From Oligoflexia bacterium (GTDB lineage: Bacteria > Bdellovibrionota_B > Oligoflexia > Oligoflexales > JAGOVF01): a DNA stretch of 43,563 bases. Made by a program: the position numbers and the translations under genes. Position 1 is the first letter of the stretch. Every line of letters starts with the position of its first letter. The notes beneath the pieces were generated by a model that was given only the letters and a program-made list of their open reading frames with translations, made no database searches and had not been told where the DNA came from. Shown here one piece after another: positions 1 through 43,563 of the stretch. The stretch covers positions 1 to 43,563 of the forward strand of contig JAUILP010000027.1 of assembly GCA_030432875.1 (NCBI GenBank). The letters are read 5' to 3'.

Positions 1-125
1 TTATAATGAGATGGTAGAACTGGCCAAGCTGTGAATCTTACAATGAAGAGGCTTGTGCGGGAAATCCGCAGGCAGGCTTCCGTGGGGAGTTGAGAGGATC
101 ATATGACCCTCTCTTCTTACCCGAC
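1..125 (+). mobile_element. 3' end of a group II intron (class C-like), domains V and VI
   Basis: Positions 48-80 can fold as a domain V hairpin: a lower stem pairs 48-55 with 73-80, there is a small 3' bulge, and an upper GCGG/CCGC stem is closed by a GAAA-containing loop. It is followed by a domain VI-like hairpin (GAGAGG at 92-97 with CCTCTC at 108-113) and a terminal TTACCCGAC-type motif ending near 125. That ending is typical of bacterial class C introns, which tend to insert just downstream of intrinsic terminators. The 5' part and most of the maturase lie outside the window. The exact 3' boundary is inferred from the motif. Confidence 0.68.
2..34 (+). CDS. Possible C-terminal tail of the intron-encoded reverse transcriptase (partial)
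   Basis: A reading frame open from the window edge ends with TGA at 32-34, 13 nt before domain V, encoding the tail NEMVELAKL. Class C intron reverse transcriptases normally stop a short distance upstream of domain V, so position and strand fit. Ten codons are too few to recognise a family, so the call rests on the neighbouring intron structure only. Confidence 0.3.
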   Translation, partial: YNEMVELAKL

Positions 126-382
126 CCATATTTTGTATACAGCGATCACATATCATAAATATTTGTCGCTTGTCTAAAAGTTAAAGGCCTTAGCAATTAA
201 TTCTGTTTCAAAATATTTTGAAACAGACTCTGCATAAAATTTTATGGAAGTAGATATGCTTTCACAAGTCATCGGTTGCGCCAGTGTAGAGGGCGTTGCG
301 ACTGCGATTACAGAGAATATGACGACAATATTATAAAGAGTTCCTGCGGGGGGGGGGCCTTCGCCTACGGTTTAGGATAAGT
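126..382. other. Intergenic stretch downstream of the intron
   Basis: No convincing gene. It holds a perfect 26-bp palindrome (202-227) and a run of ten G residues (348-357). A 30-codon frame from 244 to 336 has no ribosome binding site and I do not regard it as a gene. Confidence 0.6.
202..227. repeat. Perfect 26-bp palindrome
   Basis: TCTGTTTCAAAAT is followed directly by its exact reverse complement with no spacer. It lies about 75 bp beyond the intron 3' end and is not followed by a T-run, so a dimeric repressor operator or a recombination/insertion landmark is as likely as a terminator. Confidence 0.75.
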
Positions 383-404
383 CTTTAGCGCTTTCGCTCC
401 AAAG
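383..404 (-). terminator. Hairpin downstream of the bacteriohemerythrin gene
   Basis: Arms 383-391 and 396-404 pair (8 of 9 positions) around a 4-nt loop, 6 nt beyond the stop codon of the minus-strand gene. The following bases on the minus strand are only weakly T-rich, so termination is plausible but not strong. Confidence 0.4.
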
Positions 405-409
405 CCTAA

Positions 410-844
410 TCATCTTTTTATCTCAACTTGAAACTCCTCCTCGCTCAGATAAACCTGCAATCTTCGGCCAAATTCCTGATCTGTGCCCATAAAATGAGAC
501 TGGAGCCAGTCGCAGATAAAACGAAGCAAATCTGAAGCAAGTAAACCCTGACCTTTAGCATAATTTTGATATATGCTGATAACTTTTTTGGTAAACTCTA
601 AGTGTTCTAATTTATGCTTTTGTGAATCTGGATACTCGAGCTTGTCAAAGTATTCCTGTTCATAGGCAAAATGAAATTTGACGTAATTCAGGAGTTCTTG
701 AACCACGTTATCTATTGCTTCACCGCCAACACCAGCACGTATCGCCTCTGCCAGATCATTAGTAACCGCAATGATTTTTTTGTGGTGCTCATCAATCTGT
801 TTTACGCCAACACTGTATTTTTCTAACCATTCAAATTTTTGCAT
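410..844 (-). CDS. Bacteriohemerythrin
   Basis: This is a single-domain hemerythrin of 144 residues, the usual length for a bacteriohemerythrin. The di-iron ligand set is complete with family spacing: H21, H58, E62, H77, H81, H117 and D122. The N-terminal W6 and the VGVKQIDEHHK segment are also typical. These cytosolic four-helix proteins bind O2 reversibly at a mu-oxo di-iron site and are proposed to store or deliver oxygen or to act as O2 sensors. A GAGGA ribosome binding site lies 7 nt before the ATG. It stands alone, convergent with the intron and separated by more than 500 bp from the next gene. The nitrous-oxide-reduction genes 10 kb away suggest an organism that meets low oxygen, which would suit an O2-binding protein, but no regulatory link is visible. 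Confidence 0.93.
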   Translation of the reverse strand: MQKFEWLEKYSVGVKQIDEHHKKIIAVTNDLAEAIRAGVGGEAIDNVVQELLNYVKFHFAYEQEYFDKLEYPDSQKHKLEHLEFTKKVISIYQNYAKGQGLLASDLLRFICDWLQSHFMGTDQEFGRRLQVYLSEEEFQVEIKR

Positions 845-1407
845 ATATTATTCCTCTGTGCCGAAAAACGGATTTAGTTTTTAATTTATCATATACCTGT
901 TTGGTGGTAAAAAGAAATTTGGTTCGTAGGTTTCTGTAATCAACTGATATTATAGGATAAATTGTTTTAGAAGTGAGCTCAAATTATTTGATACAAGACC
1001 AAATATGGCTGAGCTAAAAATCGCGAAACTGGGCGTCTGTTGGTTTTTTAGGCAAGGCCATTTCATTCCATTTATTCTCCCATTTATTTGAAAATGGCTG
1101 CTATTTAAAAAATTGTCTCTGGTGATTATCACGCGGCCATTATCATAAGATAAAAAAAAAATCAGTTTTTTTGTTTGAATGGGTTTTGGAGTGTTAAATG
1201 ATTTTGGGTAATTTTTAAAAAATTCATGATGCTTGTTGGAAACAAAGGATTTTTGACTGTTATTAGGTCAAGCTTACCTAGCGCCTGATATTTTTGTAGT
1301 CTAAACCGCATTGATGCAACCCGAATAGTTTTAATTTAAGAAAAAAAAGATTTTTTAGAGTATTTGCTACCGGCTAGAAGTAGCAAAAATCAAATGAATG
1401 AAAAAAG
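845..1407. other. Long AT-rich intergenic region
   Basis: No supported gene in these 563 bp. Short frames here are AT-rich and lack ribosome binding sites. The left part probably contains the promoter for the bacteriohemerythrin gene; the right end contains the terminator hairpin of the outer-membrane protein gene. Confidence 0.55.
1341..1387 (-). terminator. Intrinsic terminator of the outer-membrane protein gene
   Basis: TTTGCTAC (1363-1370) and GTAGCAAA (1380-1387) form a perfect 8-bp stem with a 9-nt loop, starting about 20 nt beyond the stop codon of the minus-strand gene. On the minus strand the stem is followed by an AT-rich tract ending in eight T residues. Confidence 0.55.
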
Positions 1408-2145
1408 CTATAATCCAACGCCAAAATGCAGATAGATGTGATAGCCGCTAAATTTTTTTATATCCTCATCAAAAAAAATTGGCTTTCGGTACTCAATTCC
1501 ATACGAAAATGTTTTATTTTGCTGAAAACGAAGGCTAAAAAAGGGCGAAATAAACGAAAAAGTTGTGCCTTCAATGACTTCTGGGGACCCTTTATCTGTA
1601 ATGAATTTACTGGCGATGCGAATACCAGCGTAACCAATGCGGCCCCCAAACTCTGTATAAAAATTCTCTGACAAATAAAACGGGTAACCTAGTCCAGCAT
1701 CAAGTCCGTAGTAATTTACTTTTGTGTCAACAGCCACATCTGTCCAAATATCATGATGGGTGTGCTGCCATACGCCTGCGCCAATAAGAAACTGCAGCCC
1801 GTATTTTTTAATACCATAGTCGAATCCATAGGTTACAGCACCTTTAATATCTTCTACGCCAAGAAACGGGCCTGCGTAAAGACGAAAACTATGAATGCTG
1901 TCCTGATTGGATGCTTTCTTTCTAGGGGGTTGAGTGCTCGGTCGGGCGTGGCTTTGCCGTTTTTTCTTACTCTTTGCTGCGACGAGAATACTTTTGCTCG
2001 ATTCTACTGTGGTCTCAGCAAAAGCTGGTGAGAAAAATCGATTCTCGAACAACAGAAGACTAAAAAAAATATACAAAAAGAATCTACTGCGACAAAGATT
2101 CCGAATAAGCCGTAAACAAATATTTGTTATTATGTTATCTACCAT
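1408..2145 (-). CDS. Predicted outer-membrane beta-barrel protein, function unknown
   Basis: The 245-residue product begins with a basic N-terminus, a long hydrophobic segment (about residues 22-42) and an AFA/ET cleavage site, so it should be exported by Sec. A low-complexity basic linker rich in K, R, P and S (about 55-80) precedes a C-terminal domain of alternating aromatic and polar residues with glycine turns, such as the LQFLIGAGVW, YYGLDAGLGYPFYL and FYTEFGGRIGY segments. It ends in YLHFGVGL, as expected for an 8-stranded OmpA/OmpW-like barrel. I do not recognise a specific family. The basic linker could contact peptidoglycan or LPS, but that is inference. The gene is monocistronic and divergent from the small lipoprotein gene. 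Its ribosome binding site is weak. Confidence 0.7.
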   Translation of the reverse strand: MVDNIITNICLRLIRNLCRSRFFLYIFFSLLLFENRFFSPAFAETTVESSKSILVAAKSKKKRQSHARPSTQPPRKKASNQDSIHSFRLYAGPFLGVEDIKGAVTYGFDYGIKKYGLQFLIGAGVWQHTHHDIWTDVAVDTKVNYYGLDAGLGYPFYLSENFYTEFGGRIGYAGIRIASKFITDKGSPEVIEGTTFSFISPFFSLRFQQNKTFSYGIEYRKPIFFDEDIKKFSGYHIYLHFGVGL

Positions 2146-2430
2146 TTAAAATTCCGGCTAATTTGGCCAAAATAAAATTATAGTCTTTTTTAAAAAATTT
2201 AACTCACCCATGCGAGCTCGCGTCGAGATGGCTCTATATTATTAAAAAGATTAGCTATTTACAATGACTGCTTTAAAAAACACTCAATAATAAAACGAAG
2301 CACATTTTTAGCGCTAACTTCCTTATATTTTGAGTGTTATCTTCCCCAGAGCTTAGAGTGCTAATAATCTTAATTATATTGATAAAATTTTCCGATAAGG
2401 ATGTCGTAACCGTAAGCTAAGGAGACGGGT

Positions 2431-2868
2431 ATGATTGTTAGAATCGTCCAAGCGCTATTAGTGGTGCCGCTAATATTTTCTTGCAGTGAAAGCACGACAA
2501 ATCATGATGGCAGTTTTTTTGGTGGTGATAATTCTGCGGCAGCTAATCAGGCCACTAGAAATCAAGAAGGAGATCTAACGCCAATCGATCCAGACGCTTC
2601 TGGGTGTGAAATAAAGGGAAATGAGCTGCTTGCGGATGGATGTGCTGAGTATTCGGGGTTTGCCAGAAATAGATTGGTAACTGACTGCAAAAATCTTTCG
2701 GGAATTATAAAGCCAGATTGTTCCCTATATTATGGTAAAAGTCAGTGCCTTGGTAGTTTTGGCGGATTCGGTGGCATCACTATTTACGGAGCAAGTCCTG
2801 CAGAATGTGATCTTATTAAGGCTGATCCGATGATACCAGAAGGAACCGAAATCACCTATATTCCTTAA
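2431..2868 (+). CDS. Small lipoprotein, hypothetical
   Basis: The product is 145 residues with a type II signal peptide: hydrophobic residues 3-16 and a lipobox LIFSC with the lipidated cysteine at C18. The serine/asparagine/aspartate-rich stretch after the cysteine is a typical flexible tether. The mature part holds further cysteines (in DASGCEIKG, LADGCAEYSG, VTDCKN, PDCSLYYG, SQCLGS, PAECDL), enough for three disulfides, and a glycine-rich patch FGGFGG, suggesting a small disulfide-stabilised surface domain. AAGGAG stands 6-7 nt before the ATG. I know no named family. Location is likely the outer membrane because residue +2 after the cysteine is serine, not aspartate. Confidence 0.7.
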   Translation: MIVRIVQALLVVPLIFSCSESTTNHDGSFFGGDNSAAANQATRNQEGDLTPIDPDASGCEIKGNELLADGCAEYSGFARNRLVTDCKNLSGIIKPDCSLYYGKSQCLGSFGGFGGITIYGASPAECDLIKADPMIPEGTEITYIP

Positions 2869-2896
2869 ATGACCCTTTAACAAAGTGTATCTCTAG

Positions 2897-2933
2897 GTCA
2901 ACTGGTACCGAACCTTGATGTGGACCAGTTGAC
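2897..2933. terminator. Hairpin between convergent lipoprotein genes
   Basis: GTCAACTGGT (2897-2906) and ACCAGTTGAC (2924-2933) are perfect 10-bp complements with a 17-nt loop. The hairpin lies 28 bp after the plus-strand lipoprotein stop and 86 bp beyond the stop of the minus-strand gene, so it could serve either. There is no long T-run, so it is a candidate terminator or 3'-end stabiliser only. Confidence 0.5.
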
Positions 2934-3018
2934 TATCTTTAAGCGGAGATGAGTAGCCTTCAATAATGACTTGTTACTATCGTCATAAAGAGCCATTTTT
3001 AACCTGGGATTTTCTAAA

Positions 3019-5709
3019 TTAATTTATTTTCTTTATACCCACGATATCAGAAACTTTAAAGTTTTCTAAAGATATTATATTTTTTTCTGAGCCGTCTAAG
3101 TAAACACATTCATCTTGATTTAAGCCAGACTTTTTACCCTTTTTAAATATCGCTATTTCTACAGACGCTTGATCGCCTAAGCCCTGGATGTTTTTGCCGA
3201 ACTCTGTTAAACCATAATCCAAAAATTTTATGGTGATGATGCCATCCTTTAAACTGGCGATGTTTTCCGCCGTAAAGCTTTTTTGGTAACTACTTTTGCT
3301 CACAAAGAGGTCCCTTAATTCAACAGAACTACGAAACTTTACGTTAACGCATTCATTAGTGTTGATAGCAATCTGAGATAGATCGACTTCAAGAGTCTTG
3401 CTTGTCGGTACAGGTAAGGCCTTAAAAACATCGAGGGGGTTAGAGTCTTTGGGAGCATCTTGTAGGTATGCGCAAATGGCGTCTCCCAGAACATTAAAGG
3501 TTGCGAGACAGATAGACCCATCTGATCCATATTGTTCATAGTCATTTTCCGTGACAGCATCAAGTTCTTTTATGGAATAAATAAAATCGTTATAGGGGCC
3601 TTTTCCAAAAGGAAATGACCAAATATAGTCAGGACCCGAATTTAAATATTTATTCTTAGTCATAGATCCTATGGCCCAAAATTTATCTATAAAGTCATAT
3701 GCTGAGCGAATGCGCTTAGGCGAATATTCAGCATAGTACCGAGTTAATTCTTCAATATTTTGATAGGAATAAGGGATTCTTTTGCCACCGACAAAGGTGT
3801 TAGTCTCCGCTTTTAACATAAGAGGTTCCAAGTCCTTTTCGGAAGGAGCTCCATTACCTGAAAAATGAAGCAAAATGTCTTTGGGAAAGAAAGGAAAAAC
3901 AATCTCAATGAGGTCAACTGTATTATAATAATTTCTCTTCCCTAAACCTAATCCGGATCTGATGTATTTTTTAGTTATCCACTGTTTGGATTCATTATGA
4001 GACGCATCGAAAGAAGTGACTTGTGAACCACGAACTATGACGTTTTCGACTTCCAGTTGTTTTAAAAATGCCAGTTCTCCAAAATCAAAATCTCTATTGG
4101 ATTCACCACAAACTATCTTTAAGGATTGCTTCGTGGAATTTCTAAAATCATCACGAAAGAAACGTCCGTTGAAACTGTAGAGATCATTCGTGGTAGGTTT
4201 GAAGCTTCCGGTCCCCTTTAAGGCGCAATCTACCAGATTATTATTTGGAAAGATCGTTTCTTTACTGGCGGTTGGAGTAAACCACAGAGAAAATCGATAG
4301 AAAATATTCGCATTTTTTACATAAGTAATTTGATCAAAGGAAAACCGGCGAAGATTACCGTTTTCAAAAAATTGAGGCATTAATTCAATCTGCACTTCCC
4401 TTTGTTGAAAGGTCATGTTGCTGCCGAGCCATTTAATATCGGAGTCACTTTTTAAGGTTGCGCTAAACCAAAGAGAATCTATTGGTTCATTAAATATAAG
4501 TTTGTATTTATCAAGTTTTGCCGTGAGGTTATAAAATGAGAGAAACTTATGATAGTCCAAAAGCCCTGCGATGGGACTAGCGACTTCATTTGCATTTGCT
4601 TCAAGTATTCTTCGCTCTCGTATTATGCGTCTAGAGAAATAATTATTTGCGATTCTAGCAACAAGCGCGCGAACTGGATAAGAATCTACTACCCCGTCTT
4701 CAAGAAGTATTTTGTAAAGTATTTCATGAAAAACAAGTCCGGCTTGATGTTCGGGAGGCATTTTGTCAAAAAGTGTTTTGTTTACCAGAAAATAGGCTTC
4801 ATCAGGACTTGATGGCGTCTCTTGGCTGGCAATATTGACTTCTCGGCATTTGTTATATTCGGCGCGAGGATTGACGTCTTCCTTAACTCTGAGATCATGG
4901 CCTGAGATATACTGAAAATAGGGCGCTTTTTCCCGGTCAGAAAAATATATTTCGAGATTATTTTCTTTGGCGAGTTTAAGTCTACTTGAATTTAACCAAT
5001 AGTTCAGGCTCCATGATAGTTTTTGGCTGCGCTCAAAATCAATTTTGCGCATTCTGTTGATGAAAACCATAAGGTATTCTTCGTATTTTGTTAAAGGAAA
5101 TTCTTTAATATAACTTATGATGCCATATGGTTTAAAATTTTTTACGGCATCTTCAATTTCTTGATCATTAATATTGAAAGGTAGTCCCCAAAGCTCTTTA
5201 GCTTCGACAAAATCTCTCAGAAGAACGACTTCTTTACCATCCTTCTCATCAATGCAGCTATAGCCTGTACCCCCATTGCCAACATTATTGCCACTTTCAA
5301 CCAGGTTTGCATATTGTTCAGTTGCGCTAGATGTTGTCGCTAGAGCGGGATTATGAACTGTGCTCTCAGCGCCAAGTTCATTAAGAACAGGTAAGACTTC
5401 CTGCGAGCTATTAGCTTTATTTAGAGGTTCAATAGCTAAAGTATTCTCATTTTTAGTAATAGGCAGTTCTTGAACCAGCTTCACTTCACGGTTCAATGCT
5501 TCGGGAGATTCATTCAAGGAAGATAAATTTTCATCATCTGCGTTAGGCAGGGCTGATTTTTCTTCGGTGACAGCTCGTGTGGTTCCCTCGGCGGTTATCG
5601 CCGGGGGCACGTTTTTACCACCGCGACCGCATCCCGGTAGATAAGCTATTAAAGGCAGGGAAAAAAAATACACAAAAATGGTTTTAAATAAGTGATTCGT
5701 CAGTAACAT
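3019..5709 (-). CDS. Large lipoprotein, hypothetical, partner of a TIGR02147 gene
   Basis: The 896-residue product carries a lipoprotein signal peptide: hydrophobic stretch 10-24 and lipobox YLPGC with C27. Residues 28-150 are low complexity (A, E, N, S, T rich), probably a spacer. The rest is a large soluble region with no family I can name. A HEILYK segment following a hydrophobic stretch (about residues 330-340, in GLVFHEILYKILL) resembles the active-site helix of a metalloprotease, but the HExxH second histidine is absent, so I do not call it a protease. The ribosome binding site AAAGGA is well placed before the ATG. Only 26 bp separate it from the upstream TIGR02147 gene, so both are probably one operon. 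Its size suggests a surface-exposed structural or adhesive role; that is a guess. Confidence 0.7.
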   Translation of the reverse strand: MLLTNHLFKTIFVYFFSLPLIAYLPGCGRGGKNVPPAITAEGTTRAVTEEKSALPNADDENLSSLNESPEALNREVKLVQELPITKNENTLAIEPLNKANSSQEVLPVLNELGAESTVHNPALATTSSATEQYANLVESGNNVGNGGTGYSCIDEKDGKEVVLLRDFVEAKELWGLPFNINDQEIEDAVKNFKPYGIISYIKEFPLTKYEEYLMVFINRMRKIDFERSQKLSWSLNYWLNSSRLKLAKENNLEIYFSDREKAPYFQYISGHDLRVKEDVNPRAEYNKCREVNIASQETPSSPDEAYFLVNKTLFDKMPPEHQAGLVFHEILYKILLEDGVVDSYPVRALVARIANNYFSRRIIRERRILEANANEVASPIAGLLDYHKFLSFYNLTAKLDKYKLIFNEPIDSLWFSATLKSDSDIKWLGSNMTFQQREVQIELMPQFFENGNLRRFSFDQITYVKNANIFYRFSLWFTPTASKETIFPNNNLVDCALKGTGSFKPTTNDLYSFNGRFFRDDFRNSTKQSLKIVCGESNRDFDFGELAFLKQLEVENVIVRGSQVTSFDASHNESKQWITKKYIRSGLGLGKRNYYNTVDLIEIVFPFFPKDILLHFSGNGAPSEKDLEPLMLKAETNTFVGGKRIPYSYQNIEELTRYYAEYSPKRIRSAYDFIDKFWAIGSMTKNKYLNSGPDYIWSFPFGKGPYNDFIYSIKELDAVTENDYEQYGSDGSICLATFNVLGDAICAYLQDAPKDSNPLDVFKALPVPTSKTLEVDLSQIAINTNECVNVKFRSSVELRDLFVSKSSYQKSFTAENIASLKDGIITIKFLDYGLTEFGKNIQGLGDQASVEIAIFKKGKKSGLNQDECVYLDGSEKNIISLENFKVSDIVGIKKIN

Positions 5710-5735
5710 ATAGGTCCTTTCAAGTGTTAAATCTT

Positions 5736-6572
5736 TTAATCTTTATCAAATAGGACAAAAGCCTGGGTGTTTACGCGCATCAAACAATCGGGCTCGTGAC
5801 TTTTTTCCGCCAAACTCATAAGTTTTGTTACAAATTCCTGTGCTAACTTTTTTACTTCACCAATATCTTCTGCATTGATAGCAATTGTGCTTGAATTAAA
5901 CTCTCTTTTTTCAAGGGGAACTTCCTGCAGGGCTTCCTTAGCTAATTCCATAGATTTTTTATGAAATTCCTGAATAGCAACATTTTTTTTCAAAGCCGTA
6001 AACATCAGATTTTTTTGGGATTTAATAAGCTTTCCCTCAACAATGCGAAGGTAATCAAGTCTAATCAGGCGCTTTATTGCCATGGCAACTTGATAGGGTT
6101 TAACGCCATAACCCAGCTTTGATGCAATCCATTCCTCATCAAAAGTAAAGCCTTTAACTTGAACAAGCTCTAAAATCACGAGATGGTACCACTCCTTAAT
6201 AAGTGAAAATTCGTCCTCATGCTGTGATTTGGCGGTAAAGGTCAAATTTTCTATCATTTCAAGCACAATCTTAGCGTTTTCCGATGAACCGGCGGGGTTA
6301 TTTTCGACTAAGGTTCGTGCTCTAATTAATCTTTTTTCTTCTTCAGAAGGCTGTTCTTTCGCGATAAATTTTTCAATAAGGTTAGCCTTTAACTTGCGTT
6401 TGCCATTAATAGCATTGCATAGGTAGCCAGGGTTTTTAAAGCCAAGTTCCGCTGACCATATTTGGTAGTTAAATGTTGGTTCGTGCTTCTTTCGGTGGTG
6501 ATAAAAAGCCTTTAAATACTGGCGATTATCACGGTAGTCCTGTGCGATAGGCATATTCATATTGTGGTCCAT
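5736..6572 (-). CDS. TIGR02147 family protein (DUF4423), putative regulator
   Basis: The N-terminus (DYRDNRQYLKAFYHHRKK, then an aromatic/basic region and the GFKNPGYLCNAINGKRKL segment) matches the TIGR02147 family, which is expanded in Fibrobacter and in Bdellovibrio-like bacteria. That first part has a helix-turn-helix character; the C-terminal DUF4423 region contains a second winged-helix-like stretch (EEWIASKLGYGVKPYQVAMAIKRL, where the helix pair is followed by LDYLRIVEGKL). Family function is not established; DNA-binding regulation is inferred. I choose the ATG at 6572 because an upstream promoter places the transcript start near 6633, leaving only a 12-nt leader for the alternative ATG at 6620 but about 60 nt for this one; the longer form would add 16 residues. 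It heads an operon with the large lipoprotein gene. Confidence 0.85.
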   Translation of the reverse strand: MDHNMNMPIAQDYRDNRQYLKAFYHHRKKHEPTFNYQIWSAELGFKNPGYLCNAINGKRKLKANLIEKFIAKEQPSEEEKRLIRARTLVENNPAGSSENAKIVLEMIENLTFTAKSQHEDEFSLIKEWYHLVILELVQVKGFTFDEEWIASKLGYGVKPYQVAMAIKRLIRLDYLRIVEGKLIKSQKNLMFTALKKNVAIQEFHKKSMELAKEALQEVPLEKREFNSSTIAINAEDIGEVKKLAQEFVTKLMSLAEKSHEPDCLMRVNTQAFVLFDKD

Positions 6573-6639
6573 AGAATTTATCCCGATGATTTGCCTAGAA
6601 AATATATCACTGCGATACATTTCGTCTTAAGTCAGGCCG

Positions 6640-6668
6640 GTTCTATCATCCGCATACACCAAAGTCAA
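6640..6668 (-). promoter_or_regulatory. Sigma70-like promoter of the TIGR02147-lipoprotein operon
   Basis: On the minus strand TTGACT (6668-6663) and TAGAAC (6645-6640) are separated by exactly 17 bp. The -35 box matches the consensus in 5 of 6 positions. Predicted transcript start is near 6633. Confidence 0.5.
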
Positions 6669-6674
6669 TAATAA

Positions 6675-6723
6675 TGGATATAAATATTTCCATTTTGGAT
6701 ACATTGTTGATATTGAATGGATA
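6675..6723 (-). promoter_or_regulatory. Three phased TGGATA repeats upstream of the promoter
   Basis: TGGATA occurs at 6675, 6696 and 6718, spaced 21 and 22 bp, that is two helical turns, so all copies face the same side of the DNA. They sit immediately upstream of the -35 box (about -42 to -90), the position expected for an activator array. The first copy also forms an imperfect palindrome with TTTCCA at 6687-6692. Confidence 0.45.
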
Positions 6724-6798
6724 TATGTATTGCATTAACGGAAATGCTTTGCGCTGAAATTGGTCACTTTGTCGGTAAACAAGACCTAGAACAGGGAC

Positions 6799-7680
6799 TT
6801 AGGCTTTCCCAAAACTTTGTGGGTTTTTTCCTTTTTGCCGGATTTTTATTTCGGGTTCATGATAAAGCAACGAATTTTCGGGGACACTTTGCGTGACCCA
6901 AATGTTGCCTCCGATAATACTGTTTTTCCCTATGCGGGTTTGTCCGCCCAAAATTGTGGCGTTGGCATATAATATGCAGTTTTCTTCGATGGTGGGATGA
7001 CGCTTTTTTCCGCGCAAGTTGCGTTCAACGCTGAGAGCTCCTAAGGTGACGCCTTGAAAAATATTGACCCTTTTTCCTATAACAGCCGTCTCTCCTATTA
7101 CAATACCCGTTCCGTGGTCAATAAAACAGGGGCTTGCGATTTGGGCCCCAGGATTAATATCGATTCCTGTTTTTTCGTGTACATACTCTGTCATCATACG
7201 CGGTAGAATTGGGACTTTATTTATGTGTAAAAAGTGGGCCATCCGGTATACAGTCAGAGCAAAAAAACCAGGGTAGCAAATAAATACTTCTTCAATTGAT
7301 CGGCAGGCGGGGTCTTGCTCCAGAAAATACCGAGCATCGGCAATCAACTCATTTTGTATTTTTGGTAGGTTTGTCACAAATAACGGAGCAACTTCTGACC
7401 CAAGACTGCGATGATTGCTATGAGTTTTCTTAGCACTGCGTTGAGATAAGCGTGTAATAATTAGGTCGAGTTTTGTTTCAATCGATTTTAGTTCGTATAC
7501 AATTTTACTCTGATCAGGTAAATGTCCCAGGCACCTCGCGGGAAATAAAAAATTGCACATATCTTCGATCAAGAGATAAATATTATCTTTACATATGCCA
7601 TCTAAGCGCCTCAACGGAGTTCCGATACTCTTTCCTTGCTTGATTATTTCGTCGGCGATATCATTAACTAAAAAATTCAT
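6799..7680 (-). CDS. cysE: Serine O-acetyltransferase
   Basis: Transfers acetyl from acetyl-CoA to L-serine, giving O-acetylserine for cysteine synthesis in the cytosol. The C-terminal half is a left-handed beta-helix acetyltransferase domain: PGAQIASPCFIDHGTGIVIG, then VNIFQGVTLGA, KKRHPTIEENC and ILGGQTRIGKNSIIGG show the hexapeptide rungs and the catalytic DHGTG histidine loop. The N-terminal 140 residues are helical and longer than in enteric CysE, as in the long serine acetyltransferases of several non-enteric groups. I choose the ATG at 7680 because AAAGGA lies 7 nt upstream; an ATG at 7722 would add 14 residues but has a poorly spaced site. The gene is divergent from cysK, its partner in the pathway, and the shared 217-bp region should contain both promoters. 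No T-box or S-box leader is evident. Confidence 0.92.
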   Translation of the reverse strand: MNFLVNDIADEIIKQGKSIGTPLRRLDGICKDNIYLLIEDMCNFLFPARCLGHLPDQSKIVYELKSIETKLDLIITRLSQRSAKKTHSNHRSLGSEVAPLFVTNLPKIQNELIADARYFLEQDPACRSIEEVFICYPGFFALTVYRMAHFLHINKVPILPRMMTEYVHEKTGIDINPGAQIASPCFIDHGTGIVIGETAVIGKRVNIFQGVTLGALSVERNLRGKKRHPTIEENCILYANATILGGQTRIGKNSIIGGNIWVTQSVPENSLLYHEPEIKIRQKGKNPQSFGKA

Positions 7681-7897
7681 TGTTCTATCCTTTGTGTTTG
7701 CTTCGCTACCCTTTTGTGCCATAGCAAAAAATTATCCTCTAAAGCTTTCTACTTTTAGGCGATAAGCTGAAACATCGCATGTTTTTTATCGGCATGAGCC
7801 GTTTTCTATTTTTCTTAATGTTTTTCATGTAGAATTATAAAGATATCAGGACAACCCATTACAGGCAAATCAAAGATTTTTATGAAAGGCATATTAA

Positions 7898-8836
7898 ATG
7901 AGCAACATCGCAAATACTATTACTGAGTTGATTGGGGGAACCCCCTTAGTTAGGCTAAACCGCTTAGCGGTCGCGGCAGGTGCACAGGCAGAAATCCTTC
8001 TAAAACTCGAATTCTTCAATCCCGCAAGCAGCGTTAAGGACCGCATAGGGCTCAGTATGATTGAGAGTGCGGAGGCATCCGGCCAGATTAGTAAAGATAC
8101 CATTATATTGGAAGCCACTAGTGGCAACACGGGCATAGGCATTGCCTTTGTGTGCGCGGCAAAAGGATATCCCTGCGTTTTAGTCATGCCTGATACCATG
8201 AGCTTAGAAAGACGCAAACTCCTTCTTGCTTATGGAGCTGAACTTATACTAACCCCCGGCGCTCAGGGTATGAATGGAGCTATTGCTAAAGCAAATGAAC
8301 TTGCTGCTTCCGATACCCGTTATTTAATCCTTAGGCAATTTGACAATCCCGCGAACCCTGAAATTCATCGGCGTACGACGGCAGAAGAAATTTGGCGCGA
8401 CACGGATGGGAAGGTCGACATCTTAGTAAGCGGTGTCGGCACGGGCGGAACTATCACTGGGGTGAGCGAAATATTGAAGGCAAAAAATCCTAAATTTTTT
8501 ACTGTGGCTGTTGAACCCGCCGATTCACCGGTGCTGAGTGGTGGTAATCCAGGTCCGCATAAAATTCAAGGTATTGGTGCTGGATTTATTCCGAATGTAC
8601 TTAATACCAAAATAATTGATGAAATCGTTAAAGTCACAAATGAGAATGCGATGAGCATGGGAAGAAAAATAGCTCGTGAAGAAGGTATACTCGTGGGGAT
8701 TTCCTCCGGTGCTGCAATTTGGGCTGCGTTAGAGATTGCGCGGCAACCGGTTCATAAAGGTAAGCGCATCGTTGTGGTGATTCCTTCTTGTGGTGAACGC
8801 TACTTGAGTACCGCAATGTTTGCTGATCTAGCCTAG
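7898..8836 (+). CDS. cysK: Cysteine synthase A (O-acetylserine sulfhydrylase)
   Basis: A PLP enzyme that replaces the acetate of O-acetylserine by sulfide to form L-cysteine. At 312 residues it has normal length. Visible hallmarks are [11 protein letters not shown] near the N-terminus, the PLP-lysine motif [11 protein letters not shown] (K48), the substrate loop TSGNTGIG, the phosphate-binding glycine loop VGTGGTITG and the C-terminal SSGAAIWAA motif. The loop sequence fits CysK rather than CysM or cystathionine beta-synthase, and no regulatory CBS domains are attached. AAAGG stands 8 nt before the ATG. It is transcribed divergently from cysE, so synthesis and use of O-acetylserine can be controlled from one intergenic region. 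CysE and CysK commonly form a complex through the CysE C-terminal tail; that tail here does not end in isoleucine, so complex formation is uncertain. Confidence 0.96.
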
Positions 8837-8863
8837 GCAGTCACAGTATTTGTGGGATACGGC

Positions 8864-10459
8864 TTAATTTTTTTCGCTTAAATCGATGTATTCTTCATAA
8901 GAAATGTCTTTATCAAAGGCAATGCCTTCCGGAGAAATTTCTAAAATTCGATTAGCAATTGTTTGAACAAACTGCTGGTCGTGGGAAGTAAATATCACGG
9001 TACCGCTGAACTGTATGATAGCATTATTGAGAACCGTGACGGACTCTAAATCAAGGTGATTTGTGGGTTCGTCGAGAATAAGCACGTTGGCATTCACAAG
9101 CATCATTCTGGCGAGCAAACAGCGGACTTTTTCACCTCCCGATAAGACCGAGGTTTTTTTAAGAGCCTCTTCACCAGAAAATAACATGCGCCCTAAATAC
9201 CCGCGGATAAAGCCTTCAGATTTGTCCGTGGAAAACTGGCGCAACCAATCTATGAGTGACAAGTCCTGAGCCGAAAAATAGTCTTTATTGTCCTTTGGAA
9301 AATAGGCGACGGAAGTCGTAACTCCCCAGGTGTACTGCCCAGTATCTGCTTTAATGTCATGGGTGATGATGCGTAGCAAAGCAGTGTTTGCCACTTCACT
9401 TGAACCCATAAGGGCAATTTTGTCACCCTTATTAACTGTAAATGAGATGTTTTTAAATATGGGCTTCTTATCTATAGTTAGGCTCAAGTCCTCAACGTCT
9501 AGAATGTTTTTTCCCGCTTCGCGCTCAGGTTTAAAATAAATAAATGGGTATTTGCGAGATGAGGGTTTAATATCTTCTAGCGTAAGTTTTTCTAGCTGTT
9601 TTTGCCGTGAAGTTGCCTGTCTTGATTTTGAGGCATTGGCGCTAAAGCGTGCTATAAAGGCTTCGAGTTCTTTGGCTTTTTCTTCTGTTTTTTTGTTGCG
9701 TTCCTGGGACAGCTTAAGAGCTAGCTGGCTTGAAGAGTACCAAAAATCATAGTTTCCTACATATAGGGTGAGTTTGCCAAAATCGATATCTACCATATGA
9801 GTGCAGACTTTGTTGAGAAAGTGGCGGTCATGGGATACGACAATGACTGTATTTTTAAATTCATAAAGAAAATTTTCTAACCAGCGAATCGCCTTAATAT
9901 CAAGATGATTTGTGGGCTCGTCAAGTAGTAAAACATCTGGCTGTCCAAATAATGACTGGGCTAGCAGGATTTTTAATTTTTCTGCGCCAGTAAGTTCCTT
10001 AAGTTTTTTGCTATGGAGTTCGTCTTTGATGCCGAGTCCCTTAAGCAGGGAAGCTGCTTCCGCTTCTGCTTCCCAACCATTTAGCTCGGCAAACTCGGTC
10101 TCAAGTTCTGAAGCCTTTATTCCGTCTGCATCGGAAAGATGATCCTGGGCATAAAGTTTATCCTTTTCTACCATAACATCATAAAGTCGCTTATGCCCCA
10201 TGATAACGGTGCCCAGGGCATCGATCTCATCATATTGAAAATGATCCTGCTTTAATATGGCAAGACGTTCTTTTGGACCCAAAATAACGGCCCCAGAGGT
10301 GGGGGTGATTTCTCCTGATAAAATTTTGAGAAAAGTGGTTTTACCTGCGCCGTTAGCGCCAATTAGCCCGTAGCAGTTTCCCGGAGAGAAGGAAATAGAG
10401 ACATCTTCAAATAATTTTCTTTCGCCAAATCGGAGGCTTATACTCGCTGTACTCAACAT
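8864..10459 (-). CDS. ybiT: ABC-F family ATPase, YbiT type
   Basis: Two fused ABC ATPase domains without membrane segments, joined by the P-site tRNA interaction linker (about 240-310, with the conserved segment FSANASKSRQATSRQKQLEKL). ABC-F proteins bind the ribosomal E site and modulate translation. The closest type is YbiT: the start MLSTASISLRFG, the LDTVIMGH-like segment and the SRFSANASKSRQATSR block all agree. NBD1 has an intact Walker A (GANGAGKTT) and Walker B (LLLDEPTNHLD) but its signature is LTGAEK. NBD2 has signature LSGGEK and Walker B LILDEPTNHLD, but its Walker A is GSSEVANTA, lacking the lysine. I choose the ATG at 10459 over a GTG two codons earlier because AAGG lies about 10 nt upstream and the alignment to YbiT starts there. 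It is convergent with cysK. Confidence 0.9.
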   Translation of the reverse strand: MLSTASISLRFGERKLFEDVSISFSPGNCYGLIGANGAGKTTFLKILSGEITPTSGAVILGPKERLAILKQDHFQYDEIDALGTVIMGHKRLYDVMVEKDKLYAQDHLSDADGIKASELETEFAELNGWEAEAEAASLLKGLGIKDELHSKKLKELTGAEKLKILLAQSLFGQPDVLLLDEPTNHLDIKAIRWLENFLYEFKNTVIVVSHDRHFLNKVCTHMVDIDFGKLTLYVGNYDFWYSSSQLALKLSQERNKKTEEKAKELEAFIARFSANASKSRQATSRQKQLEKLTLEDIKPSSRKYPFIYFKPEREAGKNILDVEDLSLTIDKKPIFKNISFTVNKGDKIALMGSSEVANTALLRIITHDIKADTGQYTWGVTTSVAYFPKDNKDYFSAQDLSLIDWLRQFSTDKSEGFIRGYLGRMLFSGEEALKKTSVLSGGEKVRCLLARMMLVNANVLILDEPTNHLDLESVTVLNNAIIQFSGTVIFTSHDQQFVQTIANRILEISPEGIAFDKDISYEEYIDLSEKN

Positions 10460-10617
10460 TAGCACTGTGCCTTTATACTAACGCATTTACGGAAAGCACG
10501 AACCATATCAATGAATGACATATGTATCAAGGATTTAAATATGCCTGCCCGTAGCATGTGCTTCTTGTGTAAAAGAGCAAAATCGATGGAGGGATAGCGC
10601 CAATATTTCATTTTAAA

Positions 10618-10647
10618 GTGTCTTTGGCTCTTTCCCACCAAAGACAC
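10618..10647. repeat. Perfect 10-bp inverted repeat
   Basis: GTGTCTTTGG (10618-10627) pairs with CCAAAGACAC (10638-10647) across a 10-nt loop. It lies about 100 bp beyond the cytochrome c stop codon and 160 bp upstream of ybiT, both on the minus strand. A modest TTTAAAA tract follows on the minus strand, so it may terminate the cytochrome transcript before ybiT. Confidence 0.5.
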
Positions 10648-10748
10648 CCCAATGAAAAGTTGTCTAATATATCAAGGAAAAAAACTGAAAATAAATCTCT
10701 CTAAGGGCTTATGCTCACGGTTGTGGCATTAGCGAGATGGGAGAAAGC

Positions 10749-11273
10749 TCACTTTTTTACGGGCTTAGTGTTAGCTTTTTTATCTTCTTTTTTGGCTGGG
10801 GTTGCTTCTTTTGCTGGTTTAACATCAGCTTTTGCTTTGTCACCTCCAGAACCCTCGTCATTCCTGCGGAAAAATTCTAAGATACTTCTGGCATCACTTT
10901 CTGAAACACTTTGAAAAGTCATCTGAACCATATTATAGGAACCAAAAAGGTCCATCGCCACAGGGTCCTTTTGCGTCATTTCGACGGGATTTAATATCAT
11001 ATTCATAATCCATTCGGGTTTACGGCGATGAGTTACTCCGAGCAAAGCGGGGCCAATATACCTATCAGGAATTTTATGGCACGCAGAACATTTCGTCTTG
11101 AAGAGTTTTTCACCACTATCAGCTAGAGCATTATCAATAGGTTTTAAGTCGAGGGTTTTGATGGGGCCAATACCCTTGCTTGGTGACATTGCTTCTTCTG
11201 CCTGAGCCGCAGATATAAATTGAGTTAGGCTGATTGAGATTAAAGAGATTTTTAAAAGATAACGAAGTTTCAT
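10749..11273 (-). CDS. c-type cytochrome, probable electron donor for NosZ
   Basis: The 174-residue periplasmic protein starts with a Sec signal peptide (basic start, hydrophobic 6-20, AQA/EE cleavage). One haem-binding motif CSACH is at C62, C65 and H66; GPALLGV after it and a methionine-containing MVQMTF segment supply the usual class I architecture with a Met axial ligand. The last 35 residues are a Lys/Pro/Ala-rich tail, probably unstructured. The ATG at 11273 is preceded by AGGAG at good distance, and the signal peptide begins there; 23 extra codons upstream would spoil it. The gene is divergent from nosZ. Clade II nos clusters often encode their own c-type cytochromes that pass electrons from the quinone pool to NosZ, so this is the likely role. 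The shared intergenic region carries FNR/DNR-like dyads. Confidence 0.87.
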   Translation of the reverse strand: MKLRYLLKISLISISLTQFISAAQAEEAMSPSKGIGPIKTLDLKPIDNALADSGEKLFKTKCSACHKIPDRYIGPALLGVTHRRKPEWIMNMILNPVEMTQKDPVAMDLFGSYNMVQMTFQSVSESDARSILEFFRRNDEGSGGDKAKADVKPAKEATPAKKEDKKANTKPVKK

Positions 11274-11387
11274 TGCGACACACTCCTGTTCGTTTTTTGC
11301 AAAAAATAAATTACTAATTTTTGCGTAGTTAATCTTGGCCATAATTGGCTTAGTGGTTAAGGTATATATATTTAAAAAAAACGCTAT

Positions 11388-11401
11388 ATGATTTCAATCG
11401 T
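11388..11401. promoter_or_regulatory. Imperfect FNR/DNR-like dyad, cytochrome side
   Basis: ATGAT-TTCA-ATCGT has the TGAT-N4-ATCA arrangement of FNR/CRP-family boxes with one mismatch. Its centre is about 121 bp upstream of the cytochrome c start codon, a reasonable position for control of that gene. Confidence 0.35.
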
Positions 11402-11448
11402 CCATAAAAATTGACCGAAATAGTCAACAATATATACGCTCCAAAAAT

Positions 11449-11462
11449 ATGATATAAATCAT
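11449..11462. promoter_or_regulatory. FNR/DNR-like dyad of the nosZ promoter
   Basis: ATGAT-ATAA-ATCAT is a perfect dyad with the TGAT-N4-ATCA core bound by FNR, NNR and DNR type regulators, which activate denitrification genes under low oxygen or nitric oxide. Its centre lies about 60-61 bp upstream of the predicted nosZ transcript start, the class I activator position. Confidence 0.55.
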
Positions 11463-11503
11463 AAAATATCAAAAATATTCTAGCACATCAAACGTATTTG
11501 TCC

Positions 11504-11509
11504 TATAAT
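11504..11509 (+). promoter_or_regulatory. -10 box of the nosZ promoter
   Basis: A perfect TATAAT stands 31 bp before the nosZ ATG. No good -35 hexamer is found 16-18 bp upstream, which fits a promoter that depends on an activator bound at the dyad at 11449-11462. The predicted transcript start is near 11516. Confidence 0.5.
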
Positions 11510-11540
11510 TCTTTACCTAATCAAAGAAGGAGTCGTTACA

Positions 11541-13496
11541 ATGAAAAAAGTTCCAAAAAAGCTTTCGTCACTAACTTATGTTATGAGTCTGGCGTTAGCG
11601 CTACAGTCTGCGAGTGGCGCTGCCGAGTCTCGCTTAGCGAGTAATGCTGCGCAAAAAGTCTATGTTGAGCCTGGTAAATATGATGAATTTTACGCTTTTC
11701 TATCTGGTGGATTTAGTGGTCAGGTATCTGTTTATGGTCTACCGTCTGGGCGCTTATTGCGGGTCGTTCCTGTTTTTTCTGTTAATCCCGAAAATGGCTG
11801 GGGCTATTCAGAAGAAACAAAACCCATGCTTGAAACATCGCATGGATTTCTTCCCTGGGATGACGCTCACCATCCTTGGCTTTCACAAACCAAAGGTATT
11901 GCCGATGGACGCTGGTTATTTATCAATGGCAACAATACACCTAGGGTAGCGCGCATTGATTTATCTACGTTTAAAACCATGGAAATCCTAGAGATTCCTA
12001 ATTCTGCCGGAAATCATGGCTCTCCTTTTGGCACCATGAATAGCGAGTATCTTGTTGCGTCAACACGCTTTTCTGTTCCGATCCCTCAGAAAGATACTTC
12101 CATTGAAGCCGCCAAATTTTCTGGATCAATCAGTTTCATTAAACTTGATAAAAATAGCGGCAATATGGAAATCGCCTTTCAACTACTTGTTCCAGGAATA
12201 TCCTACGATTTAGCTCATTGCGGTAAAGGGCCTTCGCATGGCTGGTGTTTCTTCACAAGCTATAACAGTGAAAAGGGTAAAACCCTTCTTGAAATCAATG
12301 CCTCTAAAAATGACAAAGATTTTATTGCCGCCGTCAATTGGCAGCAAGCCGAGAAATGTGTGGCATCTGGTAAATCTAAAGATATGAAGGCTAATTTTGC
12401 TCACAATGTCTATGATGACTCTACCCATTCAGCAACATCGACAAAATTAAAATCTGTCAAAACCCTTAGTTTAACTGATTGCCCTAACATGGTTTATTAT
12501 ATTCCTGTTGCAAAGTCTCCACATGGCTCAGATGTTGATCCTACCGGTCAGTATTTTGTTGCTGGGGGAAAATTAGCAGCGCAAGTCACCGCATATTCCT
12601 TTGATAAAATGCAAAAAGCAATTGCTGCTAAAAAAATTATTGGCGACTTTGAAGGTGTGCCTATTCTCGATTATGAATCAGTGATGGCAGGAGAAGTTAA
12701 GAAAATTTGTCTTGGACCACTTCATACTGAATTTGATGATACTGGGCATGCTTATACATCGTGTTTTGTGAGTTCAGAAGTAGTAAAATGGAAAGTGGGC
12801 ACTTGGGAAGTTGTTGACCGCATTCCTGCTTATTATTCCATTGGTCATCTTTTGGTTCCTGGTGGCAATACTATGAAGCCTTGGGGCAAATATCTAGTTG
12901 CTCTTAATAAAATCACTAAAGATCGTTATTTACCCACGGGGTTAGAACTGGCACAAGCCGCGCAGCTAATTGATCTTAATAGCAATAAAATGGAGCTTTT
13001 ACTAGATTTTCCCACAGTAGGTGAGCCCCACTATGCTCAAGCAATTCCCGCTGAGCTTGTAACTAAGCATCAAAAGAAAGTTTATCTCCTAGAAGAGAAC
13101 AAACACCCCTATTCGGTATCGAGTGAAGATGGTACAAAAGTTGTGCGTAAAGGAAATGATGTGCATGTCTACATTTCAACGATTCGCACGCATTTTTCTC
13201 CCGACAACATCGAGGGCGTTAGTGTTGGAGACACAGTTTATTTTCATGTCACAAATCTTGAGCAAGACTGGGACATTCCTCATGGATTTGCTGTTATTGG
13301 CAGCAATAATGCTGAATTACTCGTGATGCCAGGAGAAACACAAACATATAAATGGATACCTAAAGAACCTGGAGTCGTGCCATTCTATTGCACAGATTTC
13401 TGTTCGGCGCTTCATCAAGAAATGCAAGGATATATCAGAGTTTCCGCTAAGGGTGTTAAAACACCAATTAAGTTTGGTTTAGGTAAAACTCTTTAA
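11541..13496 (+). CDS. nosZ: Nitrous oxide reductase, clade II (Sec-dependent)
   Basis: Reduces N2O to N2 in the periplasm. The 651-residue product has an N-terminal beta-propeller with the CuZ cluster and a C-terminal cupredoxin domain with CuA. Visible CuZ ligands include DAHH (H110, H111) and histidines in GNHGSP, SPHGSD, GHAYTS, GHLLVPG and GEPHYAQ. CuA ligands are H581 in DIPHGF and the Cx3Cx3Hx2M motif with C617, C621, H625 and M628. The signal peptide (KKVPKKLSS followed by a hydrophobic core) has no twin arginine, so export is by Sec; this marks the clade II (atypical) NosZ found mainly in non-canonical denitrifiers and N2O respirers. AGAAGGAG lies upstream of the ATG. It is the first gene of the nos operon. 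Confidence 0.98.
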   Translation: MKKVPKKLSSLTYVMSLALALQSASGAAESRLASNAAQKVYVEPGKYDEFYAFLSGGFSGQVSVYGLPSGRLLRVVPVFSVNPENGWGYSEETKPMLETSHGFLPWDDAHHPWLSQTKGIADGRWLFINGNNTPRVARIDLSTFKTMEILEIPNSAGNHGSPFGTMNSEYLVASTRFSVPIPQKDTSIEAAKFSGSISFIKLDKNSGNMEIAFQLLVPGISYDLAHCGKGPSHGWCFFTSYNSEKGKTLLEINASKNDKDFIAAVNWQQAEKCVASGKSKDMKANFAHNVYDDSTHSATSTKLKSVKTLSLTDCPNMVYYIPVAKSPHGSDVDPTGQYFVAGGKLAAQVTAYSFDKMQKAIAAKKIIGDFEGVPILDYESVMAGEVKKICLGPLHTEFDDTGHAYTSCFVSSEVVKWKVGTWEVVDRIPAYYSIGHLLVPGGNTMKPWGKYLVALNKITKDRYLPTGLELAQAAQLIDLNSNKMELLLDFPTVGEPHYAQAIPAELVTKHQKKVYLLEENKHPYSVSSEDGTKVVRKGNDVHVYISTIRTHFSPDNIEGVSVGDTVYFHVTNLEQDWDIPHGFAVIGSNNAELLVMPGETQTYKWIPKEPGVVPFYCTDFCSALHQEMQGYIRVSAKGVKTPIKFGLGKTL

Positions 13497-13506
13497 TGCC
13501 TGAGTC

Positions 13507-13540
13507 GCAGTCTTCATGAAAAGGATGTCATGAAGACTGC
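13507..13540 (+). repeat. Strong hairpin between nosZ and the rest of the nos operon
   Basis: GCAGTCTTCATGA (13507-13519) is followed after 8 nt by its perfect complement TCATGAAGACTGC (13528-13540). No T-run follows, so it is more likely a 3' stabilising or partially terminating stem-loop that allows high nosZ message relative to the accessory genes. Confidence 0.7.
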
Positions 13541-13588
13541 TGCATATCTTGTGAAAGTATAAAAGAAACATAAAAACGGAGAAAAAAA

Positions 13589-14152
13589 ATGTCCCGAATA
13601 TCTCGTGTACTCGTTGTTATCGCTTCTGGACTGGTTGTTCTTATGTTTCTATTTCCCCTCTGGGAAATCGGCTTAATCGCCCCACAGTATCCAGAGGGTC
13701 TTTCTATGCAGATTTGGCTTTATAAAATAACAGGTGATCTTAAAACCATTAATATCCTCAATCACTATATTGGTATGATGCCTATAGAGCCTGAGGGTCT
13801 TGCTGAGCTAAGGTTGTTTCCCTATATCTTTGGAGGTTTAGCAATACTTGGGCCCCTCGTGGCTTTGATTAACAAAAGATGGGTTCTTCATGTGGCAACG
13901 GCGTGTGTATTTGCTACCGCGCTTCTATCCCTCGTTGATTTCTATCAATGGGAGTACCGCTATGGTCATGACCTTAGCGAGGATGCCCCCATGAAGTTTG
14001 AGGAAAGCTACGATCTTCCCCTTATTGGTACAAAACAAATAACTTCTGTTATGGCGAGCTCGTTTCCGGAGGAGGGTGGCTATGCCTTTATGGGAGTGGT
14101 ATTTCTTTATACGGCAAGTTCACTCTTAAATTTAAAAAAGAAGAGGAGGTAG
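13589..14152 (+). CDS. nos-cluster integral membrane protein (NosB-like position)
   Basis: The 187-residue protein has about four transmembrane segments (roughly residues 6-28, 78-96, 102-120 and 165-182). Between the first two lies a conserved-looking periplasmic loop containing APQYPEGL and NHYIGM. Proteins of this kind follow nosZ in clade II nos clusters; the position corresponds to nosB, a polytopic membrane protein of unknown role, but I cannot confirm orthology by sequence. The histidine and aromatic residues of the loop could handle copper or contact a quinol-oxidising partner, which is inference. It starts 92 bp after nosZ, beyond a stable hairpin, with a GGAG ribosome binding site, and its stop codon overlaps the ribosome binding region of nosL. 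Confidence 0.75.
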   Translation: MSRISRVLVVIASGLVVLMFLFPLWEIGLIAPQYPEGLSMQIWLYKITGDLKTINILNHYIGMMPIEPEGLAELRLFPYIFGGLAILGPLVALINKRWVLHVATACVFATALLSLVDFYQWEYRYGHDLSEDAPMKFEESYDLPLIGTKQITSVMASSFPEEGGYAFMGVVFLYTASSLLNLKKKRR

Positions 14153-14154
14153 CA

Positions 14155-14589
14155 ATTTTTAAAGTCACTACTTTTTTGATGCTATTTCTTGTCGTTGGCT
14201 TTAACGGTTGCCGCTGTCAAGACTCATTTGAGCCCATAAGTTATCACAAGGATGCTTGCCATCACTGTAAAATGCAGATAACCAATCATCGATTCGCTGG
14301 TGAAATCGTGATGAAAAAGGGAAAAACGTATAAATTTGACTCTCTCACGTGTATGCGGTCATTTTATCAGGAGAATTCGGGTGAGGTCGCTGATATTTAT
14401 GTGGGGGATTTTTATCACAAAGAACATCTGCTTTCGGCGCGTAAAGCATATTTCTATCTCGCGCATGATATGCGTAGTCCTATGGGGGCTGGCTATGTAG
14501 CAGTGTCCTCTGAGGAAGATTTGGAAAAAATAGTTAAGGAACATCCGGGAAAAGTTATAGACTGGAAAAAATTTCTCGAAGAAAAATAG
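14155..14589 (+). CDS. nosL: NosL copper chaperone lipoprotein
   Basis: NosL is a lipid-anchored periplasmic protein that binds Cu(I) and delivers it for CuZ assembly in NosZ. The conserved metal site is visible as C35-H-H-C38-K-M40; the YKFDSLTCMRSF segment and the C-terminal GAGYVAVSSEEDLEKI motif also match the family. No ATG or GTG gives a sensible signal peptide: from the ATG at 14179 the leader has no basic residue and only ten residues before the lipobox. If translation starts at ATT 14155, five bases after a perfect AGGAGG, the product begins (M)FKVTTFLMLFLVVGFNGC, an ideal lipoprotein signal with a lysine and C19 in the lipobox. I therefore place the start at this rare ATT codon. TTG at 14176 is the other option. 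Gene order and spacing indicate the same operon as nosZ. Confidence 0.85.
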   Translation: MFKVTTFLMLFLVVGFNGCRCQDSFEPISYHKDACHHCKMQITNHRFAGEIVMKKGKTYKFDSLTCMRSFYQENSGEVADIYVGDFYHKEHLLSARKAYFYLAHDMRSPMGAGYVAVSSEEDLEKIVKEHPGKVIDWKKFLEEK

Positions 14590-14608
14590 CAAACTTTAAC
14601 GGTACTTC

Positions 14609-15871
14609 ATGTTTTATTTGAATTTATTGCTGCAAGCTTCTACAACTTTTGCCCCGATCTCTGTTTGCAAAGCATCAGTCTGCACTTACTCGTCTCTTGC
14701 GGATGCGCTCGCTGCAGCAGAACCAAACGCGATTATTGTGGTTGATGGAGGTACCTACGCTGAAGGGCCTATTATTATCGATAAAACCATAAATCTTATT
14801 GGGAAAAACTCGCCTGTTATCGATGGGCAGTTTAAAGAAGATGTGATCTCAATAAAAGCACCAGATGTAAAAATTTCTGGCTTCACCATAAAAAACTCGG
14901 GAAAAAGCTACATAAAGGAATTTTCGGGAATTAAAGTTACCGAAGGATCTGAAAATTGCCTTATTGAAAACAATACGCTTAGCGATAATATTTACGGCAT
15001 ATACTTAGAAAAAAACAAATCTTGTACCATCCGCAACAATGATATAAGTGGCACGAGAACTTCTGACTCTGAGTCAGGAAATGGCATTCACGTTTGGGTG
15101 GGGAGGAATATTGATATTGATAATAATCATATCACCAATCACCGCGACGGAATTTATTTTGAATTTGTAGAAGAAAGCCAAATCACCCACAATAAATCGG
15201 TAAAAAATACTCGTTATGGCCTACATTTTATGAACTGTGATAACAATACCTTTGCAAGCAATATTTTTAGCAGAAACGAAGCTGGTGTCGCCGTAATGCT
15301 TTCCCGAAAAATTGAAATGATTGAAAATGATTTTTCTGAGAATATCGGGGGAGCGGCTTATGGTCTTCTTTTAAAAGATATTACCGACAGCGAGATAAGG
15401 TCGAATAACTTTAGAAGCAATACCTCTGGCGTATACATGGAAGGATCCAATAGGCTGGTCTTTACGGAAAATCTCTTTAGCTTTAACGGCCACGGTTTAC
15501 GGATAATGGGGAACTGCGACAATAATAAGTTTTATCACAACAATTTTATGGGCAATACTTTTGAAGTTGTTACCAATTCTTCGATGAGCAGCACTGACTA
15601 TAAAGGAAATTATTGGAGTAGCTACCAAGGGTATGATCTTAATCATGACGGTTTTGGTGATATTCCTTATTATCCGGTAGCGCTTTCTTCAGTGATTATT
15701 GAAAAAGTTGATTCATCCTTTATTCTAATTAAAAGTAATTTTTTTTCTCTTCTGGACTGGGCTGAGCAGGCATTTCCTGTTTTGATTCCCAAGAGCTTAA
15801 AAGATGATCAACCTAAAATGCAGCCAAATTCATTAAAGAAGGTAACGTACGAGTCTCATGATCGAAGTTAA
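14609..15871 (+). CDS. nosD: NosD, periplasmic copper-assembly protein
   Basis: NosD acts with the NosFY ABC transporter in maturation of the CuZ centre of NosZ, probably by handling sulfur or copper in the periplasm. The 420-residue product has a hydrophobic N-terminus with ASVCTYSSLADALAAA, followed by many short parallel beta-helix repeats of the carbohydrate-binding/hydrolase (CASH) kind, seen as recurring NN, GI and xxNxF patterns (for example ENNTLSDNIYGIYLEKN and TFASNIFSRNEAGVAV). The conserved terminal segments NNFMGN, YKGNYWSSY and DLNHDGFGD are characteristic of NosD. The signal sequence is short and the ribosome binding site is weak, so the start is less certain. Its last 14 bases overlap the nosF start, indicating translational coupling. 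Confidence 0.95.
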   Translation: MFYLNLLLQASTTFAPISVCKASVCTYSSLADALAAAEPNAIIVVDGGTYAEGPIIIDKTINLIGKNSPVIDGQFKEDVISIKAPDVKISGFTIKNSGKSYIKEFSGIKVTEGSENCLIENNTLSDNIYGIYLEKNKSCTIRNNDISGTRTSDSESGNGIHVWVGRNIDIDNNHITNHRDGIYFEFVEESQITHNKSVKNTRYGLHFMNCDNNTFASNIFSRNEAGVAVMLSRKIEMIENDFSENIGGAAYGLLLKDITDSEIRSNNFRSNTSGVYMEGSNRLVFTENLFSFNGHGLRIMGNCDNNKFYHNNFMGNTFEVVTNSSMSSTDYKGNYWSSYQGYDLNHDGFGDIPYYPVALSSVIIEKVDSSFILIKSNFFSLLDWAEQAFPVLIPKSLKDDQPKMQPNSLKKVTYESHDRS

Positions 15872-16598
15872 ACACCTTGGCAAATCTTTTGGCAACTTGT
15901 CCGTTCTACGTGGCCTTGATGCTCATATCAAAAAAGGAAGCATTACTGGGCTTGCAGGTCCTAACGCGTGCGGAAAAACTACGCTGATAAAAATCCTTCT
16001 AGGATTAGTCGTCCCTGATCATGGGGAAATTTTACTAGATGGAAAACCTATTAAAAAAGGGAGTGATTACCGGCGCTTTATTGGTTATATGCCGCAAAAT
16101 GCTGATTTTCCCGCCAATTTAACTGGTAGGGAACTGTTTAAAATGCTTCAAGATTTGCGACAAGAAAAATCAACCAATTTAGAAGACTTGATCCAATTAT
16201 TTGAACTCGAAAACTTTGTACATAAACCTTTTAATACGCTTTCTGGGGGCACCAAACAGAAAATTGCTGCCACTACGGCTTTTATGTTTAATGCACCCAT
16301 TTTAATATTAGATGAGCCAACCGTTGGTTTAGACCCAGTTGCCGCCTTACGTCTTAAAGATCTCGTGATTAGAAGTAGCCAGCAAAATAAAACAGTACTT
16401 TTGGTCTCACATATTATGAGTGAGGTTGAACAACTTGTGAGTCATGTGATTTTTCTTCTCGAAGGACAAGCTGTATTTAGTGGTGATGTCGAAAATTTGC
16501 GTGTTCAGACAGGAACGACGAGTCTTGAAAAAGGTATTGTCAAACTCCTAGCGTCTGCTGAGTCAAGACCATCGCCTGTTAGAGATGCGAGCCTATGA
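15858..16598 (+). CDS. nosF: NosF, ABC transporter ATPase for NosZ maturation
   Basis: The cytoplasmic ATPase subunit that powers NosY together with periplasmic NosD. The 246-residue protein shows Walker A GPNACGKTT, Q-loop in GYMPQNADF, the signature LSGGTKQK, Walker B ILILDEPTVGLDP and the switch histidine in LVSHIM. The GLDPVAALRLKDLV region is typical of the NosF/CcmA-like subfamily. Walker A reads GPNACGKTT instead of the common GPNGAGKTT, a tolerated change. It overlaps nosD by 14 nt and nosY by 4 nt (ATGA), so the three are co-translated. Confidence 0.95.
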   Translation: MIEVKHLGKSFGNLSVLRGLDAHIKKGSITGLAGPNACGKTTLIKILLGLVVPDHGEILLDGKPIKKGSDYRRFIGYMPQNADFPANLTGRELFKMLQDLRQEKSTNLEDLIQLFELENFVHKPFNTLSGGTKQKIAATTAFMFNAPILILDEPTVGLDPVAALRLKDLVIRSSQQNKTVLLVSHIMSEVEQLVSHVIFLLEGQAVFSGDVENLRVQTGTTSLEKGIVKLLASAESRPSPVRDASL

Positions 16599-17374
16599 GC
16601 AATTTGACCACGGTACTAAAATACGAATTCTATAACGTCCTGCGAAGCAAATGGATCATATTTTATACTTTGTTCCTCGCAGCCTGTACCTTTGGGTTTT
16701 ATGAGGTTGCCGATAGTTTTGAAAAAATTGCCCTTAGTCTCATTAACGTATTGGTTCCTATTGTTTCTCTTGTCAGTATTCTTTTTACCGCGACTTATTG
16801 GTATTCCTCAGAGCGATTCACCGAAATGCTGTTAACCCAGCCCGTGCCAAGACAAAAACTTATCTTAGCGCGATTAATAGCGATAATTGGCGCGCTGAGT
16901 TGCTCCTTGCTCGTGGGTATTTATATTCCTTTTCTAGTTCATGGTGACATAAGTTGGGGCAGCGGTGTCATCGGGCTAGCGAGTATCTTTTTAACGATTG
17001 TTTTTTCGGTTTTGGGTGTCCTTATCGGCGTTTATATTTCGGACCGCATGCTGGGGATCGGGCTTGGGTTAGGTCTTTGGTTTTATATGGTCGTTATTCA
17101 CGATGCACTCCTGCTCATCATGTTGCTTATTTTTAAAGATTACCCCTTAGACGTGCCGAGTGCGATTTTGGGAGCCATTAACCCCGTAGGTCTTTCGAGA
17201 GTTGTTCTCCTCATGTTTTTTGATGCCCCGCTTTTGCTAGGGCATACCGGGGCACTTATTCGGAGTCTCGTAGAAACCGGCGCAGGATATTATTATTTGA
17301 CGTGTTTCGCCATAGTGTGGCTTTTATGTCCAACTTTTTTTGCATACCGAAAATTTATTTACAGGGATTTTTAG
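16595..17374 (+). CDS. nosY: NosY, ABC transporter permease for NosZ maturation
   Basis: The inner-membrane permease of the NosDFY system. The 259-residue protein has six likely transmembrane segments (about 20-38, 49-69, 95-115, 124-146, 155-180, 232-250). The start LTTVLKYEFYNVLRSKWIIFYTLFL is the amphipathic elbow helix found in NosY and other ABC-2 permeases, and TYWYSSERFTEMLLTQPVPR is the cytoplasmic coupling helix typical of NosY. It overlaps nosF by 4 nt. The next gene starts 143 bp later, so nosY may end the core operon, with the fasciclin gene read through or separately expressed. Confidence 0.94.
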   Translation: MSNLTTVLKYEFYNVLRSKWIIFYTLFLAACTFGFYEVADSFEKIALSLINVLVPIVSLVSILFTATYWYSSERFTEMLLTQPVPRQKLILARLIAIIGALSCSLLVGIYIPFLVHGDISWGSGVIGLASIFLTIVFSVLGVLIGVYISDRMLGIGLGLGLWFYMVVIHDALLLIMLLIFKDYPLDVPSAILGAINPVGLSRVVLLMFFDAPLLLGHTGALIRSLVETGAGYYYLTCFAIVWLLCPTFFAYRKFIYRDF

Positions 17375-17517
17375 TGCCTTTACTTACGTTTTACCTTTGA
17401 GGATGGTAACGCCATGATTGCATGGTGCAGGAATGTGGAAGTGCAACTTTTTTTACAAATTTTACCCAGATGATTTAGGTAAAAATTAACCATTAATTTC
17501 ATTGAGGAGTCTCTAAC

Positions 17518-18135
17518 ATGAAAATTTTGACTGTGTTACTAACGGGATCACTGCTATTAAGTGGGGCCGTATTTGCTGCTGACAAAAAAGTACCGGAAAA
17601 AAAAGTTGAAAAAAAAGAAGAAAAAATTGAAAAACAAGATAAAACAATCTGGACCATTGCTCAGGGATCCAAAGATCATAGCACCTTAGTTGCCGCTATT
17701 GAAGCAGTTCAAAAGGACGCGGATGCAGGAAATAAACGATTTGCTTTAGTCACCGCCTTAACCCAAGCAGGACCATATACCGTATTTGCTCCTGTCAATG
17801 GCGCTTTTGATAAACTTCCTAAAGGCACCGTCGAAGCTCTCTTAAAGGATACCGAAAAACTAGAAAACATCCTCCTTTATCACGTTTATGTAGGCTCCTT
17901 AGATACCAGAAGATTAACGATGATGGCAAAAGGTGAGATGGAACTTGACCAAGCTAATGTCGGTGATGAACCCGCCCACAGCAAAGTAAAGTTAGGGGAA
18001 AAAGATGGAAAAATCACGGTAAATGGCAATCCTATTGTTGCTTCAATTTATGGAAATAACGGATGGATTCATGTTATCGATACCGTGCTCCTGCCACCGG
18101 CAGCAAAACCTAAAACGGAAGCAAAACCTATGTAG
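17518..18135 (+). CDS. Secreted fasciclin (FAS1) domain protein
   Basis: The 205-residue protein has a signal peptide (MKILTVLLTGSLLLSGAVFA, cleaved before ADKK) and a strongly charged Lys/Glu linker (about 22-42), then one FAS1 domain: DHSTLVAAIEAV, the H1-like motif YTVFAPVNGAFDKLP, ILLYHVYVG and, near the end, NGWIHVIDTVLLPP. These are the standard FAS1 landmarks and the length matches single-domain bacterial members. FAS1 proteins act in adhesion or surface interactions; a copy at the end of a nos cluster has no established role. GAGGAG precedes the ATG. It could share the nos transcript or have its own promoter in the 143-bp spacer. A strong intrinsic terminator follows directly. Confidence 0.92.
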   Translation: MKILTVLLTGSLLLSGAVFAADKKVPEKKVEKKEEKIEKQDKTIWTIAQGSKDHSTLVAAIEAVQKDADAGNKRFALVTALTQAGPYTVFAPVNGAFDKLPKGTVEALLKDTEKLENILLYHVYVGSLDTRRLTMMAKGEMELDQANVGDEPAHSKVKLGEKDGKITVNGNPIVASIYGNNGWIHVIDTVLLPPAAKPKTEAKPM

Positions 18136-18192
18136 ACATTCCAGATCTATCTGATAAAAAATAGTATTTTGAAATAATTTTTTTGATGGTAT

Positions 18193-18230
18193 AAAAACCC
18201 CGCGCTTTTTTATTGGCCCGGGGTTTTTCT
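18193..18230 (+). terminator. Strong intrinsic terminator
   Basis: AAAAACCCCG (18193-18202) pairs perfectly with CGGGGTTTTT (18219-18228) around a 16-nt loop. The T-run at 18224-18228 belongs to the 3' arm and marks a typical rho-independent terminator closing the nos/fasciclin unit; it would also work in the reverse direction. Confidence 0.85.
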
Positions 18231-18270
18231 TTATCCAGCAAAAAATTTATTTTATAGGTGGGGTGAGGGT

Positions 18271-19398
18271 ATGTTTGAAGCAGGCTCTAGTTTTAGTTCC
18301 GTTATTAATGAAAAATGTGTGAAAGAACTGGCAATAAAAATTGCGCGCATTGATAAAAAATTCGATCAAAAAAATTTTTTGGGCCTTTGTAAATTTGACG
18401 GCCATAAGTTTGGTGCTCGGTTAAATTTGGTGAAAATCGCCTTAAAAACATGTCTTTTGTCGGCTGATAAACGAAAAAACTGCCTGATTTTGGTTAAGTC
18501 TCTTCCTCCAGAAATAGCATCACACGATGCTGGAAAGAGTTACTGGGATCATTTTATCGTCATGGCATTAGGGGATTATGTGCAGGAAGTTGCCTTGGAA
18601 ACACCCTTAACGAAAAAGGATTTATTTTTCTATCTCTCTGTCCTTAAGGAAATGACGAAAGCATTTAGCTCCGAGGCATCGGTTAGGCCTTTTATTATTA
18701 AATACCCAAAAGAAACGATGGAGTTTTTGCTCTCCTGTGCTGGAGATAAAAATGTTCATGTGAGACGCTGGGCATCGGAAGGGTGTAGGCCAAGACTCCC
18801 CCTAGCGATAGCGCTCCCTAAGTTTAAAAATGATCCGACGCCTGTGCTCGCCATTTTAGAAAAACTCAAAGATGACCCCCATGATTATGTATATCGATCT
18901 GTTGCAAATAACCTAAACGATATTGCCAAAGATAATCCGAGAATAGTGACTGCGCTTCTTAAAAAATGGAATCATAATCCAAGCTCTTCGCGGTCCTGGA
19001 TTATTAAACATGCTCTTCGCACGCTTATTAAAAAAGGAAATGCAGAAGCTCTGGAAATCATGGGAATAAAACCCATGAAATATATTTTGAACGATATTAG
19101 CCACCAAGAAAAAATTAAAAAAGGGGATACTCTCGTATTTAAAACTGTTATCACAAACAGGTCCACGGCTGGGAAATATATCGTTGATTACATTTTAGAA
19201 TTTAAAAAAAAATCCGGCAGCAGAGAAAAAGTGTTTAAACTCGCGACATTTACGTTAAAGGCCAACGAACAGAGAGAAATCTCGGGAAAAATTGTACTTA
19301 AAGACTATTCCACCCGAAAAATAACACTTGGCGAGCATAGCCTTTCGCTTCAAATAAATGGAAAACGGCATAAAAAAAGCCACTTTGAAGTTTATTGA
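18271..19398 (+). CDS. alkC: AlkC-type DNA glycosylase with C-terminal Ig-like domain
   Basis: AlkC proteins excise alkylated bases such as 3-methylcytosine and 3-methyladenine without base flipping. The 375-residue product has an N-terminal alpha-helical HEAT-like repeat domain (about 1-265). The block HVRRWASEGCRPRLP, then VLAILEKLKDDPHDYVYRSVANNLNDIAKDNP, is the family hallmark; the first of these lines the DNA groove. Residues 275-375 form a beta-rich Ig-like domain (GDTLVFKTVITNRST, KATFTL-like and SLSLQINGKRHKKSHFEVY segments) known from one branch of AlkC and thought to wrap the DNA. The upstream region is GGTGGGGTGAGGG, a purine-rich site. It stands alone after the nos terminator. No other repair gene adjoins it. 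Confidence 0.88.
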   Translation: MFEAGSSFSSVINEKCVKELAIKIARIDKKFDQKNFLGLCKFDGHKFGARLNLVKIALKTCLLSADKRKNCLILVKSLPPEIASHDAGKSYWDHFIVMALGDYVQEVALETPLTKKDLFFYLSVLKEMTKAFSSEASVRPFIIKYPKETMEFLLSCAGDKNVHVRRWASEGCRPRLPLAIALPKFKNDPTPVLAILEKLKDDPHDYVYRSVANNLNDIAKDNPRIVTALLKKWNHNPSSSRSWIIKHALRTLIKKGNAEALEIMGIKPMKYILNDISHQEKIKKGDTLVFKTVITNRSTAGKYIVDYILEFKKKSGSREKVFKLATFTLKANEQREISGKIVLKDYSTRKITLGEHSLSLQINGKRHKKSHFEVY

Positions 19399-19819
19399 TT
19401 TTACTATGCGAGCTAACCGATTTCAGAACAACAGAGACCCGCGATGCGTTTTTTAGGAACTTCCTCAATATGCCAATTGTCAGACTTGGTTTTGATAAGT
19501 ATACCGGGCTTTTGGCGTCCTGAGATCGGGGAGCTGGCATATTATTGATCTGGATCTAGGGGCGTTTATTAAAAACGAAGTTGTTCTTGAAATAAAATCT
19601 TTCCTTAGCTGCATTGGGCTGGGCATCCTCGAATCAGTAAAACAAATTTTTGCGAAATCACGGATAATAGTCTACTTTTATAGTCATGTATTTATTCGGG
19701 CTTACCTTTCGAGCTCCGTAACAGATTTGGTAGAAAAAAAGGTTGTAATAAACGCTTGCCCTCACTTATTCCTTTGGGAAAGGGATGGCCTAACTAAATT
19801 TTTAGCGCTAAGGATTCAC
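19399..19819. other. Intergenic region before the arsenosugar operon
   Basis: No supported gene in 421 bp. A 34-codon frame starting ATG CGT TTT TTA GGA at 19444 has no ribosome binding site. The right part is AT-rich and probably holds the operon promoter. I see no clear ArsR-type operator. Confidence 0.5.
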
Positions 19820-20788
19820 ATGCGTATGTCAGCTAATTTATCTGAAACAGCTTCTTTTCCTCCGATTGAACGGACGGATCTTACTATATTGCAAGTAAAT
19901 CTTGGTTACCGCTGTAACCAGACCTGTGCCCACTGTCATGTTAATGCCAGTCCAAAACGACGCGAGATGATGGATCAATCTAATCTATCTTTAATACCCG
20001 AAATTCTGAAGTCGAGAAGCATCCCTACTTTAGATTTGACCGGTGGTGCCCCAGAGCTACATGAGGGCTTTAGAAGTTTGGTCAAGCAAGCACGGACCTT
20101 GGGCGTGAAAGTTATTGATCGCTGCAACCTAACTATTTTGTTTGAGCCAGGGATGGAAGACCTCGCTGCATTTCTCGCCGAGCACCAGGTCGAAATCGTC
20201 GCATCTTTACCGTGCTATTCTCTTGAAAACGTTGATGCGCAGCGTGGCAAGGGCGTCTTTGATAAAAGCCTCGCGGCACTGCAAAGACTCAATGCATTTG
20301 GCTATGGGCATGAGAATTCTGGCTTGGTTCTCAATCTTGTCTATAACCCCCAAGGAGCAGTGCTTCCGCCTAATCAACAGAAACTGCAGAATGACTATAA
20401 AAAGGAGCTCCTTCAGCATTTTGGCATTGTCTTTAACGAATTATTTACTATTACCAACATGCCCATTCAGCGGTTTGCAAATTATTTGAAAGCAAAAAAA
20501 CAATATGATGATTACCTACGTCTACTTAAGGAAAACTTTTCTGCCGCAAATTTATCTCATGTTATGTGCCGCAGTTTAATCAGCGTTGATTGGCAAGGGA
20601 ATTTGTACGATTGTGACTTCAATCAGCAACTCGGATTAAACATGGTAAATAATAAAAATGGTGAAAAGTTGCACATGCGTGATTTATTAGATGATAATCA
20701 CCTACAGCGTGAAATTGTCGTTGGTAACCATTGTTTTGGCTGTACCGCTGGCCAGGGCAGTAGTTGTGGTGGCTCATTGAACGCATAA
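19820..20788 (+). CDS. arsS: Arsenosugar biosynthesis radical SAM protein ArsS
   Basis: Radical SAM enzyme that forms the As-C5' bond between an adenosyl group and dimethylarsenite, the key step toward arsenosugars. The iron-sulfur binding motif CNQTCAHC (CxxxCxxC) is at about residues 33-40 of the 322-residue product, followed by the TGGAPELH motif. The C-terminal auxiliary region has VMCRSLISVDWQG, YDCDFNQQLGL and the cysteine cluster CFGCTAGQGSSCGG, all characteristic of ArsS (DUF3641 part). I choose ATG 19820 because AAGGA stands 5 nt upstream; an earlier TTG at 19727 would add 31 unrelated residues. It leads a five-gene run with the next ATG 9 bp after the stop. ArsS normally follows ArsM, an arsenite methyltransferase, which is not in this window. 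Confidence 0.94.
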   Translation: MRMSANLSETASFPPIERTDLTILQVNLGYRCNQTCAHCHVNASPKRREMMDQSNLSLIPEILKSRSIPTLDLTGGAPELHEGFRSLVKQARTLGVKVIDRCNLTILFEPGMEDLAAFLAEHQVEIVASLPCYSLENVDAQRGKGVFDKSLAALQRLNAFGYGHENSGLVLNLVYNPQGAVLPPNQQKLQNDYKKELLQHFGIVFNELFTITNMPIQRFANYLKAKKQYDDYLRLLKENFSAANLSHVMCRSLISVDWQGNLYDCDFNQQLGLNMVNNKNGEKLHMRDLLDDNHLQREIVVGNHCFGCTAGQGSSCGGSLNA

Positions 20789-20797
20789 GAGGAACTC

Positions 20798-22948
20798 ATG
20801 AAAAAGTTTATCATCATTGCCGCTATTGCCACCATTTTGGCTGTTTTTTTTATTTTAGATCTCGATCAATATTTAACTCTCGCTGGATTTAAAGCAAACC
20901 TAAACCAGTTCACCTCCTGGCGTGCCTCCCAGCCATTTGTGGTAAGTTTTGCCTTTCTGGGGCTTTATATTTTAGTGGCGGCATTTTCTCTACCGGGTGC
21001 AACTGTAATGACCCTTGCTGCCGGAGCTTTGTTCGGCAATATTTTAGGGACTCTTATTGTATCTTTTGCTTCGAGCATCGGAGCAACCGCTGCTTTTTTA
21101 GTTTCCAGATATTTCTTACAAAATGCAGTTCAGGCGAGATTTGGCGATCGTTTGAAGGCCTTCAATGATGGTTTTGTAAAAGACGGGGCCTATTATTTGC
21201 TTAGCTTAAGGCTCGTTCCCCTTTTTCCTTTTTTCATTATTAATTTGCTTATGGGGCTAACGACAATATCTACGGGTACTTTTTATTGGGTCAGTCAAGT
21301 GGGGATGTTCATAGGAACCTTTGTCTACGTAAACGCGGGGACACAATTGGCAAATATTTCAACCTTATCTGATGTCGCATCACCGCGGCTTCTTTTTTCT
21401 TTCACGCTTTTAGGGATTTTTCCCCTCATCGCAAAAAAATTTCTTGAATGGCTGCAAAGACGGCGGTTATATGCTAACTGGAAAAAACCGAAGCATTTTG
21501 ATCGCAACCTTATAGTGATTGGTGCGGGAGCAGCGGGGTTGGTCACATCCTATATTGCTGCTGCGGTCAAAGCAAAAGTGACTCTCATTGAAGCCCATAA
21601 AATGGGTGGTGATTGTCTGAATTATGGTTGCGTTCCCAGCAAGGCTCTCCTTAAATCAGCACAACTAGCCCAAGCTATACGCCACGGTGAACGCTTTGGC
21701 CTTAAGTCATTAGAGCCAAGCTTTAGCTTTCGCGAAGTTATGAAGCGTATTCAAAATATTATCGAGAGCATTGCTCCTCACGACAGCATTGAACGATACA
21801 CTCAATTGGGCGTAGAGGTATTGCAGGGCTATGCCCGCATCAAAGATCCTTGGACTGTAGAAATAGCTCTCAATGATGGTAAAGTAAAAGTTTTGACTTC
21901 GCCTAGCATTGTTATTGCTGCTGGTGCTAGGCCATCGATCCCTCTTTTAGCGGGCCTCGATGAGGTGGGTTATGTTACGAGTGACACCCTGTGGGCAGAG
22001 TTTGCACAATTGGATTCCCCGCCTGCTCATCTAGTTGTGCTGGGTGGCGGTCCTATAGGCTGCGAGCTTGCGCAAAGTTTTGCTCGTCTTGGTTCAAAGG
22101 TTACGCTAATTGAAATAGCTCCCCGCATTTTGATGCACGAAGATGTGGATGTCTCTATTTTGGCGCATGACTCTCTATCGCGCGATGGTGTGACGGTTCT
22201 TACCGGACATAAAGCACTTTGTTGCGTTAAAGACCGGGACAAAAAAACTATTATCGTATCGAGCTCAGAGGAGCCAAAACATATCGCGTTTGATTATCTT
22301 CTTTGTGCTGTTGGGCGCGAGGCTCGCTTAAGCGGTTATGGGCTAGAAAAACTTGGAATTGAAACAAAACGCACAGTAGTTACTAACGAATATTTGGAGA
22401 CGTTATATCCCAACATATTTGCTGCGGGTGATGTTGCCGGACCTTTTCAGTTTACTCATGCCGCAGCGCACCAAGCTTGGTATGCCGCTGTTAATGCTTT
22501 ATTTGGAAATTTTAAAAAATTCAAAGTTGACTACTCAGTGGTTCCCTTGGTAACTTTCATTGACCCAGAGGTTGCGCGCGTCGGTCTCAATGAACAGCAA
22601 GCTAAAGAAAAAAACATTCCTCATGAAATCACCCGGTATGGGATTGATGATTTAGACCGCGCTATTGCTGATGGCACAGCATACGGTTTCATTAAAGTCT
22701 TAACAGTTCCTGGTAAAGATCGTATTTTAGGTGTCACGATTGTCGGTGAACATGCGGGCGACTTGCTCGCTGAATTCGTCTTGGCAATGAAACATGGTCT
22801 AGGTCTAAACAAGATTTTGGCTACCATTCATTCCTATCCCACATTTTCTGAAGCGAATAAATATGTTGCCGGAGAGTGGAAACGGGCGCATGCTCCCGAC
22901 AGAGTCTTAGCTTGGGTGGAAAAATACCACACATGGCGGCGGGGTTGA
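20798..22948 (+). CDS. VTT-domain membrane protein fused to a flavin disulfide reductase
   Basis: A 716-residue fusion. Residues 1-225 are a TVP38/TMEM64 (VTT) membrane domain with a signal-like first helix, the FSLPGATVMTLAAGALFG motif and the RLVPLFPFFIIN re-entrant motif, as in DedA-like transporters. Residues 235-716 form a pyridine-nucleotide disulfide reductase: FAD-binding VIGAGAAGLV, redox-active C273 and C278 in GGDCLNYGCVPSK, NAD-binding VVLGGGPIGCELAQSF, FAD-contacting FAAGDVAGP and the C-terminal HSYPTFSEA motif with the catalytic histidine. It lacks the vicinal cysteines of true mercuric reductase. Similar fusions exist in genomes of cyanobacteria and other aquatic bacteria. Next to arsS it may handle thiol redox or an arsenical at the membrane, which is inference. 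GAGGAAC precedes the ATG, 9 bp after arsS. Confidence 0.93.
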   Translation: MKKFIIIAAIATILAVFFILDLDQYLTLAGFKANLNQFTSWRASQPFVVSFAFLGLYILVAAFSLPGATVMTLAAGALFGNILGTLIVSFASSIGATAAFLVSRYFLQNAVQARFGDRLKAFNDGFVKDGAYYLLSLRLVPLFPFFIINLLMGLTTISTGTFYWVSQVGMFIGTFVYVNAGTQLANISTLSDVASPRLLFSFTLLGIFPLIAKKFLEWLQRRRLYANWKKPKHFDRNLIVIGAGAAGLVTSYIAAAVKAKVTLIEAHKMGGDCLNYGCVPSKALLKSAQLAQAIRHGERFGLKSLEPSFSFREVMKRIQNIIESIAPHDSIERYTQLGVEVLQGYARIKDPWTVEIALNDGKVKVLTSPSIVIAAGARPSIPLLAGLDEVGYVTSDTLWAEFAQLDSPPAHLVVLGGGPIGCELAQSFARLGSKVTLIEIAPRILMHEDVDVSILAHDSLSRDGVTVLTGHKALCCVKDRDKKTIIVSSSEEPKHIAFDYLLCAVGREARLSGYGLEKLGIETKRTVVTNEYLETLYPNIFAAGDVAGPFQFTHAAAHQAWYAAVNALFGNFKKFKVDYSVVPLVTFIDPEVARVGLNEQQAKEKNIPHEITRYGIDDLDRAIADGTAYGFIKVLTVPGKDRILGVTIVGEHAGDLLAEFVLAMKHGLGLNKILATIHSYPTFSEANKYVAGEWKRAHAPDRVLAWVEKYHTWRRG

Positions 22949-22970
22949 GGTTAAAGTCTATGGTACTTCA

Positions 22971-23654
22971 ATGAAAATATCTGTGATCATTCCTACGCTC
23001 AATGAAGCCCAAATCCTTCATGGTTTATTTGACAGTTTGCGTGATTTGCCAGAGGCAGAATGTGAGATTATTTTTGTCGATGGCGGTAGTAAAGATGATT
23101 CAGTTTATTTGATTGAAACCGCCGGGTTCAAAATCCTTAAGACCGAGCATGGCCGCGCTCACCAAATGAATCTGGGTGCACAAAATGCTTCTGGTGATAC
23201 CCTGCTCTTCCTGCATGCCGATACCTATTTACCACCCTCGGCCTTAAATTTAGTGAGTCGTGCCCTGTCAGACAGTCGCTACTGCTGGGGACGTTTTGAT
23301 GTTCGTATTTCAAGCTCGCGGTTGGTTTTAAGTCTCGTCGCCTTTTTGATGAACTGGCGGTCGCGTTTAACTGGTATTGCGACAGGTGATCAGGCTATTT
23401 TTGTCAAACGCTCTACTTTCCATGCTATTGGCGGCTTTCCTCACCAACCTTTGATGGAAGATATAGAGCTTTCAAAACGCCTGCGGCAAATATCACGACC
23501 GGCATGCCTTACTCTAAAGGTGGGAACCTCTGGAAGACGGTGGGAAACAAAAGGTGTCTGGCGTACCGTACTGCTCATGTGGCGTTTACGTTTGGCATAC
23601 TGGCGCGGAGCGCCCGCACAAGAACTCGCAAGGATTTATTATGGCTCCAACTAG
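22971..23654 (+). CDS. TIGR04283 family arsenosugar-associated glycosyltransferase
   Basis: A GT-A fold family 2 glycosyltransferase of 227 residues. It starts SVIIPTLNEA, carries the nucleotide-sugar site FVDGGSKDDS and the metal-binding HADTYLPP, and the later TGIATGDQAIFVKRSTFHAIGGFP and LMEDIELSKRLR segments (the acceptor/catalytic ED motif). This arrangement matches TIGR04283, proteins found in arsenosugar clusters together with TIGR04282 and ArsS. Its acceptor is presumably a dimethylarsinoyl ribose intermediate, giving the glycosylated head group; no biochemical proof is known to me. The ribosome binding site is weak, but it follows the previous gene by 22 bp and overlaps the next by 14 bp, so translation is probably coupled. 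Confidence 0.92.
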   Translation: MKISVIIPTLNEAQILHGLFDSLRDLPEAECEIIFVDGGSKDDSVYLIETAGFKILKTEHGRAHQMNLGAQNASGDTLLFLHADTYLPPSALNLVSRALSDSRYCWGRFDVRISSSRLVLSLVAFLMNWRSRLTGIATGDQAIFVKRSTFHAIGGFPHQPLMEDIELSKRLRQISRPACLTLKVGTSGRRWETKGVWRTVLLMWRLRLAYWRGAPAQELARIYYGSN

Positions 23655-24270
23655 GACTCTGATATTCGCAAAAGCTCCTATTCCTGGATTTGCGAAATCC
23701 CGCCTGATCCCTGCCCTTGGTAAGGAAGGTGCGGCTACACTCGCAAGAAAATTGCTCTTAAATACGGTTAATATTGCCTTGGCTTCAGATTTGGGCTGCG
23801 TTGAGCTATGCGTTACCCCAGAAATATCTCACGAAGCGTGGCGATCACTTCCTATACCCGAAGCTGTTCGGTGGTCTGAGCAAGGCGAAGGCGATTTAGG
23901 AGTGCGCCTGTACCGTGCCGCAAAACGAATCGCGGCAGCTGGCGATGCCATGCTGATTATTGGCACGGATTGTCCAGCGCTTGGCGCTACTCAACTCCAG
24001 CAAGCTGCAGAGTCGCTGAGTCAAAAAAATGCCGTATTGACTCCTACGGCAGATGGTGGCTATGCGCTTATTGGCCTTAAGAAAGTTCATCCGTCTATTT
24101 TTGAAGGCATAGCCTGGAGTACGGATACAGTTGCGCAGGAGACTCTCGGTCGCATGCACTTTCTCAACTGGTCAGTGCAGACCTTCCCGGTATTGCATGA
24201 TGTCGATGTGCCTGGCGATTTGCAGTGGCTGCCAACGGGCTGGCCGGAGAAATCTTATGGTCAGACATAG
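23641..24270 (+). CDS. TIGR04282 family arsenosugar-associated glycosyltransferase (DUF2064)
   Basis: The 209-residue product is a DUF2064/TIGR04282 nucleotidyl- or glycosyltransferase-like protein: start LIFAKAPIPGFAKSRL with the KxRL motif, IIGTDCPALGATQLQQA (the nucleotide-sugar D-C-P motif) and PTADGGYALIGLKK. The cofactor signature GTDCP is diagnostic. TIGR04282 and TIGR04283 commonly sit side by side in arsenosugar biosynthesis loci. The ATG at 23641 lies inside the last codons of the preceding glycosyltransferase, overlapping it by 14 nt; a longer in-frame extension to 23554 would overlap far more and has no support. It may make the activated sugar used by the TIGR04283 enzyme; that division of labour is inference. 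Confidence 0.92.
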   Translation: MAPTRTLIFAKAPIPGFAKSRLIPALGKEGAATLARKLLLNTVNIALASDLGCVELCVTPEISHEAWRSLPIPEAVRWSEQGEGDLGVRLYRAAKRIAAAGDAMLIIGTDCPALGATQLQQAAESLSQKNAVLTPTADGGYALIGLKKVHPSIFEGIAWSTDTVAQETLGRMHFLNWSVQTFPVLHDVDVPGDLQWLPTGWPEKSYGQT

Positions 24271-24320
24271 ATTTGCATTAGGTGTGATTCTAAATTTTTC
24301 TGCACGTACAGGAATTTTTT

Positions 24321-25391
24321 ATGAAAACAATTGTTTTAGCGGGTAGCGGCCATGCCAATCTAGAAATCATCAAGTCCTTAACGCCCAGGTTATCGAAGTC
24401 TCATCATTTTATTTTAATTTCACCCGATCAGCACACGTTTTACTCCGGCATGATTCCACGTCTCATCATGGGAGATCTTAAAATATCCGACCTGACGATT
24501 GATTCAGCGCAATATGCCCAAAAAAAAGGGGTAGAATATATTGAGGATTCTGTTAGTGCTATTGATGTTCATAACAGCAATATAATCCTCGGCAGTGGGC
24601 AAAAAATCAAATTTGATATTTTATCTCTAAATATTGGTGCCAAACCCAGTTTGATTTCCTCCGATGATGATAAAAATACGGTATACCTCAAACCGCTAAA
24701 CCGTTTTGTAGAAAAGTGGTTAGAAATTGAGAGTCTTTTTGATTCTGGACGTGCTCCTCTTTTTGTTGTTGTCGGGGGAGGGGCTGCTGCCGTCGAGGTC
24801 GCATCAGCCCTTCAGGAGCGTCTAAATCGTAAACAAAATAACTTAGGCCGTGTCCAGCTGGTTGCAAGTAGTTCAAGGCTCTGCGTTAGCTACACAGAAC
24901 GAATTTCACGGGCAATTGCGCATGATCTAAAAAAACTTGGGGTTATTATTCAATTTAATGAAATGGTGACTCATATTAATTCTAATCACATAAATCTAGC
25001 GATCGGAAAAAAGCTAGAATTTGACAAAATATTTGTCGCAACGCCTAGCAGCGTTTCTCAGCTTGGCGAGTTTTTTTCTGTTGATGCGTTTCTTCAATTT
25101 GCCCCAAAGATATTTGCTTCTGGAGACTGTGCTACTCAGGTAAACGACCCACAACCGCCTAAGTCCGGAGTCATAGCTGTCCAACAAGGTCGCTATCTGG
25201 CAAAAGCAATAAGCGCCACGCTAAATAATCGCATCCCACCTGAATTTAAAGCGTCTAACCGCCAAATCAACATTCTGTTAACGGGTAAGAGATCAGGCAG
25301 GCTTGTATATGGAAATGCATCAGTGGAGGGTTATTTGCCATTAATTTTAAAAAAAATAATCGATAACAGGTATATAGAAGACTTTATTTGA
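24321..25391 (+). CDS. FAD-dependent pyridine nucleotide oxidoreductase (TIGR03169-like)
   Basis: The 356-residue protein has FAD-binding VLAGSGHANLEI, a DQHTFYSGMIPRLIMG segment, NAD-binding VVGGGAAAVEVASAL and the late SGDCATQ flavin motif. The GHANLEIIK and FYSGMIP patterns resemble the family fused N-terminally to SelD selenophosphate synthetases (TIGR03169), but here it stands alone and no selD follows. It has a type II NADH dehydrogenase-like fold, so it could oxidise NAD(P)H with a quinone or another acceptor. It is the fifth gene of the arsenosugar run, 50 bp after TIGR04282, with CAGGAA before the ATG. Whether it belongs to arsenic metabolism is unproven. The gene ends the operon; a 547-bp non-coding stretch follows. 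Confidence 0.83.
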   Translation: MKTIVLAGSGHANLEIIKSLTPRLSKSHHFILISPDQHTFYSGMIPRLIMGDLKISDLTIDSAQYAQKKGVEYIEDSVSAIDVHNSNIILGSGQKIKFDILSLNIGAKPSLISSDDDKNTVYLKPLNRFVEKWLEIESLFDSGRAPLFVVVGGGAAAVEVASALQERLNRKQNNLGRVQLVASSSRLCVSYTERISRAIAHDLKKLGVIIQFNEMVTHINSNHINLAIGKKLEFDKIFVATPSSVSQLGEFFSVDAFLQFAPKIFASGDCATQVNDPQPPKSGVIAVQQGRYLAKAISATLNNRIPPEFKASNRQINILLTGKRSGRLVYGNASVEGYLPLILKKIIDNRYIEDFI

Positions 25392-25938
25392 GTCTAATTT
25401 AAACTAGCCGATAATCCTCGATATTTGTCTATGCTGCCTGCTTTTGAATAGAAACGGGAACGGTAGCGCTTTCTGGAACTTAGGCGACTGTTAGCAAATC
25501 AGATCAGCCGAAAACCCTAGAGGGTGCATGAAACCTCAGATCTTTCTGCTCGCAGTGTTTTTTTGACGAAAGCCGGGTGTATTATATGATTTGTCACCAG
25601 ATAAACGTGGTTTTTAAGGGGTGCCCGCTCGGCTCTTTTGAAACCAGAATGTTGGGGCATAAACAGTCGATATCATTTTTGAAGATGCAGTGAGGGCTTA
25701 AAGGACATAACGCTTGAACTTTACCTCGTTTTTATGATAGCCATAGCGGGTGTCTGTGGTATGGCAAAAGAGCTTTGAGTTTATAAGCCAATAATTTTAT
25801 AGGATGAAATTCTGATCTCCCTAGGGTGAATAAAATGAAGGTATTTGCGAGAGAAATAGGTCTCCACTAAACATTAGGTGTAAATTAATTTCGTTATTTT
25901 TTTATGTTACGACGAGAAACGAGAAAGCAGCATTTTTG
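25392..25938. other. Non-coding stretch between the arsenosugar and lipid clusters
   Basis: I see no supported gene in 547 bp: all frames are broken and none shows a recognisable motif. There is an ACCCT/AGGGT short hairpin near 25522 and a CTGC/GCAG hairpin followed by seven T residues around 25549-25564, too short for a firm terminator call. The last 100 bp are AT-rich and must contain the promoter of the large downstream operon. Confidence 0.55.
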
Positions 25939-26865
25939 ATGAAAAAAGTCTTAATTATTGCCAATCACAAAGCCGGTAACGCTAAAATTTCTTGGTTAAA
26001 ACAGGAGTTTAAACGCAACCTATGGGGGTGGGATTTTGAGTGGCACGCGCCAAAATCTATAGATGATGCTTCTGAAATTATTAATGGGGCTGATCAAAGT
26101 ATCGTCGAAGCTGTGGTCATTGTTGGAGGAGATGGAACCCTCAATCGCTTACTACCTACAATTATTAAAAAACCAAATTTAAAAATTGGATTGTTCCCCG
26201 CAGGAACAGCTAATGATTTAGCAAGTGCTCATCAACTAAAGGATAGCTGTTTTGACCTGCAAATGATGATCGATAAAGAGCAACTCGTAAAAGTTGATTT
26301 GATCAAAGTGAATGAAAGCTACTTTTCTACTACAGGTGGGATTGGCATAGGGGCGCTTACCACCGCAAAAATTAATGATACCCGCAAAAAATCGCAGCTC
26401 ATCTGTTCTATGTTAAGATTGGTTGGAAGTCATAGTTATAGCCTTATTGCTGCTCAGTTAATCGCTCTTGGGTGGCATTACAATAATCGAGTAAAAATAG
26501 AAGCGGACGAAGGCGCTTTTGAGGGTAATACCGCTTCCGTTCTCGTTTGCAATCAGCGCTATTTAGGCCGCGGCCTTCTTATTGCCCCCAATGCCTGTGA
26601 TGGCGATGGGCTATTTGATGTGGTGGCGCTAAAAAGTTCCGGTCGCGTAAATATCCTGCAGAATTTGGTGAATGCAAAATATGGGGAAGGGCTTGCTCCG
26701 GATTTTTTACTAACAACAAAACGGTGTAGGATTTCATCTCTTGATCAAAAACAACTAATCTTCTTTGGCGATGGTGAAACCTTGCTCAAGGATGAAGTAT
26801 TTGATATATCACTATGTCCTGGGGCGCTGAGTCTTTATTCTCCAAAACTAAAGGTGGCGCAGTGA
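25939..26865 (+). CDS. Diacylglycerol kinase-family lipid kinase (YegS/DagK type)
   Basis: A soluble lipid kinase of the DAGK_cat family, 308 residues. The catalytic glycine-rich loop VVIVGGDGTLNRLLP (about 61-75) and the GLFPAGTANDLA motif (about 92-103) bind ATP and the lipid; the later FFGDGETLL motif carries the metal-binding aspartate. These enzymes phosphorylate a lipid hydroxyl such as diacylglycerol, ceramide, undecaprenol or a glycolipid; the substrate cannot be told from sequence. ATG 25939 is used; a TTG one codon earlier is possible. It opens a run of eight genes and its stop codon overlaps the GTG start of the next (GTGA). The context suggests that it makes or recycles a phosphorylated lipid intermediate for the pathway. 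Confidence 0.88.
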   Translation: MKKVLIIANHKAGNAKISWLKQEFKRNLWGWDFEWHAPKSIDDASEIINGADQSIVEAVVIVGGDGTLNRLLPTIIKKPNLKIGLFPAGTANDLASAHQLKDSCFDLQMMIDKEQLVKVDLIKVNESYFSTTGGIGIGALTTAKINDTRKKSQLICSMLRLVGSHSYSLIAAQLIALGWHYNNRVKIEADEGAFEGNTASVLVCNQRYLGRGLLIAPNACDGDGLFDVVALKSSGRVNILQNLVNAKYGEGLAPDFLLTTKRCRISSLDQKQLIFFGDGETLLKDEVFDISLCPGALSLYSPKLKVAQ

Positions 26866-27869
26866 ATATTCTTATAACCGGCGGGACCGGCTTTTTAGGA
26901 AAACATGTCGTAAGAGAGTGTCTCTCTCATCCTGGCGTGAAGAAAATTTTTATTTGTTCTAGACGGATAAAATCCCACCCCGATCCACGGATCAAAATGT
27001 TTAATGTTGATCTTACAGATCCGCTCCTTGCCGATAAATTACCCCTCAATGTAGATGTGGTAATTCATTTGGCTGGTCTCTACAATTTTTTTAACTCCAA
27101 ATCCGAAAACTACTTGTCAAATACTGTGGCAACTTTTAACTTGCTGGGTTACATATCAACACTGTCTCAGCCAGTTGAATTTATTCACTCTTCAACATAC
27201 GCTCTTATTACAGGAAATAATGCTCAGGGGTTAGAGCAAAAGATAGAGGGTGTTTTAGCTAAAGAATCATCCTATGTCTATACCAAAGCCTTAGCTGAAC
27301 AAATCGTACTTGCGGGTAAAAATTATAAAAAGATTATACTGAGGCTTGGCGTTTTGGTTGGTGACACTAAAAAGGGTGATATTGAAAAAATTGATGGACC
27401 CTATTATGTTTTAAAAGCCCTAGAGTTCTGGGCTAAATATGCGCCAAAATCTCTCCATAAAACCCTACCTTTGCCCATCGATCCGCGGCTCTATTTTCCT
27501 CTTGTCCCTGTGGATAGTGCTGCAAAAGTCGTTGTCTCTTGCCTGGGCAATAGCAAAATCCCCGATGAAGCAATTTTGGGGGTAGTCAATAGCCAAAGTA
27601 TTTCAGTCGGTGCGATGCTATCGTCAATTTTTGCTAACCTAAAAATCAATCCACAGCTCAAGGCTACGGCGTCTCCTCCACCGTGGTTTTTAAAGTTTCT
27701 TCATACAATAGAACTGATGCCAGAAGATCTATTTAGCTACCTTGTGCCAAAAAAACAGTTAGAAAACCCAAGTTTTTGCCGGTATTTTCCTAAAGCTATT
27801 CCGACATTTCCTCGGTATGAAAAAAACTTCTATTCTGGCTACAACAATTTTAGAGGAGACTTGAGTTGA
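26862..27869 (+). CDS. Extended SDR, fatty acyl-CoA reductase-like
   Basis: A 335-residue extended short-chain dehydrogenase. NILITGGTGFLGKHV is the NAD(P)-binding GxxGxxG motif, VIHLAGLYNF follows, the active-site serine is in FIHSSTYAL and the tyrosine-lysine pair in SYVYTKALAEQ (YxxxK). The LRLGVLVGDTKKGDIEKIDGPYYVL block resembles the thioester reductase/male-sterility (NAD_binding_4) branch that reduces acyl thioesters. No additional C-terminal sterile domain is present. It starts with GTG, with AAGGTGG just upstream; the stop codon of the kinase gene overlaps by 4 nt. A role as acyl or beta-keto reductase is inferred; substrate specificity is unknown. Confidence 0.83.
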   Translation: MNILITGGTGFLGKHVVRECLSHPGVKKIFICSRRIKSHPDPRIKMFNVDLTDPLLADKLPLNVDVVIHLAGLYNFFNSKSENYLSNTVATFNLLGYISTLSQPVEFIHSSTYALITGNNAQGLEQKIEGVLAKESSYVYTKALAEQIVLAGKNYKKIILRLGVLVGDTKKGDIEKIDGPYYVLKALEFWAKYAPKSLHKTLPLPIDPRLYFPLVPVDSAAKVVVSCLGNSKIPDEAILGVVNSQSISVGAMLSSIFANLKINPQLKATASPPPWFLKFLHTIELMPEDLFSYLVPKKQLENPSFCRYFPKAIPTFPRYEKNFYSGYNNFRGDLS

Positions 27870-29980
27870 CAGAAAAGAAACGTAAAACAAAAATAATTGT
27901 CGAAATCAATTTTTTCGAATGCAGCATTCCAAAGGAAGAAATATTTGTTTTTAGTGGCTATAAGTTTAAGTTAATCCGCTACCAAATAGGGTGGGATTTT
28001 GAAACTGCGAAACAAATCATCGCCAATCAAGATGGATATGCTGATGCTATTGTTTTTGTCGGACTGTTTGAACGAGCAGACGTTTTTGATCAGTACTTTG
28101 TTCACCAGCCAACGCACAAGCTCATCAATTTAGTAAGGGAATCAGAAGTATACACCGGATCAAAACTTCGTGAGTTTTATTCGCGCTGGACGATAAATAA
28201 TATCGCCAAAACGCAGCCGACCTTCTTTTTTGGTAGAAAAGCATTATTTCATACCGCCCTGGTTTCACCTATGCTCGCACCCTTGATTGAACATGGGGTC
28301 AAATTTCAGAGCGCCGATTTGATATCACTTTTAGGCATTCCTATCCCAGTCAATAGCCTTACACAGTTAAAGAACATGATTAGGACCTTTAAAGTTGCAC
28401 TGGGGAACCTTCCCTTCAATTTTTTGTCTCCAAGCCACAGTGAATCATCGCCAATTCGCAGCCGGGCGCAAATGGTACTTAAAAAACTTATTGCTAAAAA
28501 TGACATTTTTGTCACTTTTCGGGGGCTTTTAGATGATATCGGTAGTTTTGATGTTTTAAAGGGAAAAGTCCTTATCATAGATGCCCTTAGTGTTGATCAG
28601 AAGAGAAGGTTAAAGGATTTTGGGGTGTCGGATGTGGTTGAAATTGGCCCTAAGATAGCCGAGCTTGATAAAGTGGGCATCACTTCATTTGCTGTATTTG
28701 ATGCACTTTTTGATTTAGTCCGCCAAGCGGATGAACCCGATATGACCTACGATGAATACCTTCTAAAATATTTGGAAAATTCAACGGACATCCAGCTAGA
28801 AACTAAACGTAAATTTCTGCCGCCCCTGCGCTGTGCTTTTATTATTCATCCCTTGGAGCAGGACAATCTCTATCTTAGCAAATATTTGCGCTGGATCAAA
28901 TCTCTCCCTGATTTCGTTATTGACGGCATTGAAAATCAACTCGTTCATGCGCCATCGTTTCACTATGGTTCAATAACTGGTATAAAAAGTACCTTGACGG
29001 GTCAAGAGGTTATTTGTGAAGTCTATACTTTGTTAACGACACCAAAAATTATGCGCAAAATGAGTGAAGAAGCTTTATATAAAAAATTGGTCAAAACGAC
29101 CGAGCAAGCTCGAGAAAGAGGTTGTGTGATGCTGGGGCTTGGTGCGTACACTAAAGTTATTGGTGATGCTGGGATCACTGTTTCTAAAAGGTCACCAATT
29201 CCGGTAACCAATGGCAACTCGTACTCTACTGCTGCGACACTTTGGGCCGCCAAGGAAATGAGTGAAAGAATGGGTTTTTTATCTCCCATTTGTCTTGATT
29301 CGCCGCGCGTTAAAGGCAAAGCCATGGTGATCGGTGCCACGGGGGGAATTGGTCGCGTTTCCTCGCATTTACTGGCGTTAGTATTTGATGAACTCGTCCT
29401 CGTCGGGCGTCGCGCCGATAAATTATTAGAACTGAGAGATGAGATAAAAAAGGATTTTAAGGATATAAAGCTCAGTGTTTGTACTGATCCCAACATCCAC
29501 TTGCTTTCAACGGATTTGATTGTCACTGCGACCTCAAATGATTCGGGAAAAATATTGGATATTATGAAAGTTAAGCCTGGTGCTGTGATTTGTGATTGTT
29601 CTCGCCCCCTAGACATTGGGCCTGAAGACGCAAAAAAAAGACCCGATGTCATGATTATAGAAAGTGGGGAAATTGATTTGCCAGGAGATTTAAAATTTAC
29701 CTGTGATATTGGCCTTCCTTTTCCTTCGGTTTATGCCTGTCTTGCTGAAACCGTTTTACTGAGTTTAGAAAATCGCATCGAATCTTTTTCTTTAGGGCGT
29801 AGGCTTTCCCTTAAACAGGTAAAAGAAATTTACAAATTAGGTATTAAGCATGGCGCCAAATTATCGGCTATTCGTGGCCCTATGGGAACAATATCTAATG
29901 CTGACATTAAGCGGTGCCGAAATTTAGCGGCAAAGAAACTAAAAACGTGGCAACAAGACACGAAAGCGAAGGGCAAATGA
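27866..29980 (+). CDS. Large two-part protein with C-terminal acyl-ACP reductase-like domain
   Basis: The 704-residue product has two parts. Residues 1-325 match nothing I recognise, apart from a possible Rossmann-like LKGKVLIIDAL segment near 240. Residues 328-690 resemble cyanobacterial long-chain acyl-ACP reductase (AAR): AFIIHPLEQDNLYLSKYLRW aligns with its N-terminal lid, SITGIKSTLTGQEVICEVY follows, then GLGAYTKVIGDAG, the TNGNSYST motif and the nucleotide-binding loop at 488-496 (VIGATGGIG). Two cysteines, C576 and C578 in GAVICDCSRP, are the nearest candidates for the thioester-forming catalytic cysteine. It would reduce an acyl-ACP or acyl-CoA to an aldehyde, but this family also includes unexplored members. 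Start is TTG 27866 with AGAGGAG upstream; the previous stop overlaps by 4 nt. Its stop overlaps the next ATG (ATGA). Confidence 0.7.
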   Translation: MTEKKRKTKIIVEINFFECSIPKEEIFVFSGYKFKLIRYQIGWDFETAKQIIANQDGYADAIVFVGLFERADVFDQYFVHQPTHKLINLVRESEVYTGSKLREFYSRWTINNIAKTQPTFFFGRKALFHTALVSPMLAPLIEHGVKFQSADLISLLGIPIPVNSLTQLKNMIRTFKVALGNLPFNFLSPSHSESSPIRSRAQMVLKKLIAKNDIFVTFRGLLDDIGSFDVLKGKVLIIDALSVDQKRRLKDFGVSDVVEIGPKIAELDKVGITSFAVFDALFDLVRQADEPDMTYDEYLLKYLENSTDIQLETKRKFLPPLRCAFIIHPLEQDNLYLSKYLRWIKSLPDFVIDGIENQLVHAPSFHYGSITGIKSTLTGQEVICEVYTLLTTPKIMRKMSEEALYKKLVKTTEQARERGCVMLGLGAYTKVIGDAGITVSKRSPIPVTNGNSYSTAATLWAAKEMSERMGFLSPICLDSPRVKGKAMVIGATGGIGRVSSHLLALVFDELVLVGRRADKLLELRDEIKKDFKDIKLSVCTDPNIHLLSTDLIVTATSNDSGKILDIMKVKPGAVICDCSRPLDIGPEDAKKRPDVMIIESGEIDLPGDLKFTCDIGLPFPSVYACLAETVLLSLENRIESFSLGRRLSLKQVKEIYKLGIKHGAKLSAIRGPMGTISNADIKRCRNLAAKKLKTWQQDTKAKGK

Positions 29981-31065
29981 GTTTCTCCTATTTTTCAAAG
30001 TTAAACTATACTTGTGCCAACGAAGATACTTGGTTGGAATGGCATGTTCTACCAAACAAATCAGAGCATGTCGTGTCTGTATGCGGCAGTGGCTCGAGGG
30101 TTCTCCCTCTAATAGCGCGAAAGCCTAGCAACTTGACTATAGTGGATTTATCGGAAGAACAGCTTTTTTTAGCGCAGTTGCGCCTCGCCTTGATTAAGTC
30201 ATGCGAGCACCATCAATTTCTCGATTTTCTCGGTTATACTAGCGATGAAAACTCGGCAGAAAATAGAAAAAATATATTTAGCGCGTTAACATTATCAGAC
30301 CGATGTCGGAATTTTTTTAAAGCGCTTTTTAAGGAAATTGCTTGGGGCCCCATTCTTTACCTAGGGCGGTGGGAAAAAACCATAGCGAAGCTAGCGCGCA
30401 TAAACCAAAAATTTACCGGTGAAAAAGGTCGCGAGATTTTTGATTGTGAGAGTTTAGAAAGTCAGCGGCAGTTTTATAGTACCGAATTTCCCCTATTTCG
30501 CTGGCACCTGGTGCTGCGCCTCATGGGAAATGCCAACGTGTTTAACGCATTGCTCTATAAAGGCCACTTCCCTGTTAAAAACATCCCGGGCACTTTTTTT
30601 GAGTTTTTTAAAACTAATTTAGGCCGATTATTTCAACAGGACCTTGCCCGTCAGAATTTTTTCTTACAGCTTTTATTTTATGGAAAAATCGCGTTTCCCG
30701 AAGCTTTTATTGCTGAAGCTGATGCCGGAATATTTGCTGTCGTTAAATCTCATCTAAATGACCTCAAGGTAAATTATAAGCAAGGAAATATTGTTGATGA
30801 GGTAGCCCTAGAAAAGATGCCTATCGATTTTGTTTCGATTTCTGATGTGCCGTCTTATTTTAGCGGCAAAACTGAGCAAAATTTTATGCAACAGATGAAA
30901 GCTGGACTTCGCGTGGGTGGGAAAGTGCTCGTGCGAAGCTACCAGCACGTTCCCTGGCGTCCAGATTTAACGGACTTCACCATAATCACGGGTTTGTTCC
31001 GAGACGCCCTAGAGGCGGAGAAAACCCAAGTTTATCTTGTTGATATTTATCAGCGCGCAAAGTAA
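29977..31065 (+). CDS. DUF3419/BtaA-like S-adenosylmethionine 3-amino-3-carboxypropyl transferase
   Basis: The 362-residue product resembles DUF3419 proteins, whose founder BtaA transfers the 3-amino-3-carboxypropyl group of SAM to diacylglycerol, making the betaine-lipid precursor. Visible features are the starting NYTCANEDTWLEW block (the family's YNxxWED-like motif), the SAM-binding VVSVCGSGSRVLPL (residues 32-45) and the acidic ribose-binding TIVDLSEEQL (54-63). A long helical middle and a C-terminal VSISDVPSYF and GLRVGGKVLVRSYQHVP complete the fold. No BtaB-type N-methyltransferase lies nearby, so an un-methylated homoserine lipid or another acceptor is possible. Acceptor and product are inferred only. 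The ATG overlaps the preceding stop by 4 nt and its own stop overlaps the following ATG by 1 nt. Confidence 0.78.
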   Translation: MSFSYFSKLNYTCANEDTWLEWHVLPNKSEHVVSVCGSGSRVLPLIARKPSNLTIVDLSEEQLFLAQLRLALIKSCEHHQFLDFLGYTSDENSAENRKNIFSALTLSDRCRNFFKALFKEIAWGPILYLGRWEKTIAKLARINQKFTGEKGREIFDCESLESQRQFYSTEFPLFRWHLVLRLMGNANVFNALLYKGHFPVKNIPGTFFEFFKTNLGRLFQQDLARQNFFLQLLFYGKIAFPEAFIAEADAGIFAVVKSHLNDLKVNYKQGNIVDEVALEKMPIDFVSISDVPSYFSGKTEQNFMQQMKAGLRVGGKVLVRSYQHVPWRPDLTDFTIITGLFRDALEAEKTQVYLVDIYQRAK

Positions 31066-33326
31066 TGACCATGAATGCTATAAAACTCTTTACCGAACAA
31101 GCGATCCGCCATGCTTCCCGCACGGCGCTTTTTTTTCCAAACAAGGGATCTGTGAGTTTCTCTGCTGTTTTTCAGCAGGCGGCCTCCATTCAAAGGCAGC
31201 TAAAATCATCTGGCTTAAAGGCAGGCGATACCGTTCTTCTTTTTGAAGGCTTAAACGCCAAGCTCTATAGCGAAGTTATCGCCATGCTCGGTCTTGGCAT
31301 TACGGTAATGCTCGTGGAACCGTGGATGGCAGCAGGGCGGATTAAAAGCATTATTGACCTCATGAAGCCCAAGGCTTTTGTTACCTCAAAAATAGGCTAC
31401 CTATGGGGGCTACGTGTTCCAGCGATTAGGCAAATTTCGCGCTGGCTCATCCTTAATCCTCATATGCATGAAAAAGACTGCCTGGACCTCATCGTTGAGG
31501 AATGTGATCCCAGTGCTGGTGGTTTGGTCGGATTTACGTCAGGCACGACGGGTGAGCCTAAAGGTGTACCGCGAACCCAGGGGTACCTCATAAATCAGCA
31601 CCAGGTTTTCACCAAATCATTTAATTATAACGAAGATAGTGGGCCAGACCTCTGTATTTTTGCTAACTTTGCTTTATCAAATTTGGCTTGCGGTCGCACA
31701 AGCATAATCATTCCCTCAAGCTGGGCAGTAAAAGATCTCAAATCGCTCAATGATCTTCCCAAAGATTTGCAACCACGAAGCATTACGAGTAATCCCGCTT
31801 TTTTTCAAAAACTTTTGCGTTACACTAATCTCAAATCATTTGAGCATATTCATTTGGGCGGCGCGTTGGTTGATTGCGGTGTTTTTGAACATGGTTTTAA
31901 GCAAAATCCCAATGCACACTGGGCGATAGTCTATGGGAGCACAGAAGCAGAGCCTATTAGTCTGGGGGAGGCGCGTGAGGCGGTAGAATTATCAAGGCAA
32001 AATCGCTACTGGCAAACACTTTGCCTGGGCAAGCCTATCGCAGAAATCACGGCAAAGTTAGAAGAAAATACAGCCTGGATTTCAGGTCCCCATGTGTGTC
32101 AGCGTTATATTGGCTGTGAAGCAGAAAATCTCAAAAATAAACGTGAAGATGAATCAGGTGTGATTTGGCATAAGATGGGCGACCGGATCAAAGAAAAAGA
32201 TGGGTATTGGTGGTATGCAGGCCGGGAACAACAACCTTTAAACGAGTTTGAACTTGAGCAGCAAATTTACTGGTACCTGAAATCAAGCGCTGGGTTTATC
32301 TCATCTGCGCCTGATAAGAAACTTCGCTTTTATGGTGAAGAAAATGTGCTTTCTCAATATGATCTACAAAAAGAATTTCCACAAATAAGGTCAATCAGGT
32401 CGGCACGCATCATTCGAGATTCTCGCCATCGTTCGCGCATCGATAGACAAAAAAGTAAGGAGACTATCCCCGTGATGAGACAAGACTTTTGGACTTATAT
32501 GAAGGAACGGTTTCCCGTTGTGAGCTATTTTTTGCTCAGCGGTGGTATGGCTATATCAAGCACTGCGCTTGTTGGCGTTAGCTTTAATCTTAGCGAAGTC
32601 CTGATAGGTTTAGTCGGACTCATCATGTTTTTTATGACGTTAAGAGCGATGGATGAAGTTAAAGACTATGATAAGGATATTCTTGCGCATCCCCTTCGCC
32701 CCTTGCCCAGAGGTTTGCTGACGGTAAATGCGGCAAAAAAAATCATATGGAGCTTTTTTTCTTCGATGATGCTTTTCGATATCCTGCTGTTTGCTAGTGG
32801 AAAAAGCGATGCGGGAGTGATTTATTTGGCAATTATTATCTATCTGTATTTTATGTACGTAGAATTTTTTGTTGGGGAAAAACTCTCTAAAATGCCTTTT
32901 CTCTATGCCTTTAGCCATCAGGCGATCCTCGTACTCCTCACGCTATTTCCTGCGGTACTTTTGAACGCTGGTTCCTCAAGTTATCTTCCCGTACTCTATT
33001 ACGGTATGGGTGTTTTTGGGGCTTTTTTCTCTTATGAAATATCCAGGAAACTTGATCCCAGTGCTCACCCAGTTCTTAGTACCTACCGTGTAATATATGG
33101 CGTAAAAATCTGTTTTTTGGCAGTGTTTTTGCTTTCCCTAATTTCCTTTATGGGATTTTACCCGCTTAATTTGGCTTTAGTTTCTTTGGTCAGTTCCAGT
33201 TTACTGTTACTGAGTTATGTTTTGGTTATAAGGCAAGACAGTTTCTATAAATGGGGTGAGCTTTTTGGGACCATCAATTTACTTTGTCATATATTTGCCC
33301 CAGCTATTTACATTTATTTTTCGTAA
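31065..33326 (+). CDS. Adenylate-forming enzyme fused to a UbiA-family prenyltransferase
   Basis: A 753-residue fusion. Residues 1-470 form an ANL-superfamily adenylating domain: P-loop VGFTSGTTGEPKGV (155-168), YGSTEAEPIS (A5) and WHKMGDRIKEKDGYWWYAGR (A7, D373). The closest look is OleC-like (beta-lactone synthetase/long-chain acyl ligase): a terminal RHRSRIDR block stands where OleC has RHNAKI. Arg458 takes the place of the usual A10 lysine. Residues 480-753 are a polytopic UbiA domain with about eight membrane helices; the first Asp-rich motif is RAMDEVKDYDKD (D530, D534, D538) followed by RPLPRG, while the second motif position reads YEISRKLD (E658). Acyl or aryl acid activation joined to prenyl transfer on the membrane is inferred; the fusion is unusual. 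The ATG overlaps the previous stop (TAATG). Confidence 0.82.
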   Translation: MTMNAIKLFTEQAIRHASRTALFFPNKGSVSFSAVFQQAASIQRQLKSSGLKAGDTVLLFEGLNAKLYSEVIAMLGLGITVMLVEPWMAAGRIKSIIDLMKPKAFVTSKIGYLWGLRVPAIRQISRWLILNPHMHEKDCLDLIVEECDPSAGGLVGFTSGTTGEPKGVPRTQGYLINQHQVFTKSFNYNEDSGPDLCIFANFALSNLACGRTSIIIPSSWAVKDLKSLNDLPKDLQPRSITSNPAFFQKLLRYTNLKSFEHIHLGGALVDCGVFEHGFKQNPNAHWAIVYGSTEAEPISLGEAREAVELSRQNRYWQTLCLGKPIAEITAKLEENTAWISGPHVCQRYIGCEAENLKNKREDESGVIWHKMGDRIKEKDGYWWYAGREQQPLNEFELEQQIYWYLKSSAGFISSAPDKKLRFYGEENVLSQYDLQKEFPQIRSIRSARIIRDSRHRSRIDRQKSKETIPVMRQDFWTYMKERFPVVSYFLLSGGMAISSTALVGVSFNLSEVLIGLVGLIMFFMTLRAMDEVKDYDKDILAHPLRPLPRGLLTVNAAKKIIWSFFSSMMLFDILLFASGKSDAGVIYLAIIIYLYFMYVEFFVGEKLSKMPFLYAFSHQAILVLLTLFPAVLLNAGSSSYLPVLYYGMGVFGAFFSYEISRKLDPSAHPVLSTYRVIYGVKICFLAVFLLSLISFMGFYPLNLALVSLVSSSLLLLSYVLVIRQDSFYKWGELFGTINLLCHIFAPAIYIYFS

Positions 33327-33334
33327 GGGATCCT

Positions 33335-36085
33335 ATGAATTATTTACTGAGTGTTACTGACCACCTCGACAAGTTTACTGAGCAAGGAGGTGGCAAAGCA
33401 AAAAACTTAGCCCGACTTGCACAGTATGGATTTAATGTTCCTCCGTGGTTTTGCATAGGTGCCTTGGCCTATAACGACTTTATTCGAGAAAATAACCTTG
33501 AAATGGCTATTGCTGCCAATTTAAACGGCGTTAGAAGAGATCAGCTGGCTCATGTTTCTCAGGTGATAGAAAAGTTGATAGTCGAGGCGTCATTACCTAA
33601 AAAGCTATCTGATCAAATCGAGCAAAAATTGCTTGAACTTCGATGGATGAGCGTTCCTCTCGCCGTCAGATCCAGTGGTCTTGATGAAGACTCAGATGAT
33701 CATTCCTTTGCGGGTCAATTTTCATCTTTTCTTTTCCAAACAGGTATGACGCAAATTTCATCGGCTCTTAAACTCTGCTGGGCTTCGGCATACAGTGAGA
33801 GGGCTTTGAGTTACCGCCTTGAAAGAGGTCTCCCTGTCACCCATTTAACGATGGGGGTGCTTATACAAAAAATGCTTAGTCCTGAAGTTGCTGGTGTGGC
33901 CTTTACGCGGCATCCCATCAAAATGAGTGACCGCGATCAAATACTGGTAAGCTCTGTCTATGGTGTTGGTGAGGGGCTTGTTGACGGCTCTCTTGATGCT
34001 GATCATTTTGAGATTAGTCGAGAAAGCCGGAAAATAGAGGCAAAAATTGTCTTCAAAAAATCCGAAATCAAATCCCTGGCAAGCAGCGGAACTCAGGTTG
34101 TGGATGTTGCTGAAGAACGCCAAAATAAGGCGTCTATTTCTGACGAGCAAGCTCTAGAAATATTGGATTTGTGTATTCGCTTAGAAGATAAGTTTATCCT
34201 TCCTCAAGACTGCGAGTGGGTATATGAAAATGGCCAGTTATTTTTGGTGCAAACAAGGCCGATTACCAATCTACCCCCTGCAAATTTTTATGACAAAAAA
34301 ATCATCGGTTCTCATGCAATTTTGTGGGACAACAGTAACATTATCGAGAGCTATTCTGGCGTAACCTCACCTTTGACCTTTGCCTTTGCCAGTCGCGCCT
34401 ATAATTTAGTGTATATTCAATTTTGCCAGGTCATGGGAGTGCCACAGACACTCATTGATAGTAGGGCGTCGATGTTTCGCAATATGCTAGGCCTGGTTCG
34501 AGGACGCATATATTACAACTTAATCAATTGGTACCAGCTCGTTCTCATGCTCCCAGGATCGAGCAATAACAAGGGCTTTATGGAAACCATGATGGGCGTA
34601 AAGCAACAAATTAAACCTGATTTTCAGGACATATTTGCCTTTGTCAAGGATGCTCCCCAGTATTCTCTTGTTGATCGTATAAAGCTATTTTTAGCGACCC
34701 TGTACCGCTTTATTCGCATCGATAAAATTGTCGGTGACTTTAATCGGGAATTCAAAAAAATCTATGAAGGGGCTTTTTTGAAGGACTATAATACATTTTC
34801 TCTTAGTGAACTCGCTGATGAATATGAGTATCTCGATAAAGAAGTTTTGCCGCGCTGGACGGCACCTATTATCAATGACTATTTATGCATGCTGTTTTTT
34901 GGCTTGCTCAAAAAACTCGTAGAAAATTGGCTTGGTGAAAAGGGCGAGCATTCAACTTTTCAAAATGATCTACTTTGCGGGGAAGGGGGACTGGAAAGCG
35001 CTGAACCCACGAAAAGGCTGATGCTTATTGCCAAAGGGATTGACCAAGGGCCCCAAGAAATTCGGGACTGGTTTTTAAGTGGGAGTTCCGAAGAGATTTG
35101 GCAGGCCATAAAAACGGAAGCAAAACATAAAGAAATATTTGCCAAAATTAATCTGTTTTTACATGATTTTGGGTTTCGCTGCGTTAATGAACTCAAACTC
35201 GAAGAGCCTGACTTACACGATAATCCCGCTTACGTGGTGAATTTTATTGCCGGATATATTAGGACAAAATCTTACAATATCGAAGAAATGGAAAAACGTG
35301 AATCCGCCATAAGAGCTAAGGCCGAAACCTTAGTGAGATCAAAAATATCTGGCCTTAAGCGATGGGTATTTTTTTGGATTCTTAAACAAGCACGTAAAGC
35401 CGTCAAAAATCGCGAGAATTTGCGTTTTGCCCGCACCAAGATATTTGGCATTTGCCGCAATCTATTTCGGGCTATGGGATTGAAGCTTGTGGAGTTAAAT
35501 TTGCTGGGTGATAAGCGCGATATTTTTTTCTTAAGCACCGAGGAAATCATGGCATTTATTGAGGGGCGTTCCTTGTCACTCAAGTTAAAAGAAATTATTG
35601 CCATTCGCAAAAAGGAATATGAACACTACAAAAAATCTCTAACACCCCCAGACCGGTTTATCAGTCTTGGTGCCTCTGGGGTAAACTTTCAGTATCCTGC
35701 CATACTTGATGATGCTGATCTCCTGCGCTCACAGTTGGTGAGCGACGATCCGAACTGCCTTTTTGGTACACCCTGTTGCCCAGGAATCGTTAAGGGAATA
35801 GTTCGCGTTGCGACGAGTATCGAAGAAGCTCAGGGTCTTAACGGCGAGATTCTTGTGACTAGTCGCACCGATCCGGGTTGGGTTCCGCTCTATCCTGCGT
35901 GCTCTGGCTTACTGGTCGAGCGTGGCAGCTTACTCTCTCACTCGGCTGTTGTGGCTCGCGAGCTTGGTTTACCGACAATCGTCGGGATTTCTGGCGGGCT
36001 CATGAGCCGACTTAAAACGGGGCAGATGATCGAAATGGATGCGGGCAAGGGAGAAGTGCGCATTATCACAGAGGAGTCTAAATGA
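33335..36085 (+). CDS. PEP synthase/rifampin phosphotransferase-like dikinase
   Basis: The 916-residue protein has an N-terminal PPDK_N ATP-grasp domain (about 1-320: GGKAKNLARL, PLAVRSSGLDEDS with R112, SFAGQFSSFL and CEWVYENGQLFLVQTRP) and, at the C-terminus, the phosphohistidine swivel domain with H869 in GSLLSHSAVVARELG. The long middle region lacks the PEP-binding TIM barrel of true PEP synthase. This is the organisation of rifampin phosphotransferase, which transfers the beta-phosphate of ATP to a small-molecule hydroxyl with release of AMP and Pi. In this operon the acceptor is more likely a pathway alcohol (prenyl or lipid) than an antibiotic, but resistance remains possible. ATG 33335 has AAGGGAT upstream; it lies 8 nt after the fusion gene. 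Confidence 0.85.
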   Translation: MNYLLSVTDHLDKFTEQGGGKAKNLARLAQYGFNVPPWFCIGALAYNDFIRENNLEMAIAANLNGVRRDQLAHVSQVIEKLIVEASLPKKLSDQIEQKLLELRWMSVPLAVRSSGLDEDSDDHSFAGQFSSFLFQTGMTQISSALKLCWASAYSERALSYRLERGLPVTHLTMGVLIQKMLSPEVAGVAFTRHPIKMSDRDQILVSSVYGVGEGLVDGSLDADHFEISRESRKIEAKIVFKKSEIKSLASSGTQVVDVAEERQNKASISDEQALEILDLCIRLEDKFILPQDCEWVYENGQLFLVQTRPITNLPPANFYDKKIIGSHAILWDNSNIIESYSGVTSPLTFAFASRAYNLVYIQFCQVMGVPQTLIDSRASMFRNMLGLVRGRIYYNLINWYQLVLMLPGSSNNKGFMETMMGVKQQIKPDFQDIFAFVKDAPQYSLVDRIKLFLATLYRFIRIDKIVGDFNREFKKIYEGAFLKDYNTFSLSELADEYEYLDKEVLPRWTAPIINDYLCMLFFGLLKKLVENWLGEKGEHSTFQNDLLCGEGGLESAEPTKRLMLIAKGIDQGPQEIRDWFLSGSSEEIWQAIKTEAKHKEIFAKINLFLHDFGFRCVNELKLEEPDLHDNPAYVVNFIAGYIRTKSYNIEEMEKRESAIRAKAETLVRSKISGLKRWVFFWILKQARKAVKNRENLRFARTKIFGICRNLFRAMGLKLVELNLLGDKRDIFFLSTEEIMAFIEGRSLSLKLKEIIAIRKKEYEHYKKSLTPPDRFISLGASGVNFQYPAILDDADLLRSQLVSDDPNCLFGTPCCPGIVKGIVRVATSIEEAQGLNGEILVTSRTDPGWVPLYPACSGLLVERGSLLSHSAVVARELGLPTIVGISGGLMSRLKTGQMIEMDAGKGEVRIITEESK

Positions 36086-37110
36086 TGCTTAAACTGATTA
36101 GCAGAAGTCATGAAACTGATGGTGAGCTATTCGTAAAAGAATTTTCAGAGCTCCCGAGTCGCGGTCTTGTGAAGTCGCCCGGATTAGCAGTGCCTCCTGC
36201 TCAGTACTGGCAAAAACTCATGGGAGTTTTACCTAAGGAAATCTGCGAGTATTGGTTGGTGGTGGATGAGGGAAAAACGCTTGGACGCATCGGAGCCAAC
36301 CTACTCCCCAGCTATCCTCACTTAGGTGCTATTGGATTTTTTACCGTAGATTTGGTGGATTCGCGGAAAAAAGAAATATCTGCGATGCTTCTCGACGCAA
36401 CAACTATCTGGTTAAAAGCAAAAGGTTGTGAATCGGCGACGGGTCCCATCAATATTAACACCTGGTTTCCCTACCGATTCCGCTTGGATCAGGAGCCTCA
36501 GCATTTCGTTTGGGAACCCAGTAATTCTCCCGAATACCCAAGTTTGTGGCTTGAAAATGGCTTTAAGAACGATAAAAACTATTACTGCGTTGGAAACGAT
36601 AACTTCAAAGGCGTCACCGCCAAAACAGAAAAAAGTTATAAAAAAGCGACTGAACTTGGTTTTTCCTTTAGGAAATTTGATAAAGAGAATTTTTTTGAAA
36701 AAGACCTGCCCAAGCTTCATGAACTCACGTTAAAAAGTTATACCAAAAATTATCTCTTTGAACCGATCTCATTCGAGGGTTTTAAACAGCTCTACGTACC
36801 GGTAATGCATCATTTTGATTGGTCCGAATCGTATTTTGTTCAAAAGGGGACCCAGGAGGTCGGCTTTCTCTTTTGTTTTGTAGATCAAGAATATTTTGTT
36901 TATAAAACTGCGGGGGTCCTGCCTGATTTTCAAGGTAAAGGTCTATATAGCGCTTTGGTCCATAAAGCGACAATTGAAGCAAGTAGGAAATATCATCTCG
37001 ATAAGTTTATTTCGGCTCCGTTTTTAGAAGATAATCCAAGCCAAACGCCGAGTAAAAAAACAGCGGTGCTTTGGACGCATCATTATGTTCTGATGTCTAA
37101 ATCATTATAA
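36082..37110 (+). CDS. GNAT-family acyltransferase
   Basis: The 342-residue protein shows the acetyl-CoA binding motif of GNAT enzymes near the C-terminus: PDFQGKGLYSALVHKAT (Q284, the R/QxxGxG/A pyrophosphate loop). An N-terminal half (about 1-150) looks like a degenerate second GNAT fold with LGRIGANLLPSYPHLGAIGFFTVDL and ATGPININTWFPYRF, a pattern known from some two-domain GNATs that modify small molecules. The acyl acceptor cannot be inferred. The ATG overlaps the previous stop (ATGA); a second ATG follows at 36085. Within the operon it probably acylates an amino group, for example that created by the BtaA-like enzyme, which is a hypothesis. Confidence 0.75.
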   Translation: MMLKLISRSHETDGELFVKEFSELPSRGLVKSPGLAVPPAQYWQKLMGVLPKEICEYWLVVDEGKTLGRIGANLLPSYPHLGAIGFFTVDLVDSRKKEISAMLLDATTIWLKAKGCESATGPININTWFPYRFRLDQEPQHFVWEPSNSPEYPSLWLENGFKNDKNYYCVGNDNFKGVTAKTEKSYKKATELGFSFRKFDKENFFEKDLPKLHELTLKSYTKNYLFEPISFEGFKQLYVPVMHHFDWSESYFVQKGTQEVGFLFCFVDQEYFVYKTAGVLPDFQGKGLYSALVHKATIEASRKYHLDKFISAPFLEDNPSQTPSKKTAVLWTHHYVLMSKSL

Positions 37111-37226
37111 TTGGTAGGCTACACACGAGACCTGAGTTGCTTTTTTAACGCATATTTGTTACTTATATGAAGCATGCTTCCGAACCGCATGGTTTAGTCA
37201 ACCTTTTTGTCTAAAGGAGAAACATT

Positions 37227-38183
37227 ATGACTAATGATTCCTTGGCGGTGAACCATCCTGTTGAAAACAATCAAATCAACGTAATTCAAGGTGTTTGGCG
37301 ATTGGCTGACCCCAAAATCACTTTAGCATCGATGTCAGCTTTATTGGTTGGTGCGAGTTCATCTTTTTATTTTGGAGCCATTCATTGGGGGTGGTTGATT
37401 ACTACCGTTATGGGCATTTTTTTTATCGAAGTAGCAAAAAATGCTTCTGGTGAAGTTTATGACTGGGACAGTGGAACTGATCAAGCCATCAAAGATAATG
37501 AACGAACTCCATTTTCTGGAGGTAAACGAGTCCTTGTGGATGGCCTGATGACACGGAGCCAAACCTTGCTCTGTGCCGGGATTTTTTATGCTCTAGGGAT
37601 TCTTATGGGCTTGATCATAGCCTTTTTAAGGGAACCTGCGGTAATATGGATCGGTCTAGCTGGCGTTGGTTTGGCCTTTTTCTATCATGCTCCCCCATTG
37701 GCGCTTTCTTACCGCGGTCTCGGTGAACTAGCCGTTTCTATTGCCTATGGGCCGCTGATCGTCATCGGTGCCTTTTTGGTGCAAACGGGTAGATATGAGA
37801 TGAGCGTTTTATGGATTTCTTTGCCCATTGGTCTAGCTATTGGGTCTTTTTTATGGATAAATGAATTTCCTGATAGCCGTGCGGACGCTTTATCTCATAA
37901 AAATACCCTTGTCGTTAAGCTTGGTCGTCATAGAGCTGCTCGAATCTTCGCGTTGATTGTCGGTGTGGTATATTTGAGCGTCGGAATTTTACCATGGATG
38001 GGCTTGCCGTTTTTGGTTTGGCTTGGCTTTGCCGGTTTTTTACCTGCCGCTGTCGCGGTGTTAAGAACATATCGAGATCCCCAAAACAATATGATCTTAC
38101 CTAAGGTGCAGGCTTTGACTCTGTTATCTTTTGTCTTGCTTTCCGTGGGCGTTAGCTTGGGGTTGATTCTCAGTCGGATTTGA
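37227..38183 (+). CDS. UbiA-family prenyltransferase, MenA-like
   Basis: An integral membrane prenyltransferase of 318 residues with about eight helices. The first Asp-rich motif is NASGEVYDWDSGTD (N72, E76, D79, D85) and the second NEFPDSRADALSHKNTLVVKLGR (about 210-232), which closely resembles the MenA (1,4-dihydroxy-2-naphthoate) branch. It would move a polyprenyl or other isoprenoid chain onto an aromatic or hydroxyl acceptor in the inner membrane. The conserved first aspartate of the NDxxD pattern is replaced by E76. AAAGGAG precedes the ATG. The gap to the GNAT gene is 116 bp, so it may be on the same transcript with its own control. A true menaquinone MenA function is the main alternative. 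Confidence 0.87.
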   Translation: MTNDSLAVNHPVENNQINVIQGVWRLADPKITLASMSALLVGASSSFYFGAIHWGWLITTVMGIFFIEVAKNASGEVYDWDSGTDQAIKDNERTPFSGGKRVLVDGLMTRSQTLLCAGIFYALGILMGLIIAFLREPAVIWIGLAGVGLAFFYHAPPLALSYRGLGELAVSIAYGPLIVIGAFLVQTGRYEMSVLWISLPIGLAIGSFLWINEFPDSRADALSHKNTLVVKLGRHRAARIFALIVGVVYLSVGILPWMGLPFLVWLGFAGFLPAAVAVLRTYRDPQNNMILPKVQALTLLSFVLLSVGVSLGLILSRI

Positions 38184-38302
38184 TCTTGTAGAGTGCACAG
38201 ACTTTTTGCAAAAAATCTTCGGCCTGCCGGACCTGGTGTTAAAAAGATTATATTGACGCGTCTTTGGCGGGATGATTTTTCATTTACAATAAAATTAAAC
38301 TA

Positions 38303-38350
38303 ACCGGCATTTCCACTAAAGCTGTGCTATAAATTCAGCAGAATGCCGGT
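38303..38350 (-). terminator. Terminator of the exported hypothetical protein gene
   Basis: AATGCCGGT (38342-38350) pairs perfectly with ACCGGCATT (38303-38311); the minus-strand side continues into a T-rich tract (TAGTTTAATTTTATTG). It begins 7 nt after the stop of the minus-strand gene and can also act on the convergent UbiA gene. The 30-nt loop is long. Confidence 0.6.
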
Positions 38351-38356
38351 AAGTCT

Positions 38357-39127
38357 TTATTGTGTAAGATCGACAAAAACGGATGCTGTCGTGCGTTCTG
38401 TTGCTCCTAGTATCTGTAGCTCATACTTATCAAAAATACTATCAAGTTGAAAAGTCACTTCCTCAGTAACAATCATTTCACACGTATTATCCGCTCCTTC
38501 GGTGTGGATAAGTTGTGCTTTACATTTAGGGGGATAGCTTTTGGTGCATATATTTAATAAATTGAGATCAAACACATGGGCTTTACAGCCGCCACCATAA
38601 CGAAGTTCTAAGACCAAATAAGCTTGCTTGGTTCCATCTGAAAGTGTCTTAATATTGGCGCGAGCCGCATCGATATACCCATCAAAAAGGATTTCTACCG
38701 GCGTGCTGGTTCCCTTGGTTTCCACGTACTGGGAATCGGCTCCGTCTACGGTGAGTACTCCCTGCAAATCCCCATTAATGTTTAAATCATAGTTACCACT
38801 GACTAACATAGGTAAGTTACGCCCTAAACTTAGGACAATATTCCCTGTATGGGGGCCAAAGGACATGGCACACATTGCCATGGGGTCTTTAGCAGCAGTT
38901 AAAGAAATTAGGCCTTTCGCGGATTTGAAGCTATTTGCCTTGGGTTTTTCCAGTGTCACCGACAAAACATCAAGACCACACATGGACGAAAAGATTTCTT
39001 TACTAGAAAAAGTAAGTGAAAGTTCATTAGCCGAAGCATTTAGCTGGATTTGATAAGTCGCGGCTGCCTGAGCAGACCCCCAAAATGTAAACGCGAAAAC
39101 AGATGTTAGGATGGATTTAAAGTACAT
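38357..39127 (-). CDS. Exported hypothetical protein
   Basis: The 256-residue product has a Sec signal peptide (basic K4, hydrophobic 6-16, cleavage AQA/AT). The mature protein is rich in beta-strand-like alternating sequence and has eight cysteines (in SSMCGLDV, AMCAMS, GGGCKAHV, NICTKS, PKCKAQ, NTCEM), likely disulfides in the periplasm or outside the cell. I cannot assign a family. AAGGAGAGACACA stands before the ATG. It is divergent from the metalloprotease gene, with 429 bp between, and a terminator follows. The lack of a lipobox distinguishes it from the other cell-envelope proteins in this window. Confidence 0.65.
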   Translation of the reverse strand: MYFKSILTSVFAFTFWGSAQAAATYQIQLNASANELSLTFSSKEIFSSMCGLDVLSVTLEKPKANSFKSAKGLISLTAAKDPMAMCAMSFGPHTGNIVLSLGRNLPMLVSGNYDLNINGDLQGVLTVDGADSQYVETKGTSTPVEILFDGYIDAARANIKTLSDGTKQAYLVLELRYGGGCKAHVFDLNLLNICTKSYPPKCKAQLIHTEGADNTCEMIVTEEVTFQLDSIFDKYELQILGATERTTASVFVDLTQ

Positions 39128-39556
39128 TGTGTCTCTCCTTATTTGAGTTGAAAAGCTGACGATATTTAGTATGCGTTTGAGCGAAAACTATCCTGGTAAC
39201 TACAAAAAAGCAACAAGAATCTAACTCATCTATTTTTAATCTCGTCTCAGAAGAGCGTTCGCAAAGTGCATAGTGTTGGATTTCCACCTATATTATTGAT
39301 TTTTTAGAAAATTATTTATTAGAGGATAAATTTGGTGAGACCCGTTCGCGCTGTGACCTGAAAGACCATAAAAATAATAAAAGGATTGTGATATGATTAT
39401 TGTCAAGCTCAAGCTGCTCCAAAGATTTTAACGGCATGAAAAGCGTAGACGACATTGTAAATTGAAGTGTAGAGATACTTTTTAGGGATAGATAAGTAGA
39501 CTAAGATTATTTGATTATGCTGCCATGCAGTTGTTTTAAAAGAAGGCAAATTTTTT
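39128..39556. other. Divergent intergenic region
   Basis: A 429-bp AT-rich spacer between two divergent envelope-protein genes; it should contain both promoters. I see no gene and no distinct repeat. AGAAGG near 39540 serves as ribosome binding site for the plus-strand gene. Confidence 0.5.
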
Positions 39557-41401
39557 ATGCAAAATGAATTCTTTTTCATGATATTAGTTATTGCAGGTTT
39601 TTTTGTCTCCTGTCGGCATAATTTTGCTCCTAAACAGGAGTCCCAAAATAAGCATCTCGCAGGCGAAATTTCTGGGAATATTCCAGAATTTTCCTGGTAC
39701 GCCATGACTGACGCCGAACTAATGAAGCAAATTGCCATTGAGTCTAAAGGGCAGTATAAATATTTTCCGTTTAATTCCCTTCCGACATCAACGGTACAAT
39801 TGATGGTTGATGAAATTGATAGCTACGCGCGGCAAATTACCCCTACGAATATGGCCAAGGTGCCTAAGCCTCGCGCTGTCGTGTTTCTGAATGATGAAAT
39901 TCAGGCCTATGCTCCCTCATATCCCGTCTGCATCCCTCAGCAGTTTCGGCCTATCAACGCTTCATTCAATGTTCTTTCTGGCGATGAAAGCCCTATTAAT
40001 GTCCTCTATTTTAATGATAATTCTGTTGTTATACCCGAGAGCTATACAGCCGCTGACTTCGCTGCGGGTGCAGTGAATTGCATGAGGTTTGACGTCGCTC
40101 CATCAAATTGGGACCTCGAAGCATTTATAAGCCACTACAATCAATCCTATACTTCGGTTAAGCTAGGGTGCCATTTATCAAAGGAACAGCAAATGCTCGT
40201 TGCTCCGCGGAGGGTATGGCCGGAAAATCTTTCTCCCTTAATGGAGCCCTGTGGAGGAAGCGTATCATCTGGAACATATATTAGGTTTCGAGCACAGGTT
40301 AATACCATTTTTGTTCATAGTGGTCTCCTCCAGAATATGTCAAAAATTGCGGTGTACGGAATTTTAGCCCATGAGCTTAGCCATTACTACCGGGCGCACG
40401 TAAGAGCATTCGGTGGGTTTAGGGATTATTTTTACTTACAATCTCCCGCGAATGATTTGCAAAAGCCGCAGCCCACAACGCTTTACCCTGATATACAAAA
40501 AGCCCTTTTAGAGGCATCAGAATATATTTATATTGAACCCACCCATGGAACCCAGCTAAATGAAAACTTATGGAGCTTTGTTCGTAACCAATTACCCAAA
40601 AATATTTTGGCTAAGTTATGTTCTCCGACTAGCCGCTATGACTTTGACTGCCACACTCAAAGGGGCCGCATTTTAAGGTTAGTTGATGATCTTCTGCAGA
40701 CAAATTTTGATTGGGATACGCTAAACTTTACATTCCCTCCCGAAGCGGTACGGAAAAAATACACCGCATTAGAGGAGTTAACGTTAGAGACTCTAAGTAA
40801 AATAATCCTTACGCCTATCAATGAAAACGACAAAAATTACATTGATAGTCTTGTGCCGGAGCTTCTAAAAAAGTTTTTTGATCCGGTTAGAAATTTTAGT
40901 GATTTAAATGCCTGGTTAATTGCCGCAAACGATAATCTAAAAAATCGTTTGCCTTCTCTGATGAATAAACCATTTGTAGATGCGGCCAAACTAGGCTTGG
41001 GGCTATATACTATTGAAGAAGAGGCGGACGCATTGGCTCTGGAAATTTGGGCGCAAATGGGAAGGAGTAAAGAGGAAGCAGCGCTACCTTGGATTGAGAT
41101 TTTAACGTTGCGGCAACAGCACCAAGCAGATTTTCAGGACAGTCGTACTAACACAATGAAAGAATGTCTCGACATGCGAAAAAATTATTGGCGTGACGAG
41201 GTATCGGGACTTTCAAGCCCTGTTCTTCTGGCTACCCTCAAAGATCCCCACCACGGTGAATGTTTTAGGCTTTACAACTCAGATCGCCAGTGGGATGCTC
41301 ACCAGTATGGAGAAGCCAAGAGCCTTTACTCTCCTTCAGATCTTTCTGTATCTGACGAAGATTGGTCAAAAATGCAGAATAATTTGAAACTGTATAGGTA
41401 A
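39557..41401 (+). CDS. M48-like zinc metalloprotease lipoprotein with large insertion
   Basis: A lipoprotein of 614 residues (lipobox FFVSC, C19). The zinc motif HELSH (H272, E273, H276) with a preceding hydrophobic helix (AVYGILAHELSHYYRAH) and a downstream third ligand in EEEAD (E488 or so, about 212 residues later) are those of M48-type peptidases such as BepA and LoiP, which handle outer-membrane proteins. In common M48 lipoproteins the two motifs are 50-100 residues apart, so an insertion of more than 100 residues (about 300-470) is evident. Its sequence is unfamiliar. Cellular location is the periplasmic face of a membrane, by lipid anchor. It is convergent with the beta-helix surface gene. 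Confidence 0.83.
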   Translation: MQNEFFFMILVIAGFFVSCRHNFAPKQESQNKHLAGEISGNIPEFSWYAMTDAELMKQIAIESKGQYKYFPFNSLPTSTVQLMVDEIDSYARQITPTNMAKVPKPRAVVFLNDEIQAYAPSYPVCIPQQFRPINASFNVLSGDESPINVLYFNDNSVVIPESYTAADFAAGAVNCMRFDVAPSNWDLEAFISHYNQSYTSVKLGCHLSKEQQMLVAPRRVWPENLSPLMEPCGGSVSSGTYIRFRAQVNTIFVHSGLLQNMSKIAVYGILAHELSHYYRAHVRAFGGFRDYFYLQSPANDLQKPQPTTLYPDIQKALLEASEYIYIEPTHGTQLNENLWSFVRNQLPKNILAKLCSPTSRYDFDCHTQRGRILRLVDDLLQTNFDWDTLNFTFPPEAVRKKYTALEELTLETLSKIILTPINENDKNYIDSLVPELLKKFFDPVRNFSDLNAWLIAANDNLKNRLPSLMNKPFVDAAKLGLGLYTIEEEADALALEIWAQMGRSKEEAALPWIEILTLRQQHQADFQDSRTNTMKECLDMRKNYWRDEVSGLSSPVLLATLKDPHHGECFRLYNSDRQWDAHQYGEAKSLYSPSDLSVSDEDWSKMQNNLKLYR

Positions 41402-41514
41402 TGCCCGTATAAGAATTATTTGTTTTCAAATCGAGTCAGTAGATTTTACCACCAGAAACGACTTAAGCAATAAAACTAAAAAATATATACCCCAAATCCA
41501 AAAACCCATTAGGG

Positions 41515-43476
41515 TCAGTTTCCAATATAAGGCGCAGGATTCGCAGAAACGCCTGAGACTGAGCTTGAAATTATAGCAATTATGCCCACAGCGCCACTCC
41601 CGCCCCGTGTCGATTCTTCTCCCGGTCCACAGGCCCATATCAATCTTGTCGGTCCAAGACCGCCGCTTCCCCCTGTGGCAAGAAGACTTCCCGCGGTAAC
41701 TTGTGCAGAAACGATCTTGATAGCACCTCCTGCTCCGCCCCCTGCGCCCCCAGATTTTGTGCCGCCGCAGCAGTCATTTAAGTTTGTCGCATTTGTTCCT
41801 AAGTTTTCAATGCTACCATTATTTATTAAATTTCTCGCGAGGGCTAAAACTATGCCCCCACCAGATCCCGGAACACTATAGGGTGCCCCGCAATAAGGAG
41901 CGTAGCAGTTACCGCCAGCAGAACCAAAAAACAAGCGACTTAAATCAGCAACACCGTATGCGTCTCCACCTAATCCATTTAGGGTCGCACCGTCATTGGT
42001 AGGCACTGCAGGTGTCTGACCGGCGGCACCATGTCCACCACCACCTCCGCCACCAAAATTTCCATTGTTCCAACAGGTGGGCCCTACATAAGTATTTTGC
42101 CCCCCGCCGCCAATATTAGCTGTGTTGGCGTTTGGCCCAAAAATAACACTCGAAATTATACTCTCTCCTGTTGATGTTGACAAAACTCCTTGGAATCCAA
42201 GGCCGCTAGCATCAACTTTACCCCCAGCATCGATGGTTAGGGTACCATTAACGGCAAAGGCGACGATTCCTGTAGGCATACCGGCAAAGCCTGATGGGGC
42301 TGTGGCGAGTCGGTCCCAACTTGAAGCAGTAATGACACCGCCAGAACTCACTGTAATATTTTCATACTGAGGAATTCTTTGAATCACCACATACTGGTTT
42401 GTAAAAGAATCTGCGCTTCCATCATAAGTATTTACCGGAGCCGTAGCTAAAGTGATCGAAGTCCCGCTCACCGTACTTACCGTCAAAACTTCATAATTGC
42501 CGACATCGCCATAATCACCACTAATTCCCTGTAGATTAATTAGGAGCACAAAGTCACCTGGAACAAAAGCAGAATCTGCTGAATCTGATACCGTAACTAC
42601 TGTACCAGAAATTCCTGATACCCTTAAAGCATAACCATCAGCATAGCTGCCGTTGCCATCTGATGATGCTCCAATTGAGGCTGAATTAAGATCAATTGAG
42701 GAATTAACCGTTGCGGATCCATCTTGGCCATTCCCTACGATGTTCAAATCACCCGCTGCAAAATTTGCACCGTGAACAATAATTTCTTCTCCTTCAGTTA
42801 GGCTCGAAGAAAATATATCACTCAAAAGAGGCTGACTGGTAGAAGAGTAAGACGACACAATAGTCATGTTGAGTACTTGTGCAGGTTGAGGCCCGATGTC
42901 CCATTCTGCAGCTGATGATCCCCAGTAATTGTTATTTGCTGTTGAAGCTGACCATGCTGCAACATTATTTTTAATACCATATTTTGTGGCATCAATAAAA
43001 ATATTGTCAGAAATTGTTGGAGAAAATGACCCATAAGTACCTAAAGTTCTATCAATTTGGTAATTAACAGAAATGGCTTCTTGAAATTTATTGTAGCGCA
43101 TGGTCACATTTTGCTGATTTGCGGTAGTGTTACTTCGAGTTGAAAGATCGGATTTGACCTGAATATTATTCTTATAGAAATAATTATACTCTACGACAGG
43201 GTTATGGTATGTGTGGGATCCAGAGTTGTCACTTGCAGAACCATTGCTTATCCATATACCATAAAAATTTTGTTTAATCATGTTATTGGAAAAGGAGGAA
43301 TTACCGTATGAGTAACCAATCCACCAAGTTCCTACATAGGATCTAAGGCCGTAGGTATTATTAAAAACCGAATTATTCTTGAGGCTAAAAGAGTGTGTAT
43401 TGCTTGACGCTCCCGAATAATAACTAAGAATCGCTCCATAATAATTACTCATCGCCTGCGCGGGATTTGCTCGCAA
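41515..43476 (-). CDS. Beta-helix and glycine-rich surface protein, probably 5'-truncated
   Basis: The reading frame encodes up to 653 residues (TTG at 43476, or the ATG at 43452). Residues 1-215 look like a right-handed parallel beta-helix with repeated asparagine ladders (SLKNNSVFNNTYGL, YNYFYKNNIQV, ANNNYWGSS). The middle (220-400) resembles beta-sandwich repeats with many Ser, Asp and Gly. The last 220 residues are glycine-rich (GGGGGGGHG, GGAGGGAGG and GGSGGLG) as in polyglycine-helix surface proteins, with several cysteines. No signal peptide precedes the beta-helix; an in-frame stop closes the frame 21 nt upstream of the TTG codon, inside a 51-nt palindrome, and no ribosome binding site is visible. 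The N-terminal export region is therefore probably lost, or lies beyond a frameshift. Confidence 0.6.
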   Translation of the reverse strand: MRANPAQAMSNYYGAILSYYSGASSNTHSFSLKNNSVFNNTYGLRSYVGTWWIGYSYGNSSFSNNMIKQNFYGIWISNGSASDNSGSHTYHNPVVEYNYFYKNNIQVKSDLSTRSNTTANQQNVTMRYNKFQEAISVNYQIDRTLGTYGSFSPTISDNIFIDATKYGIKNNVAAWSASTANNNYWGSSAAEWDIGPQPAQVLNMTIVSSYSSTSQPLLSDIFSSSLTEGEEIIVHGANFAAGDLNIVGNGQDGSATVNSSIDLNSASIGASSDGNGSYADGYALRVSGISGTVVTVSDSADSAFVPGDFVLLINLQGISGDYGDVGNYEVLTVSTVSGTSITLATAPVNTYDGSADSFTNQYVVIQRIPQYENITVSSGGVITASSWDRLATAPSGFAGMPTGIVAFAVNGTLTIDAGGKVDASGLGFQGVLSTSTGESIISSVIFGPNANTANIGGGGQNTYVGPTCWNNGNFGGGGGGGHGAAGQTPAVPTNDGATLNGLGGDAYGVADLSRLFFGSAGGNCYAPYCGAPYSVPGSGGGIVLALARNLINNGSIENLGTNATNLNDCCGGTKSGGAGGGAGGAIKIVSAQVTAGSLLATGGSGGLGPTRLIWACGPGEESTRGGSGAVGIIAIISSSVSGVSANPAPYIGN

Positions 43477-43500
43477 GCTTGCAAACCCGCTTCAGCGATG
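43450..43500. repeat. 51-nt imperfect palindrome at the 5' end of the beta-helix gene
   Basis: Outer arms CATCGC (43450-43455) and GCGATG (43495-43500) flank inner arms GCGGGATTTGC (43460-43470) and GCAAACCCGC (43481-43490); the loop contains the palindrome GCAAGCTTGC. It is GC-rich compared with the surrounding DNA. The beta-helix reading frame begins inside it, which suggests a REP-like or insertion-associated element. Confidence 0.65.
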
Positions 43501-43563
43501 GATAATAAGGTCTCAATGGCATGAGCGGCCTATGGTATATGGGGTGTAGAAATAAAAAGATAT

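Follow-up and report, generated by a model that had tools for sequence, protein, structure and literature searches.

The window, that is, the whole stretch of 43,563 nucleotides of Oligoflexia DNA that was analysed, carries eight co-directional genes (Table 1). Their order and all junctions, re-read on the window, are as described in the first-pass annotation: stop/start overlaps of 4, 4, 4, 1 and 4 nt, a gap of 8 nt and a last gene set apart by 116 nt. No internal stop was found in any of the eight reading frames. Promoter-like sites in the operon (23 versus a shuffled mean of 25.6) and terminator-like sites (21 versus a shuffled mean of 14.1, sd 4.1) told little.

Table 1. Genes of the operon and the families to which their products were assigned
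Gene	Family or type	Coordinates	Strand	Start codon, length	Domains and scores
DAGK	YegS/DAGK-type lipid kinase	25939..26865	+	ATG, 308 aa	PF00781 (DAGK_cat) 69.5 bits, YegS_C 59.7
SDR	NAD_binding_4 (thioester-reductase / fatty acyl reductase) type	26862..27869	+	GTG, 335 aa	PF07993 86.5 bits
AAR	fused acyl-thioester reductase	27866..29980	+	TTG, 704 aa	AAR-like
DUF3419	DUF3419 protein	29977..31065	+	ATG, 362 aa	PF11899 118.9 bits (cut-off 28.2), residues 5-334
ANL-UbiA1	ANL-UbiA fusion	31065..33326	+	ATG	ANL ~1-465, UbiA1 ~471-753; AMP-binding 87.2 bits
PEPS-like	PEPS-like phosphohistidine dikinase	33335..36085	+	ATG, 916 aa	PPDK_N 253.9, PEP-utilizers 67.4 bits
GNAT	GNAT-type acyltransferase	36082..37110	+	ATG, 342 aa	PF00583 31.4 bits
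UbiA2	MenA-like UbiA prenyltransferase	37227..38183	+	ATG, 318 aa	Pfam UbiA 103.1 bits

The AAR protein is matched by solved AAR and PigE structures, and both the AAR fold and the cofactor-binding motif are present. Residues 316-704 form a reductase of the AAR/PigE-N type with GATGGIG at 490-496 and with Cys625 at the position of AAR Cys294 (ACLAE aligned to ACFAE of 6jzq). Fold, cofactor motif and catalytic cysteine are thus common to this protein, cyanobacterial AAR and the N-terminal domain of PigE. Unlike these, the window protein is fused to a second AAR-like half (residues 1-297, folded alone) that lacks GATGGIG, and it is encoded in an operon with an SDR and a lipid kinase, without an aminotransferase half. 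No Pfam family was found above cut-off for AAR, nor any Pfam match to its N-terminal half even at E ≤ 0.05. Among the NCBIfam models, PigE (141 bits) and AcACP_reductase (54.8 bits) both fall below cut-off; because the cut-off of the latter equivalog is 449.7, we call the protein AAR-like rather than a cyanobacterial AAR. For the N-terminal half, carbamoyltransferases were ranked top by Foldseek, with low TM-scores of about 0.3, but AAR headed the aligned list, which we follow.

The DUF3419 domain, the domain family of BtaA, spans most of the fourth protein, which is predicted to be a SAM 3-amino-3-carboxypropyl transferase. Its closest relative in the plasmid collection, from Deefgea (39% identity), has no lipid-gene setting but adjoins a SAM decarboxylase and genes of siderophore type. 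The nearest NCBIfam model of the ANL half of the following fusion is PRK09274 (152.9 bits of 478). ANL acid-CoA ligases have a C-terminal catalytic lysine; the corresponding motif of the window protein, RHRSRIDR, has arginine at the usual lysine place, and the enzyme may therefore differ from an ordinary acid-CoA ligase. The UbiA1 half received no Pfam call at E ≤ 0.001 and scored 39.5 bits, below cut-off, against PRK13592; the family, defined by homologues of the second half of the fusion, is filed only as UbiA-like. UbiA prenyltransferases have two Asp-rich motifs. At the position of the first, all 12 rows of UbiA1 have DExKDxxxD without variation; ExxRK...Y is invariant as well, its ExxRK part (12/12 rows) having been put at the place of the second motif by eye. 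UbiA1 may lack the usual second Asp-rich motif, in which case its donor could be something other than a prenyl or alkyl diphosphate.

The PEPS-like protein has an ATP-grasp, a large middle region and a C-terminal swivel with His869, PPDK_N being located at 19-314 and PEP-utilizers at 836-906. The His swivel motif is present in 47 of 49 rows longer than 800 aa, with some clusters counted twice. PEP synthase was ruled out as the identity of this protein by the absence of a C-terminal barrel, the Pfam scan giving no match to PF02896, the PEP/pyruvate-binding barrel family. The family profile aligns with rifampin phosphotransferase 5fbs at 1-318 and again at 561-912, scoring 438 bits, and the NCBIfam scores for RedH (350.2 of 1350), PigC (331 of 1300) and rifampin phosphotransferase (334) are all below cut-off. 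An ATP-grasp at one end, a His swivel at the other and no PEP barrel found are features common to RPH, the PigC/RedH dikinases and the PEPS-like protein, which differs from them as a family of its own that adjoins UbiA and DUF3419 and is about equally similar to all three.

Seven of the eight operon genes recur together, and the arrangement is found across families and orders at about 33–49% AAR identity, more than chance. Genome-wide counts draw on no more than 58 genomes from the window's class, many of them fragmented, and do not presuppose an AAR match; they survey UbiA1, DUF3419 and PEPS-like genes as the core, ANL being known from loci only. UbiA1 was found in 19 of the 58 genomes, all 19 of which also have DUF3419 and PEPS-like (E ≤ 1e-100) genes, with DUF3419 weak or partial in two of them (73 bits in G006 and 53 bits in G016). 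Such co-occurrence had been proposed in the first-pass annotation as a check of its central idea, one conserved lipid-like pathway around DUF3419, ANL-UbiA and the PEPS-like protein, which is borne out in this respect. The AAR loci, by contrast, were chosen as the best 80 matches to AAR, so that any count drawn from them presupposes this gene. Among the matches listed, DAGK is present in 55 and SDR in 54 of 57 cluster-type loci, whereas 23 of the best 80 showed no DAGK and no DUF3419, Chloroflexota accounting by title for 14 of these 23. Partial sets in the class comprise AAR and DAGK without the core (G056), AAR and DUF3419 without UbiA1 (G018) and a PEPS-like gene with no other core gene (G039), while in G048, G050 and G052 the AAR-DUF3419 and ANL-UbiA-PEPS parts lie at separate loci. 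Outside the class, UbiA1 is found in three genomes (G176, G322 and G380), and on a Riflebacteria stretch (L146) no ANL or cap gene was recognised. A plasmid of the alphaproteobacterium Roseinatronobacter sp. S2 carries an operon with the order UbiA-PEPS-DUF3419-polyprenol kinase-GNAT-AMP-binding, whose GNAT relative scores 113 bits and whose DUF3419 protein reaches 189 bits with the Pfam DUF3419 model. Its 439-aa protein received no name from Pfam, NCBIfam or solved structures and was identified by its homologues, which are named phytol or dolichol kinase.

The position occupied in the window by AAR, SDR and DAGK is filled in three ways. Among the 19 core genomes, ten have AAR, SDR and DAGK (scored by a near-full-length AAR), six a fusion of HMG-CoA reductase with an APH-type kinase (HMGR-APH) and three a polyprenol-kinase-like gene, with no overlap and none empty; genus g9 has two genomes of each type. 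We do not use the chance figure of 3e-6 as evidence, since it ignores relatedness. The polyprenol-kinase-like type first came to light in G053 and in the Roseinatronobacter operon. When these two kinases served as the query for 56 genomes, the only further carriers were G015 and G019, until then the two core genomes with an unfilled slot; the G053 kinase was in the query alignment, so that G015 and G019 are the only independent cases. SDR relatives adjoin the polyprenol-kinase-like gene in both (405 aa and 107.5 bits in G015; 389 aa and 107.9 bits in G019). An extra, distant AAR-like frame (57 bits) occurs in G008. HMG-CoA reductase matches are present in 55 of 56 genomes; each of the six genomes with the fusion has between two and four, those besides the fusion being fragments in G034 and G054. 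The fusion is thus an extra copy and was ruled out as the sole housekeeping reductase; it could feed mevalonate to isoprenoid donors rather than copy AAR.

A second exchangeable slot holds the enzyme of a predicted capping step. Among 28 loci with ANL, UbiA1 and PEPS, 15 have a formyltransferase and 12 a GNAT; none has both, and for the single locus with neither, a formyltransferase is visible on another stretch of the same contig (L163). The 18 further stretches around UbiA1, several of them incomplete, gave seven GNATs, one formyltransferase, none with both and ten with neither; L157 has ANL, UbiA1 and PEPS without a visible cap gene. NxHxxxLP is conserved in all 24 formyltransferase rows. 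The ANL motif covaries with the cap: among rows in which it was found, lysine occurs in 20 of 21 of the formyl type (17 of 18 without the same-contig repeats L022/L048, L028/L065 and L029/L067) and arginine in 18 of 20 of the GNAT type. Relatedness tempers the exchange, since only two switches between GNAT and formyltransferase are needed on a quick PEPS tree. The earlier suggestion of an acylated product is amended here: a formyltransferase can take the place of the GNAT.

Genes of export type, for an FtsX permease and a LolA-like carrier, lie beside some clusters and seem to belong to the system. Since the "ABC" synteny label catches any ABC ATPase, we counted FtsX instead, which was found in 16 of the 57 cluster-type loci among the matches listed, with LolA-like genes in 12; "OMP411" is likewise a loose label in the synteny tables. 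Close FtsX relatives (E ≤ 1e-120) occur in nine genomes, all of them core genomes, of which three (G000, G048 and G054) supplied query rows. The window's genome has its FtsX/LolA-type export cassette elsewhere, at G000:C57. P450 and MBL genes lie in some clusters, and an AurF-type gene adjoins one. UbiA2, which the first-pass annotation had counted as the last member of the pathway, was found in 0 of 57 cluster-type loci among the matches listed and was excluded on this ground. It scored 115.4 of 277 and 62.5 of 102.15 bits against MenA models, both below cut-off, and is probably a quinone gene outside the pathway; the other two UbiA genes called by Pfam in this genome are a heme O synthase and a PRK08238 protein.

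We propose that the window carries one form of a modular gene set. Its core (ANL, UbiA1, dikinase and DUF3419) and an acyl- or formyltransferase would attach an amino-acid head derived from SAM to a lipid alcohol that has been reduced and phosphorylated, and the product would be exported to the outer membrane; we put the chance of this at about even. AAR would turn a fatty acyl (possibly 2-enoyl) thioester into an aldehyde, followed by the predicted aldehyde-to-alcohol step of the SDR and phosphorylation by DAGK, the predicted alcohol kinase. In other genomes this role would fall to the HMGR-APH fusion or to a polyprenol-kinase-like gene, accompanied or not by an SDR of the thioester-reductase type. 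The AAR, SDR and DAGK set, one of three interchangeable modules, thus fits a route from thioester through alcohol to alcohol phosphate better than the reduction of an aryl acid, one of the options suggested earlier. The dikinase would then put an ATP-derived phosphate on a hydrophobic intermediate, perhaps giving a diphosphate, and DUF3419 would attach the 3-amino-3-carboxypropyl group of SAM, whose amine would be blocked by the GNAT or formyltransferase and whose carboxylate would be activated by ANL. UbiA1 would join lipid chain and head, and outward transport would involve ABC/FtsX together with a LolA-like carrier and a protein of outer-membrane type; in other clusters an MMPL pump would serve. 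The homoserine-type group and the isoprenoid suggested earlier may be present in the product.

A more specific form of this proposal is tentative and, taken whole, unlikely: an allylic fatty alcohol made by AAR and SDR would receive two phosphates, from the YegS-type kinase and then the dikinase, to become a "pseudo-prenyl" donor, whose chain UbiA would join to an N-acyl or N-formyl aminocarboxypropyl head, with fatty or isoprenoid tails according to the supply module and FtsX/LolA-like delivery to the outer membrane. If true, the UbiA step would establish a new donor class for UbiA enzymes and place a phosphohistidine dikinase in lipid activation. That unrelated enzymes take turns in two of the slots offers an uncommon genomic clue to the product, which should have a part derived from thioester reduction and alcohol phosphorylation and a group open to acylation or formylation. 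The gene set is widespread, occurring in a phylum that includes predators (Bdellovibrio relatives), in Riflebacteria and on an alphaproteobacterial plasmid. Our literature search, which covered titles and the starts of abstracts and had most subscription journals outside its scope, found no description of the cluster or its product, in agreement with the earlier statement that no described cluster has this set.

Foremost among the alternatives, yet improbable, is a prodiginine- or siderophore-like product, in which the AAR aldehyde would be condensed with an amine by a PigC/RedH-like dikinase and exported by the FtsX pump. AAR is indeed nearer to PigE, with 133.6 bits as against 54.8 for cyanobacterial AAR, the Deefgea DUF3419 gene lies near SbnA/SbnB, and the P450, MBL and AurF-type neighbours would suit such a product. 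The RedH and PigC scores of the dikinase (350 and 331) point the same way, but they are far under their cut-offs and rifampin phosphotransferase scores as high; moreover, the dikinase is kept in genomes without a full AAR, the Pfam scan found no aminotransferase family in the operon, and the presence of UbiA and of LolA-like carriers speaks for a lipid.

Next in order, and somewhat harder to sustain, comes a variant of betaine or homoserine lipid synthesis, in which DUF3419 would act on diacylglycerol in the manner of BtaA and the remaining genes would decorate or regulate that lipid. The domain family, to which the Roseinatronobacter protein also belongs, and the diacylglycerol-like substrates of DAGK-family kinases favour it, and both systems have a DUF3419 protein predicted to transfer a 3-amino-3-carboxypropyl group from SAM to a lipid. 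However, no BtaB-type methyltransferase was found among the nine proteins scanned, and an acyl or formyl cap would prevent trimethylation. According to PMC3972451, BtaA moves this group onto diacylglycerol, and BtaA and BtaB alone are enough for the betaine lipid, which would leave UbiA, dikinase and ANL over. The GNAT or formyltransferase and the supply by reductase and kinase are further differences from that pathway.

A prenylated, quinone-like aromatic is less probable still: ANL would activate an aryl acid for prenylation by UbiA1 and UbiA2, and the role of the lipid genes would be limited to providing the prenyl donor. In its favour, aromatics are the usual substrates of UbiA proteins, a MenA-like gene of this family follows the operon, and HMGR and polyprenol kinase are isoprenoid-type enzymes; against this, UbiA2 does not recur in the related clusters listed, no aromatic-acid synthesis family was found in the operon by the Pfam scan, and DUF3419 and the acyl/formyl exchange are not accounted for. 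That unrelated housekeeping genes are neighbours by accident, each enzyme family being known on its own and the two parts lying apart in three genomes, is extremely improbable in view of the 19/19 co-occurrence, the four-base overlaps and the same core as an operon in another phylum.

The proposed lipid–head pathway would run much like phytol salvage to tocopherol (VTE5, VTE6 and VTE2), where a lipid alcohol is acted on by a kinase, phosphorylated a second time and transferred by a UbiA enzyme. It would differ in that the second phosphorylation is by a phosphohistidine dikinase and the acceptor is an amino-acid head, while the cluster kinase is of YegS, APH or polyprenol type by lineage. In the Roseinatronobacter operon, a relative of proteins that bear the name phytol or dolichol kinase adjoins UbiA.

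Co-occurrence of the operon genes was surveyed in 58 genomes of the window's class for UbiA1 (the unusual UbiA family forming the second half of the ANL fusion), DUF3419 and the PEPS-like dikinase, at loci not chosen by the fused acyl-thioester reductase (AAR). UbiA1 was found in 19 of these genomes and in 22 of all 383 genomes searched, three of them outside the class. Each of the 19 also possesses DUF3419, weakly matched in G006 (73 bits) and G016 (53 bits), and the PEPS-like protein (E<=1e-100); the co-occurrence in related genomes by which the first-pass annotation had proposed to check the operon thus holds for these three families. DUF3419 was additionally matched in G018 and, weaker still, in G038 and G041, all lacking a UbiA1 match, and the PEPS-like protein in G039.

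Named genomes were also scanned with an AAR alignment. Among the best 80 loci of the matches listed, the closest genomes belong, by their titles, mostly to Bdellovibrionota lineages, and in 57 loci a DAGK or DUF3419 gene lies near AAR. These cluster-type loci, many of which are cut by contig ends, contain DAGK (55), SDR (54), DUF3419 (46), ANL, UbiA1 and PEPS (34 each), FtsX (16) and LolA-like (12) genes. The MenA-like last gene is present in none of the 57 and is probably not a pathway member, contrary to the original description. On re-reading the boundaries, all eight genes of that description, with their junctions and start codons, proved exact. ANL and UbiA1 are fused in some loci and encoded by separate genes in many. 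The remaining 23 of the best 80 loci comprise, by title, 14 Chloroflexota, one Blastocatellia, one Nitrosovibrio and seven Bdellovibrionota stretches. The 14 Chloroflexota-titled loci, Herpetosiphon included (L097, L100, L102, L104, L106-L109, L111-L114, L117 and L119), carry a fused AAR with neither DAGK nor DUF3419 seen beside it, where it perhaps has a second role. Two distant genomes (L016/L035 and L017/L036) encode the N-terminal and C-terminal parts of the AAR fusion as individual genes, one next to the other. In L077, L079, L091, L092 and L098, AAR is separated from ANL-UbiA by a cytochrome P450 and a gene of the metallo-beta-lactamase fold, and an AurF-type gene adjoins the cluster in L159.

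In other phyla, a Riflebacteria genome (L146) has UbiA1, PEPS, MMPL, DUF3419 and LolA-like genes in series, with no ANL or cap gene recognised in this stretch. A plasmid of Roseinatronobacter sp. S2 (L189) carries the operon UbiA-PEPS-DUF3419-polyprenol kinase-GNAT-AMP-binding, in which the cluster profiles matched UbiA1 (176 bits), PEPS (700 bits), DUF3419 (145 bits), GNAT (113 bits) and ANL (312 bits), the kinase alone being unmatched. The records of this strain, like those of the formyl-type carrier Bacteriovorax sp. BSW11_IV (L078), bear no MAG label.

The first of two exchangeable positions around the core (ANL, UbiA1, PEPS-like and DUF3419) is a supply slot. Near-full-length AAR is present in 10 of the 19 core genomes, and six of the other nine possess a fusion of HMG-CoA reductase with an APH-type kinase (HMGR-APH), which lies close to the cluster in the fetched stretches and is accompanied in its genomes by further HMG-CoA reductase matches (fragments in G034 and G054). 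The kinase of the Roseinatronobacter operon is a 439-aa membrane protein, some relatives of which are named dolichol kinase, phytol kinase or diacylglycerol/polyprenol kinase, many being nameless; a related 223-aa gene (26.8 bits, 31% identity) is located between ANL-UbiA and PEPS in the core genome G053. A search of 56 genomes with both proteins gave matches only in G053, itself a query, G015 (96 bits) and G019 (94 bits), the latter two being the only core genomes that had no assigned supply module before this search. In both, the kinase-like gene lies tail to tail with a cluster-type SDR (107.5 and 107.9 bits, respectively), on a contig other than that of the core. With AAR in 10, HMGR-APH in six and the polyprenol-kinase-like gene in three, each core genome therefore has exactly one of the three modules (19/19). 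All three occur within a single genus, g9, in two genomes each. As exceptions, G018 has AAR and DUF3419 with no UbiA1 match, its contig stopping within ANL; G056 combines AAR with DAGK but has no core; and G008 has a distant AAR-like frame (57 bits) in addition to HMGR-APH. By inference, all three modules can be read as obtaining a lipid alcohol, by making or taking it, and then phosphorylating it. Alternatively, HMGR-APH might feed the mevalonate route.

The second position is a cap slot, in which either a GNAT or a formyltransferase (PF00551) adjoins the core; the formyltransferases keep the NxHxxxLP motif in 24 of 24 rows. Where ANL, UbiA1 and PEPS occur together (28 loci), the cap gene is a formyltransferase alone in 15 and a GNAT alone in 12; no locus has both and one has neither, and for this last locus a formyltransferase was seen on another stretch of the same contig (L163). 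Further stretches around UbiA1 (n=18) gave GNAT in seven, formyltransferase in one, both in none and neither in 10, several of these last being short; no cap gene is in view in the L157 stretch, which has ANL, UbiA1 and PEPS. In a quick tree of 48 PEPS rows, 39 of them labelled, two switches suffice to explain the exchange. The C-terminal motif of ANL, not found in four of 54 rows, carries Lys in 20 of 21 formyl-type rows (17/18 without repeated clusters) and Arg in 18 of the 20 GNAT-type rows where it was found. Since this motif changes with cap type, ANL and the cap enzyme likely share one intermediate as substrate. The SAM-derived amine would be the only amine supplied by the cluster itself. 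Formyl-type ANL proteins (e.g., L078) have an N-terminal extension of ~260 residues, alpha/beta-hydrolase-like by eye, and in L041 a hydrolase of that kind is a separate gene.

Export-type genes belong to some clusters: either an MMPL pump, or an ABC ATPase and its FtsX/MacB-type permease together with a LolA-like carrier (PF17131) and a protein of outer-membrane type. The ABC/FtsX pair of G048 and G050 accompanies ANL-UbiA-PEPS, and the LolA-like and outer-membrane-type genes accompany AAR-DUF3419; this split of the export genes across both loci ties the two cluster halves together. In the genome that contains the window (4.0 Mb in 191 contigs), the whole cassette is found at a separate place (G000:C57). 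Close FtsX matches (E<=1e-120) occur in nine of 56 genomes, all of them core genomes and three of them sources of query rows; weaker matches (E<=1e-40) add eight more genomes.

The chemical order proposed for the pathway is inferred from knowledge of the families, including phytol salvage, the enal of PigE and the motifs of UbiA and ANL. Further bases are BtaA enzymology (PMC3972451) and rifampin phosphotransferase (PMC4844700). Least secure among the proposed steps are the role of the dikinase as second kinase and the nature of the UbiA1 donor. The enzyme families of the cluster are already known; in the literature searched (titles and abstract starts, most subscription journals lying outside), no description was found of the gene set, its co-occurrence or the two exchangeable slots. 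The cluster is read as a lipid gene cluster; if a fatty pseudo-prenyl donor proved to be used, it would be categorically new.

DUF3419 also occurs in other plasmid settings, listed below with the neighbours of the operon. The Deefgea locus (L180), with SbnA/SbnB genes ~10 kb off, looks like a metallophore-type cluster employing DUF3419.

Features neighbouring the operon and other DUF3419 settings
Sequence	Coordinates	Feature	Details
Window	11541-17374	Nitrous oxide reductase (nos) gene cluster	By eye
Window	19727-24270	Radical SAM, fused TVP38/mercuric-reductase-like and two glycosyltransferase-type genes in series	Upstream of operon; by eye
Window	24321-25391	Pyridine nucleotide-disulfide oxidoreductase, 'Nterm_to_SelD' type	356 aa, SelD part absent; 204.5 bits, below the 310 cut-off
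Deefgea piscis plasmid NZ_CP054144.1 (L180)	18583-32670	DUF3419 protein adjoining SAM decarboxylase and iron-containing redox enzyme	39% identity to that of the window
Rhizobium sp. plasmid pMK-2 (L190)	7829-14167	KASIII - SDR - MBL - 'CoF synthetase' - DUF3419 - hypothetical
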